Shown here: positions 1 to 64,000 of the stretch, one piece after another
Layout: each line of letters opens with the position of its first letter
Position numbering within the stretch: the first letter of the stretch is position 1
Source: Pseudomonadota bacterium
GTDB lineage: Bacteria; Pseudomonadota; Gammaproteobacteria; Burkholderiales; Burkholderiaceae_C
Length of the DNA: 64,000 nt
Assembly: GCA_018241225.1 (NCBI GenBank)
Contig: JAFEEG010000003.1
Location: 28,657 to 92,656 of the forward strand
Direction: 5' to 3'
The notes under the pieces: generated by a model
What the model was told of the DNA's origin: nothing
What the model saw: only the letters and a program-made list of their open reading frames with translations
Databases searched by the model: none
Program-made: the position numbers and the translations under genes

Positions 1-1
1 G

Positions 2-421
2 GACGTGTCGGTGCAGGCGCAAGTGGTCAACCTGCTGATGGACCTGCAGGCCGAGTTCGGCATTGCCTACCTGTTCGTGGCGCACGACCTCTCGGTGGTG
101 CGCCACATCAGCCACCGCGTGGCCGTGATGTACCTGGGCCGCATCGTCGAGCTGGCGGACCGCGACACGCTGTTCAGCGCGCCGCGCCACCCCTACACGC
201 AGATCCTGCTGTCGGCGGTGCCGGTGCCCAACCCGCGCACGCCGGCCCAGCGCATGCTGCTGCAGGGCGATCCGCCCAGCCCGGCCAATCCGCCCTCGGG
301 CTGCCGCTTCCATACCCGCTGCCCGCTGGCGCAGCCGGTGTGCAAGGAGCGCTCGCCCGAGCTTTCGACGCGCGAGACAAGCGGCACCGGCGAACACCGC
401 GTGGCCTGCCACTTCCGCTGA
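2..421 (+). CDS. Oligopeptide/dipeptide ABC transporter ATP-binding protein, C-terminal part (5' end outside window)
   Basis: Partial gene: the reading frame is open from the first full codon, so the Walker A, signature and Walker B regions lie before the window. What remains is the end of an ABC ATPase with the switch histidine in AHDLSVV, followed by the C-terminal extension typical of Opp/Dpp ATPases, including the Cys-rich stretch CRFHTRCP. Such subunits energise uptake of short peptides at the inner membrane. A deacylase gene starts 37 bases downstream on the same strand, so the lost transporter genes probably feed it acylated D-amino acids or peptides. The family call is firm; the substrate is inferred. 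Confidence 0.9.
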
Positions 422-458
422 CGCGGCCTCGCGCCCCAGCCTGAACCAGGAGACCTGC

Positions 459-1928
459 ATGACACCGACCCATCACGACCTGCTCATTCGCGGCGGCACC
501 GTCATCGACGGCACCCGCGCTCCCCGCTTCGATGCCGACATCGCCATTCAGGGTGGCCGCATCTCGGCCATCGGCAACCTGGCCGGCCACAGCGCCGACA
601 CCGTCATCGAAGCCAAGGGCCGCATCGTCGCGCCGGGCTTCATCGACTCGCACACGCACGACGACCAGGCCGTGCTGTCGCAGGCGGCCATGCCCTTCAA
701 GGTCTCGCAGGGCGTGACCACGGTGGTGGCCGGCAACTGCGGCATCAGCGCCGCCCCGCTGCGCCCCGACATGGAACTGCCCATGCCGCTGAGCCTGATC
801 GACACGCCGGCCGAAGGGCGCTTCACCACCTTCCGCGCCTACCTCGACGCACTGCGCACGCAGCCCTCGTCGGTGAACGTGGCAGCCATGGTGGGCCACT
901 CCACCCTGCGCGCCGTCACCATGGGTTCGCTGGACCGCGAGGCCACGCCGGAAGAAATTGCCGCCATGCAGGCACTGGTGGAAGAAGCCATGGAAGCCGG
1001 CGCCATCGGCCTGTCCACCGGCACCTTCTACCCGCCGGCCGTCAAGGCCACCACCGAGGAAATCATCGAGGTGTGCCGGCCGCTGAGCGCGCGCCAGGCC
1101 TTGTACGTGACGCACATGCGCGACGAGGCCGACCAGGTGATGCAGGCACTGGACGAGACATTCCGCATCGGCCGCGAGCTGGACGTGCCGGTGGTGGTGT
1201 CGCACCACAAGGTGCAGAGCCCGCAGAACTTCGGCAAGTCGCAAGTCACGCTGCCGCACATCCGCGAGGCGATGAAGAAGCAGCGCATCTGCCTGGACTG
1301 CTACCCCTACACCGCCGGCTCCACCATGATCCGCGCCGACCGCGGCATGCTCGACTGCCGCGTGCTCATTGCCGACAGCCAACCGCACCCCGAGTGCGCG
1401 GGCCGCGACCTGGACGACATCGCCCGCGAATGGGGCGTGGACCGGGTCGAGGCATCCAGGCGCCTGCAACCGGGCAGCGCCATCTATTTCATGATGGACG
1501 AGAACGACGTGCAGCGCATCCTGGCCTTCGAGGACACCATGATCGGCTCCGACGGCATTCCCGCCGGCGAGAAGCCGCATCCGCGCCTGTGGGGCACCTT
1601 TCCACGCGTGCTGGGCCACTACAGCCGCGACGTGGGCCTGTTCCCGCTGGAGACGGCCGTGTGGAAGATGACCGGCCTGACGGCCCGCAACTTCGGCCTG
1701 CACCAGCGCGGCACGCTGCAGCCGGGCCATCACGCCGACATCGTGGTGTTCGACGCCCAGACCATCCGCGACGCCGCCAGCTACGAAGACCCCAAGAAGC
1801 CCGCCGAGGGCATCGACGCCGTCATCGTCAACGGCGCCGTCACCTGGCAGCACGGCGCGCACACGGGTGCGCGCGGCGGCCAGGTCATCACCCGCCAACC
1901 GATCAGCCAAGACGGCCAGAACGCATGA
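459..1928 (+). CDS. N-acyl-D-amino-acid deacylase (D-aminoacylase), amidohydrolase superfamily
   Basis: 489 residues, close to the usual 480-500 of D-aminoacylases. It would hydrolyse N-acyl-D-amino acids to the free D-amino acid plus a carboxylate. The N-terminal beta domain (LIRGGTVIDG) is followed by the metal motif FIDSHTHDD (His65, His67) and by Cys94 in AGNCGISAAP, which matches the unusual metal-ligand cysteine of the family. Further metal-site elements are visible in THMRDEAD and VVVSHHKVQSP, and the catalytic Asp region in MIGSDGIPAGEKPHP. A good Shine-Dalgarno (AGGAGA) precedes the ATG. The stop overlaps the RidA start (ATGA), so the two are translationally coupled. D-Glu or D-Asp specificity is possible and not resolved here. 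Confidence 0.9.
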   Translation: MTPTHHDLLIRGGTVIDGTRAPRFDADIAIQGGRISAIGNLAGHSADTVIEAKGRIVAPGFIDSHTHDDQAVLSQAAMPFKVSQGVTTVVAGNCGISAAPLRPDMELPMPLSLIDTPAEGRFTTFRAYLDALRTQPSSVNVAAMVGHSTLRAVTMGSLDREATPEEIAAMQALVEEAMEAGAIGLSTGTFYPPAVKATTEEIIEVCRPLSARQALYVTHMRDEADQVMQALDETFRIGRELDVPVVVSHHKVQSPQNFGKSQVTLPHIREAMKKQRICLDCYPYTAGSTMIRADRGMLDCRVLIADSQPHPECAGRDLDDIAREWGVDRVEASRRLQPGSAIYFMMDENDVQRILAFEDTMIGSDGIPAGEKPHPRLWGTFPRVLGHYSRDVGLFPLETAVWKMTGLTARNFGLHQRGTLQPGHHADIVVFDAQTIRDAASYEDPKKPAEGIDAVIVNGAVTWQHGAHTGARGGQVITRQPISQDGQNA

Positions 1929-2296
1929 GCACCACCATCGAACGCATTCCATCTCCCCTGCCCGTCCCCTTCTCGAAGGCGGTTCGCGCGGGCGGCTTCC
2001 TCTTTCTCTCGGGCGTGCTCGCCATGGATTCGCAGGGCGGCATCATCGAAGGCGATGTGCAGGTGCAGACGCGCGCCGTACTCGAGCGCATTGCCCTGAG
2101 CCTGAAGGAGTGCAACAGCAGCATGGCCCGCGTCGTGCGCGCCACCATCTGGCTGTCGGACCTGGCCGACTTCGCTGCCTTCAACGAGGAATACGCCAAG
2201 CACTTCCCCGACGGGCTGCCTTCGCGCTCTTGCGTGCAGGCCGTGCTCTACAAGGGCGCCAGGGTGGAGATCGAGGTGCAGGCGCTGGACGCCTGA
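1925..2296 (+). CDS. RidA family (reactive enamine/imine deaminase) protein
   Basis: 123 residues, normal for the RidA/YjgF/YER057c fold. Known members hydrolyse reactive enamine or imine intermediates released by PLP enzymes or amino acid oxidases. Visible hallmarks are the N-terminal FLFLSGVLAMDSQGGII, the VRATIWLSDLADFAAFNEEY helix region, and LPSRSCVQA near the C-terminus with the arginine that binds the substrate carboxylate. The start ATG overlaps the stop of the deacylase gene. That placement suggests it clears imines formed when the released D-amino acid is oxidised. It may be an Rid subfamily other than archetypal RidA, so no symbol is given. Confidence 0.9.
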   Translation: MSTTIERIPSPLPVPFSKAVRAGGFLFLSGVLAMDSQGGIIEGDVQVQTRAVLERIALSLKECNSSMARVVRATIWLSDLADFAAFNEEYAKHFPDGLPSRSCVQAVLYKGARVEIEVQALDA

Positions 2297-2306
2297 TCCA
2301 AAACGC

Positions 2307-3431
<1,125 letters not shown>

Positions 3432-3476
3432 GAGCGACGAGAAATGCCCTGGCGCGAGCCGCGAGCGGCCGAAAAC

Positions 3477-4424
3477 TCAGCTCCAGATGACCGAGCGCAT
3501 CGAGATCGATGCAGCCTGGAAGTCGGCGTTGAAGAACTTGGGCGCATCGCGCGCCGGGTCCACCGCGCCGGCCGCGTACAGCAGCGGCAGGTAGTGGTCG
3601 TAGGTGGGATGCGCCTGCACCGCCACCTGGCCCATCTTCTGGAACGACGGCAGCGCTGCCAGGTCGCCCTTGGCGATCTGCTCGCCCACCACCTTGTCGA
3701 ACTCGATGGCCCAGTCGTAGGCCTGGCCCGGCTTGGCGTCGAAGCGCACGGCCCGCAGGTTGTGCACGATGTTGCCGCTGCCCACGATGAGCACGCCGCG
3801 CTCGCGCAACTCGCGCAGTTGCTGGCCCAGCATGTAGTGCTCGACGGGCGAGCGGCTGTAGTCCATGCTCAGTTGCACCACCGGGATCTCGGCCTTGGGG
3901 AACATGGGCTTGAGCACCGACCAGGTGCCGTGGTCCAGGCCCCATTCGGCCTTGTCCAGGCCCAGCGCTGCACCGTTGACCGGCTGGCGCACGGCCTGGC
4001 CGATTTCCTCGGCGACCCGGGGCGCACCCGGCGCCGGGTACTGCTGGTTGAACAGCTCCTGCGGAAAGCCGCCGAAGTCGTGAATCGTCTTGGGCTTGTC
4101 CATGGCCGTGAGCCACCAGCCGCCGCGCGTGAGCCAGTGCGCCGAGATGCACAGGATGAGCTGCGGCTGCGCCCATTTGCTGCCGAACTCCGTGCCCAGG
4201 GCCTGCCAGCTGCGGCGATAGGCGTTGTCTTCGATCGCGTTCATCGGGCTGCCGTGGCCCAGGAAAAGCACCGGCAGGCGCGGCGAGCGCTTGAGGTGCT
4301 TGAAGGCGAAGGCGTCGGGCGACGCAGCTTCGGTGGTGGTCGACATCGAAAAGACTCCAGTGGCCATCATGGCGCCGGCAGCGAGGATGTCACGCCGGCG
4401 CTGTCCTTGCCCGAGGAGGGGCAT
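3477..4424 (-). CDS. Class III extradiol dioxygenase (YgiD/DODA family) with a Tat-like leader
   Basis: 315 residues if started at the ATG that shares a base with the purL stop (TGATG). The core matches 4,5-DOPA extradiol dioxygenase of E. coli (YgiD), which opens catecholic rings with non-haem iron or zinc. Metal-site histidines are visible at His57 (LFLGHGSPM) and His96 (ISAHW), and the conserved SGNIVHNLR and YDHYLPLLY motifs are present. YgiD lacks the first 40-45 residues seen here, which contain RRRDILAAGAMMATG, a plausible twin-arginine signal. An internal start at MSTTTEAAS would remove it. The natural substrate is unknown. Confidence 0.85.
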   Translation of the reverse strand: MPLLGQGQRRRDILAAGAMMATGVFSMSTTTEAASPDAFAFKHLKRSPRLPVLFLGHGSPMNAIEDNAYRRSWQALGTEFGSKWAQPQLILCISAHWLTRGGWWLTAMDKPKTIHDFGGFPQELFNQQYPAPGAPRVAEEIGQAVRQPVNGAALGLDKAEWGLDHGTWSVLKPMFPKAEIPVVQLSMDYSRSPVEHYMLGQQLRELRERGVLIVGSGNIVHNLRAVRFDAKPGQAYDWAIEFDKVVGEQIAKGDLAALPSFQKMGQVAVQAHPTYDHYLPLLYAAGAVDPARDAPKFFNADFQAASISMRSVIWS

Positions 4425-7400
4425 CAAGCGGTCCACTTGCGGGCGTTGCGCCAGATCTGCATCCAGGGGCTCAGTGCGCTCTTGTCGCCCGAGGTCCAGC
4501 TCGTCTGGATGTTGCGGAACACGCGCTCGGGGTGCGGCATCAGGGCGGTGAAGCGGCCGTCGGCGGTGGTCACCGAGGTGAGGCCGCCGGCGCTGCCGTT
4601 CGGGTTGAACGGGTAGCGCTCGGTGGGCTGGCCCAGGTTGTCGACATAGCGCATGGCCGCAATCGCCTTGCCGGCGTCGCCGCGATGCTTGAAGTTGGCA
4701 TAGCCCTCGCCATGTGCCACCGCAATGGGCAGGCGCGCACCGGCCATGCCGGCAAGGAAGATGCTGGGCGAATCGAGCACTTCCACCATCGACAGGCGGG
4801 CCTCGAAGCGCTCGCTCTGGTTGGTGGTGAAACGCGGCCAGTCTTGTGCGCCGGGAATGATGTCGGCCAGCTCGGCGAACATCTGGCAGCCGTTGCACAC
4901 GCCCAGGCCGAAGGTGTCGGTGCGGCCGAAGAAGGCCTTGAACTGCTCCGAAAGTCGCGGGTTGAAGGTGATGCTGCGCGCCCAGCCAATGCCCGCGCCC
5001 AGCGTGTCGCCGTAACTGAAGCCGCCGCAGGCCACCACGCCCTTGAACTGCGCCAGGTCGGCACGGCCGGTTTGCAGGTCGGTCATGTGCACGTCGAAGG
5101 CGTCGAAGCCGGCCTCCGTGAAGGCGTAGGCCATTTCCACGTGCGAGTTCACGCCCTGCTCGCGCAGGATCGCCACCTTGGGCCGGCTGCCGCCGATGAC
5201 GGCGGGCGCGGCCAGCGTGGCCTTGAGCGATTCAGGCAGGAAGACGTGCATGCCCGGGTCGGCCGGATCGCCGGCCGCGGCATGTTCCTGGTCGGCGCAG
5301 GCGGGGTTGTCGCGCTGGACGTTGATCTTCCAGCTGACCGAGTCCCACACCTGGTGCAGGTCTTGAAGGCTGGCGCTGAACACCGACTTGGCGTCGCGCC
5401 AGATTTCCAGGCGGCCCTTGCCGGCATCGATGATGGAGCTGTCGGGGCGGGTCTTGCCCACGAAATGGCTGCAGGCCGACAGGCCGTGCGCGCGCAGGGT
5501 CTGCATGACCTCGTTGCGCTCGTCGGTGCGCACCTGCAGCAGCATGCCCAGCTCTTCGTTGAACAGTGCCTTGAGCGTGAGTTCCTCGCGGCGGGCGCTC
5601 ACCTGGGTGGCCCAGTTCTTGGCGTCGCCGTATTCGGCGCGGCTGTCGCTGATGCCGTCGCCTTCGGTCACCAGCATGTCCACGTTCAGCGCCAGGCCCA
5701 CGTGGCCGGCAAAGGCCATTTCGCAGGCCGCGGCGAACAGGCCGCCGTCGGAGCGGTCGTGCATGGCCAGGATGCGCTTCTTCGCGCGCAGCTCGGTCAC
5801 GGCATCGACCAGGCGCACCAGGTCTTGCGGGTCGTCCAGGTCGGGCACCGCGTCGCCGCCCTGCCCCAGCGTCTGCGCCAGGATGCTGCCGGCCATGCGC
5901 TGCTTGCCACGGCCCAGGTCGATCAGCACCAGGGTGGTGTCGGCTTCCTGCGCGTCGAGCTGCGGCGTGAGCGTGCCGCGCACGTCGTCGACCGAGGCGA
6001 AGGCGCTCACGATCAGGCTCACCGGCGAGGTCACGCGCTTGTCTTCATTGCCGTCGCGCCACTGGGTGCGCATGGACAGCGAATCCTTGCCCACCGGAAT
6101 GGAGATGCCCAGCGCCGGGCACAGCTCCAGCCCCACGGCCTTCACGGTTTCGTACAGGGCGGCGTCTTCGCCGGCCTCGCCACAGGCGGCCATCCAGTTG
6201 GCCGACAGCTTGACGCGGGACAGCTCGATGGGTGCCGACAGCAGGTTGGTGATGGCCTCGGCCACCGCCATGCGGCCCGAAGCCGGTGCGTCGTAGGCGG
6301 CCAGCGGCGTGCGCTCGCCCATGCTCATGGCTTCGCCGGCAAAGCCGGCGAAGTCGGCCAGCGTCACGGCGCAGTCGGCCACCGGCACCTGCCAGGGGCC
6401 CACCATCTGGTCGCGATGGCTCATGCCGCCCACCGAACGGTCGCCGATGGTGATGAGAAAGCGCTTGGAAGCCACCGTGGGGTTCGACAGCACCGCAATG
6501 GCCGACTTGGTGAGGTCCACGCCGGTGAGCTCGAGCGGCTTGAAGCTGCGCGGCACCGACTTCACGTCGCGGTGCATCTTGGGCGGCTTGCCCAGCAGCA
6601 CGTCCATGGGCATGTGCACGGCTTCGTCTTCTTCGGGCGCCTGCGTGTCCGAAAGCAGCAGCTGGCGTTCTTCGGTGGCCACGCCCACCACCGAGAAGGG
6701 GCAGCGTTCGCGCTCGCAGAAGGCCTGGAAGGTGGCCAGCGACTCGGGCGCAATAGCCAGCACGTAGCGCTCCTGGCTCTCGTTGCACCAGATTTCCTTG
6801 GGCGCCAGGCCCGACTCTTCCAGCGGCACCGCCGAGAGGTCGAAGCGCGCGCCGCGGCCCGCGTCGTTGGTCAGCTCGGGGAAGGCATTCGAGAGGCCGC
6901 CCGCACCCACGTCGTGGATGGCCAGGATGGGGTTCTTGTCGCCTTGCAGCCAGCAGTGGTTGATGACCTCTTGCGCGCGGCGCTCGATCTCGGGGTTGCC
7001 GCGCTGCACCGAATCGAAGTCGAGTTCGGCCGCGTTGGCGCCGGTAGCCATCGAGCTGGCGGCGCTGCCGCCCATGCCGATGCGCATGCCCGGGCCGCCC
7101 AGCTGGATGAGCAGCGCGCCGGCCGGGAACTGGATCTTCCTGGTCTGGCTGGCGTCGATCTGCCCCAGGCCGCCGGCGATCATGATCGGCTTGTGATAGC
7201 CGCGCTGCACCGTGTCGACGTCGCTGGCCACGGCCTGCTCGTATTCGCGGAAGTAGCCCAGCAGGTTGGGCCGGCCGAATTCGTTGTTGAAGGCCGCGCC
7301 GCCCAGCGGGCCCTCGGTCATGATCTGCAGGGGGCTGGCAATGTGCTCGGGCTTGCCGTAGCTGCCCGCTTCCGGCCACAGCTTCGAGACGGTGAAGCCG

Positions 7401-8473
7401 GTCAGGCCCGCCTTGGGGCGCGAACCACGGCCGGTGGCGCCTTCGTCGCGGATCTCGCCGCCAGCGCCGGTGGACGCACCCGGGAAGGGCGAGATGGCCG
7501 TCGGGTGGTTGTGCGTTTCCACCTTCATCAGAACGTGGTGCTGGGCCTGGCTCTTTGCGTAGCCGGGCGAGGCCGCGCCGGCGTCCATTCGTGCGGCGAA
7601 GCGCTCCACCGCATGGCCTTCCATGATGGATGCGTTGTCCGAGTAGGCCACCACGGTGTGCTGCGGGCTCGTCTTCTCGGTGTGGCGGATCATCGAGAAC
7701 AGGCTTTGCGGCTGCTTTTGCCCGTCGATGGTGAAGTCGGCGTTGAAGATCTTGTGGCGGCAGTGCTCGCTGTTGGCCTGCGCGAACATCATCAGCTCGA
7801 CGTCGGTGGGGTTGCGCCCCAGCTTGGTGAAGGCGTCCACCAGGTAGTCGATCTCGTCCTCGGCCAGGGCCAGGCCGAAGGTCTTGTTGGCTTGCACCAG
7901 GGCGGCGCGGCCGCCGCCGGCCACGTCTACATGGGCCATCGGGGCGCCGGGCAGCTCGGCGAACAGCGCCTGCGCCTGCTCCAGCGACGGCAGCACCGAT
8001 TCGGTCATGCGGTCGTGCAGCACGGCTGCCACCGCGGCGCGCTGCTCGTCGCTGAGCACGGGCGCCTTGCCGATGAGCGGCGCCTTCAGGCCGACGTGGA
8101 ATTCGGTGACGCGCTCGATGCGGCGCACCGCCAGGCCGCAGTTGTGGGCAATGTCGGTGGCCTTGGAGGCCCAGGGCGACACCGTGCCCAGGCGCGGAGC
8201 CACCACGATGGCGGCATGGCCGTTGGCCGGCTCGGTGGCCGGCTCGCCGTAGTTCAGCAAGGCGGCGAACTGGGCCTGCTGCGCATCGGACAGGGGGGCG
8301 TCGGTGGCCACCAGGTGCACGAAATGGGCTCCCAGCGAGCTGATGCGCGGCTCGATGGCCTGCAATTGGGGCAGCAGCTGGCGGGCGCGGAAGTCGCTCA
8401 GGGCACTGGCGCCGGAAAAGCGCATCACGATGGGGGCGGTGTGGGGCCGGTTGGTGGTCACGGGCAGCGTCAC
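4424..8473 (-). CDS. purL: Phosphoribosylformylglycinamidine synthase (FGAM synthase)
   Basis: Large single-chain PurL for the fourth step of de novo purine synthesis: FGAR plus glutamine plus ATP to FGAM. The order is the N-terminal PurS-like domain, two AIR-synthase-like halves ([42 protein letters not shown]) and a C-terminal class I glutaminase with nucleophile region GVCNGCQMF and the PHPERV end motif. The start is uncertain. The GTG at 8473 gives 1349 residues, in line with betaproteobacterial PurL; the ATG at 8426 is the alternative, and an upstream ATG at 8608 would run into the divergent map gene. The stop overlaps the dioxygenase start. Confidence 0.95.
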
Positions 8474-8597
8474 TGTCGTTGGAGGGGCCTGGCGGCCTGG
8501 ATTGAAGGGCGAGGGCTTCTCTCGTTGGGTGGCCGCTGACTGGGGCCATCCCGTGGAAACCCTGAATTTTAGCTGGCTGAATGGGATAATTTCCCGC

Positions 8598-9425
8598 ATG
8601 AGCATCACCTACAAAGACGCCGAGGGCGTGGCCGGCATGCGCGTGGCCTGCCGCCTTGCTTCCGAAGTCCTGGACTACCTCACCCCCCACGTGAAGCCCG
8701 GCGTCACCACCAACGAACTCGACAAGCTCGCGCACGACTACATCACGCAGGTCCAGGGCGCCGTCCCGGCGCCGCTCAACTACATGGGCGGCGGCTCGAT
8801 TCCCTACCCCAAGTCGATCTGCACCTCGGTCAACCACGTGGTCTGCCACGGCATCCCCAACGACAAGGCCCTGAAGAAGGGCGACATCGTCAACCTCGAC
8901 ATCACCGTCATCAAGGACGGCTGGCACGGCGACACCAGCCGCATGTTCGTCGTGGGCGAAGGCTCCATCGCGGCCAAGCGCCTGGTGGCATTCACCTACG
9001 AAGCCATGTGGCACGGCATCGTGAAGGTCAAGCCGGGCATCCGGCTGGGCGATATCGGCCATGCCATCCAGCGCTTTGCCGAGAGCAACGGTTTCTCGGT
9101 GGTGCGCGAGTTCTGCGGCCACGGCATCGGCCGGGGCTTTCATGAAGAGCCGCAGGTGCTGCACTACGGCAAGCCGGGCACGCTCGAAGAGCTCAAGCCG
9201 GGCATGACCTTCACCATCGAGCCCATGATCAACGCCGGCAAGCGCGACATCAAGGAATTCGGCAACGACGGCTGGACCATCGTCACGCGCGACCATTCCC
9301 TGTCGGCGCAATGGGAACACACGGTGCTGGTCACCGAGACGGGCTACGAGGTGCTGACCCTGTCGGCCGGCAGCCCGCCCCCGCCCGCCTTCGTGACGAA
9401 CACCCCCGCCCCAGCCACCGCTTGA
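8598..9425 (+). CDS. map: Methionine aminopeptidase type I
   Basis: 275 residues with no N-terminal zinc-finger extension, the bacterial type Ia form that removes the initiator methionine from nascent proteins. Motifs: [20 protein letters not shown] and [12 protein letters not shown] (metal aspartates), [17 protein letters not shown] (metal histidine), and MTFTIEPM (metal glutamate). It is divergent from purL. A GATAAT -10-like hexamer lies 8 bases before the ATG, so the leader may be very short or a stronger promoter lies further upstream. glnD follows after 28 bases, so the two are probably cotranscribed. Confidence 0.97.
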
Positions 9426-9453
9426 TCAGGCGCCGCGTGCGCCAATAGCAGAC

Positions 9454-12051
9454 ATGGTCGACCTTTCCATGCTGCGCGACGCCTATCGCGCGCACAAATC
9501 TTCCGTCTTCGACGCGCTGCGCAACGCGCATGCGCCTGCACGCAGCGTGCACGGCGTGCTCAAGCAGCTGTCCAAGCTGGCCGACGAGACGCTGCGCGCC
9601 CTATGGGCCGAAGCGGGCTTCGGCAACCAGCTGGCCCTGGTGGCGGTAGGCGGCTACGGGCGTGGCGAGCTGTTCCCCTACTCCGACGTCGACGTGCTGC
9701 TGCTGCTGCCCGACGGGCAGTCGGGCGAGTCGTGCGAGGCCGTCGAATCGGCCCGGCTGGAAGCCTTCATCGGCCAGTGCTGGGATGCGGGGCTGGAAAT
9801 TGGCTCGAGCGTGCGCAACCTCCAGGAATGCCTGGCCGAGGCCGAGAAGGACGTCACGGTGCAGACCTCGCTGCTCGAGGCGCGCCTGGTGGCTGGCGAC
9901 AAGAAGCTGTTCAACGCCTTTCGCGACCGCTTCCAGGCCTCGGTCGAGCCGCGCGAGTTCTTCGCCGCCAAGACGCAGGAAATGCGCCACCGGCACCAGA
10001 AGTTCGAGAACACGCCCTACGCACTGGAGCCCAACTGCAAGGAATCGCCCGGCGGCCTGCGCGACCTGCAGATCATCCTGTGGGTGGCCAAGGCGGCGGG
10101 CTTCGGCAACAAGTGGGACGACCTGGCCAAGAATGGCCTGGCCACGGCCTTCGAGGTGCAGCAGATCAAGCGCAACGAAGCCATGCTCTCGCTCATCCGC
10201 GCGCGGCTACATGTAATTGCCAACCGGCGCGAAGACCGCCTGGTGTTCGACCTGCAGACTGCCGTAGCTGCCAGCTTCGGCTACGAGGGCGAATCGCAGC
10301 GCAAGGCCAGCGAAGCGCTGATGCGCCGCTACTACTGGGCGGCCAAGGCGGTCACGCAGCTGAGCGAGATCCTGCTGCTCAACATTGCCGAGCGCCTGCA
10401 GCCGCAGGCCGACGTGCCCACCCGCATCAACGAGCGCTTCTTCGAGAAGGGCGGCACCATCGACGTGGCCAGCGACGACCTGTACCTGCGCGAGCCCGCC
10501 GCCATCCTCGAGACCTTCTGGCTCTTCGAGAAGACGGTGGGCGTCAAGGGCCTGTCGGCGCGCACGCTGCGCGCGCTGTACAACGCGCGCCACGTGATGG
10601 ACAGCAAGTTCCGCAACGACCCGGCCAACCACGAGATGTTCATGCGCATCCTCAAGGAGCCGCGCGGCATCACGCACGCCTTTCGCCTCATGAACCAGAC
10701 CTCGGTGCTGGGGCGCTACCTGCGGGTGTTCCGCAGCATCGTGGGGCAGATGCAGCACGACCTGTTCCATGTGTACACCGTGGACCAGCACATCCTGATG
10801 GTGCTGCGCAACATGCGGCGCTTCTTCATCGTCGAGCATGCGCACGAATACCCCTTCTGCTCGCAGCTGGCGGGTGGCTGGGACAAGCCCTGGGTGCTGT
10901 ACGTGGCCGCCCTCTTCCACGACATTGCCAAGGGCCGCGGCGGCGACCATTCGGTGCTGGGCGCACGCGACGTGCAGCGCTTTTGCAAGCAGCACGGCAT
11001 CGACCGCGAAGACGCGAAGCTCATCGAATTCCTGGTGGCCTCGCACCTGACCATGAGCCACATCGCCCAGAAGCAGGACCTGAGCGACCCGGTCGTGATC
11101 GGCGACTTTGCAAAGCTGGTGGGCAACGAGCGCTACCTCACGGGCCTGTACCTGCTCACCGTTGCCGACATCCGCGGCACCTCGCCGCGCGTGTGGAATG
11201 CCTGGAAGGGCAAGCTGCTCGAAGACCTGTACCGCGCCACCTCGCGCGCCCTGGGCGGGCGCCTGCCCGACCCCGGCGCCGAGGTGGAAGCACGCAAGCG
11301 CGACGCGCTGGCCCTGCTGGCGCCGCACGCCCTGCCCTTCGAGGCACACAAGGCGCTGTGGGACACGCTGGACGTGGGCTACTTCATGCGCCACGACGCC
11401 GCCGAGATCGCCTGGCATGCACGCCAGCTCTCGCGCCACGTGCCGCTGGCCGGCACGCCGGTCGACCCGCATGCGACGGCCATCGTGCGCGCGCGCCTGT
11501 CGCCGGTGGGCGAAGGCCTGCAGGTGCTGGTCTACACGCCCGACCAGCCCGACCTGTTCGCGCGCATCTGCGGCTACTTTGACCATGCTTCCTTCAGCAT
11601 CCTGGATGCCAAGGTGCACACGGCCAGCAACGGCTACGCACTCGACACCTTCCAGGTGGTGACCACCTTCCTGCCCGACCACTACCGCGAGCTCATCAGC
11701 ATGGTCGAGACCGACCTGGCCCATGCGCTGACCAAGCCGGGCGAGCTGCCCGCGCCCAGCCGCGGCCGCGTGTCGCGCCGGGTCAAGAGCTTTCCGATCA
11801 AGACGCGGGTCACGCTCACGCCCGACGAGAAGGCGCAGCGCTGGGTGCTCAACATCTCGGCCAGCGACCGGGTCGGCCTGCTCTACTCGGTGGCCCGGGT
11901 GCTGGCCAGGCACCACCTGAACCTGCAACTGGCCAAGGTCACGACCCTGGGCGAGCGGGTGGAAGACACCTTCCTCATCAGCGGCCCCGAGCTGCAGGGC
12001 CAACGCTCGCAGATGGACATCGAGACCGAGCTGGTCGAAGCCCTGGAATAG
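9454..12051 (+). CDS. glnD: [Protein-PII] uridylyltransferase / uridylyl-removing enzyme
   Basis: 865 residues, the normal size of GlnD, the nitrogen sensor that uridylylates PII when glutamine is low and removes UMP when it is high. Domains in order: nucleotidyltransferase with [19 protein letters not shown] (Gly66 to about residue 84, aspartates in SDVD), a GlnD linker, an HD phosphohydrolase domain ([14 protein letters not shown], around residues 485-500), and two C-terminal ACT domains (around 690-735 and 795-845) that bind glutamine. It follows map by 28 bases. A hairpin directly after the stop separates it from the convergent transporter gene. Confidence 0.97.
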
Positions 12052-12082
12052 AAAAGAAAACGGCCCGCCAACTGGCGGGCCG
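12052..12082 (-). terminator. Rho-independent terminator between glnD and the OFA transporter
   Basis: A perfect 10-bp stem, CGGCCCGCCA (12061-12070) with TGGCGGGCCG (12073-12082) and a 2-base centre. The preceding GAAAAGAAAA on the plus strand is a U-rich tail when read from the minus strand, so it best terminates the minus-strand transporter. It may also stop glnD transcripts, although the plus-strand tail is poor in T. Confidence 0.8.
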
Positions 12083-12105
12083 CTTCACTTGCGCCTTTCA
12101 GGCAG

Positions 12106-13458
12106 TCAGTGCGCCATCACCGGGGCTTCGGATGCGGGCACGGCACCGGTGCGCACCGCGTCGTTGGCCGCCTCGATGTGGGCGCGCCGCATCGGCCGCA
12201 ATACGAACCAGGCCATCAGCGCCGCCAGCGCATTGAGCGCACTGGCCACGATGAACACCGCATGCCAGCTGCCCGTCATGCTTACCAGCACGCTGGAAAC
12301 CGGCACCAGCAGCGAGGCCGTGCCCTTGGCGGTGTAGAGCATGCCGGCGTTGGCCGTGGCATAGCCCGAGCCGAAGGTGTCGGCGCAGGTCGAGGGGAAC
12401 AGGCTGTAGATCTCGCCCCATGCAAAGAACACCAGGCCGGTCAGCACGACGAACAGGACCGGGTTCTGGCCGTAGTGGTACAGCGCCAGGATGCCGAAGG
12501 CTTCCAGGCCGAAGGCGAAGAACATGGTCGGTTCACGGCCGATGCGGTCGGACACCCAGCCGAAGAACGGACGGGTCAGGCCGTTGAGCACGCGGTCGAT
12601 GGCCAGTGCAAAGGTCAGCGCCGGCAGTGCCAGGCCCATGATGCTCACCGGCGTGTCGCCGATCTGGAAGTCCTTGGCGATCGGGCCCAGTTGCGCGGTA
12701 GCCATCAGGCCGCCGGCGGCCACGACCACGAACATGAAGTACATGACCCAGAAGACGGGCGAGCGCACCACTTCCGAAGGCTTGAAGTCGCGGCGCGACT
12801 GCGGCACTGCCGGGTTCTCGGACCCACGGCCAGCCTTGGCCTTGAGCGCCGAACTCACCACGTTGCGCGGGTCGGTCAGCAGCAGTGCCAGCACCGCAAC
12901 GACCACACCCTGGCCGATACCGAAGTACAGGAAGGCCGATTCGTAGCCGCTGGACTTGATCATCGCGGAGATGGGCAGGATCGTGAGGGCCGAGCCCGCA
13001 CCGAAGCCTGCGGCGGTCAGGCCTGCGGCCAGGCCGCGACGGTCCGGGAACCACTTCAGAGCGTTGCCCACGCAGGTGCCGTAGACGGCACCGGCGCCAA
13101 TGCCGCTGACCGCTGCGGCCACATAGAGCATCGGCAGCGAATCTGCAAAGGAGTTCAGCACCCAGCCGATGCCGCACATGATGCCGCCCACCAGCACCAC
13201 CGGGCGCGGACCGAAGCGGTCCACCAGGTAGCCTTCAATTGGAACGAGCCAGGTTTCTGCCAGGACGAAAATGGTGAATGCCACCTGGATTGCCGCGCGC
13301 GACCACCCGTGTTTTTCCTGAATCGGATTGACGAATAGCGTCCATCCATATTGCAGGTTCGCAATCATCGCCATGCAGACGATACCCATCAACAATTGCA
13401 TCCATCGGTACGAAGCGGGTCGGGTCGCCATCGTCGCCAACGTGTTGTCTCTAGTCAT
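12106..13458 (-). CDS. MFS transporter of the oxalate/formate antiporter (OFA) family
   Basis: 450 residues with about twelve hydrophobic segments. The N-terminal half carries ANLQYGWTLFVNPIQEKHGWS, DRFGPRPVVLVGG and GIGAGAVYGTCVGNALKWFPDRRGLAAG, all typical of OxlT-like OFA members; the second half has DRVLNGLTRPFFGWVSDRIGRE. OxlT exchanges oxalate for formate at the inner membrane, but OFA members carry many monocarboxylates and no oxalyl-CoA genes lie here, so the substrate is open. It stands alone between two terminators, with its promoter in the 280 bases upstream. A 12-bp inverted repeat at 13631 may regulate it. Confidence 0.85.
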   Translation of the reverse strand: MTRDNTLATMATRPASYRWMQLLMGIVCMAMIANLQYGWTLFVNPIQEKHGWSRAAIQVAFTIFVLAETWLVPIEGYLVDRFGPRPVVLVGGIMCGIGWVLNSFADSLPMLYVAAAVSGIGAGAVYGTCVGNALKWFPDRRGLAAGLTAAGFGAGSALTILPISAMIKSSGYESAFLYFGIGQGVVVAVLALLLTDPRNVVSSALKAKAGRGSENPAVPQSRRDFKPSEVVRSPVFWVMYFMFVVVAAGGLMATAQLGPIAKDFQIGDTPVSIMGLALPALTFALAIDRVLNGLTRPFFGWVSDRIGREPTMFFAFGLEAFGILALYHYGQNPVLFVVLTGLVFFAWGEIYSLFPSTCADTFGSGYATANAGMLYTAKGTASLLVPVSSVLVSMTGSWHAVFIVASALNALAALMAWFVLRPMRRAHIEAANDAVRTGAVPASEAPVMAH

Positions 13459-13740
13459 TGTGTTGGTCTCCAGATTGGGGAAATGAACTCATCCTTGCAA
13501 GCCCTGCCGCCCAATGGACAACGGAGCCACGCACTCATCTGCGTGGAGGCATTGTGAGAATGCGCCACCCCGCCAAGAATTGACTCGGATCAAGAATCGG
13601 GGAACCCCTATGACGACCGGAATGTAAAGATGACTTTAGTCACTGGTGGAAAATGCCCCCTGCATTCGCCAATGAATCCATTTCACTCAATGTCTCGATA
13701 AATGAAAGATCATTGAAAGCTGTTCGAAAGCAAATGCGCA
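13459..13740 (-). promoter_or_regulatory. Non-coding upstream region of the OFA transporter with a possible operator
   Basis: No convincing gene lies here. The stretch is AT-richer than its surroundings and must hold the promoter of the transporter that starts at 13458. The only clear structure is TGACT-TT-AGTCA at 13631-13642, a 5-bp-arm inverted repeat about 175 bases before the start codon. I could not pick a confident -35/-10 pair. Confidence 0.4.
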
Positions 13741-13771
13741 AAAAAAAGCCCGGGACGACCCGGGCTTTTTT
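13741..13771 (-). terminator. Strong bidirectional terminator after the 46-residue small gene
   Basis: Stem GCCCGGG (13748-13754), loop ACGA, stem CCCGGGC (13759-13765), flanked by seven A on the left and six T on the right. It therefore works in both directions. It lies 14 bases past the stop of the small minus-strand gene and insulates that gene from the OFA transporter. Confidence 0.93.
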
Positions 13772-13785
13772 ATGGAATGTGCTTT

Positions 13786-13926
13786 TTAGCGCTTGCCGTA
13801 CGCGGTGCGCATCGCCTTGTACAGGATGACGATGGGCATGACAGCCGCGAATTCGCGGAACATGGCAACAGCGGATGCGGCGCCTTCAGATTGGCGTGCC
13901 GGAGCGTAGGTGGTAGCTTGATTCAT
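13786..13926 (-). CDS. Small hypothetical protein, 46 residues
   Basis: I do not recognise this protein. It begins MNQATTYAPARQ, has a hydrophobic central stretch (AAVMPIVILY, about residues 28-37) and ends in a basic tail (KAMRTAYGKR). A short amphipathic or membrane-seeking helix is possible. Support for it being real: normal high-GC codon use, a dedicated promoter with a perfect palindrome just upstream (13953-13981), and a strong terminator 14 bases after the stop. The ribosome site is weak (AAAGG, about 9 bases from the ATG). It lies 87 bases downstream of the MHS transporter stop and may also receive read-through. Confidence 0.7.
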   Translation of the reverse strand: MNQATTYAPARQSEGAASAVAMFREFAAVMPIVILYKAMRTAYGKR

Positions 13927-13952
13927 GGTGGTGGCCTTTGATTGATGCCTCG

Positions 13953-13981
13953 ATTTTAGGGTTTACCCTAGATTTAGGCAA
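13953..13981 (-). promoter_or_regulatory. Promoter of the 46-residue gene with a palindromic operator in its spacer
   Basis: On the minus strand, TTGCCT (13981-13976) and TAAAAT (13958-13953) are exactly 17 bases apart, a good sigma-70 layout. The spacer holds TAGGGT-TT-ACCCTA (13957-13970), a perfect inverted repeat that touches the -10 box. A protein bound there would block RNA polymerase, so repression is the simplest reading. The start codon follows about 26 bases after the -10 hexamer. The binding protein is unknown. Confidence 0.6.
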
Positions 13982-14013
13982 GCCACCCCCTATTTCAAGA
14001 CCTACGCGCCTTT

Positions 14014-15420
14014 TCAGACCGCCACATGCGCCCCGCCTTGCGATTGCAGGCGCACCCGGTCGTACTCGGCCTGCGGCACCGGCTGCGCATTCGGGTCGCC
14101 CAGGTCCTGCAGCCTCAGGCGGTAGGTTTCGCGGGCACTTGCACAGGCCAGCGCGGCCAGCACCGTGATCGAGAAAGTCATCGCACCCACGGTGAACCAG
14201 ATGTTGGTGGACCCCGGAGGCGCCACGGCGGCGAACAGGGCCGGCAGCATGGCGGTGACGGTGGTGCCCAGGTTCTGCGAGATGGCCATGGCCGAGACAC
14301 GGCTGCGGGTGCGGAACAGCTCCGGATAGAAGCTGGGGAACACCGCGTTGTAACCCTGGTAGACGATGCCCCACATCAGCAGCGACAGCGCGATGGCCAG
14401 CGGCACGTTGCGGATGCTGATGGCATACAGGTAGCCGAAGGACAGCAGGCCCGAGGCCAGCGCACCCACGATGATCGGCGGCTTGCGGCCGATGCGGTCC
14501 GACAGGCTGCCCACCAGCGGAATCACCACCACCGCCAGGATGTTGCCCAGCACCGGAATCCACAGGTAGATGTCCTTCTTGAAGCCGATGCCGTAGGCCG
14601 ACTGCACCGCGTAGGCCGCGCCGAACACCGTGGCCACCACCGGGATCACGTTCATCAGCGCCATGCAGATCACGCGGATCATGTCGCGCCAGCTGTCCTG
14701 GAAGGCCATGACGATGGGCGACTTGGGCACCTCGCCTTGCGACGTTTCCTCGGTGAAGGCAGGCGTCTCGTCGACTTCGCGGCGGATGATGTAGCCGGCC
14801 ACGATCACCAGGAACGACAGCAGGAAGGGAATGCGCCAGCCCCAGCTGTTGAACTGGTCTTCCGGCATGTAGTGCGCCAGAGGCAGGAACACCGCGGCCG
14901 CCAGGATCTGCCCGGCCTGCACGCCCTGCAGCGTGAAGCTGGCGAAGAAGCCGCGCCGCCCGAAGGGTGCGTGCTCCAGGATCATCGAGCTGGCGCCCGA
15001 GATCTCGCCGGCCACAGCAAAGCCCTGGATCAGCCGCATGACCACCAGCAGCGCCGGTGCCCACAGGCCCACTTGCGCGTAGGTGGGCAGCAGGCCCACG
15101 GCCATGGTCGAGAAGCCCATGAGGAACATGCAGATCAAGAGCACGTTCTTTCGCCCGTGCGTGTCGCCAAGGTGGCCCAGCACGAAGGCGCCGATGGGCC
15201 GCGCCACATAGCCCACGCCGTAGGTGGCCAGCGAGGCAATGATGGCGATCTTCGGGTTGCCCGTGGGAAAGAAGATCTGCGGAAAGATCAGCGACGCCGC
15301 GGTGGCGTAGATGAAGAAGTCGTAGTACTCCAGCGCCGAGCCGATCCAGCCGCTGGCGGCGGCCTTCTTCGACTGCTGTTGCTGGTTGTGCGCCTGCGGC
15401 GCCGATTGCACGTTGGCCAT
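14014..15420 (-). CDS. MFS transporter, metabolite:H+ symporter (MHS) family, probable aromatic/hydroaromatic acid importer
   Basis: 468 residues with about twelve membrane spans. GWIGSALEYYDFFIYATAA at the N-terminus, ARPIGAFVLGHLGDTHGRK in the loop 2-3 signature and FAVAGEISGASSMILEHAP mark the MHS family, which includes the shikimate carrier ShiA and KgtP. It starts 60 bases downstream of quiC on the same strand, so cotranscription is likely and import of shikimate, quinate or dehydroshikimate is the natural inference. A PcaR-like palindrome upstream of quiC would then control both. Protocatechuate is another possible substrate. Confidence 0.88.
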   Translation of the reverse strand: MANVQSAPQAHNQQQQSKKAAASGWIGSALEYYDFFIYATAASLIFPQIFFPTGNPKIAIIASLATYGVGYVARPIGAFVLGHLGDTHGRKNVLLICMFLMGFSTMAVGLLPTYAQVGLWAPALLVVMRLIQGFAVAGEISGASSMILEHAPFGRRGFFASFTLQGVQAGQILAAAVFLPLAHYMPEDQFNSWGWRIPFLLSFLVIVAGYIIRREVDETPAFTEETSQGEVPKSPIVMAFQDSWRDMIRVICMALMNVIPVVATVFGAAYAVQSAYGIGFKKDIYLWIPVLGNILAVVVIPLVGSLSDRIGRKPPIIVGALASGLLSFGYLYAISIRNVPLAIALSLLMWGIVYQGYNAVFPSFYPELFRTRSRVSAMAISQNLGTTVTAMLPALFAAVAPPGSTNIWFTVGAMTFSITVLAALACASARETYRLRLQDLGDPNAQPVPQAEYDRVRLQSQGGAHVAV

Positions 15421-15480
15421 CGGTCAGTCTCCTGATTGTGGGTGTGACAGCGGGGGGCGGGGGAAAAAGCGGGCGGGCGG

Positions 15481-17370
15481 TCAGCTCGTCTGCTGTGCCT
15501 GTGAAGCCAGGCGGGCTGGTGCGTTAGCGGCGCCGTAGCCGTCATATGCGGCGTCGCGCTGCACCAGCTCGAAGAAGATGCCACCGGCCAGCGGCGGCGT
15601 GTAGGCGTGCAGGTAGTCGCCGCCGCTTGCGCGGTCCAGCAGCACGCCGTGCGCGCGAAGGCGCGCCAGCAGTTCCGGCGCCACGTCCAGGCGCGTCGGA
15701 AGGTCGTCGTAGTAGTTGTCCGAGATCGGCACGAAAGGCACGCCGCGCTCGCGCAGCGCCGCCACGGCGCCGAAGATGTCCTGCGTAGCCAGCGCAATGT
15801 GGTGCACCGTGCCGCCGCCGCGCTTGGACACGCCGCGCGCAATCTGCGTGCTCTGGCTGGTCGACGCGTTGAGCACCAGGCGCACGCTGCGCTCGGCATT
15901 GGCCAGGCCCCGGCTTTGCACCAGGCCGAAGGGGTCGGCCAGCTCCAGGCTTTCGCCCGCTTCCAGGCCCAGCACGGCGCGGGCAAACAGCATCCAGGTG
16001 TGCAACTGGTCGGGCGCCAGGGCCAGGGCCACATGGTCCACGCGCTGCAAGCCCGGGCGGTGGTTGTCGGCCGCTTCGGCACTGCCTTGCTGCACCACGA
16101 AGTCGGTCTTGAACAGAGCTTGCGTGCCAACGCGCGTGTCGACGAAATGCATGAGGTTGCCCCCAGGCATGACCGTGGCCGGCACCCGCATTTCGCCGGG
16201 GCCCACGGGGCTGTCGTGCCAGCGCGAGAGTAGTTGCGTGGCGCGGCCCACGGCCTGCACCGGGTCGGGGCTGCCGATGCCCAGTGCGCACACGGTGCAG
16301 TCGCCGGCCTGCTCGAAGCGCTCGCTGGCGTAGGAGTCCGGCTGCGCGTTCACGATGAAGTGGATGTCGCCCTGGCGGTAAAGACGCACGGCCTTCGAGC
16401 GATGCTGCCCTGCCTGGGCAAAGCCCATGCGCACGAACAGCGCGTCGAGGTTGCGGGCGAGCTTCTCGTCGGCAGCGAACTCGATGAACTGGATGCCGTC
16501 CAGCGTGGGCGCGGGCGGCGGCTCGAACAGCCCGAGCGCAGCAGGCGCCGACGGCAGGCGCTTGCGCATCTCGCTCTCGAGGAACAGCAGCGAGCGCATG
16601 GCGTCCACCGCGGTGCGGCGGTTGGGCGTCTCGCGGAAGATGTCGTTGAAGATCTCCAGCGACAGCGTGCCCTGGTAGCCGCTCTTGAGCACCTGCTCGA
16701 AGAAGTCGAACACCGGCAACTCGCCCTGCCCCGGAAAGCAGCGGTGATGGCGCGCCCATTGCAGCACGTCCATGGCCAGCAGCGGCGCATCGGCCATCTG
16801 CACGAAGAAGATGCGATCGCCCGGCACCTGCGCAATGCCGGCGAAGTCGTCGCGCAGCGAAAGCGTGTGGAAGCTGTCCAGGATCAGGCCCAGTGCCGGA
16901 TGGTCGGCGCTCTGCACGATGTCCCAGGCCTGGCCCCAGCGCGAGGTGGCACGGCCCCACGCCAGCGCCTCGAAGCCGATGCGGATGCCGCGCCGGGCGG
17001 CGCGCTCGGCCAGCTCGTGCAGTTGGGCGGCAGCCAGGGCCGGATCGTCGATGACCAGCGGCGAGGTGTTGGAGCACACCAGCAGCAGCTGCGCGCCCAG
17101 TTGCTGCATCAGGTCGAACTTGCGCTCGGCGCGCTCCAGGTTGCGCTGGAACTGTGCCTGCGGCATGCCCTCGAAGTCGCGCAGCGGCTGGTACAGGTCC
17201 AGCGTCAGGCCCAGGTCGGCGCCGATCTGCCGCAGGTCGGCAGCAGAGCCCTGGAACTGGATGAAGTCGGGTTCGAAGAGCTCATAGCCCTCGAAGCCGG
17301 CAGCCGCAATGGCTTCCAGTTTCTGACGGAGCGTGCCGCTGAGGGACACGGTGGCAATGGATCGGCGCAT
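15481..17370 (-). CDS. quiC: 3-Dehydroshikimate dehydratase fused to an HPPD-like domain (QuiC type)
   Basis: 629 residues in two parts. Residues 1 to about 280 form a xylose-isomerase-like TIM barrel with metal-site motifs IGFEALAWG, LGLILDSFHTL and LSLEIFNDIF; this half converts 3-dehydroshikimate to protocatechuate. The C-terminal half is a pair of VOC modules like 4-hydroxyphenylpyruvate dioxygenase, and its facial triad looks intact (His in RVDHVAL near 440, His in HHIAL near 518, Glu in FFELVQR near 598). This fusion is known for QuiC enzymes of pseudomonads; the second half is often regarded as non-catalytic. It feeds the protocatechuate branch of the beta-ketoadipate pathway, whose other genes are outside the window. 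Confidence 0.92.
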   Translation of the reverse strand: MRRSIATVSLSGTLRQKLEAIAAAGFEGYELFEPDFIQFQGSAADLRQIGADLGLTLDLYQPLRDFEGMPQAQFQRNLERAERKFDLMQQLGAQLLLVCSNTSPLVIDDPALAAAQLHELAERAARRGIRIGFEALAWGRATSRWGQAWDIVQSADHPALGLILDSFHTLSLRDDFAGIAQVPGDRIFFVQMADAPLLAMDVLQWARHHRCFPGQGELPVFDFFEQVLKSGYQGTLSLEIFNDIFRETPNRRTAVDAMRSLLFLESEMRKRLPSAPAALGLFEPPPAPTLDGIQFIEFAADEKLARNLDALFVRMGFAQAGQHRSKAVRLYRQGDIHFIVNAQPDSYASERFEQAGDCTVCALGIGSPDPVQAVGRATQLLSRWHDSPVGPGEMRVPATVMPGGNLMHFVDTRVGTQALFKTDFVVQQGSAEAADNHRPGLQRVDHVALALAPDQLHTWMLFARAVLGLEAGESLELADPFGLVQSRGLANAERSVRLVLNASTSQSTQIARGVSKRGGGTVHHIALATQDIFGAVAALRERGVPFVPISDNYYDDLPTRLDVAPELLARLRAHGVLLDRASGGDYLHAYTPPLAGGIFFELVQRDAAYDGYGAANAPARLASQAQQTS

Positions 17371-17424
17371 GGACGCACTGTAGGGCGCGACCCCCTGCGC
17401 TCACAATGACCCGATTGCAGTCGG

Positions 17425-17441
17425 CGTTCGATCATCGAACG
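17425..17441. promoter_or_regulatory. PcaR/PcaU-like operator upstream of quiC
   Basis: CGTTCGAT-C-ATCGAACG is a perfect 8-bp-arm palindrome, 55-71 bases upstream of the quiC start codon. Its core, GTTCGATCATCGAAC, closely resembles the 15-base PcaR site of Pseudomonas putida as I recall it (GTTCGATAATCGCAC). IclR-family regulators of this group respond to protocatechuate or beta-ketoadipate, which fits a gene making protocatechuate. No IclR gene lies in the window, so the regulator would act in trans. Confidence 0.7.
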
Positions 17442-17555
17442 GTTTCGCGCGACATTCGCGCACATCTGGGGGTTGTCCCTAGCCGTCTGCGGCGCTTGCC
17501 GGCCATCCACGCGCCGGGAAGAGTATGGAGATCGAACGCCGCGAGCTGCGGCTGC

Positions 17556-18968
17556 TCAGGCCCCGGGCTCGAAGGGATTGAGCGCCCGCAGCGGCCTTCC
17601 CCAGGCACGGGCCGGCGCATGCGCGGCACGCTGTTCGCGCCAGCGCCGGTGCGCATTGCGCAGCGCTTCGGCACAGGGGCCGCCATGCCACGCGCCAGAA
17701 GCATCGCTGCTGCTGCGATAGAGGTGCCGCTGGAGCAGTTCGAGCTGCGCGGCCAGGCCCGCATCGCCCAGTTGGGCCGCCCACTGCTGCGGCACGGCGC
17801 CCGCATGCGCCTGGCACCAGGCCAGCAGCGCCTGGTGTGCGCCCTTTGCATCGTTGGCCTGGCAGGCGCCGAGCACGCGCTCGAACATGACGCCGTCGGA
17901 CTGTTCATGGGCGGCAGCCTGCGCCGCGCGATGCTGGCGCCAGCGCGGCCACATCCTGACCACCACGAACGCGAGAACTGCAAGAAGGATCAGCGCCACC
18001 CCCCAGATGCCCAGCCGGACCCAGTCGAGCGGCTTGCGCGGTGCGCTCGGCGCCGCGCCCACTGGCAGCTCGGGCGCAATGCGCGCGCCGGCATGGGCGC
18101 CCGACTTCACCTGCACCGTCACCGCGGGTGCCTGCGCCGTGGCCGGCTTCTGCGTCTGCGGATCGAGCCATTGCAGTTGCACCGCGGGCAAGGTGTAGCG
18201 GCCCGAATCCTCGAACACGTAGGTCACGCGCTCGATGCGCCGCCCGCCGGCAAAGCCGCCGCCCTGGCCGCTCGAGTCGGTCAGCACCGGGTCGGCCACG
18301 TACATCCGCACACCCGACGGTGCCTCGAAATGCGGTGGCGGAATCAGCATCGCCGGGGTGTTGGCGGCCTGGACCTCCACGGTGCGCACGAGCGCATCGC
18401 CCGCCGCGAGCTGCGTCGCGTCGCGGTCCAGGCTCTGGTGGATGGCCAGCGGCGTGGCCGGCATCACCGCGCCAGCGGTGGCGCCTGCGGCCGCGGCGCC
18501 GGCCGGCAGCTGCACGGCGATGCGCGTGGCCGGCAGCGTCAGGCTGGCCTGCGCGGTCTTGCCGTCGTCGGCGTGGTAGCTGAAGTCGATCTTCACCGGC
18601 GGCAGCGTGAAGTCGCCCGCCTGCTGCGCGGTGAACACGTAGGTCTTCTGGATGGTGGCCAGGGTCTGCTCGCCCTCCTGCTCCACGCCGTGGACGCCGC
18701 GATCGTCGGGCATGGTGATCACGGCGCCCGGCACTTCCAGCGTGGGAAAGGGCGGTGCCGACAGGAAGAAGTTGGGCGCCACCACGGTCACCTCGATCTG
18801 CACCTGCTGGCCCACCAGTGCCGGCTGCTTGCCTTGCACCTGCACCCGCACGTCGGGCCCCGAGGCGGCATGGGCCACGCCCGTGGCGAGCGCGAGCTGC
18901 AGCAGTACGGCGAACCACAGTGCCAGTGCCGCGCCCGCCGATGCCACGCGTGACGTGCGGCCCCTCAT
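17556..18968 (-). CDS. BatD-like (oxygen tolerance) membrane protein
   Basis: 470 residues. A signal peptide (AALALWFAVLLQLALATGVAHA) leads into a long extracytoplasmic region of beta-sandwich type (VRVQVQGKQPALVGQQVQIEV, FFLSAPPFPTLEVPGA), then one membrane span (GIWGVALILLAVLAFVVV) and a cytoplasmic tail of about 130 residues. This is the BatD layout found with MoxR and vWA proteins. The start ATG overlaps the stop of the vWA-TPR gene (ATGA). It is the last gene of the nine-gene run from 29642. Its biochemical role is unknown; a part in a periplasm-facing chaperone assembly is inferred. Confidence 0.87.
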   Translation of the reverse strand: MRGRTSRVASAGAALALWFAVLLQLALATGVAHAASGPDVRVQVQGKQPALVGQQVQIEVTVVAPNFFLSAPPFPTLEVPGAVITMPDDRGVHGVEQEGEQTLATIQKTYVFTAQQAGDFTLPPVKIDFSYHADDGKTAQASLTLPATRIAVQLPAGAAAAGATAGAVMPATPLAIHQSLDRDATQLAAGDALVRTVEVQAANTPAMLIPPPHFEAPSGVRMYVADPVLTDSSGQGGGFAGGRRIERVTYVFEDSGRYTLPAVQLQWLDPQTQKPATAQAPAVTVQVKSGAHAGARIAPELPVGAAPSAPRKPLDWVRLGIWGVALILLAVLAFVVVRMWPRWRQHRAAQAAAHEQSDGVMFERVLGACQANDAKGAHQALLAWCQAHAGAVPQQWAAQLGDAGLAAQLELLQRHLYRSSSDASGAWHGGPCAEALRNAHRRWREQRAAHAPARAWGRPLRALNPFEPGA

Positions 18969-20656
18969 GGCTTGGCTCCTTGCTGGCCGGCAACCGGCTG
19001 CGCTGGCGATGCCGGCCGCGCGGGCTGCTGGACCTGCAGGGCGAACTTGCGCGCCAGCATCGCCGTTGGCGAGGTCTGGATGTTGCGCATCCAGGCCTCG
19101 GCGTTCTGCGCAGCGGTGAGCTGCACTTGCTTGCCGCCCTGCTCCTTGGTCTTGTCGAACTCGATCTTGTCGGGCTGCAGGTCGGGCGCCTCTTCCTCGC
19201 CGTCCTTGTGCTGCCTGGCGATGAGCGCCTTCATCAGCGCGAGGTTGGCCTTGGCCTCCTTCCAGTCGGGGCGGCGCTGCAGCGCCTGCGTGTAGAAGGC
19301 GATTGCCGCCTCGTAGCGCCTGCGCTGCGCCAGCGAGTTGCCCTGGTTGAACAGGCTCTCGGGCGAATCCACCAGCGCAAAGGCCTGCTGCGCGGCATCG
19401 AAGCGTCCGGCCCGGTACAGGGCAACGCCGCGCCACATGGGGTCGGTGAAGAGCCCGGCAGCCTTGGCGTAGTCTTCGTCCTCGAATGCGAGCCGACCCT
19501 GCTGGTCTGGCGTGAGCCACCAGTCGATGAAGCGCTTGTGGTGCGACGGCGCGGGCGCGTCGGCGGCCTGCTGTTCATCGGCGGTGGACTCCACCAACTG
19601 GGCCGCGGCCCCGCGCGGAACGCCGGTTGCAGCCAGCAAGGCCGCGAACACCCACGTGCCCAGCCAACGGACGGTCCAGCCCTGGCGAAACCACAACGCC
19701 GACAGCAAGGTGATGGGCAGCACCAGCCACCAGCCGGCTTCCTTCCAGCGTGCGTTGGATTCCGACTCCTTCTGCGCCAGGTGCGACTGCACGCGGTGCT
19801 GCACCCAGGCCACGTCGTCGTCGCCATCGAGCGTGACCGTGGCCACGGGCACGTCGGCATCGCTGCCCAGGCGCTTGAGCGCTTGCACGTCCAGGCGGGC
19901 CGAGCTGGGACGCCCGGCGCTGCCCGGTGCTTCGTCGTCCGGCGTCTTCAGCGGCCCGCCCTGCTCCGTGCCGAAGCCCAGCACCACCGGCAGGCTGCGC
20001 CCGCTGTCTACCTGCGCCTTGAACGCCTCGGTGGCGCCAGGCTCCACGCCGTCGGTGAAAAAGACGATGGTGCCGGGCGTGTCTTCCTTGGCCATGTCGG
20101 CGTCGATGGTGCGCAGCGCCAGCGCGGTGTTCTTGCCGGGCTTGGGCATGATGCTTGTCTGCAGCGCGTCGACAAAGGTCTGGATCAGGCGGCCGTCGTC
20201 AGTCAGCGGCAGCACCAGGTGCGTGCTGCCGGCATAGGCATAGATGGCCGTGCGCGCGCCCTGGCGCAAGGCCAGCAGCGACTTGACCTTGAGCTTGGCC
20301 CGCTCCAGTCGCGTGGGGCTGACGTCCATCGCATCCATGGTCACGCCGAGGTCGATGGCAATGGCCAGCGGGGCCTTCTCTTCCAGGAAAGGCGGCCGTT
20401 CGCGCTCCCAGGTGGGGCCGGCCATGGCCAGCGCGCCCAGCGCCATCAGGGCCGAAGTGAGATGCACCGGGCGCAGGTGCCAGCGCCCCCGCCGGTCCAC
20501 CACCAGCGCATCGAGCAGATGGGGCGCAATGTTCTGGCGCCAGCGCTTGCGCACGTCTTCGCGCCAGCCCACCGCCCACAGCAGCAGGCCCGCCGGCAGC
20601 AAGGCCAGCAGCCACCACGGGCGGATGAAATGGAACTGGGCGAGGCTGTCGAGCAT
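18965..20656 (-). CDS. vWA domain plus TPR membrane protein (BatB-BatC fusion type)
   Basis: 563 residues from the ATG that shares a base with the upstream vWA stop. Order: membrane segment (WWLLALLPAGLLLWAVG), vWA domain (about 90-290), a second span (GWWLVLPITLLSALWF and following), then TPR repeats (about 415-500: AKAAGLFTDPMWRGVALYRA, PESLFNQGNSLAQRRRYEAA) and a Pro/Ala-rich tail. This joins what are BatB and BatC in other species. The metal-site motif is degenerate: DxSxS of active MIDAS sites reads D102-L-G-V-T106, while the downstream TDG is kept. It sits in the MoxR/vWA operon and overlaps both neighbours. Confidence 0.88.
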   Translation of the reverse strand: MLDSLAQFHFIRPWWLLALLPAGLLLWAVGWREDVRKRWRQNIAPHLLDALVVDRRGRWHLRPVHLTSALMALGALAMAGPTWERERPPFLEEKAPLAIAIDLGVTMDAMDVSPTRLERAKLKVKSLLALRQGARTAIYAYAGSTHLVLPLTDDGRLIQTFVDALQTSIMPKPGKNTALALRTIDADMAKEDTPGTIVFFTDGVEPGATEAFKAQVDSGRSLPVVLGFGTEQGGPLKTPDDEAPGSAGRPSSARLDVQALKRLGSDADVPVATVTLDGDDDVAWVQHRVQSHLAQKESESNARWKEAGWWLVLPITLLSALWFRQGWTVRWLGTWVFAALLAATGVPRGAAAQLVESTADEQQAADAPAPSHHKRFIDWWLTPDQQGRLAFEDEDYAKAAGLFTDPMWRGVALYRAGRFDAAQQAFALVDSPESLFNQGNSLAQRRRYEAAIAFYTQALQRRPDWKEAKANLALMKALIARQHKDGEEEAPDLQPDKIEFDKTKEQGGKQVQLTAAQNAEAWMRNIQTSPTAMLARKFALQVQQPARPASPAQPVAGQQGAKP

Positions 20657-21708
20657 CAGGCGCTGCTCCCCTGCTCCACAACCGGCTTGTCGCCTTGCGC
20701 ATCCTGCTTTTCGGCAGAGCGGGCCGCGGCGGCCCGGCGCATCATGGCCAGCGAGGCCATCAGCAACTGGTAGGCAATGACGATCAGCACGGCCGCGCCC
20801 AACGGCCACATGAAAAGCTCGCGCCGGGGCCGCCACGACAGCGTCTTCTGGTTCTGCGGCGTGATGCGATCCAGCGTGGCATAGATCTGCTCCAGCTCAC
20901 CCTGGTTGCCGGCAAAGAAATAGCGCCCGCCGGTGGCGGCCGCCAGTTGGCGCAACAGGTCGAGGTCGACCTTGTCCTCGCCGGTCGCGGCGGGGTCGCC
21001 GATACCCACGGTGTGCAGCGTCACGCCGCGCTCCTTGGCAATCTCGGCGGCCTTGGGCGGCGGCATCTTGCTGGCGGTGTCGTTGCCGTCCGTGAGCAGG
21101 ATCATCACCTTCTGCGGCGCCTTGCTCTGCTCGAACATCTTGATGCCCAGGCCGATCGCGTCGCCCATGGCCGTGCTGGGCCCCGCCATGCCGGGCAGCA
21201 TCTCGTCGATCATGGCCTGCACCAGTGCATGGTCCATGGTGAAGGGCACCTGCGGATAGGGCGCATCGCCGAACACCACCAGGCCGATGCGATCGCCCGG
21301 GCGACGGCCCACGAAGTCGCGCACCACCTGGCGCACCGCATCGACCCGCGCGATGACGGCGCCGTCGGGGCGCTTGTAGTCGCGCGTGTCCATCGACTGG
21401 GACAAATCCAGCGCCAGCAGCAGGTCGCGCGCGGGCTGGATCTTCTCGATGGGCGGGTCCACGAACTGCGGCCTGGCCAGCGCCAGCACCACCAAAGCCC
21501 AGGCCACCGGCGCAATGAGCTTTTGCAGCCAGTGCGTGTGCGGCACCACCGCGCCGGGTGCCGGCTTGAGCCCGACCGCGCTGGCCACCTCGCCGAAGAA
21601 CGGCAGGCGCACCGAGGCGCTTTCCTCCCGGTAGGGCGGCATCAGCCACCACACCAGCAACGGCAAGGGGAGCAAGGCCAGGAGCCAGGGAAACTCAAGT
21701 TGATACAT
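20656..21708 (-). CDS. batA: vWA domain membrane protein (BatA type)
   Basis: 350 residues from MYQLEFPW. An N-terminal span (FPWLLALLPLPLLVWWLMPP), a second span (WALVVLALARP), then a vWA domain with an intact MIDAS, DLSQS at 101-105 and LLTDGNDTAS later, and a C-terminal span (LGAAVLIVIAYQLLMASLAMM). BatA partners MoxR AAA ATPases and binds divalent metal through the MIDAS. The start overlaps the end of the DUF4381 gene by 14 bases, and the stop overlaps the vWA-TPR start (TGATG). An upstream in-frame ATG at 21735 is less likely because it lies inside the previous gene. Confidence 0.9.
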   Translation of the reverse strand: MYQLEFPWLLALLPLPLLVWWLMPPYREESASVRLPFFGEVASAVGLKPAPGAVVPHTHWLQKLIAPVAWALVVLALARPQFVDPPIEKIQPARDLLLALDLSQSMDTRDYKRPDGAVIARVDAVRQVVRDFVGRRPGDRIGLVVFGDAPYPQVPFTMDHALVQAMIDEMLPGMAGPSTAMGDAIGLGIKMFEQSKAPQKVMILLTDGNDTASKMPPPKAAEIAKERGVTLHTVGIGDPAATGEDKVDLDLLRQLAAATGGRYFFAGNQGELEQIYATLDRITPQNQKTLSWRPRRELFMWPLGAAVLIVIAYQLLMASLAMMRRAAAARSAEKQDAQGDKPVVEQGSSA

Positions 21709-22219
21709 GGCCCTGGATCCATTGGCGCGAGGCATCGATCAGCACGCGCACGTCGTTGGGTGAAACGCGCGCCAGCGCCTGCGGGTCGTGGTACTGGATT
21801 TCGCGCACCAGCGGCGCCAGCGCCTGCGCGCCGTGCGTGGCATGGCCCGCGTTGGCCAGGAGAAACTGCGCCCACTCGGCACCGCTCTGGCTGGCCACCA
21901 GCTCGCGCGGCCAGGCCGCGAGCGCGCAGCGCTTGACCAGTGCCGGCAGCGCCTCGAGCAACTGCGGCCCCGTGGCCGGGTCGGCCTGCCAGCTCGACTC
22001 CAGTCGGCGCAGCTCGGCCAGCGCTTCGCGCCGATAGCGGTTGCGCCACCAGCGCCGCGCGCCGCGCCAGGCCAGCCACAGCGCCAGCACGGCGAGCAGG
22101 ACACCCAGCACCTCCCAGCCCACGGTCTGCGGCCGCCACGATACGGGCGGCGGCAGCACCACGTCGGCCAGTTGCGACAACGAGGGAATTGCGTCGGAGG
22201 CGTTGGCGGCTTCGCTCAT
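21695..22219 (-). CDS. DUF4381 family membrane protein
   Basis: 174 residues from MSEAANAS. The sequence runs SQLADVVLPPPVSWRPQTVGW, a single membrane span (EVLGVLLAVLALWLAW), then a basic and alpha-helical cytoplasmic part (RREALAELRRLESSW). DUF4381 proteins occur almost only in MoxR-DUF58-vWA clusters, where they are thought to be part of the membrane assembly; their activity is unknown. The start overlaps the DUF58 stop (ATGA) and the end overlaps batA by 14 bases, so synthesis of the set is coupled. Confidence 0.85.
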   Translation of the reverse strand: MSEAANASDAIPSLSQLADVVLPPPVSWRPQTVGWEVLGVLLAVLALWLAWRGARRWWRNRYRREALAELRRLESSWQADPATGPQLLEALPALVKRCALAAWPRELVASQSGAEWAQFLLANAGHATHGAQALAPLVREIQYHDPQALARVSPNDVRVLIDASRQWIQGHVST

Positions 22220-23280
22220 TGCCTGCTCCCGCGCCGGGACGGGGCGTTGTCCTGCCCGAGCAGGCGGCGCAGCTGGGGCGCGGTTTCCTCGGCAGCCGAC
22301 AGCGGCAGCACCGGCACGCCGATGCGGTGACGCCATTCGAACAGCTCGCGGCTGCGCTCGCTGACGAATTCGGCAATGCCGCGGCGCACCGCATCGCGGC
22401 CCAGGCCCAGCTCCACCTGCAGCTCTCCGTCGCTGACCACCAGTTCGCCCGATGGCGGCAGCTCGCTCATGAAGGGATCGTGCACCACCACGGCCAGCAG
22501 GTCGTTGCGCGCGGCAATTTGCGACATCAGCTCGCGCGTGAGTTCGTCGTGGCCGTCGAAGTCGCTCACCACCACCACCAGGTGGTCGTGGTGCGCCAGC
22601 CTGGCCGCCTGCCCGAGCGCCTGGTTGAGCTGCGATGCGCCACGCCTGGCCGGTGCATCGGCGCGCAGCTGCTGGTTGCGCCGGGCGATCTCGCCAAGCA
22701 GCTGTTGCACCGCATCGCGGCTTCGCTTGGGCCGCAGCTGGGTGAAGTCGTCGTCGCCGAACACCACGCCACCCACGCGGTCGCCATCCATCAGCACACG
22801 CCACGCCACCAGCGCCGCGGCTTCTGCCGCGCTGACCGACTTCATGGCGCGCCGGGTGCCGAAGAACATGTTCATTCGCTGGTCCACCAGCAGCAGCACG
22901 GGCCGGTCTTTTTCTTCGGAGTACACGCGAACGTGCGGCACGCTGGTGCGTGCCGTCACGCGCCAGTCCATGCTGCGGATGTCATCGCCCGGCAGGTAGG
23001 GGCGCAGCTCCTCGAAGTCGAGCCCGCGCCCGCGCACGCGCGAGGCATGCCGGCCGGCAAGCACGCTGTGCACCGGTTGGCGCGGCTTGAAGTGGAAGTC
23101 TCGGGCGGCCACTTCCAGGCTGGCCAGGTACTCGGTGCTCACGTGCACGCCGGCAACGACACTGGCCTCGCCCGCCGGCTGCGCAGCCGGCGTGGAGCCG
23201 CCCGCGCGGGACAGCCGCGCCGACAAGGCATTGCCGACCCTTGCCAGGCCGGCCAGTTGCAGCCGCTTGCCGTTGAACAT
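22216..23280 (-). CDS. DUF58 domain protein
   Basis: 354 residues, soluble by appearance. The DUF58 hallmark is plain: GRGLDFEELRPYLPGDDIRSMDW followed by RTSVPHVRVYSEEKDRP (about residues 80-125). The C-terminal half resembles a degenerate vWA fold (LLLVDQRMNMFFG, VVVVSDFDGHDE). DUF58 proteins are standard partners of MoxR ATPases. It starts 25 bases after the MoxR stop and overlaps the DUF4381 start. Function beyond the complex is not known. Confidence 0.9.
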   Translation of the reverse strand: MFNGKRLQLAGLARVGNALSARLSRAGGSTPAAQPAGEASVVAGVHVSTEYLASLEVAARDFHFKPRQPVHSVLAGRHASRVRGRGLDFEELRPYLPGDDIRSMDWRVTARTSVPHVRVYSEEKDRPVLLLVDQRMNMFFGTRRAMKSVSAAEAAALVAWRVLMDGDRVGGVVFGDDDFTQLRPKRSRDAVQQLLGEIARRNQQLRADAPARRGASQLNQALGQAARLAHHDHLVVVVSDFDGHDELTRELMSQIAARNDLLAVVVHDPFMSELPPSGELVVSDGELQVELGLGRDAVRRGIAEFVSERSRELFEWRHRIGVPVLPLSAAEETAPQLRRLLGQDNAPSRRGSRQ

Positions 23281-23305
23281 GAAAGCCGCCCCGTCGTCCG
23301 CTGGC

Positions 23306-24283
23306 TCAGGCCACCGCGACCTTCTGCACCAGGCGGTCGATCACGGCATCGGCCGTGATGCGCGCCGCATGCGCTTCGTACGACAGGATCAGGCGGTGGC
23401 GAAACACCTCGTGCACCACGCTCTGCACGTCCTCGGGCACCACGTAGTCGCGGCCTTGCAGCCAGGCATAGGCTCGCGCCACCTTGTCCAGGCCGATGGA
23501 GCCGCGCGGGCTCACGCCCACCTGGATCCACTGCGCCAGATCGGCATCGATGGCCGCGGGCTCGCGCGTGGCCTGCACCAGCGCCACGATGTACTGCTCG
23601 ACGGCTTCGCTGACTTGCAGCGCATGGATTTCCGCGCGCGCAGCGAAGATGCTTTCCTGCGCCAGGCGCGACTGGCCCTGCCCGCTGGCGGCATGCGACT
23701 CGTGCGCTTCCTCGCTGCGGGCCAGCCGCACGATCTGCGCTTCGGCGCCGGCCTCGGGGTAGCCCACGCTCAGGTGCATCAGGAATCGGTCCATCTGCGC
23801 CTCGGGCAAGGGATAGGTGCCCTCCTGCTCGATGGGGTTCTGCGTGGCCATCACCAGGAACAGCGGCGGCAACGGATGCGTCGCGCCGCCCACGGTCACC
23901 TGGCGCTCTTCCATGGCTTCGAGCAAGGCCGCCTGCACCTTGGCCGGCGAGCGGTTCACTTCGTCGGCCAGCACCAGGTTGGCGAACAGCGGCCCCTGCT
24001 GAAAGCGGAACTCGCCCTTGCCGCCTTCGCTGTAGTAGATCTCCGAGCCGGTGATGTCGGCCGGCAGCAGGTCGGGCGTGAACTGGATGCGCGAGAGCCT
24101 GGCGTCCAGGTGCTTGGCCAGGCTCTTGATGGCGCGGGTCTTGGCCAGGCCAGGCAGGCCTTCGACCAAGAGGTGCCCATCGGCCAGCAGGCCCAGTAGC
24201 AGGCGCTCGATCATGCGCTCCTGGCCGATGATCGATTCGCCCATGCGGGCCTTGAGTTGAAGAACGTCGTCGCGTGCGGTCAT
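23306..24283 (-). CDS. MoxR family AAA+ ATPase
   Basis: 325 residues, usual for MoxR. Walker A GLPGLAKT (42-49), Walker B NLVLADEVNR (102-111) and sensor 1 region FLVMATQNPIEQEGTYPLPEAQ, with the lid domain at the C-terminus. MoxR ATPases work with vWA partners as chaperones that insert metal or activate enzymes, for example methanol dehydrogenase or CO dehydrogenase. Here it is followed by DUF58, DUF4381, two vWA proteins and BatD, and preceded 22 bases upstream by a spermidine-synthase-like gene and an arylsulfatase, which suggests a client to test. Confidence 0.94.
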   Translation of the reverse strand: MTARDDVLQLKARMGESIIGQERMIERLLLGLLADGHLLVEGLPGLAKTRAIKSLAKHLDARLSRIQFTPDLLPADITGSEIYYSEGGKGEFRFQQGPLFANLVLADEVNRSPAKVQAALLEAMEERQVTVGGATHPLPPLFLVMATQNPIEQEGTYPLPEAQMDRFLMHLSVGYPEAGAEAQIVRLARSEEAHESHAASGQGQSRLAQESIFAARAEIHALQVSEAVEQYIVALVQATREPAAIDADLAQWIQVGVSPRGSIGLDKVARAYAWLQGRDYVVPEDVQSVVHEVFRHRLILSYEAHAARITADAVIDRLVQKVAVA

Positions 24284-24305
24284 GGAGATCCTTCTTCGTT
24301 TCTTT

Positions 24306-26876
24306 TCAGCGCGCGCCGCCGGTGAACCACTGGAAGTACGGGTTGGACGGTGCTTCGCGCATCAGCAGCCGGACATCGTTGGCCCAGCCCTCGCGGTCAC
24401 CCTGGTAGGCGAAAAGACCTGCGCGATAGAAAAGATAGAGCAGTTCGCGTTCCCGGTCGATGGCCTCGGTCAGCGCCGGGTCCGCGCCCTGCAAGGCAGG
24501 CTCGGTGCGCGCCTGCAGCATCGTGCCCAGCACTTGCGGGAACTCCTCGCGCCGCACCCAGCTGGCGTACTCGATGCGCGGATGGTCGTCGGTGACGGGC
24601 TGTGCATTGCCGGCATACCCTTCGAGCATGGCACGGTCGCCCACCCAGGTGGCGAGCAAGGCCGCCGGCGAATCCACGCCAACCTCGGCCAGGGCCTTGG
24701 CGACTTCGGGTTGCTTCATGCGCTGCGCAATGCGCGCAGCATCCAGCACCATCGGTTGCATCGAGCCCACCAGCATCATCTCGTGCAGCTCGGTGGTCCA
24801 CAGCGTGGCGTGCGGAAACACGGCCAGGAAGCTTTGCACCAGCGAGCGGGTGTCTTCGTCGTTCTGCGTGGGCAGCGGCAGCCACTGCGCCACCATGCCG
24901 CCAGTCTGCAGCCGCGCGGCGGCCAGGCGGTAGAAGTCGCTCGAATACAGGTTGACCACGCCCGCGGCCGATGGCGGCGGCGGCTCCAGGGTGATGAGGT
25001 CGTAGCGCCCCTGCCCTTGCAGCAACTCGCGCCGGCCGTCGCGCACACGAATCTGCATGCGCGCATCGCGCGTGAGGTCGTAGTTGCCACGGAAGTTCGG
25101 CGCCGCGCGCACAACGGCTGGCAGCAGTTCGGCCACGACGCGTTCCTCGAGGCCCGGGTAGGCCAGCAAGGCTCCACCGGTGATACCCGTGCCCAGGCCG
25201 ATCACCAGCGCGGACTTGGGCTCGCCGCCATGCACGATCAGCGGCAGCAGGGCCTGCAGCCGCATGTAGCGCAACGAGGTCATGGCATCGCCCGAGTTGG
25301 ACACACCCTGGATATACAAGCGGTTGAAGTGGTTCTGCCCGGCGCGCTGCTGCACCACCGCCACCGTGGCACCACGGCTTTCTTCATAAGCCACCAGCTC
25401 GCCCCCGCGCGACTGGCTCAACAGGCGCGCCAGCCGATCAGGCGGCGCCAGCATGGCGCCCGCCACCACGAAGCCCGCGAGCGCAGCCACGCCCCAGCGC
25501 GGCACTGCGCGTACGCCGGGCCCCGAAAGCACCGCCACCAGGCCCAGCGCGCTGGCCGCCACGGCCAGCACCGCCAGCGTGCGCACCAGCCCCAGCCACG
25601 GAACGAGCACGAAGCCCGCCAGCACCGTGCCGACGATGCCCCCGAGCGTGTTCAAGGCCAGCACCGTGCCTACCTCGCGACCCACGCCGCCGTTGCCCGA
25701 CGCCAGTCGCAACGCCACCGGAAACGCAGCACCGAGCAGCAGCGTGGGCAGGAAGACGACGCTCAACGCTGCCGTGGCAAAGCGCGCGCACATGGCCGCC
25801 AAAAGGCTGCCGGTGGCGCCGCGCGTCCACTGCGAGGCCAGCGTCTGCAATTGCACCAGCCAGTCGCCCAGCAGTGCCACTTCAAGCAGCGCGAGTGCGC
25901 CCGCGGTGCTGATGAGCACCGCGAATACGCCCCACGGATCGGCCAGCCGATCGGCCCGCCGCGCGATCCAGGCGCTGCCCAGCATCAGGCCGAGCAGGTA
26001 GGTGGCCAGCACGATCGCAAAGGCCACGCTGCGCGTGCTGATGAACTGCACGATGGCCTGCGACCACACCACTTCGTAGCCCAGCGCGAGGCCGCCCGCA
26101 ATGGCGTAGAGCACCACCGCAAGGCGGGCATGCCGCGCCTGCTGCGAATCGTCGGAAGCGGCTTGCGTGCCGGCGGGCTCGGCACCCGACTCATCGGCGG
26201 TGGTGCCACGCCGGGCAAGCGCCCAGGCCGCCACCGCAACCAGCACATTGAGCAACGCCGCTGCCGCCGCGCTGCCCCGCAATCCGAACCATGGAATGAA
26301 ACAGAAGGCGGCCAGCAAGGTGCCGGCAACGGCACCCAACGTGTTGGCCGCGTACAGGCGCCCGCCAGCCCAGGCCCGTTGATCGAGCATGGGCCGCAGC
26401 GCGCGCATGAGAACGGGCAGCGTGCCGCCCAGCAACGTGGCCGGCAGCGCCACCAGCAGCAGTGGCAGCAGCCACGCCGCAGGCCCGATGTGCGCATCGA
26501 GCCAGACAAAGGCAGGCGCAATGGCGCCCAGCGCGAAAGTCACCGCCAAGCCGAGCAGGCCTGCGGCCAGTTCGAGCACGGCGTACAGCCGCCACGGTTG
26601 CCCCGCCCGGTCGGCCCAGCGCCCGAAGAGCCAGCCGCCGGCCGCCAGGCCGGCGAAGAAGGCGCCCACGCCCAGGCTCACGGCATGGACGTCCACGCCC
26701 ACCACGAGGGAAAGCTGCCGGATCCACAGCACCTGGTAGACCAGGGCTGCGACACCCGACGCGAATAGAAGCGCGGCCGGCCAGGCCAGCCGCACCCGGG
26801 TGGGGGAGCCGGCAGCCGTGGCGCGGCCCTTCTGCGCGGCCTTGGCCGCCTTGGCCTGCCGCATCACACCCTGCAC
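24306..26876 (-). CDS. Multi-span membrane protein fused to a spermidine synthase-like domain
   Basis: 856 residues. About the first 480 form many hydrophobic segments resembling a duplicated transporter-like fold (ALLFASGVAALVYQVLWIRQL recurs in type as LGYEVVWSQAIVQFISTRSVA). The C-terminal part is a class I methyltransferase fold of the spermidine synthase family, with LVIGLGTGITGGALLAYPGLEE near residue 560 and the LEPPPPSAAGVVNLYSSDFY segment. Such fusions are common but their substrates are unresolved; a polyamine role is not shown. Alternative start: ATG four codons downstream. Ten bases separate it from the arylsulfatase gene and 22 from MoxR. Confidence 0.85.
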   Translation of the reverse strand: MQGVMRQAKAAKAAQKGRATAAGSPTRVRLAWPAALLFASGVAALVYQVLWIRQLSLVVGVDVHAVSLGVGAFFAGLAAGGWLFGRWADRAGQPWRLYAVLELAAGLLGLAVTFALGAIAPAFVWLDAHIGPAAWLLPLLLVALPATLLGGTLPVLMRALRPMLDQRAWAGGRLYAANTLGAVAGTLLAAFCFIPWFGLRGSAAAAALLNVLVAVAAWALARRGTTADESGAEPAGTQAASDDSQQARHARLAVVLYAIAGGLALGYEVVWSQAIVQFISTRSVAFAIVLATYLLGLMLGSAWIARRADRLADPWGVFAVLISTAGALALLEVALLGDWLVQLQTLASQWTRGATGSLLAAMCARFATAALSVVFLPTLLLGAAFPVALRLASGNGGVGREVGTVLALNTLGGIVGTVLAGFVLVPWLGLVRTLAVLAVAASALGLVAVLSGPGVRAVPRWGVAALAGFVVAGAMLAPPDRLARLLSQSRGGELVAYEESRGATVAVVQQRAGQNHFNRLYIQGVSNSGDAMTSLRYMRLQALLPLIVHGGEPKSALVIGLGTGITGGALLAYPGLEERVVAELLPAVVRAAPNFRGNYDLTRDARMQIRVRDGRRELLQGQGRYDLITLEPPPPSAAGVVNLYSSDFYRLAAARLQTGGMVAQWLPLPTQNDEDTRSLVQSFLAVFPHATLWTTELHEMMLVGSMQPMVLDAARIAQRMKQPEVAKALAEVGVDSPAALLATWVGDRAMLEGYAGNAQPVTDDHPRIEYASWVRREEFPQVLGTMLQARTEPALQGADPALTEAIDRERELLYLFYRAGLFAYQGDREGWANDVRLLMREAPSNPYFQWFTGGAR

Positions 26877-26886
26877 TCAGACACCA

Positions 26887-28602
26887 TCACTTCTTCTGCT
26901 GAGCGCCCTGCATCTGCTGCTGCTGCCGCTGCATGGCGGCCTTCACCTTGCTCTTCACGTCGGCCACGGCCTGGTCGATGGTGAAGCTGGCCGGGATCTG
27001 GCTTGGGGGATAGTCAACGAAGGTCTGCAGGAAGTTGCCGGCACGGCGTCCGCCCTCGAACAGGACGAACGCGTTCTCGGTCTGCATGTTCTCGTACCCG
27101 TTCGTCGGGCCGATGTCCGCGCGCTCGTACGGGTCCAGCCGCAGGTTGTAGAACTTGGGCGTTCTCAGGCAGGTGAAGGGCTCTTTCCAGATCTGCATGC
27201 CGCCCTGCGCCCGCTGCTCGCAGAAGACCACCTTGAAGGCCGTCGGGTTCGTCGCGCCGGGCAGCGACGTGTCGAAGCGCATCGCCACCAGTTCTGCGTC
27301 GTCGTTGAAGTAGAAGAACTCGTCACGCGAACTCTTCTCGGTCTGCCCGGTCAGCATGGGCAACTGGTTGTAGCCGTCCAGGTGAACCTTGAAGTTCTTG
27401 CCACCGATGCCGGTGCCCTTGAGCAGGCGGTCCTTGATGTTGGTGTCGCCCGCGGCGGCCAGCAAGGTGGGGAACCAGTCCAGGCCCGAGAAGAGGCCGT
27501 TGCTCGTGGTGCCCGGCTTGATCTTGTCAGGCCAGCGAACCATGGCGGGCACGCGGAAGGCGCCTTCCCAGTTGGAATCCTTCTCGCTGCGGAACGGCGA
27601 ATTCGCGGCGTCGGGCCACGAGAAGAAGTTGGGGCCGTTGTCGGTGGTGAAGATGACGATGGTGTCCTTCGTGATGCCGGCATCGTCCAGCGTCTTCAGG
27701 AGCTTGCCCACGTTCTGGTCCATCTCCCACATGCCGTCGGCATATTCGTGGCCTGGGCCGAGGCCGGCCTTTCCGCGGTTCTCCGGCTTCACATGGGTGT
27801 ACATGTGCATGCGCGTGAAGTTCATCCACACGAAGAAGGGCTTGTCGGCCTTCTGCTTCTTGATGAAGTCGATGGCGGCGCCGGTGGTCTCGTCGTCGAT
27901 GGTCTCCATCCGCTTCTTTGTCAGCGGGCCGGAGTCCTGCACCTTGCCGTCGGCGGACGACTTGATGACGCCGCGCGGGTTGTACGCCTTCAGGAACTCG
28001 GGGCTGTTCTTGAACCAGTAGGGCCGCTCGGGCTCTTCTTCCGCGTTCAGGTGGTAGAGGTTGCCGAAGAATTCGTCGAAGCCGTGCTTCGTGGGCAGGA
28101 AACGGTCCTGGTCACCCAGGTGGTTCTTGCCGAACTGCGCAGTGTTGTAGCCCAGCGGCTTGAGCGCCTGGGCAATGGTCACGTCGCGGTCCTGCAGGCC
28201 GGCCGGAGCGCCCGGCACACCCACCTTCGAGAGGCCCGTGCGGAACACGCTCTGGCCGGTCAGGAAGCTCGAGCGACCGGCCGTGCAGCTGTTCTCGGCG
28301 TAGTAGTCGGTGAACTTCATGCCTTCGGTGGCAATGCGATCGATGTTGGGCGTCTTGTAGCCCACCACGCCCAGTCCGAATGCGCTGACGTTGGTCTGCC
28401 CCACGTCATCGCCGAAGATCACCAGGATGTTGGGTTTCTTGCCGCCGCCATTGGCCGGCGGCTGGTTCTTGGTCTGGCCTTGCGCCTGCGGCGGCTTGGC
28501 CTGCGCGCCCGCGCTGGTGGCGCCGAGCACGGCACCCAGTGCCATACCCGCCGTCACCAGCACGCGTGCCCAGCGCGTGCGCTCAGCTGTCAGTTGAAAC
28601 AT
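26887..28602 (-). CDS. Exported arylsulfatase (type I, formylglycine-dependent)
   Basis: 571 residues with a signal peptide (residues 1 to about 34, ending TSAGAQA), so periplasmic or secreted. It hydrolyses sulfate esters to free sulfate. The sulfatase signature SCTAGRSSFLTGQ places the formylglycine cysteine at 106 (C-x-A-x-R variant), and metal aspartates appear in LVIFGDDVG and IVIFTTDNGPN. No formylglycine-generating enzyme or anSME gene is in the window, so activation must come from elsewhere. It lies 23 bases after a HAD lipoprotein gene and 10 before the spermidine-synthase-like gene. Sulfate it frees could feed the Sbp/CysTWA system encoded 15 kb away. Confidence 0.92.
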   Translation of the reverse strand: MFQLTAERTRWARVLVTAGMALGAVLGATSAGAQAKPPQAQGQTKNQPPANGGGKKPNILVIFGDDVGQTNVSAFGLGVVGYKTPNIDRIATEGMKFTDYYAENSCTAGRSSFLTGQSVFRTGLSKVGVPGAPAGLQDRDVTIAQALKPLGYNTAQFGKNHLGDQDRFLPTKHGFDEFFGNLYHLNAEEEPERPYWFKNSPEFLKAYNPRGVIKSSADGKVQDSGPLTKKRMETIDDETTGAAIDFIKKQKADKPFFVWMNFTRMHMYTHVKPENRGKAGLGPGHEYADGMWEMDQNVGKLLKTLDDAGITKDTIVIFTTDNGPNFFSWPDAANSPFRSEKDSNWEGAFRVPAMVRWPDKIKPGTTSNGLFSGLDWFPTLLAAAGDTNIKDRLLKGTGIGGKNFKVHLDGYNQLPMLTGQTEKSSRDEFFYFNDDAELVAMRFDTSLPGATNPTAFKVVFCEQRAQGGMQIWKEPFTCLRTPKFYNLRLDPYERADIGPTNGYENMQTENAFVLFEGGRRAGNFLQTFVDYPPSQIPASFTIDQAVADVKSKVKAAMQRQQQQMQGAQQKK

Positions 28603-28625
28603 CGTCCTTCTCTCCTTTCGGTACT

Positions 28626-29642
28626 TCAGGGCTTGCCCGGGAAAATCTGCTTCCAGTCTTTCTTCATGCTGACCACGACCCAGTTGCGGCGCGGCGCTTC
28701 GTCCAGCGCCTTGTCCAGCTTGCCGAAAGGCGACTGGCGGTCGTAGGCAAACTCGCGCTCGCCGTCGTCGTGATGAACCAGAAGGCCCAGGCGCCTGCCT
28801 GGCCCGGTGGTGGCGTACTGCAGCATCTGCAGGTCGCCATCGGAGTTGCCGAAAGCCAGGATGGGTTGCTGGCCGATGTGCATGTAGATGCCCACCGGCT
28901 TGCCCGGCCCGTCATTGATGAAGTCCAGCTTGGGCTGGCGCATCAGCGACTTGCCGTCGAAGGCAACACCCTGCGAAGAACCCACCACCTGCTCGGGCGG
29001 AATGCCATACACCTCCTGCGTCCAGGGGCGCATCACCTCCATGGTGCCGCCCGAGACGATGTAGGTCTTGAAGCCCTTGGAGCGCAGATAGCTCAGCAAC
29101 TCCAGTTGCGGCTGGTACACGGTTTCGGTGTAGGGGCGCTTGAGCGTGGGATGCCGCGCGGTGGCGAACCACTGGCGCACCGTGCGGTCGTACTCTTCCA
29201 CCGACATGCCGCTGTTGGCCTGCACCAGCAGATCGAGCAGGGGCTTCTCGCCCAGCGCCAGCGCGCCCTTGAGGTCGTTGGCAGCCAGGGCCTTGTACAC
29301 GGGGTTGTCCGCCCACTGCGGATTGCGGGGCGCGGCCGCCTTGACCTGGTCGATCATGAAGGCGAACTGCGTGTACATGGGTTGCTCCACCCACAGCGTT
29401 CCGTCGTTGTCGAAGGTGGCAATGCGCTGCGCCGGCGGCACGTAGTTGGGCGAGCCGTCGCGCGTCACGTCGTTGACGAAATCGACAATGGCCTGCCGTG
29501 CCGGTCCGTCGGACCACGAAGGCAAGGGATCGGTGCCTGAAAGAACCGCGCAGCCTGTTGCACCCCACGCCACGAAGCCCGCAACGAGCCACGAAGCCGC
29601 CCGCTTCCACCATGTCCTGCCTGATTGAGAAAAGACTGCCAT
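28626..29642 (-). CDS. HAD superfamily phosphatase-like lipoprotein
   Basis: 338 residues. The N-terminus has a basic start, a hydrophobic stretch and a lipobox ATGC with Cys31, so it is probably an outer- or inner-membrane lipoprotein facing the periplasm. The HAD motif I is FDNDGTLW (Asp78, Asp80), motif II YIVSGGT, and a motif IV-like region is GNSDGDLQML. It resembles phosphoserine-phosphatase-like haloacid dehalogenase proteins; the substrate is unknown. It is the first gene of the nine-gene minus-strand run and precedes the arylsulfatase. The Shine-Dalgarno (GAGG) is unusually close to the ATG. Confidence 0.85.
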   Translation of the reverse strand: MAVFSQSGRTWWKRAASWLVAGFVAWGATGCAVLSGTDPLPSWSDGPARQAIVDFVNDVTRDGSPNYVPPAQRIATFDNDGTLWVEQPMYTQFAFMIDQVKAAAPRNPQWADNPVYKALAANDLKGALALGEKPLLDLLVQANSGMSVEEYDRTVRQWFATARHPTLKRPYTETVYQPQLELLSYLRSKGFKTYIVSGGTMEVMRPWTQEVYGIPPEQVVGSSQGVAFDGKSLMRQPKLDFINDGPGKPVGIYMHIGQQPILAFGNSDGDLQMLQYATTGPGRRLGLLVHHDDGEREFAYDRQSPFGKLDKALDEAPRRNWVVVSMKKDWKQIFPGKP

Positions 29643-29805
29643 TCCTCACAACCCTCTTGTTCCGAGTTGAAGTGTTTTGATCTATACGTTGCCGCGGGCC
29701 TGTTCTTGTTCTGCGACGCTGCGCATTTAACCCGGGTGCCGTCGAGCGTAACGTTGTTGTACGACGCTGGCAATCGTTATGCGTACGAACGTGGTCGCTT
29801 CACAT

Positions 29806-30840
29806 TCATCCTGCTTTCAATCGCCGCTCCAGCCATGCGCTGTAGCGAGACAAGCCGAAGCACAGCACCCAGTAGACCAGCGCAAGAAACAGATAGCCCT
29901 CGAGGTAGAAAGGCCGCCATACAGGATCGCCGCCCAGCGCCAGGCCCAGCGCCCCGGTGAGTTCGAACAGGCCCACGATGGTGACGAGCGAGGTGTCCTT
30001 GAGCGTACCGATGACTGCGCCCATCAACGCCGGCACCACGATACGCAGCGCCTGTGGCAACACGATGTCGCGCTGCACTGCCCAACGGCCAAAGCCCAGC
30101 GCCATGGCTGCATCGGTCTGGCCACGCGGCACCGCCTGCAGCCCGCCGCGAATGATCTCGGCCACGTAGGCCGCAACGAACAAGCCCAGACCCGCAAGCA
30201 CGCGCACCAGCACGTCGGGCTGCCAGCCTGCAGGCCACAGCAGCGGCAGCAGGAAGGACGCCATGAACAGCACCGAGATGAGCGGCACACCGCGGATGAG
30301 TTCGATGTAGGTGCTGCACAGCGTGCGCACTGCAGGCCACGATGAGCGCCGCCCGAGAGCCAGCAGAAGTGACAGCGGAAAGGCCAGCGCCAGGCTCACC
30401 ACCGCCAGGCCGATGGTCAGCGGCAGGCCGCCCCACCGGTTGGTGGGCACATAGTCCAGGCCGAACAAGCCGCCGCGCATGAGCACGACGAAGCCCGACA
30501 ACACCACGATCCAGGCCGGCACAAGCCAGCGCCGCCAGCTGCCGGGCCACGCGCTGAGCATCGTCAGGCCCGCAAGCAGGCTCACCGCCACGGCCGGACG
30601 CCATTGGTCCTCGAAGGGGTAGCGCCCGAACAGGATGGGCCGCCACTTCTCGGCCACGACGCCCCAGCATGCACCTTCGCGATGGGCCCGGCACAACTGC
30701 GCATCGGGCCGGAAACTGGCGTCGAGCACCGCCCACTCCAGCGCATGCCAGCCTGCCCAGGCCAGCAGCGCCGCAAGCAGCAGCGAGGTGACAGCGCGCA
30801 GCGGCGAGCCCCACAGGTCCTTGGCCATGGCGGACTTCAT
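29806..30840 (-). CDS. aapM: Polar amino acid ABC transporter permease (AapM type)
   Basis: 344 residues from MKSAMAKDLW, whose ATG overlaps the AapQ stop (ATGA). About eight hydrophobic segments, and the EAA loop of permeases around AAMALGFGRWAVQRDIVLPQALRI. AapM differs from other polar amino acid permeases by its long N-terminal part, seen here. With AapQ and the binding protein AapJ it would take up a broad range of L-amino acids. The ATPase gene aapP, which normally follows aapM, is absent: 163 bases of non-coding DNA and then the HAD lipoprotein gene come next. Confidence 0.9.
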   Translation of the reverse strand: MKSAMAKDLWGSPLRAVTSLLLAALLAWAGWHALEWAVLDASFRPDAQLCRAHREGACWGVVAEKWRPILFGRYPFEDQWRPAVAVSLLAGLTMLSAWPGSWRRWLVPAWIVVLSGFVVLMRGGLFGLDYVPTNRWGGLPLTIGLAVVSLALAFPLSLLLALGRRSSWPAVRTLCSTYIELIRGVPLISVLFMASFLLPLLWPAGWQPDVLVRVLAGLGLFVAAYVAEIIRGGLQAVPRGQTDAAMALGFGRWAVQRDIVLPQALRIVVPALMGAVIGTLKDTSLVTIVGLFELTGALGLALGGDPVWRPFYLEGYLFLALVYWVLCFGLSRYSAWLERRLKAG

Positions 30841-31844
30841 TCCCACCCCCGCAGCGCCACGCTGGCGTTGTAGCGGTTCATGCCCAGCGAGATGAGCAGC
30901 GACAGCAGCAGGTAAACGCACATCAACACCGCGATGCACTCGAAGGCCCGGCCGGTGGAATTGATGGAGGTATTGGCCACCGACACCAGCTCGGGATAGC
31001 CCACCGCCACGGCCAGCGAAGAGTTCTTGGTGAGTGCCAGCAACTGGTTGGTGAGCGAGGGCACGATCACGCGAAGCGCCTGGGGCAGCACCACGATGCG
31101 CAACTGCTGCACGGGCGTGAGGCCCAGTGCCTGCGCCGCCAGCACCTGGCCGCGCGACACCGACTGGATGCCCGCACGCACGATCTCCGCGACATAGGAC
31201 GCCGTGTAGAGCGACAAGGCCAGCACGACCGCAAGGTACTCGGGGCTGATTGCCGCGCCGCCGCTCACATTGAAGGGCCCGCGTTCGGGCCACTCGAAGT
31301 GCGGCGGCCACCAGCCGCCCTCGCCCGCCACCGGCCACGGCATCGACAGGCCGCCCTTGCTCAGCCAGAAACCCGGCACGAGTTCGATCGCCTCGGTCGA
31401 GTCGGGCAGGAGCTGCGTGATGGCGAAATACAGCATCAGCAGCTGCACCAGCAGCGGGACATTGCGCAGCACCTCGACATACGCCGTGCAGATGCCGCGC
31501 AGCAGCGTGTGCGAGGCCAGTCGGCCGATGCCGATCAGGGTACCCAGCAGCACCGAGAGCACGGCCGCCGGCACGGCCGCGCGAATGGTGTTGACCAGGC
31601 CTGCAAGAAAAGCGCGCCAGAACGGCTGGCTGGCATCAAAGGAGAGCCAGCCCTCGGCAATGTCGAAGCCGGCCGGGGCAAGAAGAAAGTCGAAGCCGGA
31701 GCGCACGCCGCGCGAGCGCAGCACGTCCAGCGCATGGTTCACCACCCACAGCGCCAGACCCAGCACGGCAGCCACCAGCAAGGCCTGCAGCGCCCAGGCG
31801 AACCACTTGCCGCGCAAGCCCTGGGCGCGGCGCCGCTCGCTCAT
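30837..31844 (-). CDS. aapQ: Polar amino acid ABC transporter permease (AapQ type)
   Basis: 335 residues from MSERRRAQ. Hydrophobic segments throughout, a long periplasmic loop (PGFWLSKGGLSMPWPVAGEGG) typical of AapQ, and the EAA loop AAQALGLTPVQQLRIVVLPQALRV. Both ends overlap neighbours by four bases (ATGA), so AapJ, AapQ and AapM are translated as a coupled set. It forms half of the membrane channel with AapM. Confidence 0.9.
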   Translation of the reverse strand: MSERRRAQGLRGKWFAWALQALLVAAVLGLALWVVNHALDVLRSRGVRSGFDFLLAPAGFDIAEGWLSFDASQPFWRAFLAGLVNTIRAAVPAAVLSVLLGTLIGIGRLASHTLLRGICTAYVEVLRNVPLLVQLLMLYFAITQLLPDSTEAIELVPGFWLSKGGLSMPWPVAGEGGWWPPHFEWPERGPFNVSGGAAISPEYLAVVLALSLYTASYVAEIVRAGIQSVSRGQVLAAQALGLTPVQQLRIVVLPQALRVIVPSLTNQLLALTKNSSLAVAVGYPELVSVANTSINSTGRAFECIAVLMCVYLLLSLLISLGMNRYNASVALRGWE

Positions 31845-32872
31845 CGAACTGGAGGCGCGTAGATCAGGCCGCCCTTGCTCCACAAGTTGTTGGAGCCCCG
31901 TGGCAGCTTGAGCACCGACTTCGGTCCGACATTGCGCTCGAACATCTCGCCGTAGTTGCCCACGGCCTTGATGGCGCGGTAGGACCAGTCCTTGTCCAGC
32001 CCCAGCAGCTTGCCCAGGTCTTCGCCGCTACCCAGCAGGCGCTGCTGCGCCGGGTCCTTGCTGCTGGCCTTGAGCTCGTCGGCGTTGGCCTGGGTAATGC
32101 CGTACTCCTCGGCCTCGATGAGTGCGTTGGGCACCCACTTGGCAATGGCAAACCATTCGTCGTCGCCGCGGCGCACCAGCGGCGCCAGCGGCTCCTTGGA
32201 AATCAGCTCGGGCAGGATGACGTAGTCGTCGGGGTTGGGTGCTTCCTTGTTGCGCAGGCCAGCCAGCGCGGATGCGTCGGTGGTGAAGGCCTGGCAACGG
32301 CCCGAGAAGAAGGCCTTGAACGACGCCTCGAAGCTCTCGAACACCACCGTCTTGACCGGGATGTTCTGCGCGCGGAACCAGTCGGCCACGTTCTTCTCGT
32401 TGGTGGTGCCGGCCTGGGTGCAGATGGTGGCGTTCTTCAGCTGCTTGGCGCTGGTCACCTTGATCTTCTTGGGAACCAGGAAGCCCTGGCCGTCATAGTA
32501 GGTGATGGTGGTGAAGTTGAAGCCCAGCGAGGCGTCGCGCGTGAGCGTCCAGGTAGTGTTGCGCGCCAGGATGTCGATCTCGCCGGCCTGCAGGGCCGAG
32601 AAGCGCTGCTGCGAATTCAGGGGCACGAACTCGACCTTCTTGCCGTCGCCCAGCACCGCCGCGGCAATGGCGCGGCACGTGTCCACGTCCAGTCCCGACC
32701 AGTTGCCTTGCGTATCGGGCGCCGAGAAGCCGGCCACGCCGTTGGTCACGCCGCATTTCACGCTGCCGCGCTGCTTGACCGCATCGAGCGTCTTGCCTGC
32801 CAGGGCGGGCGCGCTGGCCGCCGCGCACAGGGTCAAGGCAATGGCGGTGATCGCCGGGCGAAAACGAGTCAT
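31841..32872 (-). CDS. aapJ: Amino acid ABC transporter substrate-binding protein (AapJ type)
   Basis: 343 residues with a signal peptide cut near residue 24 (AAASAPALA-G). The mature part starts KTLDAVKQRGSVKCGVTNGVAGFSAPD and carries WSGLDVDTCRAIAAAVLGD, standard for the periplasmic family 3 binding proteins of the Aap/Bzt group. The start at 32872 has GGAG eleven bases ahead; an upstream in-frame ATG at 32914 would spoil the signal peptide. It is the first gene of the transporter set and is divergent from the DoxX gene across 174 bases. Confidence 0.92.
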   Translation of the reverse strand: MTRFRPAITAIALTLCAAASAPALAGKTLDAVKQRGSVKCGVTNGVAGFSAPDTQGNWSGLDVDTCRAIAAAVLGDGKKVEFVPLNSQQRFSALQAGEIDILARNTTWTLTRDASLGFNFTTITYYDGQGFLVPKKIKVTSAKQLKNATICTQAGTTNEKNVADWFRAQNIPVKTVVFESFEASFKAFFSGRCQAFTTDASALAGLRNKEAPNPDDYVILPELISKEPLAPLVRRGDDEWFAIAKWVPNALIEAEEYGITQANADELKASSKDPAQQRLLGSGEDLGKLLGLDKDWSYRAIKAVGNYGEMFERNVGPKSVLKLPRGSNNLWSKGGLIYAPPVR

Positions 32873-33046
32873 GGTTCTTCTCCGTGTATTTGTGCCGCAG
32901 TGTACGGGCCGCAAGGGAACTCGCCAAAGCGAACATGCTCACTAGCAAATAACCACGCACCGTCGTGGATGCGCCTCGGTCTTGAACCACAATGGCGCTT
33001 TTTTTCGTCAATCCAAACCAATCAACAGAGAAAGTGGCAACTGCAA

Positions 33047-33451
33047 ATGATTCGATCCGATGACACCGGCAAGTTCGTACTTCGCGTCGCCGTGGGCGTG
33101 CTCATCCTCCTGCACGGCATTTCCAAGCTGAGCAGCGGCGTGGGTTTCATCTCGGGCCAGCTGGCATCGCAAGGCCTGCCCGGCGCCCTGGCCTACCTCG
33201 TCTTCATTGGCGAAATCCTCGCCCCGGTGCTGCTGATCGCCGGCATCTACACCCGCCCCGCCGCCTGGATCGTGGTCATCAACATGATCGTGGCCATCTG
33301 GCTGGTGCACACCTCGCAGCTGTTCGGCCTGAACAAGCAAGGCGGCTGGAACCTGGAGCTGCAGGGCATGTACCTGTTCGGCGCCATGGCCGTGGCCCTC
33401 ATGGGTGCGGGCCGCTTCAGCGTGGGCGGCACCGGCGGTCGCTACAACTGA
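33047..33451 (+). CDS. DoxX family membrane protein
   Basis: 134 residues with four predicted membrane helices (VLRVAVGVLILLHGISKL, ALAYLVFIGEILAPVLLIAG, WIVVINMIVAIWLV, MYLFGAMAVALMGAGRF). The LRVAVGVLILLHGISKL start and GEILAPVLLIAGIYTR are DoxX/DoxD hallmarks. Members are small inner-membrane proteins, some linked to thiol or quinone redox stress; no specific role can be assigned. Convergent with the deformylase gene, six bases apart. Confidence 0.85.
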   Translation: MIRSDDTGKFVLRVAVGVLILLHGISKLSSGVGFISGQLASQGLPGALAYLVFIGEILAPVLLIAGIYTRPAAWIVVINMIVAIWLVHTSQLFGLNKQGGWNLELQGMYLFGAMAVALMGAGRFSVGGTGGRYN

Positions 33452-33457
33452 TCGGCT

Positions 33458-33997
33458 TCAGTCGTCTTCGGCGGCGTCGAGGCCCGGAAACAAGACCTCG
33501 GTGAAGCCGAAGCGCGAAAAATCCCGCACGCGCATGGGATAGAGCTTGCCCAGCAGGTGGTCGACCTCGTGCTGCACCACCCGTGCGTGAAAACCGCTCA
33601 CCGTGCGATCGATCGGGTCGCCATAAGGATCGAAGCCGGTGTAGCGGATGTTGGCAAAGCGTGGCACCACGCCGCGCAGGCCCGGCACCGACAGGCATCC
33701 TTCCCAGCCTTCTTCTTCATCGGTGCCGATGGGCGTGATCACCGGATTGATGAGCACCGTGCGCGGCACGACGGGCGCGTCAGGGTAGCGCGGGTTGGGC
33801 GCGTCGGTGCCGAAGATCACCAATTGCTGGTCCACGCCGATCTGCGGCGCTGCCAGGCCCGCACCGTTGACCGCGGCCATGGTCTCGAACATGTCGCGCA
33901 CCAGCAGGTGCAACTCGTCGGTGTCGAATTCGGCCACCGGCTGTGCCACCCGCAACAAGCGCGGGTCACCCATCTTCAGGATTTCTCGAAATGCCAT
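33458..33997 (-). CDS. def: Peptide deformylase
   Basis: 179 residues. All three deformylase motifs are present: [10 protein letters not shown] (45-54), EGCLSVPG with metal Cys101, and QHEVDHLLG with His143, Glu144 and His147. It removes the formyl group from nascent N-formylmethionine. No fmt gene is adjacent, and the window already holds map far upstream, so this may be one of two deformylases of the genome. Confidence 0.96.
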
Positions 33998-34042
33998 GCG
34001 CGGATTATCTGGCCCCCGCGCATGCCGGCGCTTGCGCTGGGC

Positions 34043-34294
34043 TCAATTCCAGTAGGGTCGGCCTCCCCAATAGCCGCGGCCGTAGTAGCCGGGGCGGCCA
34101 TAGTAGGGACGCCCGTAGTAGCCGCCGACGCCGATGCCAACGCTCACGGGCGGTGCCACCACCACGGGCGCAGGCGCAACGACGGCCGGTCCACCATAAG
34201 GGCCATAGGCAGGCGGTGCAACCACGCACCCGCCAAGCGCAAGTACGGCTGCGCCGGCGGCGCCAATCAGGGCGATGCGGGCAATTGCAGTCAT
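34043..34294 (-). CDS. Small Gly/Tyr/Pro-rich lipoprotein
   Basis: 83 residues. A signal sequence ends in a lipobox, ALGGC (Cys23), so the mature protein is about 60 residues and lipidated. The rest is low complexity: a Pro/Ala/Val stretch (PAVVAPAPVVVAPP), then repeated Tyr-Gly-Arg units (GYYGRPYYGRPGYYGRGYW). A good Shine-Dalgarno (GGAGA) precedes the ATG. Similar short lipoproteins are common in Burkholderiales; no function is known. Intrinsic disorder and cell-envelope location are inferred. Confidence 0.8.
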   Translation of the reverse strand: MTAIARIALIGAAGAAVLALGGCVVAPPAYGPYGGPAVVAPAPVVVAPPVSVGIGVGGYYGRPYYGRPGYYGRGYWGGRPYWN

Positions 34295-34383
34295 GGGCGT
34301 ATCTCCATTCAGAAGTCCATTCATCTGGACATTCAACGCCCCCGCCTTTCTCGCTGTTGACCCCTGCCTGTGAAGGTGAAGTA

Positions 34384-37573
<3,190 letters not shown>

Positions 37574-37636
37574 TGGAAAGCCTCTCCCAGGCTCGAGTCT
37601 TGGTCTTGGTTTTCTTGGGGCCTCATTGGGCACCCC

Positions 37637-37661
37637 GTGCTTCGCACCGCGGTGCGAGCAC
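37637..37661. other. Hairpin in the smc-zipA intergenic gap
   Basis: GTGCTTCGCACC followed by GCGGTGCGAGCAC folds into a long near-perfect stem with one unpaired T. It lies in the 112-base gap between the smc stop and the zipA start and has no T tract. It could partly attenuate or stabilise the mRNA. Confidence 0.4.
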
Positions 37662-37685
37662 CCTTCGCAGCGGCCAGGCGGGCGC

Positions 37686-40600
37686 TCATGCCGCTTCGGC
37701 CATCGAGGCGGCCGCTTCCATGTCCACCGCAACGATGCGCGAGACGCCCTGCTCCTGCATGGTCACGCCGATCAGTTGCTCGGCCATTTCCATGGCGATC
37801 TTGTTGTGGCTGATGAACAGGAACTGCGTCTCCTTGCTCATGGCGGTCACGAGTTTTGCGTAGCGCTCGGTGTTGGCGTCGTCCAGCGGCGCATCCACTT
37901 CGTCCAGCAGGCAGAACGGCGCGGGGTTGAGCTGGAAGATGGCAAACACCAGTGCGATGGCCGTGAGCGCCTTCTCGCCACCCGAAAGCAGGTGGATGGT
38001 CTGGTTCTTCTTGCCCGGCGGCTGCGCCATCACCTGCACGCCCGAATCGAGGATCTCGTCGCCCGTCATCACCAGCTTGGCATTGCCGCCGCCGAACAGC
38101 TCGGGGAACATGCGGCTGAAGTGGTCGTTGACGATCTTGAAGGTGCCGCCCAGCAGCTCGCGCGTTTCGCCGTCGATCTTGCGGATGGCGTCTTCGAGCG
38201 TGTTGATGGCTTCGTTCAGGTCGGCCGATTGCGCGTCCAGGAAGGTCTTGCGTTCGCGGGCCACGGTCAGCTCGTCGAGCGCGGCCAGGTTGACCGCGCC
38301 CAGCGCCGCCACTTCGCGGTGCAGGCGATCGATTTCGCTTTGCAGGCCGGTCAGGCGCACCTTGTCGGCCTCGATGGAAGCGGCCACCGCCTCCAGGTCG
38401 GCCTGTGCATCGGCGAGCAGTTGCGCGTATTGCTCGAAGCCCAGGCGCGCGGCCTGCTCCTTGAGCTGGAAGTCGGTGATGCGCTGGCGCAGGGGTTCGA
38501 GTTCTCGCTCGAGCTGCAGGCGCCGCTCGTCGCTGGCGCGCAGCTTGATGGTCAGGTCGTCGTACTGGCTTCGGGTGGCGCCCAAGGCGGCTTCACGCTC
38601 CATCTTCAACGACAGCGCATTCTGCAGGCCGGCCTGCGCGGCCGCGTCGGACAGGCGCTCCAGCTCGGCACGGGCGCGCTGGTCTTCATCGGCCAGGGCC
38701 ACGGTCTGCTGCTGGGCGGTTTCGATGGAGCGCTGCAGTTCGGCGCGGCGCTGCTCCAGCGTGCGCTGTGCAAAGGTGGCTTCCTGCGCCTGGCGTTCCA
38801 GGCTGCGGTGCTGCTCGCGGCTGTCGGCCAACCGGCGCTGCGACTCGATGACCTTCTCGTCGAGTTGGGCGTGGCGTTCCTGGCTGTCGGCCAACTGCAT
38901 GTCCAGCTCCTCGAAGCGAGCTTCGGCGGCCACGCGGCGCTCCTGCAGTTCTTCGAGCTGCGCGTTGACTTCGCCCAGGTCGGCGTTGAGCTGCTGGCTG
39001 CGCGCGCGGGTCTGCTCGGCCAGCTGCGTCAGGCGCAACGTCTCGACCTGCAGCTCGTGCGATCGCGATTGGGTATCGGCGGCTTCGCGGCGAGCCGTGA
39101 CCAGGCGCGAGGCGGCATCGCTGTAGGCCGCTTCGGCACGCACCAGCGCGCTGCGCGCTTCTTCGTTGATGAGGGCCTGGGCACGCAACTGGCGCTCCAG
39201 GTTCTCCATTTCCTGTTGGCGAGCCAGCAGGCCGGCCTGCTCGGAATCTTGAGCGTAGAAGTTGACGCCATGGGCCGAGACGGCGTGCCCGCTCTTGACA
39301 TAGATGACACCACCGGGCGGCAGCTTGTCGCGCAGCGAGAGCGCTTCCTCGAAGCTCTGCGCAGTGAAGCTGTCGTGCAGCCAATCGGTCAGCAGGGCTT
39401 GCAGGCCCGCGTCGTTCAGGCGAAGCAGGTCGGACAGGCGTGGCAGGCTGCCGCCCGACGCGGGCTGGGCTGCGGCTGGCGGGCTGTAGAAGGCGAGCTT
39501 GGCCGGCGGCGCGTCCTTGCCCTCGGTTCCCAGGAAGCCGCGCACCATATCCAGGCGGCTGACTTCCAGCGCGCCCATGCGTTCGCGCAGCGCGGCCTCC
39601 AGGGCGTTTTCCCAGCCCTGCTCGATGTGGATCTTCGTCCACAGGCCTTGCAGCCCGTCGAGCCCGTGCTTGGCCAGCCACGGGGTGAGCTTGCCGTCGG
39701 TCTTGACCTTTTCCTGCAGCGCGCGCAGCGCTTCGAGGCGCGCCGAGAACTCGGCATGCTTGGCGCTTTCGGTGTTGACCTGCTGCTGCTTCTCGCGCCG
39801 CGATTCGTCCAGCTGGGGCACCGATTCCTGCAGCTCATGCAGGCGGGCTTCGGACTCGCTCGCGGCCTCTTGCGCGGCGGCCAGCTGCTCCTGCATGTCG
39901 GCGAGCTTGGCTTCGTCGGGCGCGGCCAACGCGCGCTTGTCGGTTTCCAGCCGCTCGGCGCGCACATTGAGCTGGCGCATCTGGTCGTCGATGTTGCGCT
40001 GGTCGGCGGCCAGCACCTGGATCTGCTGCTGCACCTGCGTGACGGCGCCGCGCTGCGAATTGGCTTCGTCCTGCGCGCGCTGCAAGGACTCTTCCAGCTC
40101 GGGCATCCGTGCGTCGTGCTCTTCGAGCTGCGCGGCCAGCAGGATGGACTGCTCCTCGGCATCCACGCCCTGCCCGGCCAGCGTCTCGATCTCGGCCTGG
40201 GCCTCTTCGCGGCGCGTGCCCCACTGGGCGACCTGCTCCTTGAGCTGCACCAGGCGCTGCTCGACGCGCTGGCGGCCCTCGACCACGAAGCGGATCTCGC
40301 CTTCGAGGCGGCCGACTTCGGCACTGGCCTCGTACAGCTTGCCCTGCGCCTGGTTGACCTGGTCGCCGGCAGCGTAGTGGGCCTGCCGCACGGTTTCGAG
40401 TTCGGCCTCGACGTGGCGCAGCTCGGCGGTGCGCGCTTCGAGGTCGTTGATGGACTTCTCGGCGTCCATCTTGATCTTGGCCTGGTCGGCCTCGCTCTCG
40501 CCGCGCTTCAAGAACCACAGCTGGTGCTGCTTGCGCGTGGCATCGCCTTGCAGCGTGTTGTAGCGCGCGGCCACCTCGGCCTGCTTCTCGAGCTTATCGA

Positions 40601-41213
40601 GATTGGTGTTGAGCTCGCGCAGGATGTCTTCCACCCGCGTGAGGTTCTCGCGCGTGTCCGACAGGCGGTTCTCGGTCTCGCGGCGGCGCTCCTTGTACTT
40701 GGAGACGCCCGCGGCTTCTTCCAGGAACAGGCGCAGCTCTTCGGGCTTGGATTCGATGATCCGGCTGATGGTGCCCTGGCCGATGATGGCGTAGGCGCGC
40801 GGGCCCAGACCCGTGCCCAGGAACACGTCCTGCACGTCGCGCCGGCGCACCGGCTGGTTGTTGATGTAGTAGCTGCTCGTGCCGTCGCGCGTGAGCACGC
40901 GGCGCACGGCGATTTCGGTGAACTGGCTCCACTGGCCGCCGGCACGATGGTCGGCGTTGTCGAACACCAGTTCCACGCTGGAGCGGCTGGCCTGCTTGCG
41001 GCTGGTGGTGCCGTTGAAGATCACGTCCTGCATGGACTCGCCACGCAGTTCGGAAGCACGCGATTCGCCCAGCACCCAGCGCACCGCATCCATGATGTTC
41101 GACTTGCCGCAGCCGTTGGGGCCGACCACACCGACCAGTTGGCCGGGCAGCATGAAATTGGTCGGCTCAGCGAATGATTTGAAGCCGGAAAGCTTGATCG
41201 AGTTGAGGCGCAC
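37686..41213 (-). CDS. smc: Chromosome segregation protein SMC
   Basis: 1175 residues from a GTG start chosen because the family begins (M)RLNSIKLSGFKSF. Walker A GPNGCGKS (31-38), long coiled coils on either side of a hinge (around 510-650), then the signature LLSGGEKALTA and Walker B FCLLDEVDAPLDD at the C-terminus. SMC dimers condense and align the chromosome with ScpA and ScpB, whose genes are not here. The next in-frame ATG upstream (41342) would add 43 residues unlike any SMC. Confidence 0.96.
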   Translation of the reverse strand: MRLNSIKLSGFKSFAEPTNFMLPGQLVGVVGPNGCGKSNIMDAVRWVLGESRASELRGESMQDVIFNGTTSRKQASRSSVELVFDNADHRAGGQWSQFTEIAVRRVLTRDGTSSYYINNQPVRRRDVQDVFLGTGLGPRAYAIIGQGTISRIIESKPEELRLFLEEAAGVSKYKERRRETENRLSDTRENLTRVEDILRELNTNLDKLEKQAEVAARYNTLQGDATRKQHQLWFLKRGESEADQAKIKMDAEKSINDLEARTAELRHVEAELETVRQAHYAAGDQVNQAQGKLYEASAEVGRLEGEIRFVVEGRQRVEQRLVQLKEQVAQWGTRREEAQAEIETLAGQGVDAEEQSILLAAQLEEHDARMPELEESLQRAQDEANSQRGAVTQVQQQIQVLAADQRNIDDQMRQLNVRAERLETDKRALAAPDEAKLADMQEQLAAAQEAASESEARLHELQESVPQLDESRREKQQQVNTESAKHAEFSARLEALRALQEKVKTDGKLTPWLAKHGLDGLQGLWTKIHIEQGWENALEAALRERMGALEVSRLDMVRGFLGTEGKDAPPAKLAFYSPPAAAQPASGGSLPRLSDLLRLNDAGLQALLTDWLHDSFTAQSFEEALSLRDKLPPGGVIYVKSGHAVSAHGVNFYAQDSEQAGLLARQQEMENLERQLRAQALINEEARSALVRAEAAYSDAASRLVTARREAADTQSRSHELQVETLRLTQLAEQTRARSQQLNADLGEVNAQLEELQERRVAAEARFEELDMQLADSQERHAQLDEKVIESQRRLADSREQHRSLERQAQEATFAQRTLEQRRAELQRSIETAQQQTVALADEDQRARAELERLSDAAAQAGLQNALSLKMEREAALGATRSQYDDLTIKLRASDERRLQLERELEPLRQRITDFQLKEQAARLGFEQYAQLLADAQADLEAVAASIEADKVRLTGLQSEIDRLHREVAALGAVNLAALDELTVARERKTFLDAQSADLNEAINTLEDAIRKIDGETRELLGGTFKIVNDHFSRMFPELFGGGNAKLVMTGDEILDSGVQVMAQPPGKKNQTIHLLSGGEKALTAIALVFAIFQLNPAPFCLLDEVDAPLDDANTERYAKLVTAMSKETQFLFISHNKIAMEMAEQLIGVTMQEQGVSRIVAVDMEAAASMAEAA

Positions 41214-41363
41214 GAGCTTTGCCTTGCTGGAACCAGATTTGCCTTTGCGGCAAGATTCCGACCCAAGCTGTTGATTTGTAAGGAAATTTGTCGCAGAGAG
41301 AACTGCGCACCGAAGCGAAGATGATACCGTGCGGACAAACATCAGAACGTCCAGGGAGTCCCC

Positions 41364-42086
41364 ATGTCACAACGCTTGAAAGTGCTGCTGCCAACGGCGC
41401 TGTCGCTGGCCCTTGCGGGCTGCGGCGCGACCCACTCGACCAACCGCGCCGAGCCCTACGCCAACAACGAATGGATGCAGTCCGGCGCCAACCGCGTGGC
41501 CAACCTGGCGCTGCGGGACAACCTCGAATCCATTCGCCGCGTGCAGGCCTCGCTGTACCGGCGCAATCCGCGCGAATGGCGCAAGTGGGCGTCCAGCCAG
41601 GAGGACGCCACCAAGCGCGTGTGGAGCCAGGCGATGGCGGACGCGCCCCTGGCCGCGCTCAACGGAGCCACGGGCATCGACGCGGTACGGGTCGCCTTTG
41701 ACACCGGCTACCAGGGCGACCGCGTTGCGGCGCTGGTGGCCGGCTGGGTCGCGATGCTCAAGCAGGCCAACGGCAACACCTGGTCGCAGACCATGATCGA
41801 CGGGGTCGATGCGGAAAACGCATTCCGCGTAGCGCGCAACATGGAAATCTCGCTCTGGCTGCTCTATGCCCGACGCGACGGCAAGGACCAACCCATTCTC
41901 CTTTCCACCGAGATCAGCGAGCAAGGCCGCAACCTGGTGGTGGACCGTGAGCTGTCGAAGGTCGTCGCCCGGCTCGACCTGCTGGCCGCGCAGGCCGACG
42001 AGAAGTACAGGCGCGCGGCGCTGGACTTCAGCCAGAACTGGGTCATGGGCAGCGTGGCGCCGTTCTTGCAGTTGATTCCACGCTAG
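41364..42086 (+). CDS. Hypothetical lipoprotein, 240 residues
   Basis: Not recognised. It has a lipoprotein signal (LLPTALSLALAGC, lipidated Cys20) and a mature region rich in charged helices (RVQASLYRRNPREWRKW, KVVARLDLLAAQADEKYRRA). No repeats or catalytic motifs are evident. It is divergent from smc, with a Shine-Dalgarno (GGGAG) before the ATG, and is followed by 229 non-coding bases. Cell-envelope location is the only safe inference. Confidence 0.75.
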   Translation: MSQRLKVLLPTALSLALAGCGATHSTNRAEPYANNEWMQSGANRVANLALRDNLESIRRVQASLYRRNPREWRKWASSQEDATKRVWSQAMADAPLAALNGATGIDAVRVAFDTGYQGDRVAALVAGWVAMLKQANGNTWSQTMIDGVDAENAFRVARNMEISLWLLYARRDGKDQPILLSTEISEQGRNLVVDRELSKVVARLDLLAAQADEKYRRAALDFSQNWVMGSVAPFLQLIPR

Positions 42087-42263
42087 GTGCATTGGCGCCG
42101 TGGCGCCGCCATTTGGTTGCGACCTTTGACGGATTGCATGCCTCGCCGGAGGTGATGCGGCAGGTAGACTGCATCGAACCTTGATCAACAAGGAGACAGG
42201 CCCCCAGCGGCCCGATGATGTCGCGCTAGACGCGCAGCCTCTCTAGAATGCGCTGCAACACCA

Positions 42264-42284
42264 GGTGCCGCCTTGTGCGGCGCC
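42264..42284 (+). other. Leader hairpin before the ParA-like gene
   Basis: GGTGCCGC-CTTGT-GCGGCGCC forms an 8-bp stem (one G-T pair) with a 5-base loop, 31 bases before the ATG. A TAGAAT hexamer at 42244 could be the -10 box, but no matching -35 is seen. If transcription starts just after it, the hairpin opens the mRNA. Confidence 0.35.
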
Positions 42285-42315
42285 ATGCAAAGTCTTGCAG
42301 AAGGGGCCAGCACGA

Positions 42316-43008
42316 ATGAGTTCTCTCAATTTCATCGGCGGTGAAAAAGGCGGCGTCGGCAAGTCGGTCACGGCTCGGCTGCTCGCCCAGTACTTCATAG
42401 ACCGGAACAGGCCCTTCACCGGCTTCGATACCGACCGCTCGCACAACTCCTTCACCCGCTTCTACCAAGGCTTTGCATCCCCGGTGGTGGTAGACAGCTA
42501 CGAGGCGCTGGACACGGTGGTGAACGGCTTCGAGGGCAATCCCGAGCACAGCGTGATCGTCGACCTGGCGGCGCAAACGCTGGCGCCGCTGTCCAAATGG
42601 ATCAAGGAATCGGATCTGCTCCCGCTGTTCCGGGAGCTGGGCGTACCGGTCAACTTCTGGCATGTGCTGGACGATGGCCGCGACTCCACCGACCTGCTGG
42701 GTACGCTGGTGGATACCTTCGGCGACAAGCCCAACTACATCGTGGTGCAGAACTACGGGCGGGGCAGCGACTTCGCCCTGCTGCTGGGCTCGCAGTCGCT
42801 GTCAAAGGCGATGCTGGCCGGCGCCAAGGTCATCGCACTGCCCCGGCTGCACGAGGCCAGCATGCGCAAGATCGACGCGCAGAACACCAGCTTCTGGAAA
42901 GCAGCGAACGACCGCGAGAGCCCCTCGGCCCTGGGCCTGCTGGAGCGCCAGCGCGTAAAGAGCTGGCTGGCGACGACTTACGCCGCCTTCGACACCTTAC
43001 CTCTGTAG
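42316..43008 (+). CDS. ParA/MinD-like P-loop ATPase, orphan
   Basis: 230 residues from MSSLNFIGG. A deviant Walker A KGGVGKS (11-17) and the switch-type Asp in FDTDRSH place it in the ParA/MinD/CobQ group. The rest (SVIVDLAAQTLAPLSKW, IDAQNTSFWKAAND) does not match Soj, MinD or a known plasmid ParA, and no parB-like gene is adjacent. The protein is conserved-hypothetical in style, so positioning of an unknown cargo or a nucleotide switch is possible. Its last 31 bases overlap the convergent dsbB end. Confidence 0.8.
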   Translation: MSSLNFIGGEKGGVGKSVTARLLAQYFIDRNRPFTGFDTDRSHNSFTRFYQGFASPVVVDSYEALDTVVNGFEGNPEHSVIVDLAAQTLAPLSKWIKESDLLPLFRELGVPVNFWHVLDDGRDSTDLLGTLVDTFGDKPNYIVVQNYGRGSDFALLLGSQSLSKAMLAGAKVIALPRLHEASMRKIDAQNTSFWKAANDRESPSALGLLERQRVKSWLATTYAAFDTLPL

Positions 43009-43517
43009 GCGCCGTCCTTGGCGTGCTTGCGGGTGAGCAGCAGCCCGAGCACCAGCAGGCCAAGCACCGTGAAGGCAATGAAGGACCAGTTGGCAATGGA
43101 CAGGCCCAGAAAGGTCCAGTCGATCTTGGAGCAGTCGCCGCTGCCGCGAAAGATCATGGGAATGGCGCGCTGCAGCGGAAAGCTCTCGATCATCCCGTAG
43201 ATGTCGCGCCCGCAGCTGACGAATTCCGGCGGATACCACTGCAGCCAGCTCTGGCGGGCCGCCGTGTAGGCGCCGCCCACGCTGGCGACCAGGCCCAGCA
43301 CGCCGAACACGCTGCGGGCGCTACGGCCACTCACCGCGGAAGCCAGGCCGGCAAACACCGCCACCCCCACCAGCGCATAGCGCTGCACCACGCACATCGG
43401 GCAGGGTTCGAGCCCCACCACATGCTGCAGGTACAGGCCGAAGGCCAGCATGCCCACACAAGCCAGGCCGATCAGGCCGAATGCACGGCGCGGGGCGCCA
43501 AAGAACCATTGAATCAA
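42978..43517 (-). CDS. dsbB: Disulfide bond formation protein B
   Basis: 179 residues with four membrane helices. Both essential cysteine pairs are present: Cys39 and Cys42 in EPCPMC, and Cys102 and Cys129 in the second periplasmic loop. DsbB reoxidises DsbA and passes electrons to quinone. The start overlaps the cysA stop (ATGA), so it is the last gene of the sulfate transport operon, an uncommon position. Its 3' end overlaps the convergent ParA-like gene. Confidence 0.94.
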
Positions 43518-44611
43518 GGTGATACCCAGTCTTCTTCCACGAACACCCGGGCCTTGCGAGGCGTGGCGACCACCTGGTCGCCCTCCTTCAAGCCCAGGTC
43601 GCGGAACTGTTGCGCAGGGATTTGCGCCTCGATGATAGTTCCGCTGCCGGGATTGTCTGGATTCGATTCCAGGGGCTCAAGTTCCAGCCTCGCGATGGGA
43701 CCGACCACGATGGCGCGGCCGATGCTGGCCACGATGCCGCTGGCACCGGCCGTGTAGGGGCGCACGTCCAGGTCGTGCGGACGCACGTAGGCCAGGGCCT
43801 TGGCATCGCGTGCGCCGCCGTGCTCGGGGGCGTTGAAGCGCACGCCCTCCACTTCCACCTCGCCCTCGTGGGCACGCCCGTGGAACAGGTTGACGTCGCC
43901 CAGGAAGCCGTAGACGAAGGGACTGGCGGGGTGGTCCCACACCTCCTGCGGCGAGCCGACCTGTTCGATGCGGCCGCTGTTCATCAGCACCACGCGGTCA
44001 GCCACTTCGAGCGCCTCTTCCTGGTCGTGCGTGACGAAGATGGAGGTGACGTGCAGCTCGTCATGCAGGCGGCGCAGCCAGCGGCGCAGCTCCTTGCGCA
44101 CCTTGGCATCGAGCGCGCCGAAGGGCTCGTCCAGCAACAGCACCTTGGGCTCGACCGCCAGGGCGCGCGCCAGGGCAATGCGCTGGCGCTGCCCGCCCGA
44201 CAGCTGCGAGGGGTAGCGGTCGGCCAGCCAATCGAGCTGCACCAGCTTGAGCAGCTCCATCACCTTCTTCTTGATCTGCGCGTCGCTCGGCCGGGTGCTG
44301 CGCGGCTTCACGCGCAGGCCGAAGGCCACGTTCTCGAACACCGACATGTGGCGAAACAGTGCGTAGTGCTGGAACACGAAGCCCACCTGCCGCTCGCGCA
44401 CGTGCACGTCGGTGGTGTCCTCGCCGGCAAACAGGATGCTGCCGGCGTCGGCCGTTTCCAGGCCGGCAATGATGCGCAGCAGCGTGGTCTTGCCGCAGCC
44501 CGAGGGGCCCAGCAGCGCCACCAGCTCGCCCGAATCCACGTCCAGGTTGACGTTGCGCAGCGCGTGAAAGTCGCCGAACTGCTTGCTGACGTTGCGAATC
44601 TCGATGCTCAT
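43514..44611 (-). CDS. cysA: Sulfate/thiosulfate ABC transporter ATP-binding protein
   Basis: 365 residues. Walker A GPSGCGKT (35-42), Q-loop [14 protein letters not shown], signature LSGGQRQR, Walker [13 protein letters not shown] and switch histidine VTHDQEE. The C-terminal 110 residues form the CysA regulatory domain that begins after [12 protein letters not shown]. It powers sulfate uptake through CysT and CysW. cysW ends 21 bases upstream, and dsbB overlaps downstream. Confidence 0.95.
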
Positions 44612-44632
44612 TTCCTTGTTCCTCTCACTTCA

Positions 44633-45553
44633 TCACGCTGCGGCAGCGTCGGCCGACGGCGGGCGCTCGGGCGGCAGGTTTGCCAGCGCCTTCATTTCGC
44701 GCTCGTGGCGCCACTCGATGACCGACTTGATCACCAGCGTGACCAGCGCCAGGATGGCCAGCAGCGATGCCACGGCAAAGGCCGCGACCGACTGGTATTC
44801 GTTGTAGAGCACTTCCACGTGCAGCGGCATGGTGTTGGTCTGGCCGCGGATGTGGCCCGACACCACCGACACCGCGCCGAATTCGCCCATGGCGCGCGCG
44901 TTGCTCAGGATCACGCCGTACAGCAGGCCCCACTTGATGTTGGGCAGCGTCACGCGCCAGAAGGTCTGCCAGCCGGTAGCGCCCAGCACGATGGCCGCCT
45001 GCTCTTCGTCCGTGCCCTGGGCCTGCATGAGCGGAATGAGTTCGCGCGCAATGAAGGGAAAGGTCACGAAGATGGTGGCCAGCACGATGCCCGGCACGGC
45101 AAAGATGATCTTGATGTCGTGCGCGGCCAGCCAGGGGCCGAACCAGCCCTGCGCGCCGAACACCAGCACGTAGATCAGGCCCGCCACCACCGGCGACACG
45201 GCAAACGGCAGGTCGACCAGCGTGGTGAGCACGGCCTTGCCGCGGAACTCGAACTTGGCGATGGCCCAAGCGGCTGCAACGCCGAACACCAGGTTCAACG
45301 GCACCGAGATGGCTGCGGTGATCAGCGTCAGGCGGATGGCGGCCCAGGCGTCGGGCTCGCGCAGGGCCTCCAGGTAGGCGCCGAAGCCCTTGCGCAATGC
45401 CTCGGTGGCCACGGCCGCCAACGGCAGCACGAGGAACAGGCCCATGAATGCCAGCGCCAGGCCGATCAGCAGCCAGCGCACCACCGGTGACTCGGTGGTG
45501 CCGGCCTGCGCGCGGCGCGCGCTGCCGCGAAGTCCGGATGCGCCGCCGCTCAT
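44633..45553 (-). CDS. cysW: Sulfate ABC transporter permease subunit CysW
   Basis: 306 residues from MSGGASGL, whose ATG overlaps the cysT stop. Six membrane spans, with the EAA loop [23 protein letters not shown], and [21 protein letters not shown], the CysW hallmark. Together with CysT it makes the sulfate channel. Confidence 0.94.
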
Positions 45554-46449
45554 GAGGAAGCTCCCGAACGCTTGCGCTGCCAGCCTTGCAACGCGTTGAT
45601 GACCAGCAGCATCGCGAAGGAGATGACCAGCATCACCAGCGCCACGGCCGTGGCGCCGGCAAAGTCGTACTGCTCGAGCTTGCTTATGATGATCAGCGGC
45701 GTGATCTCGGAAATCATGGGCATGTTGCCCGCGATGAAGATGACCGAGCCGTACTCGCCGATGGCGCGTGCAAAGGCCATGGCAAAGCCGGTAAGAAGCG
45801 CCGGCATGATCGCCGGAAGAATCACCAGCCTGAAGGTCTGCCAACGCGTGGCGCCCAGCGAGGTGGCGGCTTCTTCAAGCTCCTTCTCGGTGTCTTCGAG
45901 CACCGGCTGCACCGTGCGCACCACAAACGGCAGCCCGATGAAGATCAGCGCAATGACCACGCCCGCCGGCGTGAAAGCCACCTTGATGCCGTGCGGCTCC
46001 AGGAACTGGCCGACCCAGCCGTTGCCGGCCAGCAGCGCGGTGAGCGAAATGCCCGCCACGGCCGTGGGCAGCGCAAAAGGCAGGTCAACCAGCGCATCGA
46101 CGATGCGTTTGCCCGGAAAGTTGTAGCGCACCAGCACCCACGCCACCAGCAACCCGCCGAACAGGTTGACCAGCGCCGCAATCAGCGATGCGCCGAAGGT
46201 CAGGCGGTAGGAAGCCAGCACGCGCGGCGAGGCCACGGCCGTCCAGAACTGGTCCCAGTTGAGCGTGAAGGTCTTGAAGACCAGCGCCGACAGCGGAATC
46301 AGCACGATCAGGCACAGGTAGAACAGCGCATAGCCCAGCGTGAGGTTGAAGCCGGGCAGCACGCGCTTGGCCTTGCCCCCGCTGGGGCCACCACGAAAAA
46401 CCGGCGCTGCCGGTTTTGCTGGCAGCGCCGGTGAAATCGAAGCGCTCAT
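45550..46449 (-). CDS. cysT: Sulfate ABC transporter permease subunit CysT
   Basis: 299 residues. N-terminal [21 protein letters not shown], the CysT motif [21 protein letters not shown], and the EAA loop [23 protein letters not shown]. Six spans. It begins six bases after the sbp stop and overlaps cysW, in the order sbp-cysT-cysW-cysA. Confidence 0.94.
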
Positions 46450-46455
46450 GACTGA

Positions 46456-47463
46456 TTACTTGCCACCGGGGGTGTAGATCTTGTCGAACTGGCCACCGTC
46501 GTTGAAGTGCACCTTCTGCGCTTCACCCAGGCTGCCGAACAGTTCCTGCACGGTGAACAGCTGCACTGGCTTGAAGGTGGCGGCGTGCTTCTTCAGCACG
46601 GCTTGCGAACGCGGGCGCAGCGCATGCTTGGCGGCGATTTCCTGGCCTTCGTCCGAGTACAGGTAGTCGAGGTAGGCCTTGGCCAGCTCGCCGGTGCCCT
46701 TCTTGGCCGTGGTGCGCTCGACCACCGCCACCGGGTTCTCGGCCAGGATGCTGATCGAGGGATAGACCGCATCCACCTTGCCAGCGCCGAACTCACGGTC
46801 GATGGACAGCACCTCCGACTCGAAGGTGATCAGCACGTCGCCGATATTGCGCTGCAGGAAGGCGGCGGTGGCATCGCGGCCGCCGCGCGCCAGGATGGGC
46901 ACGTTCTTGAACAGCTTGCCCACGAACTCGGCGGCCTGCGCATCGCTGCCGCCCTTCTTCTTCACGTAGCCCCAGGCGGCCAGGTAGGCATAGCGGCCAT
47001 TGCCGCCGGTCTTGGGGTTGACCACCACCACCTGCACGCCCGGCTTGATCAGGTCTTCCCAGTCCTTGATGCCCTTGGGGTTGCCGTTGCGCACCAGGAA
47101 CAGCATGGTGGACGTGGTGGGTGCCGCGTTGTCGGGAAACTTCTTGGCCCAATCCTTGGCGACGATGCCCTTGTCGGCCAGGAACTCGATGTCGGTGGTG
47201 GTGTTCATGGTCACCACGTCGGCATCCAGGCCGTCGGCCACGGAACGCGCCTGCGCGCTGGAGCCGGCATGCGACTGGTCGATCTTGACGTCCTTGCCGG
47301 TGGTCTTCTTGTAGTGCGCGACGAAGGCAGTGTTGTAGTCCTTGTAGAACTCGCGGGCCACGTCGTAGGACACGTTCAACAGGGTCTGCTGCGCGAAGGC
47401 CGGGGCCACGGCCGCCGCGGCCAGTGCGAAGGCGACAAGGATTTTTCTGGTTCTGGTGGTCAT
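46456..47463 (-). CDS. sbp: Sulfate ABC transporter substrate-binding protein
   Basis: 335 residues with a Sec signal peptide (FALAAAAVAPAFA). Mature start QQTLLNVSYDVAREFYKDYN, then the sulfate site KIDQSHAGSSAQARSV, and PKTGGNGRYAYLAAWGY. It captures sulfate in the periplasm for CysTWA. The start overlaps the stop of the preceding hydrolase-like gene, so that gene and not sbp is nearest to the promoter. A second Sbp is encoded at 58984. Confidence 0.95.
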   Translation of the reverse strand: MTTRTRKILVAFALAAAAVAPAFAQQTLLNVSYDVAREFYKDYNTAFVAHYKKTTGKDVKIDQSHAGSSAQARSVADGLDADVVTMNTTTDIEFLADKGIVAKDWAKKFPDNAAPTTSTMLFLVRNGNPKGIKDWEDLIKPGVQVVVVNPKTGGNGRYAYLAAWGYVKKKGGSDAQAAEFVGKLFKNVPILARGGRDATAAFLQRNIGDVLITFESEVLSIDREFGAGKVDAVYPSISILAENPVAVVERTTAKKGTGELAKAYLDYLYSDEGQEIAAKHALRPRSQAVLKKHAATFKPVQLFTVQELFGSLGEAQKVHFNDGGQFDKIYTPGGK

Positions 47464-48056
47464 GGTTGAGCCAATCGTTCTGCGTTGAAATTGGAAGAAG
47501 AAGCATGGGCCGGCCCCGCCGCAGGCGAGCCTCCCAGGGTCAGGGACTGGAACAGCGCCTGGCCCAGTGGCCAGGGTCCGTGCCCCGAATCGTGGTCGAT
47601 GTGCCCGGCATTCTGCATACGGACGAATTCGCTACCCCAGGCGCGGGCATAGGCGCCGGCCAGGCGCACGGGGCAGACCGGGTCGTTGCTGCTGGCCACC
47701 ATCAAGCTGCGGTACGGCAAGGGCGCATAAGGCACTGGTGCAAAGCTGGACGTCTGGGCCCGGCGCTCGGGATCGACCGGCGCCACCAGCAGCGCCCCGC
47801 GCACGCGCGCAGCAGCCTGATCGCCCAGATGCGCCACGGCAACGCAGCCCAGGCCGTGCGCCACCAGAACTACCGGCGCATCGGCCGACAGCACCAGCGC
47901 TTCGAGTGCCGGCACCCATGCATCGCGGTGAGGCGTGGTCTCCTCAGGCGCGGTGAACCAATGTGCGCCGCTCAACTCGCCGGCCCACAGGCTCTGCCAG
48001 TGGCCGGCGTTGGCGCCTTGCCAGTCGGGCACGAGGATGGTCTGGAAATGGCTCAC
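47460..48056 (-). CDS. RBBP9/YdeN-like alpha/beta hydrolase with the nucleophile serine replaced by glycine
   Basis: 198 residues. The start ILVPDWQGANAGHWQSLW and the end NAGHIDHDSGHGPWPLG are typical of the RBBP9/YdeN serine-hydrolase-like family, and the Asp region ASSNDPVCP is kept. The nucleophile elbow, G/A-H-S-x-G in active members, reads VLVAHGLGC, with Gly68 (codon GGC, 47853-47855) where Ser is expected. It is the first gene of the sulfate uptake operon and overlaps sbp (ATGA). It may be inactive as a hydrolase, or act as a binding protein. No function is established for sulfate uptake. Confidence 0.85.
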   Translation of the reverse strand: MSHFQTILVPDWQGANAGHWQSLWAGELSGAHWFTAPEETTPHRDAWVPALEALVLSADAPVVLVAHGLGCVAVAHLGDQAAARVRGALLVAPVDPERRAQTSSFAPVPYAPLPYRSLMVASSNDPVCPVRLAGAYARAWGSEFVRMQNAGHIDHDSGHGPWPLGQALFQSLTLGGSPAAGPAHASSSNFNAERLAQP

Positions 48057-48106
48057 GGGCGGTTGAAGGGAAATTGAGCCCGGATTGTGCGAAGCCAGCC
48101 TCGGAT

Positions 48107-48132
48107 AACAAACGAATATCTGCTTGTTTGTT
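48107..48132. promoter_or_regulatory. AT-rich inverted repeat upstream of the sulfate operon
   Basis: AACAAAC-N12-GTTTGTT, perfect 7-bp arms, lies 51-76 bases upstream of the first start codon of the sulfate operon. On the minus strand a possible TTGCCC-N17-TATTCG promoter overlaps it. CysB or a related LysR regulator would be the expected controller under sulfur starvation; the match to a CysB site is not shown. Confidence 0.45.
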
Positions 48133-48199
48133 TATGGGCAAATTCGCATAAAGAGAATTTCCAACTGATCTAAGCGCACCTCCGGGTCCTTCCGGTCCT

Positions 48200-49789
48200 T
48201 CAAAACAGCTCTTCGTCCACCATGGCGGCCAGCACGGACAGGCGCAACCTGCGCCCCCAGTTCAACGCCGGCTCGCGCGCCAGCACCACTTCGCCGCCAT
48301 CCTCTTGTTGCGTCACCCACTGCAGGCGGCGCGCCTCGCCGCTGCCGCCTTGCGCACGCAGCTGGTAGGCATTGGCGATGCGCTGGCCGCGCAGCAGCGA
48401 GGCGGCCTGACCGGCCAGCACCGGGCTGTCCACGATCAGCACCATCTCGGTGTTCGAATGGGCGGAGCGACGGTCCATGTTCATCGAGCCGATCGACAGC
48501 CACCGCCCGTCCACCACCGCCAGCTTGGCGTGCAGGCGCCCCGTCGAAGCACGGGCGGATGCATTGGCATTGGCCTGTGCCTTGGCCGCCTCGGCCGGCA
48601 TCAGCTCGTACACGGCAACGCCCATATCGAGCAAGGCGGTACGATAGCGGGCGTAGCCAAAGTGCACCAGCGGCTCGTCGGTGGTAGCCAGCGAGTTGGT
48701 GACCAGCGACACCCGCACCCGCTGCGCCACGGCCCGCAACGCCTTCAAGCCGCCTTCGCTGGGCACCACGTAGGGCGAGGCCAGGAACACCTCCGACGAT
48801 GCCGACTGCATGAGTTCCAGCTTGGCCCGCATCACCGGGCCGTCCTCGCGGCGCCCGACGGTCGGGGCCACCTTGTCTGGCGGGTCTGCCACCACGCGCA
48901 CCGGCGCCGGCGTCAAATCGACCTTGCCGCGGCCCAACTGTGCGCCAACCGACGCCTGGCCCAGTTCGTCATGCTCGCGCACCAAAGGTTGCGCGCCAGG
49001 CACCTGGACCCACTTGTCGAAGGCAAGGCGGGCCGGCTCGCCCTGCTCGTCCGCTGCGGCCAGGCTCTGCACCGGGTAGGCCCGCTCGCTGTTCCAGTAC
49101 TGGTCGAACACGGCCGACATGCTCGCCACGACCGGACCGGCCGACAGCACGTCCAGGTCGATGAAGTTGGCCGGCTCGCTGCGCTCGAAGTACGCATCGG
49201 CGATGTTGCGGCCGCCGCTGATGGCAAATGCGTTGTCGGCCACCAGCAGCTTGTTGTGCATGCGGCGGTTCACGCGCGAGAACTCGCGCAGCGACAGCAA
49301 GGTGCGCCGCGCCACGCTGCCGTCGCGCGCGGGCAGCGGGTTGAACAGGCGCACCTCGACGCCCGCCTGGGCGGCCAGGCCCGCCAGCAAAGCCTCTTCC
49401 TCGCCGGCGTACAGGTCGTCCACCAGCAGGCGCACGCGCACGCCGCGCGCACCGGCATCACGCAATTCGCGCAGGAACTGGCGGCCCGAGACATCGTCGG
49501 CGACCTGGTAGTACTGCGCGTCCACGCTGCGCTGCGCCAGGCGCACCAGCGCGATGCGCGCCTCGAAGGCCTGGTCGCCCGCAGGCAGCAGGCGCAGGCC
49601 CGAGCGCGCCGGGGTGCCCTCGTCTTGCGGCCCCAGCGACGCCAAGGCAGTTGAACCCAACGCGGTAGCGGCCCCATCGTCGATGGCCAGGGAGGGCACG
49701 CGCTCCACGCCCTCGGGCAGGCCGGCGCAGGCGACCAGCAGGGCCACCAGCGGGAGCAGGAACCAGCGGGGAAAGCGCAGCAAGGTCAT
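48200..49789 (-). CDS. Phospholipase D family lipoprotein (cardiolipin synthase-like)
   Basis: 529 residues. A lipobox LLVAC puts the lipidated cysteine at 21. Two HKD motifs are complete: HNKLLVADN (His178, Lys180) followed by SGGRN, and HAKLAVVDG near residue 418 followed by GSMNMD. YWNSERAYPV between them is a frequent ClsC-like feature. It could make or remodel cardiolipin, or be a phospholipase or transphosphatidylase in the envelope. It stands alone: the sulfate operon follows after 143 bases, and the Crp/Fnr gene is divergent. Confidence 0.88.
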   Translation of the reverse strand: MTLLRFPRWFLLPLVALLVACAGLPEGVERVPSLAIDDGAATALGSTALASLGPQDEGTPARSGLRLLPAGDQAFEARIALVRLAQRSVDAQYYQVADDVSGRQFLRELRDAGARGVRVRLLVDDLYAGEEEALLAGLAAQAGVEVRLFNPLPARDGSVARRTLLSLREFSRVNRRMHNKLLVADNAFAISGGRNIADAYFERSEPANFIDLDVLSAGPVVASMSAVFDQYWNSERAYPVQSLAAADEQGEPARLAFDKWVQVPGAQPLVREHDELGQASVGAQLGRGKVDLTPAPVRVVADPPDKVAPTVGRREDGPVMRAKLELMQSASSEVFLASPYVVPSEGGLKALRAVAQRVRVSLVTNSLATTDEPLVHFGYARYRTALLDMGVAVYELMPAEAAKAQANANASARASTGRLHAKLAVVDGRWLSIGSMNMDRRSAHSNTEMVLIVDSPVLAGQAASLLRGQRIANAYQLRAQGGSGEARRLQWVTQQEDGGEVVLAREPALNWGRRLRLSVLAAMVDEELF

Positions 49790-49845
49790 GGGTGGAATCT
49801 AGGCAAGCGCGCCCCTGGCCACGAGTCAGCAGTGCGCCCAACACG

Positions 49846-49861
49846 AGTGAAATAGTTCACA
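49846..49861. promoter_or_regulatory. CRP-like binding site between the PLD and Crp/Fnr genes
   Basis: AGTGA-AATAGT-TCACA matches nine of the ten defined positions of the CRP consensus TGTGA-N6-TCACA. It lies 45 bases before the start codon of the adjacent Crp/Fnr regulator and 57 before the divergent PLD start, so autoregulation or control of both is plausible. Confidence 0.65.
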
Positions 49862-49906
49862 CTTCACGCTCCAACCCCAGCCCTGCCTCCCGATCCCGTC
49901 AGCGCC

Positions 49907-50560
49907 ATGACTGCCGATGCCGCCGAAGACGATGACACGGGCAACCGCCTGCCCCGCGACCTGTTCGAGGCCGTGGCCTCGCATGGCCAGGTGCGCAGCT
50001 TTGCGGCAAACGCCATCCTCATCAACGAAGGCGACAGCACCAACTCGCTGTATGTCGTGCTGACGGGCCGCGTGAAGGCCTACGCCAGCTCGGAAGACGG
50101 ACGCGAGGTGGTGCTGGCCGAATACGGCCCGGGCGAGTACTTCGGGGAGCTGTCGCTCGACGGCTCGCGCCGCTCGGCGTCCATCCAGGCCCTCGAGCCT
50201 TGCACCTGCCGCGTCGTCCAGGGCCAGGAGCTGCAGGCCTTCCTGACGGAGCACCCGCAGTTCGGCGCGCACCTCACGCGCAAGCTGATCCACATGGTGC
50301 GGCGCCTGACGGATCAGGTGCGCAGCCTGGCCCTGCAGGACGTGTACAGCCGCGTCGTGGCCCTGCTGGACGAGTTCTCCGAACCCGCGGGCACGGAGCG
50401 GGTGCTGCGCCACAAGCTCACCCAGCAGGACATTGCCGACCGCGTGGGCGCCTCGCGCGAGATGGTGAACCGGGTGATGAAGGAACTAGCCGCCGGTGGC
50501 TACGTCACCCAGCGCGAGGGCCGCATCGTGCTGCTGCGCAAGCCGCCCTCGGCCTGGTAG
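49907..50560 (+). CDS. Crp/Fnr family transcriptional regulator
   Basis: 217 residues. An N-terminal cyclic-nucleotide-binding fold (ILINEGDSTNSLYVVLTGRVKAY, YFGELSLDGSRRSAS) and a C-terminal winged helix (LTQQDIADRVGASREMVNRVMKEL), whose recognition helix SREMVNRV is of CRP type. The phosphate-binding region GELSLDGSRRSAS looks close to that of cAMP-binding members. No N-terminal cysteine cluster is present, so it is not an iron-sulfur Fnr. A CRP-like site lies in its own upstream region. Confidence 0.92.
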   Translation: MTADAAEDDDTGNRLPRDLFEAVASHGQVRSFAANAILINEGDSTNSLYVVLTGRVKAYASSEDGREVVLAEYGPGEYFGELSLDGSRRSASIQALEPCTCRVVQGQELQAFLTEHPQFGAHLTRKLIHMVRRLTDQVRSLALQDVYSRVVALLDEFSEPAGTERVLRHKLTQQDIADRVGASREMVNRVMKELAAGGYVTQREGRIVLLRKPPSAW

Positions 50561-50575
50561 GCGCGGCGCGCAGGC

Positions 50576-51499
50576 TCAGATCGAGTAGTCCTGCGGGTCG
50601 GCGCCGTTGAGGTTTTCGGCCAGGAAGTCGATCAGCTTGCGCACTGCCGGCACCAGCGCGCGCCGCTGAGGAAACACCGCGTGGCAGATGCCCGGGTGCG
50701 GCCCCCAGCCCGGCAGCACCTCCCGGAGCCGGCCGTTGCGCAGGTCGGCGCGACACATGTAGTCGGGCAGCACGCCGGCGCCCGTGCCGGCCAGCACCGC
50801 GAACTGCAGCGTGGCCAGGTCGTCGACCAGGTAGCGAGGCGTGTGGTGGAGCACGTATTCCGCGCCGCCCGGCCCTTCCAGCCGCATGACGGCGCGGCCA
50901 TCGCCTGCAGCGGACATGGCCACAGTGTCCAGCCGCTCCAGGTCGTGGGGCGTTTGCACAGGGCCCTGGCGGCGCAGCATCTCGGGATTGGCCACCAGCA
51001 TGCCGCGGCTTTCGCCGAAGTTCTTGGCCACCAGGGTGGCGCTGTCCTCGATGACCGGGCGCACGCGCAGTGCGATGTCCACGCCCTCTTCCACCGGGTC
51101 CACCGGCCGGTTGAGAGTCAACATTTCCACCCGCACCGCCGGGTAGCGCTGCATGAAGCGCGGCAGCAGCGGCCCCACGGCGCTCTGCGCCAGGGTGACC
51201 GGGCAGGTGATGCGCACCTTGCCGCGCGGCTCGGTCTGCACCTGGGCCACGGCCTCGGCCGCTGCCTGTGCCGCGTCGCGCATGGCAACACAGTGGCGCA
51301 AGTAAAGCTCGCCGGCGGGCGTGAGCGACAGGCTGCGGGTGCTTCGCTGCAGCAACTGCACGCCCAGTTGCGTTTCCAGGTCGGCCACGCGCCGCGAGAG
51401 GCGCGACTTGGGAATCCCCAGCGCCCGGCCCGCCGCGGCAAAGCCACCCCGCTCGGCCACCTCGGCGAAATAGACCATGTCGTTCAGATCCTGCTGCAT
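50576..51499 (-). CDS. LysR family transcriptional regulator
   Basis: 307 residues. N-terminal helix-turn-helix (FAEVAERGGFAAAGRALGIPKSRLSRRVADLETQLG) and a substrate-binding co-inducer domain starting about residue 90. RLSRR-type regulators next to flavin or quinone reductases are common. It is divergent from azoR across 144 bases that contain an inverted repeat, so it most probably regulates azoR and itself. Its stop lies 15 bases from that of the Crp/Fnr gene. Confidence 0.93.
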   Translation of the reverse strand: MQQDLNDMVYFAEVAERGGFAAAGRALGIPKSRLSRRVADLETQLGVQLLQRSTRSLSLTPAGELYLRHCVAMRDAAQAAAEAVAQVQTEPRGKVRITCPVTLAQSAVGPLLPRFMQRYPAVRVEMLTLNRPVDPVEEGVDIALRVRPVIEDSATLVAKNFGESRGMLVANPEMLRRQGPVQTPHDLERLDTVAMSAAGDGRAVMRLEGPGGAEYVLHHTPRYLVDDLATLQFAVLAGTGAGVLPDYMCRADLRNGRLREVLPGWGPHPGICHAVFPQRRALVPAVRKLIDFLAENLNGADPQDYSI

Positions 51500-51542
51500 G
51501 GCGGCACCCTCTTTTCCTTGTCGTCCTATTTTTGGAACAATC

Positions 51543-51563
51543 TAAGTCAAATTCGCCGACTTA
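51543..51563. promoter_or_regulatory. LysR-type operator between the LysR gene and azoR
   Basis: TAAGTC-N9-GACTTA, a perfect 6-bp-arm inverted repeat that contains T-N11-A, the LysR-type recognition pattern. It is 81-101 bases upstream of azoR and 44-64 upstream of the regulator gene. A CATAAATA stretch about 15 bases further could be the azoR -10 region. Confidence 0.65.
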
Positions 51564-51643
51564 TCAATCAATCGCATCATAAATAGACTTCTCCCCATGC
51601 CGATGCATTTGTATCGGCGCCAACCAAGGAAAGAGAGCAAGTC

Positions 51644-52291
51644 ATGAAGCTGCTGCACGTTGATTCGAGCGTCCTGGGCGCCAATTCCGTTTCGCGCCGT
51701 CTCACCGCCAACACGGTGGCCGACTGGGTTGCCACCCATCCCGGCACCGAAGTTCAATACCTGGACCTGGCCGTTTCGGCCCCCAGCCACTTCGACGCCG
51801 ATTCGCTGGGCTTTCGCCTGCCCGAAGGCACGCCGCTGAGCGATGTGCAAAAGCGCGAGAACGCGGTGTCCGAGCAACTGGTGAGCCAGTTCCTGGCCGC
51901 TGACGTGGTGGTTGTGGGTGCGCCGCTGTACAACTTCTCGATCCCCAGCCAGCTCAAGGCCTGGATCGATCGCCTGGCGCAGCCCGGCCGCACCTTCAAG
52001 TACACCGAGAAGGGCCCGCAAGGCCTGGCCAGCGGCAAGACGGTGATCGTGGTTTCCACCCGCGGCGGCATCTACTCCACGAGTGAAGCCGGCCAGGCAG
52101 CCGAGCACCAGGAGAGCTACCTGAAGGTGGTGTTCGGCTTCTTCGGCATCACCGACGTGCGCTTCGTTCGCGCCGAAGGCCTGGCCATGGGCGAACAGCA
52201 AAAGGCCCAGGCGCTGGAAGCCGCGGCCGGTGACATCCGCCGTGCCAGCACCGAGGCAGCGAACCAGGACAAGGCCGCCGCGGCCGCCTGA
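51644..52291 (+). CDS. azoR: FMN-dependent NADH-azoreductase
   Basis: 215 residues of flavodoxin-like fold. [20 protein letters not shown] is the FMN phosphate loop, [18 protein letters not shown] and STRGGIYS are AzoR signatures. It reduces azo bonds and quinones with NADH, chiefly as quinone detoxification. It is paired with the divergent LysR gene and ends before a strong terminator. Confidence 0.93.
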
Positions 52292-52316
52292 TCGCCACTG
52301 ACGGCATCTGCCCCCG

Positions 52317-52347
52317 AAGGGCCGGACTCCACAAGGGTCCGGCCCTT
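52317..52347. terminator. Bidirectional terminator between azoR and the FMN reductase gene
   Basis: AAGGGCCGGAC (52317-52327) pairs with GTCCGGCCCTT (52337-52347), an 11-bp stem with a 9-base loop. The plus-strand tail is CTTGCTTTCC. It separates two convergent genes and can serve both. Confidence 0.85.
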
Positions 52348-52356
52348 CTTGCTTTC

Positions 52357-52911
52357 CTACTTGCCGTGCGCCTTCACCCAGGCCACGTACTTCTCGACCC
52401 AGCCCTTGAGGAATTCACGGGTGGATTCGATGCCCACATGGCCCTTGTCGTCGAACAGGCCCTCCTTGTTCTGCACAAAGGCCTCGGGCTGGCCCAGCGT
52501 GGGCACGTCCAGGTAGGCCAGGATGTTGCGCAGGTGCTGCTGCGCCAGCGACGTACCCAGCGCACCCACAGAGATGCCGATGACGCCGGCGGGCTTGCCG
52601 GCCCAGGCGCTCTGGCCGTAGGGACGCGAGGCGTTGTCGATGGCGTTCTTGAGCACACCGGGAATCGAGCGGTTGTATTCGGGCGTGACGAACAGCACGC
52701 CGTCCGCTGCGGCGATCTCGCCCTTCAGGCGCCGCACCGACTGCGCCTGGTTGCCGTCCTGGTCCTGGTTGTACAGGGGCAGGTCGTCGATGCGCACATG
52801 CTCGAAGGTCACGCCGGCGGGCGCGAGGTTGGCCAGCGCCAGGGCGAGCTTGCGGTTGAGCGAATCCTTGCGAATGCTGCCGATGACCACGGCGATCTTG
52901 AGTTGACTCAT
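52357..52911 (-). CDS. NADPH-dependent FMN/quinone reductase (ChrR-like)
   Basis: 184 residues. The phosphate loop GSIRKDSLNRKLA, and TPEYNRSIPGVLKNAIDNASRP, are diagnostic of the NADPH-dependent FMN reductase family that includes ChrR and ArsH-like proteins. It reduces quinones, chromate or flavin in vitro in studied members. It is convergent with azoR. The start is followed upstream by 46 bases and then the end of the serine acetyltransferase gene, so it may be read through from the ssu operon. Confidence 0.9.
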   Translation of the reverse strand: MSQLKIAVVIGSIRKDSLNRKLALALANLAPAGVTFEHVRIDDLPLYNQDQDGNQAQSVRRLKGEIAAADGVLFVTPEYNRSIPGVLKNAIDNASRPYGQSAWAGKPAGVIGISVGALGTSLAQQHLRNILAYLDVPTLGQPEAFVQNKEGLFDDKGHVGIESTREFLKGWVEKYVAWVKAHGK

Positions 52912-52957
52912 GCGGTAAATCTCCAGAAAAAGAGAGGGTTGAGGGGGTTCGATCAGT

Positions 52958-53866
52958 TCAAGGCACGGGCCGCGCGTTCTGCAGGCTGGCCTGCGTCACG
53001 CTCGCACCCGGTGGCACATCGGCCGTGATCCAGACGTTGCCGCCAATGGTGGCACCGCGCCCGATGGTCACGCGCCCGAGGATGGTGGCACCGGCATAGA
53101 TGACCACGTCGTCTTCCACCACCGGATGGCGCGGCAAGCCCTTTTGCGGGTTGCCGTCGGCATCGGTCGGAAAGCGCTTGGCGCCCAGCGTCACGGCCTG
53201 GTACAGGCGCACCCGCTTGCCGATGATGGCGGTCTCGCCGATCACCACGCCGGTGCCGTGGTCCATGAAGAAGCCCGCGTCGATGCTGGCGCCTGGGTGG
53301 ATGTCGATGCCGGTCTGGCTGTGCGCCAGCTCCGCCACGATGCGCGCCAGCAGCGGCAGGCCCAGCCCGTACAGCTTGTGGGCCAGGCGGTGGTGGATGA
53401 GCGCCAGCACGCCCGGATAGCACAGCAGCACCTCGTCCACGCTTTGCGCGGCCGGGTCGCCCTGGTAGGCCGCCAGCACGTCGCTGTCGAGCAGGCGCCG
53501 GATGGCCGGGAGCTCGGCGGCAAAGGCGCGAATGGCAGCAGTGGCCTGTGCATCGACCTCGGGCGCCGACTGGCCGGCGTGGCGCACCTGGTAGGCCATT
53601 TCGAGCCGGGCCTGCTTCTCCAGGCAATGCAGCGCGGAGTTGAGGGTGTGGCCCACATAGAAATCCTCGCTCTCGTGGCGCAGGTCGGGCGGGCCCAGGC
53701 GCATGGGAAACAGCGCGCCCTTGAGCTGCTCGATGGTCTGCGCCAGCTGGTCGCGCGAAGGCAGTTCGCGGCTGCCCGGCTCGCGGGGGCGGTTTTGCGA
53801 ATCGCGCCAGCCGCCGCGCACCGCGCGCAGCGCCGTGACGATATCGCCCACATCGAATTGAGACAT
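52958..53866 (-). CDS. epsC: Serine O-acetyltransferase (EpsC type)
   Basis: 302 residues from MSQFDVGD, with an AGAGGA ribosome site upstream. The C-terminal left-handed beta helix carries the CysE active region DIHPGASIDAGFFMDHGTGVVIGE, ending in VTLGAKRF. It makes O-acetylserine, the acceptor of sulfide in cysteine synthesis. The long helical N-terminal part is of the EpsC kind. It is downstream of the ssu genes and molbindin, so acceptor and sulfur supply are genetically linked. Confidence 0.93.
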   Translation of the reverse strand: MSQFDVGDIVTALRAVRGGWRDSQNRPREPGSRELPSRDQLAQTIEQLKGALFPMRLGPPDLRHESEDFYVGHTLNSALHCLEKQARLEMAYQVRHAGQSAPEVDAQATAAIRAFAAELPAIRRLLDSDVLAAYQGDPAAQSVDEVLLCYPGVLALIHHRLAHKLYGLGLPLLARIVAELAHSQTGIDIHPGASIDAGFFMDHGTGVVIGETAIIGKRVRLYQAVTLGAKRFPTDADGNPQKGLPRHPVVEDDVVIYAGATILGRVTIGRGATIGGNVWITADVPPGASVTQASLQNARPVP

Positions 53867-53929
53867 TCCATCCTCTCTGCTCTGGCGCATCGGCAGCGCC
53901 CACGAGCGGATGGTAGGCCGGATTCGTTG

Positions 53930-53962
53930 CGGGCGCCGCGAACCGGCACAACCGGGCGCCCG
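53930..53962. other. Hairpin between molbindin and serine acetyltransferase genes
   Basis: CGGGCGCC (53930-53937) and GGCGCCCG (53955-53962) form a perfect 8-bp stem with a 17-base loop. It has no T tract. It could lower read-through from the ssu genes into epsC. Confidence 0.4.
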
Positions 53963-53969
53963 CGCCGCC

Positions 53970-54185
53970 TCAGAGCTTGGCGATGGACACCTCCGTGGCC
54001 TTGACCAGCGCCACCACTTCGGAGCCGATGCGCAGCTGCAGCTCGTCGATGGAGCGGGTGGTGATGACCGAGGTGACGATGCCGAAGGGCGTTTCCACGT
54101 CGACCTCGGAGAGCACGTCGCCGCGGATGATTTCGCGCACACGGCCCTTGAACTGGTTGCGCACGTTGATGGCTTGGATGGACAT
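53970..54185 (-). CDS. Molbindin (TOBE domain, molybdate-binding protein)
   Basis: 71 residues, the size of single-domain molbindins. It begins MSIQAINVRNQFKGRVREII and has VDVETPFGIVTSVITTRSIDEL and IGSEVVALVKATEVSIAK, the Mop pattern. Single Mop proteins bind molybdate or tungstate oxyanions in a hexamer. A molbindin after ssuB recurs in Burkholderiales; whether it binds a sulfur oxyanion or buffers molybdate is open. Confidence 0.9.
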   Translation of the reverse strand: MSIQAINVRNQFKGRVREIIRGDVLSEVDVETPFGIVTSVITTRSIDELQLRIGSEVVALVKATEVSIAKL

Positions 54186-54230
54186 GTCGAAGGTTCCTTT
54201 GCTTGGAGTGGATGAAGTGAAGGGAAAGAC

Positions 54231-55055
54231 TCAGACCGCCCAGCGCAACGCATGCGCCGCCGGGCCCAGCCATGAGGTGTCGCCTTGCGGCGGCGCTTCG
54301 GCCGCACCGGGCTTTTGCAGCACGCGGTCCAGGATGCGTTTTTCCAGCGCGGCAAACGCGGGGTCGCCCTGCGAGCGCGGCCGTGCGAGGGTGATGGCCT
54401 CGTCCAGCGCGATGCGTCCGTCCTCGATGAGGATCACGCGGTCGGCCAACGCAACGGCTTCCTGCACGTCGTGCGTGACCAGCAGCGCAGTGAATCGATG
54501 GCGCTGCCACAGCGACTCGATCAGGCGGTGCATCTCGATGCGGGTGAGCGCGTCCAGCGCGCCCAGCGGCTCGTCCAGCAGCAGCAGGCGCGGCTGGTGC
54601 ACCAAGGCACGTGCCAGGGCCACGCGCTGGCGCTGTCCGCCCGACAGGCGTGCCGGCCATTCGTCTTCGCGCTCGGCCAGACCCACCTGTGCCAGCACCT
54701 TTGCGCCGCGCGAGCGCGCCTGGGCCGGCAGGCCCAGCGTGACGTTGTCCAGCACGCGGCGCCAGGGCAGCAGGCGCGCCTCCTGGAACATGATGCGGAC
54801 CTCTTCGCGCAGCCCGTCGATGGGCTTGTCGTCGGCCAGCAGCTGGCCTTCGCTGGACTGCTCCAGCCCGGCCACCAGGCGCAGCAAGGTGCTCTTGCCG
54901 CAACCGCTGCGCCCGACGATGGCAATGAACTGCCCCGGCTCGATGGACAGGTTCAGGTGCCGCAGCACCTCGCGCTGCCCGTAGCGCTTGGTCAGGCCCT
55001 TGGCCTGCAGGCGCACGCCCTCTTCCTCTTGTTCGATGACGACTTCTTCGCTCAT
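54231..55055 (-). CDS. ssuB: Aliphatic sulfonate ABC transporter ATP-binding protein
   Basis: 274 residues. Walker [10 protein letters not shown] (48-56), [19 protein letters not shown] (Q-loop, typical of SsuB/TauB), signature LSGGQRQR, Walker [13 protein letters not shown] and VTHDVQEAV. The start overlaps the ssuC stop (ATGA). Confidence 0.94.
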
Positions 55056-55921
55056 GCGGTCTTCCCCTGGTAACCCGGATGCCAGCGCAGCCAGCCGCGC
55101 TCCAGCGCCCGTGCAAAGACGTCCGCCACCTTGCCCAGCAGCGCGTACAGCAAGATGCCCACCAGCACGACGTCGGTGCGCAGGAACTCGCGCGCATTCA
55201 TCGTCAGGTAGCCGATGCCCGACTGCGCCGAGATGGTCTCGGCCACGATCAGGATCACCCACATGAGCCCCAGCGAGAAGCGCAGCCCCACCAGGATCGA
55301 CGACATGGCGCCCGGCAGGATCACCTCCTTGTAGAGCTGCCAGCGCGACAGGCCGTAGCTGCGGCCCATCTCGATGAGCTGCGGGTCCACGTTGCGGATG
55401 CCGTGGAAGGTGTTGAGGTAGATCGGAAAGAACACCGACACCGAGATGAGAAAGATCTTGGCCGTCTCCTCGATGCCGAACCACAGGATCACCAGCGGAA
55501 TGAGCGCCAGCGCCGGCACGTTGCGCACCATTTGCACGGTGGAATCGAGCAGCGTTTCGAAGAAGCGCACCGAGCCCGTGAGCAGCCCCAGCAGCAAGCC
55601 CGCGCCGCCGCCGATGGCCAGGCCCAGCAAGGCGCGGCCGGCGCTGATCTTCAGGTGCTCCCACAGCTCGCCCGAGAGCGTGAGCTCCCAGGCGCTGCGC
55701 AGCACATCCAGCGGAGCCGGCAGCACGCGCACCGACAGCCAGCCCGCGGAAGACGAAACCTGCCAGGCCACGACCAGGGCCAGCGGCACCAGCCAGGGCA
55801 CCAGCCGGCGCCCCACGGCGCGCGCCAGCGCGCGCAGCGCAGCCAACGCTGGCCGGGCATCCACCCCGGCCGAGCCGATGGCGGGCGATGCCGCCGAAAG
55901 GGTCGAGAGTTGTTCGCTCAT
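55052..55921 (-). CDS. ssuC: Aliphatic sulfonate ABC transporter permease
   Basis: 289 residues from MSEQLSTL. Six membrane spans. The EAA loop is [23 protein letters not shown], and [23 protein letters not shown] is a SsuC/TauC hallmark. It lies 17 bases after ssuD and overlaps ssuB. Confidence 0.94.
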
Positions 55922-55938
55922 GCGTGGGTGCCCTCTCT

Positions 55939-57108
55939 TCAGCTTTGCGAGACAAGACGCGAAGGTGCGTCCAGGTTGGCCACGACCTCGCCGAAGGGGC
56001 CGGTCTGCGCCGCGCCGGCCAGGCGCTCGCGTGCGCGCGCCGACAGCAGCGGAAACACCAGCTCGGCGAATCGGTACGCCTCCTCCAGGTGCGGATAGCC
56101 CGAGAAGATGAAGCGATCGATCCCCAGCGCCGCGTATTCCTCGATGCGCGCCGCCACTGTGCGGGCATCGCCCACCAGCGCCGTGCCCGCACCGCCGCGC
56201 ACCAGGCCCACGCCGGCCCACAGGTTGGGGCTAATCTCCAGCTCGGCGCGGCCGCGCTTGCGCCCGCCGTCATGCAGCGCCGCCATGCGCCGCTGCCCTT
56301 CCGAATCCATGCGGGCGAAGGCGGCTTGTGCGCGGGCCACAGTGGCATCGTCCACCCGGCTGATCAGTTCGTCGGCTGCCTGCCATGCGGCCGCCTCGGT
56401 TTCGCGCACGATCACGTGCAGCCGGATGCCCAGGCTCAGCTGGCGGCCCCGCCTGGCGGCGCGCTCGCGCACGTCGGCCAGCTTGCGAGCCACCTCCTGC
56501 GGCGGCTCGCCCCAGCTGAGATATGCATCGACCTGTTCGGCGGCCAGATCGTGCGCCGCCTCGGACGAGCCGCCGAACCACACCGGCGGATGCGGCTGCT
56601 GCAAGCTGGGAAACAGCAGGCGCGCGCCCTTCACGCTCAGGTGCTTGCCGTCGTAGTCGAAGGCTTCGCCGGTGTGGCTGCGCGAAATGATCTCGCGCCA
56701 GATGCGGATGAACTCGGCCGACTGCTCGTAGCGCGTGGCATGGTCCAGGAACACGCCATCGCCTTGCAGCTCGGCCTGGTCACCACCGGTGACCAGGTTC
56801 ACCAGGAGGCGCCCGCCCGAGAGCCGGTCGAAGGTGGCGGCCATGCGCGCGGCCAGGCTGGGCTGGTGCAGGCCCGGGCGCACGGCCACCAGGAACTTGA
56901 GCCGCCACGTCGCGCCGATCAGGCTGGACGCGATGACCCACGGGTCTTCGCACGATCGGCCGGTGGGAATGAGCACACCCTCGTAGCCAAGGCTGTCTGC
57001 GGCGCCGGCGATCTGGCGCAGGTAGTTCAGGTCGACCTGGCGCGCGCCTTCGGCACTGCCCAGGTAGCGGCTGTCGCCGTGGGTCGGAAGAAACCAGAAA
57101 AATTGCAT
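55939..57108 (-). CDS. ssuD: FMNH2-dependent alkanesulfonate monooxygenase
   Basis: 389 residues. Luciferase-like flavin monooxygenase. The N-terminus [20 protein letters not shown] is diagnostic of SsuD, and [12 protein letters not shown]-type and [13 protein letters not shown] motifs are seen. It splits alkanesulfonates to aldehyde and sulfite using FMNH2 from SsuE, in the cytoplasm. The upstream gene is a 39-residue ORF and then ssuA. Confidence 0.95.
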
Positions 57109-57129
57109 GGGTCGTTGATCTCCAGGGGT

Positions 57130-57249
57130 TCAGACGGCAAAAAGCAGGAGGGCCGGCGCTCGGAATGGCCGTGCCGGCAGGCCCCAGGCCTGCGCCGTGG
57201 TGCGCACCACCAGGGCGATGCGCTCGTGCACGTCGATGCTGCTGCTCAT
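57130..57249 (-). CDS. Small ORF in the ssu operon, 39 residues
   Basis: Not recognised. MSSSIDVHERIALVVRTTAQ begins the product and PFRAPALLLFAV ends it. It sits between ssuA (stop at 57261) and ssuD (start at 57108), filling the gap with 11 bases on one side and 21 on the other. A GAGG ribosome site is nine bases before the chosen ATG; an alternative ATG at 57255 is too close to it. Its position suggests a true short gene translated with the operon, or at least a coupling ORF. Function unknown. Confidence 0.55.
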   Translation of the reverse strand: MSSSIDVHERIALVVRTTAQAWGLPARPFRAPALLLFAV

Positions 57250-57260
57250 GGCCATTCGCC

Positions 57261-58229
57261 TCAGGCCAGGCCCGCGGCCGCGGCGTCGAGCACGTTGATC
57301 TTTTTCGGGATGAGCTTGAGCGCGTAGAAGGTGTCGGCAATCACCTGCTGCTCGGCCAGGATGGCCCGGGTGATGGGCCCCACGCCGAACACGGTGCGGT
57401 TGGTGGTGGCCTCGCCCACCGAGCGCGGCAGGCCCCACAGTTGCGACAGCTCGGTGGCCAGCGCCGCCTTGTTCGCCGCGCCCCACACGTCGACCTGGTT
57501 GATTTCGTCGATCAGCACCTTGATCACGTCCTGGTTCTTCTCGGCGTAGCCCAGCGACGAGAAGTAGTAGGCGCGGTTGTTGACCACGCCGGTGGCATCC
57601 ACCAGGCGGCGCGCCTCGAGCGCCTGCTCGGCTGCGGCGCTGAACGGGTCCCAGATCACCCAGGCGTCGATGGACTTCTTCTCGAAGGCCGCGCGCGCAT
57701 CGGCCGGCGGCAGGAAGACGACATTCACGTCGCTGTAGGCCAGACCATTCTTCTCGAGCAGCTTGACCAGGAAGTAGTGGACGTTGCTGCCCTTGTTGAG
57801 CGCAACCTTCTTGCCCTTGAGGTCCGCAGCCGACTTCAGCGCAGAGTCCTTGGGCACCAGCACCGCCTCGGTCTGCGGGCGCGGCTGCGTGGCCGCCACG
57901 TAGGCCAGCGGCGCGCCGGCGGCCTGAGCGAAGATGGGCGGCGCCTCGCCCACGTCGCCGAAGTCGATGGAGCCCACGTTGAGCGCTTCCAGTTGCACCG
58001 GGCCGGCGGTGAACTCGGTCCACTTCACCGACACGCCCAGCGGCGCGAGCCGCTTTTCCAGCGTGCCGCGACCCTTGAGCAGTGAGAGGTAGCCCTTCTG
58101 ATGGCCGACGCGCAACTGGCGGGCAGTCTGTGCCTGCGCCAGACCCGCGATGGCGGGCAGGCCGAGTCCGGCGGCTGCCGCGGCCTGGATAAGGCGGCGG
58201 CGCTGGGGGGAAACGATGGCTTGTGTCAT
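57261..58229 (-). CDS. ssuA: Aliphatic sulfonate ABC transporter substrate-binding protein
   Basis: 322 residues from MTQAIVSP, chosen for the AAGGA ribosome site six bases ahead. The leader holds QRRRLIQAAAAAGLGLPAIAG, a possible Tat signal, ending in GLAQAQTA. Mature motifs: LRVGHQKGYLSLLKG, VNVGSIDFGDVGEAPP (sulfonate site) and VALNKGSNVHYFL. It binds alkanesulfonates for SsuBC. Confidence 0.94.
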   Translation of the reverse strand: MTQAIVSPQRRRLIQAAAAAGLGLPAIAGLAQAQTARQLRVGHQKGYLSLLKGRGTLEKRLAPLGVSVKWTEFTAGPVQLEALNVGSIDFGDVGEAPPIFAQAAGAPLAYVAATQPRPQTEAVLVPKDSALKSAADLKGKKVALNKGSNVHYFLVKLLEKNGLAYSDVNVVFLPPADARAAFEKKSIDAWVIWDPFSAAAEQALEARRLVDATGVVNNRAYYFSSLGYAEKNQDVIKVLIDEINQVDVWGAANKAALATELSQLWGLPRSVGEATTNRTVFGVGPITRAILAEQQVIADTFYALKLIPKKINVLDAAAAGLA

Positions 58230-58381
58230 GTTGATTCCTTGCAGTGCGTTGCTTGTTGCTTGTTCGATAGGCGCGAGTTCTCCCGCGCAGCCCCGAAGGA
58301 GCCGCGTCAAGGGCGAAACGCGAGATGAAGGAAAAGGGAAGCGGGCTGCCGCGGCCAGGGCTGGCCACGGCGCGGGAGGCC

Positions 58382-58984
58382 TCAGGCGCTACATCGCACC
58401 TGGGAGAAAGGAACCGGCTCGAAAGCGGCGGACACGGGCAGCTGCAGGCCGTCGGTGGCCAGGGCGGCCACGCTGTCGTCCAGGCGTTGCGCCAGTTCCG
58501 CCTGCAGCTGGTAGGCGCCTTCGGGCGCGAGGGTCACCTGCGAATCGGTGGCGTACACACCCGCCAGGATGTGCCGCGCCCCCAGCGACTGCAGCACGGG
58601 GCGCAGCGCATAGTCGAGCGCCAGCATGTGGTGGGGGCTGCCGCCGCTGGCCAGAGGCAGCACGGCCTTGCCCTTGAGCGCCGACTGCGCAAGCAGGTCC
58701 AGGAAGACCTTCAACGCGCCGCTGTAGGCCGCCTTGTAGACGGGCGTGGCCACCACCACCGCACGCGCCGCTGCCAACTGGTCGATGGCGCGCTGCAGCG
58801 CCGGGTGCGAGGTGTCGGCAGACAGCAAGGCCTGCGCTGGCAGGTCGCGCACCGAAAGGCGCTCCACCCGCACGCCGCGCAGCGCCAGCCGCGTGCCCAC
58901 CGCCTCCAGCAAGGCGCTGGAGCGCGAGGGCGCCGAGGGGCTGCCAGCCACCAGCAGGACGCTGCCGCTGCTTGTCGTGCTCAT
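58382..58984 (-). CDS. ssuE: NADPH-dependent FMN reductase
   Basis: 200 residues. Flavodoxin-like fold with VAGSPSAPSRSSALLEAV (phosphate loop) and TPVYKAAYSGALKVFLDLL, typical of SsuE. It supplies FMNH2 to SsuD. The ATG shares a base with the stop of the sbp gene upstream (TAATG). The gap of 152 bases to ssuA is the largest inside the operon and contains an imperfect hairpin (58349-58370). Confidence 0.92.
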   Translation of the reverse strand: MSTTSSGSVLLVAGSPSAPSRSSALLEAVGTRLALRGVRVERLSVRDLPAQALLSADTSHPALQRAIDQLAAARAVVVATPVYKAAYSGALKVFLDLLAQSALKGKAVLPLASGGSPHHMLALDYALRPVLQSLGARHILAGVYATDSQVTLAPEGAYQLQAELAQRLDDSVAALATDGLQLPVSAAFEPVPFSQVRCSA

Positions 58985-60015
58985 TACTTGCTCTTGCTGT
59001 AGATCTGGTCGAACGAGCCGCCGTCCGCGAAGTGCGTCTTGTCGGCCTTCGCCCAGCCGCCGAAGGCCTGGTCGATGGTGAACAGCGTCAGCTTCGGAAA
59101 CTGCTTGTCGTACTTGGCCTTGGCCTTCTCGCTGGTGGGCCTGTAGTAGTTGCGCCCGGCGATGTCCTGGCCTTCGTCGGTGTACCAGTACTTGAGGTAT
59201 TCCTCGGCCACGGCGCGGGTGCCGCGCTTGTCGACCACCTTGTCCACCACCGTCACGGCGGGCTCGGCCAGGATGGAAATGGAAGGCACCACGATGTCGA
59301 ACTTGTCGGGGCCGAACTCCTTGACGGCCAGGAAGGCCTCGTTCTCCCAGGCCAGCAGCACGTCGCCCACGCCGCGCTGCACGAAGGTGATGGTGCTGCC
59401 GCGCGCACCAGTGTCGAGCACGGGCACGTTCTGGAAGAGCTTGCCGACGAACTCCTTGGCCTTGTTATCGCTGCCGTACTTGCGCTTGGCGAATTCCCAG
59501 GCGGCCAGGTAGTTCCAGCGGGCGCCGCCCGAGGTCTTGGGGTTGGGCGTGATGACCTGCACGCCGGACTTGGTCAGGTCGTCCCAGTCCTTCAGGCCCT
59601 TGGGGTTGCCCTTCTTCACCAGGAACACGATGGTCGAGGTATAGGGCGAGGAGTTGTGCGGAAGGCGCTTTTGCCAGTCGGGCTTGACCAGGGCGCCGTG
59701 GCTCACGAGCGCGTCGGTGTCGCCGGCCAGGGCCAGGGTGGCCACGTCGGCTTCCAGGCCGTCGATGATGGAGCGGGCCTGCTTGCCCGAGCCACCATGC
59801 GACTGCTTGACGCTCACGTCCTGGCCGGTCTTGCCCTTCCAGTAGGCGGCAAAAGCCTTGTTGAAGTCCACGTACAGCTCGCGGGTGGGGTCGTACGACA
59901 CGTTCAGCAGCTGCACCGGCTGCTGGGCCAGCGCCGGCAATGCCGACAGGGCCATGCTGGCCCCCACGGCGGCGCCGAGTGAAAGCTTGATAAAGTTGCG
60001 GCGAAGGCTCTTCAT
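58984..60015 (-). CDS. sbp: Second sulfate ABC transporter substrate-binding protein, Tat-type leader
   Basis: 343 residues. The N-terminus has [11 protein letters not shown], a near-canonical twin-arginine motif, and a hydrophobic region ending in LPALAQQ. The mature protein carries [17 protein letters not shown], the sulfate-site motif [15 protein letters not shown], and [17 protein letters not shown]. It is the first gene of the ssu operon, without its own permease genes, so it would share CysTWA or serve another sulfur oxyanion. It overlaps ssuE. The other Sbp (46456) uses an ordinary Sec leader. Confidence 0.93.
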
Positions 60016-60086
60016 GGTGTTTCTGCTCTAGAAATGCATATCGATGAAGGTTTGAATTCTTGGTGAGGCATAAGAAAACGCGAACT

Positions 60087-60100
60087 ACTGAGTTCTCAGT
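60087..60100. promoter_or_regulatory. Inverted repeat in the divergent region between sbp2 and yggX
   Basis: ACTGAG-TT-CTCAGT, perfect 6-bp arms, 72-85 bases upstream of the sbp2 start codon and 62-75 upstream of yggX. A regulator of sulfonate use would be expected to act here. I found no obvious -35/-10 pair beside it. Confidence 0.5.
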
Positions 60101-60161
60101 TCTTCATAGCCAAATCAACTAAAGACCCACCACACCCCAAATTCCAAAGGCAGGCACCCCC

Positions 60162-60437
60162 ATGGCACGCATGGTTCAATGCATCAAGCTCGGCAAAGAG
60201 GCCGAAGGTCTGGACTTTCCGCCCTACCCCGGCGAACTCGGCAAACGCATCTGGGAGAGCGTGAGCAAGGAGGCCTGGGCCGCCTGGCTCAAGCAGCAGA
60301 CCATGCTCGTGAATGAAAACCGGCTGAACCTGGCCGACCTGCGCGCCCGCCAGTACCTGGCGCGCCAGATGGAAAAGCACTTCTTCGGCGAAGGCGCCGA
60401 CGTGGCCCAGGGTTACGTCCCCCCCACCGAGAGCTGA
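60162..60437 (+). CDS. yggX: Iron-trafficking / oxidative damage protection protein
   Basis: 91 residues, the usual YggX size. It starts [21 protein letters not shown], with Cys7 conserved, and contains the family core [22 protein letters not shown]. YggX protects iron-sulfur proteins from oxidative damage. It ends seven bases before mnmC, in the same direction. Confidence 0.95.
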
Positions 60438-60444
60438 AGCGGCG

Positions 60445-62292
60445 GTGCCAGCCGCCGAGCCGCTGCACTGGCGCGCCGACGGCGTGCCCCACAGTCCGCG
60501 CTTCTCGGACATCTATCACACCGAATCGGGCGCCCTGGCCCAGGCAAGACATGTCTTCCTGGGCGGCTGCGGCCTGCCCGCGGCCTGGGCGAATCGCCCG
60601 CAATGGCGGATTCTCGAAACCGGCTTCGGGCTGGGCCTCAGTTTCCTGACAAGCTGGCAGGCCTGGAAAGACGACCCGGCGCGCCCGGGGATTCTGCATT
60701 TCGTCTCGGTCGAAGCCTGGCCGGTGTCGAGCGAAGACATCCTGCGGGCCTGCGCCGCCTACGACGAACTGGCCCCGCTGGCGAAGCAACTGGCGCAGCA
60801 GTGGCATGGGCTGCTGCCGGGCTTTCACCGGCTGGCCTTCGAGGGCGGGCGGGTGCTCCTGACCCTGTGCATCGGCGACGTGCGCGCCATGCTTCGCGCG
60901 CAGCGCCACTTCGAGGCCGACAGCATCTTCCTGGACGGCTTCAGCCCGGAGCGCAATCCGGACATGTGGTCGCTCGATGTGCTCAAGGGTGTCACGCGCC
61001 TGGCCCGCCTGGGCAGCCGGCTGGCCACCTGGACGGTGGCACGGTCGTTGCGCGACGGGCTGAAGCAACTCGGCTGGCAAGAGGGCAAGCTGCCCGGCTT
61101 GCCGCCCAAGCGCGATTGCCTGGGTGCAACGTTCGAGCCCGCCTGGCCGCTGCGCCGCCCGCCGGTGCCGGCCGAGCAGCTGGCGGCGCCGGGGCATTGC
61201 GTGGTGATCGGCGCCGGCCTGGCGGGCGCTGCCGTGGCCGCCAGCCTGGCGCGGCGCGGCTGGCGGGTGTCGGTGCTCGATGCGGCCGCCCGCCCGGCGG
61301 CTGGGGCATCGGCATTGCCCGTCGGGTTGATGGCGCCCCATGTCTCGCCCGATGACGCGCTGCTGTCGCGCCTGAGCCGCGCCGGCATTCGCGCCACGTG
61401 GTGGCAGCTCGCCCATCTTCTTTCCCAAGACCTGGACTGGTCGGCCTGCGGCGCGATGGAGCGGCGCACCGAGGCCAAGGTCCGCTTGCCGGACACCTGG
61501 TCGGCCGAAGGCCCCAACGAATCTTGGCGCGCGAGCGCCGAACAACTGCACGCCGCCGGGCTCGACGAAGGCACGACGGCGCTGTGGCATGCACGCGCCG
61601 CCTGGGTGCGCCCTGCCCGCCTCGTGGCGGCCTGGTTGTCGCAGCCCGGCATCGAACTCTTGCCCGATTCACGCGTGGCTCGCATCGACAACGAGCACGG
61701 CCAGTGGGTGGCCTTCGGCGCAGACGGCCGGCCCTTGGTACGCGGCGATCGCGTCGTGATTGCGACGGGCTACGCTTCGCTGGATTTCGCACCCGGCCTG
61801 CCGCTGCAGGCCGTGCGCGGCCAGGTCATGTACGGTCACGGCTGCGCCGGCCTGCCCCGGCACCCCATCAACGGCGACGGCCACCTGATCGCCCATGTGC
61901 CCGACGGCCTGGATTCGCTGTGGCTGGCGGGCTCGACCTACGACCGCGACAGCAGCAGCACCGCCCTGCGCGACGAGGACATGCAGGCCAACCTGGAACG
62001 CGTGGAGCACCTGCACCCCGGCGCCGCCAAGGCGCTGCAGAAACGCCAGGCGCATGGCCAGATGCAGGCCTGGGCAGGCGTGCGCTGTGCCTCGGGCGAC
62101 CGCCGCCCCCTGGTCGGCCCGGCGGACCCGCAGCAAGCGCAAGGCCCCTGGGTCTGCACGGCACTGGGCTCGCGCGGCTTGAGCTTTGCCGCGCTGTGCG
62201 CCGAACTCCTGGCCGCGCAATGGCATGGGGAACCGCTGCCGCTGCCGGCGACCATGGCCCGGGCACTGGATACGCGGCGGCTAGCGGGTTGA
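60445..62292 (+). CDS. mnmC: tRNA 5-methylaminomethyl-2-thiouridine biosynthesis bifunctional protein
   Basis: 615 residues from a GTG. The N-terminal methyltransferase domain (about 1-235: ETGFGLGLSFL, DSIFLDGFSPERNPDMW) is joined to a C-terminal FAD-dependent oxidase (VVIGAGLAGAAVAASLARRG near 252, and GVRCASGDRRPLVG near the end). It completes mnm5s2U at the wobble position of tRNAs. This two-domain order matches E. coli MnmC. It follows yggX closely. A 7-bp hairpin (62304-62320) lies after the stop without a T tract. Confidence 0.94.
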   Translation: MPAAEPLHWRADGVPHSPRFSDIYHTESGALAQARHVFLGGCGLPAAWANRPQWRILETGFGLGLSFLTSWQAWKDDPARPGILHFVSVEAWPVSSEDILRACAAYDELAPLAKQLAQQWHGLLPGFHRLAFEGGRVLLTLCIGDVRAMLRAQRHFEADSIFLDGFSPERNPDMWSLDVLKGVTRLARLGSRLATWTVARSLRDGLKQLGWQEGKLPGLPPKRDCLGATFEPAWPLRRPPVPAEQLAAPGHCVVIGAGLAGAAVAASLARRGWRVSVLDAAARPAAGASALPVGLMAPHVSPDDALLSRLSRAGIRATWWQLAHLLSQDLDWSACGAMERRTEAKVRLPDTWSAEGPNESWRASAEQLHAAGLDEGTTALWHARAAWVRPARLVAAWLSQPGIELLPDSRVARIDNEHGQWVAFGADGRPLVRGDRVVIATGYASLDFAPGLPLQAVRGQVMYGHGCAGLPRHPINGDGHLIAHVPDGLDSLWLAGSTYDRDSSSTALRDEDMQANLERVEHLHPGAAKALQKRQAHGQMQAWAGVRCASGDRRPLVGPADPQQAQGPWVCTALGSRGLSFAALCAELLAAQWHGEPLPLPATMARALDTRRLAG

Positions 62293-62333
62293 GGCGACAG
62301 ACATTGCCTGCCTCAGGCAAGGACTCCAAGCAC

Positions 62334-62378
62334 TCGACACGCATCGCCAGGGCGCTAGACTGTCCAAGTTAGCTACTT
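62334..62378 (+). promoter_or_regulatory. Putative promoter and operator of the toxin-antitoxin pair
   Basis: TCGACA (62334) and TAGACT (62356) are 16 bases apart. Just downstream, TAGCTA (62370-62375) sits in a near-symmetric AAGTTAGCTACTT that covers the expected transcription start; an antitoxin bound there would repress its own operon, the usual pattern. AGGAG at 62382 is the ribosome site. Confidence 0.4.
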
Positions 62379-62392
62379 TTCAGGAGCCAGTG

Positions 62393-62656
62393 ATGATCAC
62401 CGTCACATCCGTCGAGGCGCAAAACAAGTTTGGCCAGCTCCTTGACAACGCCCAGCGCGAACCAATCATCATCACCCGCCATGGGCGTCCTGCCGCCTAC
62501 ATGATCTCCCCCCAGGATATGAAGGAGCTTCAAGAGGCGCGTGCACGGGCCGATGAAGGCAAACCTGCGCGCGACTGGGCAACAGCAAGTGCGCAAGCCT
62601 GGAACGAATTCGACTCCAAGTTCGGCTCGTTCGCGGACGAGCACTCCACGCTCTGA
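62393..62656 (+). CDS. Antitoxin: Phd/YefM-type DNA-binding N-terminus with a CcdA-like C-terminal tail
   Basis: 87 residues from the ATG after the AGGAG site. Residues 1 to about 50 match the Phd/YefM fold (ITVTSVEAQNKFGQLLDNAQ, PIIITRHGRPAAYMIS). The tail is different from typical Phd: residues 71-84, ending FGSFADEH, resemble the end of F-plasmid CcdA (NGSFADEN). That segment in CcdA wraps the CcdB toxin, and the next gene here encodes a CcdB-like protein. The gene should repress its own promoter and neutralise the toxin. The pairing is inferred from sequence and context. Confidence 0.85.
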   Translation: MITVTSVEAQNKFGQLLDNAQREPIIITRHGRPAAYMISPQDMKELQEARARADEGKPARDWATASAQAWNEFDSKFGSFADEHSTL

Positions 62657-62660
62657 TCGA

Positions 62661-62987
62661 ATGGCGCAATTCGACGTACATCGCAACAAGGGAAGCCAGA
62701 AGGAGAGCATTCCATTCGTGGTGGTCATCCAGTCTGCACGCTTCGATGCCTATCGCCGACGGGTGGTCGTGCCATTGGTTCTGCGCCAGCATGCTCCCGG
62801 CGCTTCGATTTCTGGTTCGCGCATGAATCCGATCTTCAGCATTGGCGGCGTTGAGGTCGTTCTCAATCCGCTGCAGGTCGTATCCGTGGCCACCGATCAA
62901 CTTGGCGTCGTGGTTGACTCACTGTCGGACCAGGGGCAGCAGATCATTGAGGCCATGGACGAGTTGACGACCAGGGCTTGGGGATAG
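62661..62987 (+). CDS. ccdB: CcdB-like toxin (DNA gyrase poison family)
   Basis: 108 residues, starting four bases after the antitoxin stop. The CcdB fold is supported by MAQFDVHRN at the start, VVVIQSARFDAYRRRVVVPLV, NPIFSIGGVEVVLNPLQVVSV, and a C-terminal helix ending RAWG. CcdB of F plasmid ends WGI, and those last residues contact gyrase; here the final Ile is missing. Gyrase inhibition is therefore likely but its strength is open. No plasmid or phage genes surround it, so it is a chromosomal copy. Confidence 0.87.
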   Translation: MAQFDVHRNKGSQKESIPFVVVIQSARFDAYRRRVVVPLVLRQHAPGASISGSRMNPIFSIGGVEVVLNPLQVVSVATDQLGVVVDSLSDQGQQIIEAMDELTTRAWG

Positions 62988-63016
62988 ATCCACAGGCCGA
63001 CGCACACAATCACCCC

Positions 63017-63949
63017 ATGCCCGTCCAGCACTACGACATCACCCACACCACCACCTACCGCTACGCGGAGCCGGTCAGCTTCGGCCTGCACCGGGTGATG
63101 TTCCGTCCGCGCGAGAGCCACGACCTGCGCGTGCTGGCCACCGACCTGCAGGTCAGCCCGCCAGCCAGCATCCGGCTGATCCAGGACCCTTATTCCAACT
63201 CGGTGGCGCTGGTACAGCCGCTGGACAGTGCCGCCGAACTCAAGTTTGTCTGCACCTTCCGCATCGAGCAGGTCCCCACCCCCATCGAGAGCCTCCTGGA
63301 AATCGACCCGGCCGCCGAGTACCTGCCCTTTGCCTATTCGGTGCAGGACCGGCTGGACCTGGAGCACTACCTGCGTCCGCATCACGACGACCCCGAGGGC
63401 GTGCTGATCCGCTGGGCCCACCAGTTCCTGCAAGGCGAACAGGAAAGCAAGCGCACCCGCGATGTGCTCTCGCGCATGAACGCCCACATCGGCAGCACCT
63501 TGACGTACGAAGTGCGCAACGAAGAAGGTACGCAGACGCCGCTGCAGACGCTTGAACGCGGCAGCGGCAGTTGCCGCGACTACGCGCTGCTGATGATGGA
63601 GGCCGCGCGCCGCCTGGGCATCGCGACACGCTTCGTCTCAGGCTACCTGTACGACGCCGCGCTCGACGCGGCCAACACCGCCGAAGGCAGCGAGACCCCG
63701 ATCAGCGGCGCCGGTTCCACCCATGCCTGGATGCAGGCCTACCTGCCCGGCGCCGGCTGGGTCGCCTTCGACCCCACCAACAACATCATGGGCGGCCAGC
63801 AGCTGATACGCGTTGCGGTGGCGCGCGATCCGGCTTTCGCCTCGCCGCTGTCGGGCAGCTGGTTCGGCAGTGCCAATGCGTACCTTGGCATGGAAGCCAC
63901 GGTGGACGTGCGGCGCGTGGACCCACTGGCGCCGCCAATGCCTGGCTGA
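63017..63949 (+). CDS. Transglutaminase-like family protein
   Basis: 310 residues from MPVQHYDI. An N-terminal beta domain (YDITHTTTYRYAEPVSFGLHR) precedes a transglutaminase-like domain with a complete triad: Cys186 in GSGSCRDYA, His236 in GSTHAWMQ, Asp252 in AFDPTNN. Bacterial members are thought to be cysteine proteases or amidases; the substrate is unknown. It starts 29 bases after the toxin gene, in the same direction. The last 51 bases of the window hold no gene that can be identified. Confidence 0.9.
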   Translation: MPVQHYDITHTTTYRYAEPVSFGLHRVMFRPRESHDLRVLATDLQVSPPASIRLIQDPYSNSVALVQPLDSAAELKFVCTFRIEQVPTPIESLLEIDPAAEYLPFAYSVQDRLDLEHYLRPHHDDPEGVLIRWAHQFLQGEQESKRTRDVLSRMNAHIGSTLTYEVRNEEGTQTPLQTLERGSGSCRDYALLMMEAARRLGIATRFVSGYLYDAALDAANTAEGSETPISGAGSTHAWMQAYLPGAGWVAFDPTNNIMGGQQLIRVAVARDPAFASPLSGSWFGSANAYLGMEATVDVRRVDPLAPPMPG

Positions 63950-64000
63950 CGTGCGCCAGGGACATCGATCGAGCCCTACTCGATCGCCTTGCCCATATCC

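Follow-up and report, generated by a model that had tools for sequence, protein, structure and literature searches.

The locus reported here resembles several described systems in which a MoxR ATPase is combined with vWA proteins. NorQD is an activator of the MoxR-vWA type, and in activators of the CbbQO/NorQD type a MoxR ATPase and a vWA adaptor act on one enzyme. In the mxaRSACKLD genes of methylotrophs, a MoxR ATPase, the DUF58-type protein MxaS and the vWA proteins MxaC and MxaL are encoded alongside a periplasmic Ca2+ enzyme. The mxaRSACKL genes have been tied to the insertion of Ca2+ into methanol dehydrogenase (PMC3615186), and CbbO is described as contacting rubisco via its vWA domain (PMC8718961). 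The Bat (Bacteroides aerotolerance) operon brings together MoxR, DUF58, BatA-like vWA, vWA-TPR and BatD proteins. The function of Bat was termed elusive in 2012 (PMC3557215), and PMC7159879 concerns other MoxR-vWA systems. S1 sulfatases are described as having an essential Ca2+ (PMC10154612). The maturases FGE and anSME, which form formylglycine, serve these sulfatases. No paper on a pairing of MoxR, Bat or vWA proteins with a sulfatase, or of MoxR with an FGE, was found in the open-licence library searched, judged by titles and the starts of abstracts, and the word sulfatase is absent from passages of a 2025 paper on the MoxR of Riemerella (PMC11834572).

The window, which is the whole stretch of 64,000 nucleotides that was analyzed, contains nine genes running from 29642 to 17556 on the minus strand (Table 1), and an ORF check of the window gave the positions as first noted. 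There are gaps of 23 nt between the HAD and sulfatase genes, 10 nt between the sulfatase and SPD genes, 22 nt between SPD and MoxR, and 25 nt between MoxR and DUF58, and the last five genes are joined by overlaps. The sequence-only reading had described a nine-gene, single-strand operon; the open reading frames, gaps of at most 25 nt, overlaps and profile matches all agree with this and with the families that it named. It had also considered that a terminator or promoter might divide the sulfatase gene from MoxR. A sequence scan predicted no such site: the junctions 28602-28626, 26876-26887 and 24283-24306 showed nothing resembling a terminator, and 15000-32000 no sigma-70-like site, which makes a single transcript for all nine genes likely. 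The eight flanking genes covered by the family scan encode ABC transporter parts, a peptide deformylase, MFS transporters, GlnD and an isomerase-dioxygenase fusion, and belong to families unrelated to the operon. The host of the operon is a soil bacterium with a genome of 6.4 Mb.

Table 1. Genes and motifs of the operon, with their positions in the window and the matches on which the names rest.
Feature	Position	Strand	Evidence
HAD-superfamily hydrolase, predicted lipoprotein, first operon gene	28626..29642	-	PF12710 46 bits; lipobox by eye
Exported S1-type (formylglycine) sulfatase, 571 aa, proposed client	26887..28602	-	PF00884 182 bits; signal peptide
Sulfatase motif C106-T-A-G-R110 (Cys to formylglycine)	28273..28287	-	C106 and R110 invariant in 12 rows
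SPD, fused MFS-like/spermidine-synthase-like membrane protein, 856 aa	24306..26876	-	NF037959 141 bits; 12 hydrophobic segments
MoxR AAA+ ATPase, sulfatase-linked branch	23306..24283	-	AAA_3 209 bits, AAA_lid_2 76 bits; tree
DUF58 protein, vWA-like	22216..23280	-	PF01882 148 bits; no hydrophobic segment; no canonical MIDAS
DUF4381 protein	21695..22219	-	104 bits; one hydrophobic segment
BatA-like vWA membrane protein	20656..21735	-	PF00092 (VWA) 74 bits; internal ATG near 21708 a possible start
MIDAS motif DLSQS in the BatA-like vWA domain	21394..21408	-	Motif read in sequence
BatB/C-like vWA-TPR protein	18965..20656	-	PF13519 (VWA_2) and TPR; no canonical DxSxS; start by eye
BatD-like protein	17556..18968	-	PF13584 36 bits, DUF7939 54 bits; N- and C-terminal hydrophobic segments; start by eye

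The sulfatase carries the features of an S1 formylglycine enzyme, a C/S-x-A/P-x-R motif together with putative metal ligands. Its motif is of the Cys type, CTAGR, and starts at residue 106. In an alignment of 12 rows, C106, R110, K159, H161, H266, D321, N322 and K341 are invariant, and D65 and D66 almost so. The invariant residues are taken here to be metal ligands or catalytic residues. The closest solved sulfatase structure scores 185 bits, and the HAD protein has its closest solved structure in 4ovy (378 bits). A lipobox-like ATGC, with the codon of Cys31 near 29550-29552, was read from the sequence of the HAD protein. MoxR is identified as an AAA+ protein of its family by AAA_3 and AAA_lid_2, both over cut-off; the bpMoxR profile also matches it over cut-off at 55 bits, below AAA_3 (209 bits). 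The DUF58, vWA, vWA-TPR and BatD set downstream of MoxR is likewise over cut-off throughout, and the DUF4381 protein matches its family at 104 bits. The BatA-type vWA protein contains both DLSQS, the MIDAS metal-site motif, and TDG. The canonical DxSxS is absent from the second vWA protein and from DUF58, so a canonical MIDAS is present in one of the two vWA proteins.

The locus has the protein set of the Bat operon, but with a specific enzyme attached. It differs from the mxa genes in that the proposed client is a formylglycine sulfatase and not a PQQ dehydrogenase, and in that DUF4381 and BatD-type proteins are added, along with an FGE in relatives. Family scans of the nine operon proteins and of eight flanking genes found no PQQ or methanol dehydrogenase (mxaF/mxaI). 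With CbbQO, two proteins activate an enzyme of the cytosol; the present locus encodes several vWA/BatD proteins of the membrane, and its proposed target is exported. The third component of ternary MoxR-vWA conflict systems (VMAP, iSTAND, FtsH or beta-propeller) was not found among the nine genes. FGE and anSME share gene clusters with the MoxR-Bat system, but they form formylglycine and MoxR-Bat would add a further step.

The sequence-only reading had proposed a neighborhood search in other genomes, and the linkage is not local: it recurs in the genus, in the order and in distant classes. In 101 genomes of the genus (E 1e-60), sulfatase relatives are present in 19, with 80 matches, and a MoxR match in 100. 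MoxR of at least 82% identity is present in eight genomes, and sulfatase of at least 67% in the same eight and in G361, where the cluster ends inside SPD at a contig end. The whole cluster is found in identical order in seven genomes (the host's own, G335, G385, G308, G354, G360 and G359). In G310, HAD-SPD-MoxR-Bat is intact and two same-clade sulfatases lie elsewhere in the genome. By a hand count among the matches listed, split by identity, seven of the ten sulfatases of at least 67% identity have a listed MoxR no more than 10 kb away, one is cut and two (those of G310) lie apart; none of the remaining 70 is near a listed MoxR (p 3.8e-8 for the split). The host genome itself has three clear MoxR genes, and the surroundings of the other two (on C44 and C13) contain no such sulfatase.

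A similar pattern is found in 399 genomes of the order, in each of which the survey scored only the three to five candidates that ranked highest at first look. A sulfatase reaching E 1e-120 is present in 22 and is at least 68% identical in five, and these five are the sample's five best MoxR matches. In all four relatives among them, MoxR lies about 2 to 3 kb from the sulfatase. None of the other 17 sulfatase genomes is among the 37 with the MoxR subfamily (p 3.8e-5, with the sulfatase and MoxR samples of 399 genomes each taken as the same set). In a sample of the phylum the MoxR subfamily is present in 151 of 398 genomes. From the MoxR side, a sulfatase is present at nine of 20 loci, which were picked by hand from strong order and phylum matches; among the 11 without one, a contig end truncates a single locus.

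Named genomes were scanned with 12 sulfatase queries, which gave at least 595 stretches, 590 of them confirmed as relatives and the best 80 kept. MoxR lies within about 10 kb of the sulfatase in 28 of the best 80 of 590, a figure inflated by the fact that ten of the 12 query sulfatases are themselves MoxR-linked. The chance expectation is about 1 to 3%, if 3 to 8 MoxR genes are assumed for every 5 Mb. The 28 linked loci are non-independent samples and cover 18 genus-level labels from Beta-, Gamma- and Alphaproteobacteria, one Bacteroidia and one Caldithrix MAG. The linkage reaches far beyond Burkholderiales. At one further locus, in Desulfoluna, genes for vWA and BatD proteins appear where the view ends. 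For the other 52 of the best 80, some of them on short contigs, MoxR is not in view. Since these 52 lack it in view and 46 unlinked sulfatases are exported, the machine is not universally required.

The order of the genes differs among relatives, so a single frozen operon can be rejected. A hand count gives 13 gene orders among the 28 linked loci if a gene missing from view is counted as a difference, and there are only three positions of the sulfatase relative to MoxR: upstream, downstream and divergent. FGE-HAD-SULF-SPD-MoxR-Bat is one arrangement. Pseudomonas has MoxR-Bat-HAD-SULF-SPD, Albibacillus and Pseudoruegeria SULF-HAD-MoxR-Bat, Rhodobacteraceae MoxR-Bat-SULF-HAD, and Rhizobium SULF-MoxR-Bat-FGE-HAD, and Caballeronia has the divergent form. 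Shewanella and Vibrio have SULF-MoxR-Bat, with a multihaem cytochrome-TPR gene in between in the two Vibrio loci that were read. HAD is in view at 18 of the 28 linked loci, SPD at 13, an FGE2-type gene at seven and an FGE1-type gene at two. In ten loci of Actinobacteria, SULF-HAD-FGE is present in seven and MoxR in none.

The linked sulfatases are nearly all predicted to be exported (50 of 52 by rule, versus 46 of 77 unlinked; p 1e-6, the rows not being independent, as some loci contribute several sulfatases). The rule combines simple hydrophobicity with a ribosome-site and start test, and the count left out matches with fewer than 380 aligned residues and locus L104, which is probably the genome of L189. 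On inspection by eye, both linked sulfatases that the rule missed look exported; L194 has a signal peptide, and L169 is probably a lipoprotein with a misjudged start. By rule and eye together, none of the 52 linked sulfatases is clearly cytosolic, and cytosolic sulfatases were rejected as clients. Lipoprotein-like sulfatases are present at the linked loci L170, L190, L191 and L214. Tat-like signals are present at three others (L171, L172 and L176), so some clients may cross the membrane already folded. Linkage of the exported sulfatase with MoxR-Bat is thus well supported by these comparisons of gene neighborhoods.

In a MoxR tree of 58 rows, 44 of them linked, the linkage label changes three times, versus 12.7 in shuffles, and a single clade (99/99) unites ten of the 14 unlinked rows; L104 and L181 (a contig end) are omitted from this tree. 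In a sulfatase tree of 38 rows, 18 of them linked, there are five changes versus 13 in shuffles. The rows were chosen partly for linkage, and both trees are descriptive. The unlinked MoxR clade and the host's own core paralogue on C44 show what an ordinary Bat operon without a client looks like, and the operon of the window was rejected as one of these.

The sequence-only reading had stated that no formylglycine-generating enzyme is encoded here. This holds for the 64 kb window, in which tblastn with the genome's own two FGEs found none, but not for the genome, where two FGE matches are strong (279 and 273 bits) and another three loci exceed the cut-off more weakly. Both strong FGEs carry the two catalytic cysteines. 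FGE1 has no hydrophobic anchor and adjoins a sulfatase without a signal peptide on contig C5. FGE2, on contig C1 among unrelated-looking neighbors, matches PF03781 at 273 bits and has an N-terminal hydrophobic anchor and the two-cysteine motif GGSFLCNEDFCMSYR.

An FGE2-type gene is in view at 14 MoxR-linked loci of relatives. These are in the same genus (L103, L104, L105), in the same order (L169, L170, L177, L184), and in Variovorax (L189, probably the same genome as L104), Cupriavidus (L190, L214), Pandoraea (L191), Caballeronia (L196), Achromobacter (L226) and a Caldithrix MAG (L231). The anchor is above threshold in the FGE of 11 of the 14; those of L170 and L214 are below it with a similar segment by eye, and that of L231 is lipoprotein-like by eye. 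In six genus members (the host, G335, G385, G361, G310 and G308) the cluster contains no FGE of this type, and the genome encodes one at another site that carries the cysteine pair as well as the anchor. Because this type sits in the clusters of relatives and elsewhere in these six, the cluster of the window has probably lost or relocated an FGE gene that is often present there. It had been suggested that the machine stands in for a missing FGE. With a membrane-anchored FGE elsewhere in the genome and that same type within relatives' clusters, FGE absence was rejected as the reason for the machine.

Other linked genomes appear to use other maturases. In G180, of the window's family, an anSME gene directly precedes a Ser-type sulfatase (STAGR), followed by MoxR-Bat, and in Vibrio owensii a Ser-type sulfatase, an anSME (502 bits, over cut-off) and MoxR stand in a row. 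Among the 23 genomes in which anSME was sought, which cover part of the linked ones, it is present in all seven linked genomes of Vibrio, Aliivibrio and Shewanella, and the FGE-like matches of the alignable Vibrio and Shewanella genomes lack the Cys pair. The linkage is also seen alongside a cytosolic FGE. Five of six linked named Pseudomonas, G924 and Rhodobacterales L248 and L268 yielded neither an anSME nor a Cys-pair FGE. The FGE search used PF03781, at E 1e-40 for 24 genomes and at E 1e-8 for 11, several of them drafts, with the Cys pair as criterion. The linked sulfatase in those genomes is intact and of the Cys type. Judged by gene content, MoxR-Bat accompanies the sulfatase whichever maturase forms its formylglycine. 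Since the linkage occurs whether the FGE is membrane-anchored or cytosolic, and also where anSME accompanies a Ser-type sulfatase, MoxR-Bat does not replace the formylglycine step.

With moderate confidence, the operon can be read as encoding a sulfatase-dedicated MoxR-Bat system at the periplasmic face, which most likely inserts or secures Ca2+. Across the neighborhoods compared, the steadiest partner of the MoxR-Bat set is the sulfatase, because gene order, HAD, SPD and maturase type vary while sulfatase and MoxR-Bat stay together. The recurring pairing in shuffled orders suggests a role of the machine in completing the sulfatase or turning it on. MoxR with DUF58, in the cytosol, would drive the membrane vWA proteins and BatD. 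On the periplasmic side these would touch the sulfatase during or after its folding, and the contact would insert or lock the buried divalent metal, most likely Ca2+, to give active sulfatase. Formylglycine would be formed in a separate step: in many Betaproteobacteria by a membrane-anchored FGE, in others by a cytosolic FGE or an anSME; in the host it would be the membrane-anchored FGE encoded on another contig. HAD and SPD may play accessory parts. We infer the metal-insertion step because of the Ca2+ of S1 sulfatases, the precedents of mxa and of the CbbO vWA domain, and the lack of a clearly cytosolic sulfatase among those linked. Calcium is abundant outside the cell and scarce in the cytosol. 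That the machine serves the sulfatase periplasmically, as first proposed, has gained strong comparative support from linkage, matched presence and export; the maturation step itself is the part that we infer. Several observations count against this explanation: the HAD-SPD-MoxR-Bat cluster without a sulfatase in G310, the presence of a canonical MIDAS in only one of the two vWA proteins, the Tat-like signals at three linked loci, and the 52 of 80 relatives and 46 exported sulfatases that have no MoxR in view.

A scavenging sulfatase and an envelope-maintenance Bat operon could be co-expressed with no direct contact. The study of Bat elsewhere for stress traits, with its function called elusive (PMC3557215), is in keeping with this, as are the 46 of 77 unlinked sulfatase matches that are exported with no MoxR neighbor in view. 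However, the divergent (L196, L177, L184), opposite-strand (L171) and shuffled arrangements favor more than a shared transcript, and ten same-subfamily MoxR loci with enough flank and the host's own core paralogue L035 are not near such a sulfatase. Co-regulation alone is therefore considered unlikely. It is also conceivable that MoxR-Bat is a third, general arm of envelope sulfatase maturation, the cluster perhaps including an unrecognized formylglycine-forming activity as well as metal loading. This idea comes from the several genomes in which an intact, linked Cys-type sulfatase is present and neither maturase was found, and it is held to be distinctly improbable. Slightly less probable again is a machine that serves the FGE, for example by copper loading or by presenting unfolded sulfatase. 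A two-cysteine FGE, mostly membrane-anchored, does lie within the cluster of many Betaproteobacteria, but G180 and Vibrio owensii keep the linkage while combining anSME with a Ser-type sulfatase, and it is also kept by Pseudomonas and Rhodobacterales genomes in which the search found no Cys-pair FGE.

The sulfatase could also be a passenger, with the HAD lipoprotein or the SPD membrane protein as the client. Both are in the operon, and G310 keeps them with MoxR-Bat in the absence of the sulfatase; it nevertheless retains its two same-clade sulfatases. The linked loci, which were found via the sulfatase and so are biased to it, have HAD in view at 18 of 28 and SPD at 13 of 28, which disfavors either as the constant partner. 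The HAD lipoprotein as sole client, one of the original proposals, is unlikely on the same count, and a client role for either protein in place of the sulfatase is very unlikely. That an ordinary Bat operon merely happens to lie beside a sulfatase is the least credible reading. The MoxR subfamily is common in the phylum, but the genus and order counts, and the 28 of 80 (best 80 of 590) in named genomes against about 1 to 3% expected, contradict a chance neighborhood, which was rejected.

The sulfatase-dedicated MoxR-Bat system, if it exists as proposed, would mean that sulfatase maturation, commonly described as the formation of formylglycine and nothing more, includes a further step, and it could be relevant to the production of active sulfatases in bacteria. 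The membrane-anchored FGE suggests that some Gram-negative bacteria form formylglycine periplasmically, which would resemble the arrangement in animals, where it is formed in the ER. For the MoxR-Bat family, a recurrent, exported and easily assayed partner makes the question of its client directly testable.

The membrane protein of the nine-gene operon joins an MFS-like part to a spermidine-synthase-like domain. This domain shows EPPPP at the motif position where active aminopropyltransferases have an Asp. Judging from its sequence, the protein therefore may not make spermidine.

Related loci differ in their arrangement. In Cupriavidus pauculus, the genes for a formylglycine-generating enzyme (FGE), the HAD lipoprotein, the sulfatase and the spermidine-synthase-like protein are flanked on both sides by Bat-type genes. 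A genome of the same genus as the window (G310) has the operon (L107) without its own sulfatase, and two sulfatases of the same clade are encoded elsewhere (L108 and L109). At two Vibrio loci, the sulfatase and MoxR genes are separated by a gene for a protein with multihaem cytochrome c and TPR domains. A Caldithrix MAG has, in the corresponding place, a gene for a PafA-like alkaline phosphatase, a match of 517 bits that is below the 650 cut-off. Alkaline phosphatase is another metalloenzyme, of the same superfamily as the sulfatase.

Coordinates of the features discussed
Feature	Location	Positions	Remark
Spermidine-synthase-like membrane protein	window	24306-26876	
Membrane-anchored FGE	L269, own genome, contig C1	8978-10228	outside the nine-gene operon
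Bat-type genes, Cupriavidus pauculus	L190	3064-6136	one flank
Bat-type genes, Cupriavidus pauculus	L190	14147-15177	other flank
Cytochrome c-TPR gene, Vibrio	L218	11516-13870	
Cytochrome c-TPR gene, Vibrio	L219	11565-13937	
PafA-like phosphatase gene, Caldithrix MAG	L231	4182-5921	

Sulfatases with Tat-like signals were identified at five loci, L171, L172, L176, L209 (judged by eye) and L217. All of these except L171 were also found to have an anchor-less FGE in the locus, and this combination suggests a fold-then-export route for those four sulfatases.

Intact, MoxR-linked sulfatases with a CTAGR motif are present in Pseudomonas and its kin (L192, L194, L195, L210, L254, and L174) and also in Rhodobacterales (L248 and L268). 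Yet searches of these eight loci's genomes found neither an FGE with the Cys pair nor an anaerobic sulfatase maturase. Thus, an unrecognised route to formylglycine is possible in these bacteria.
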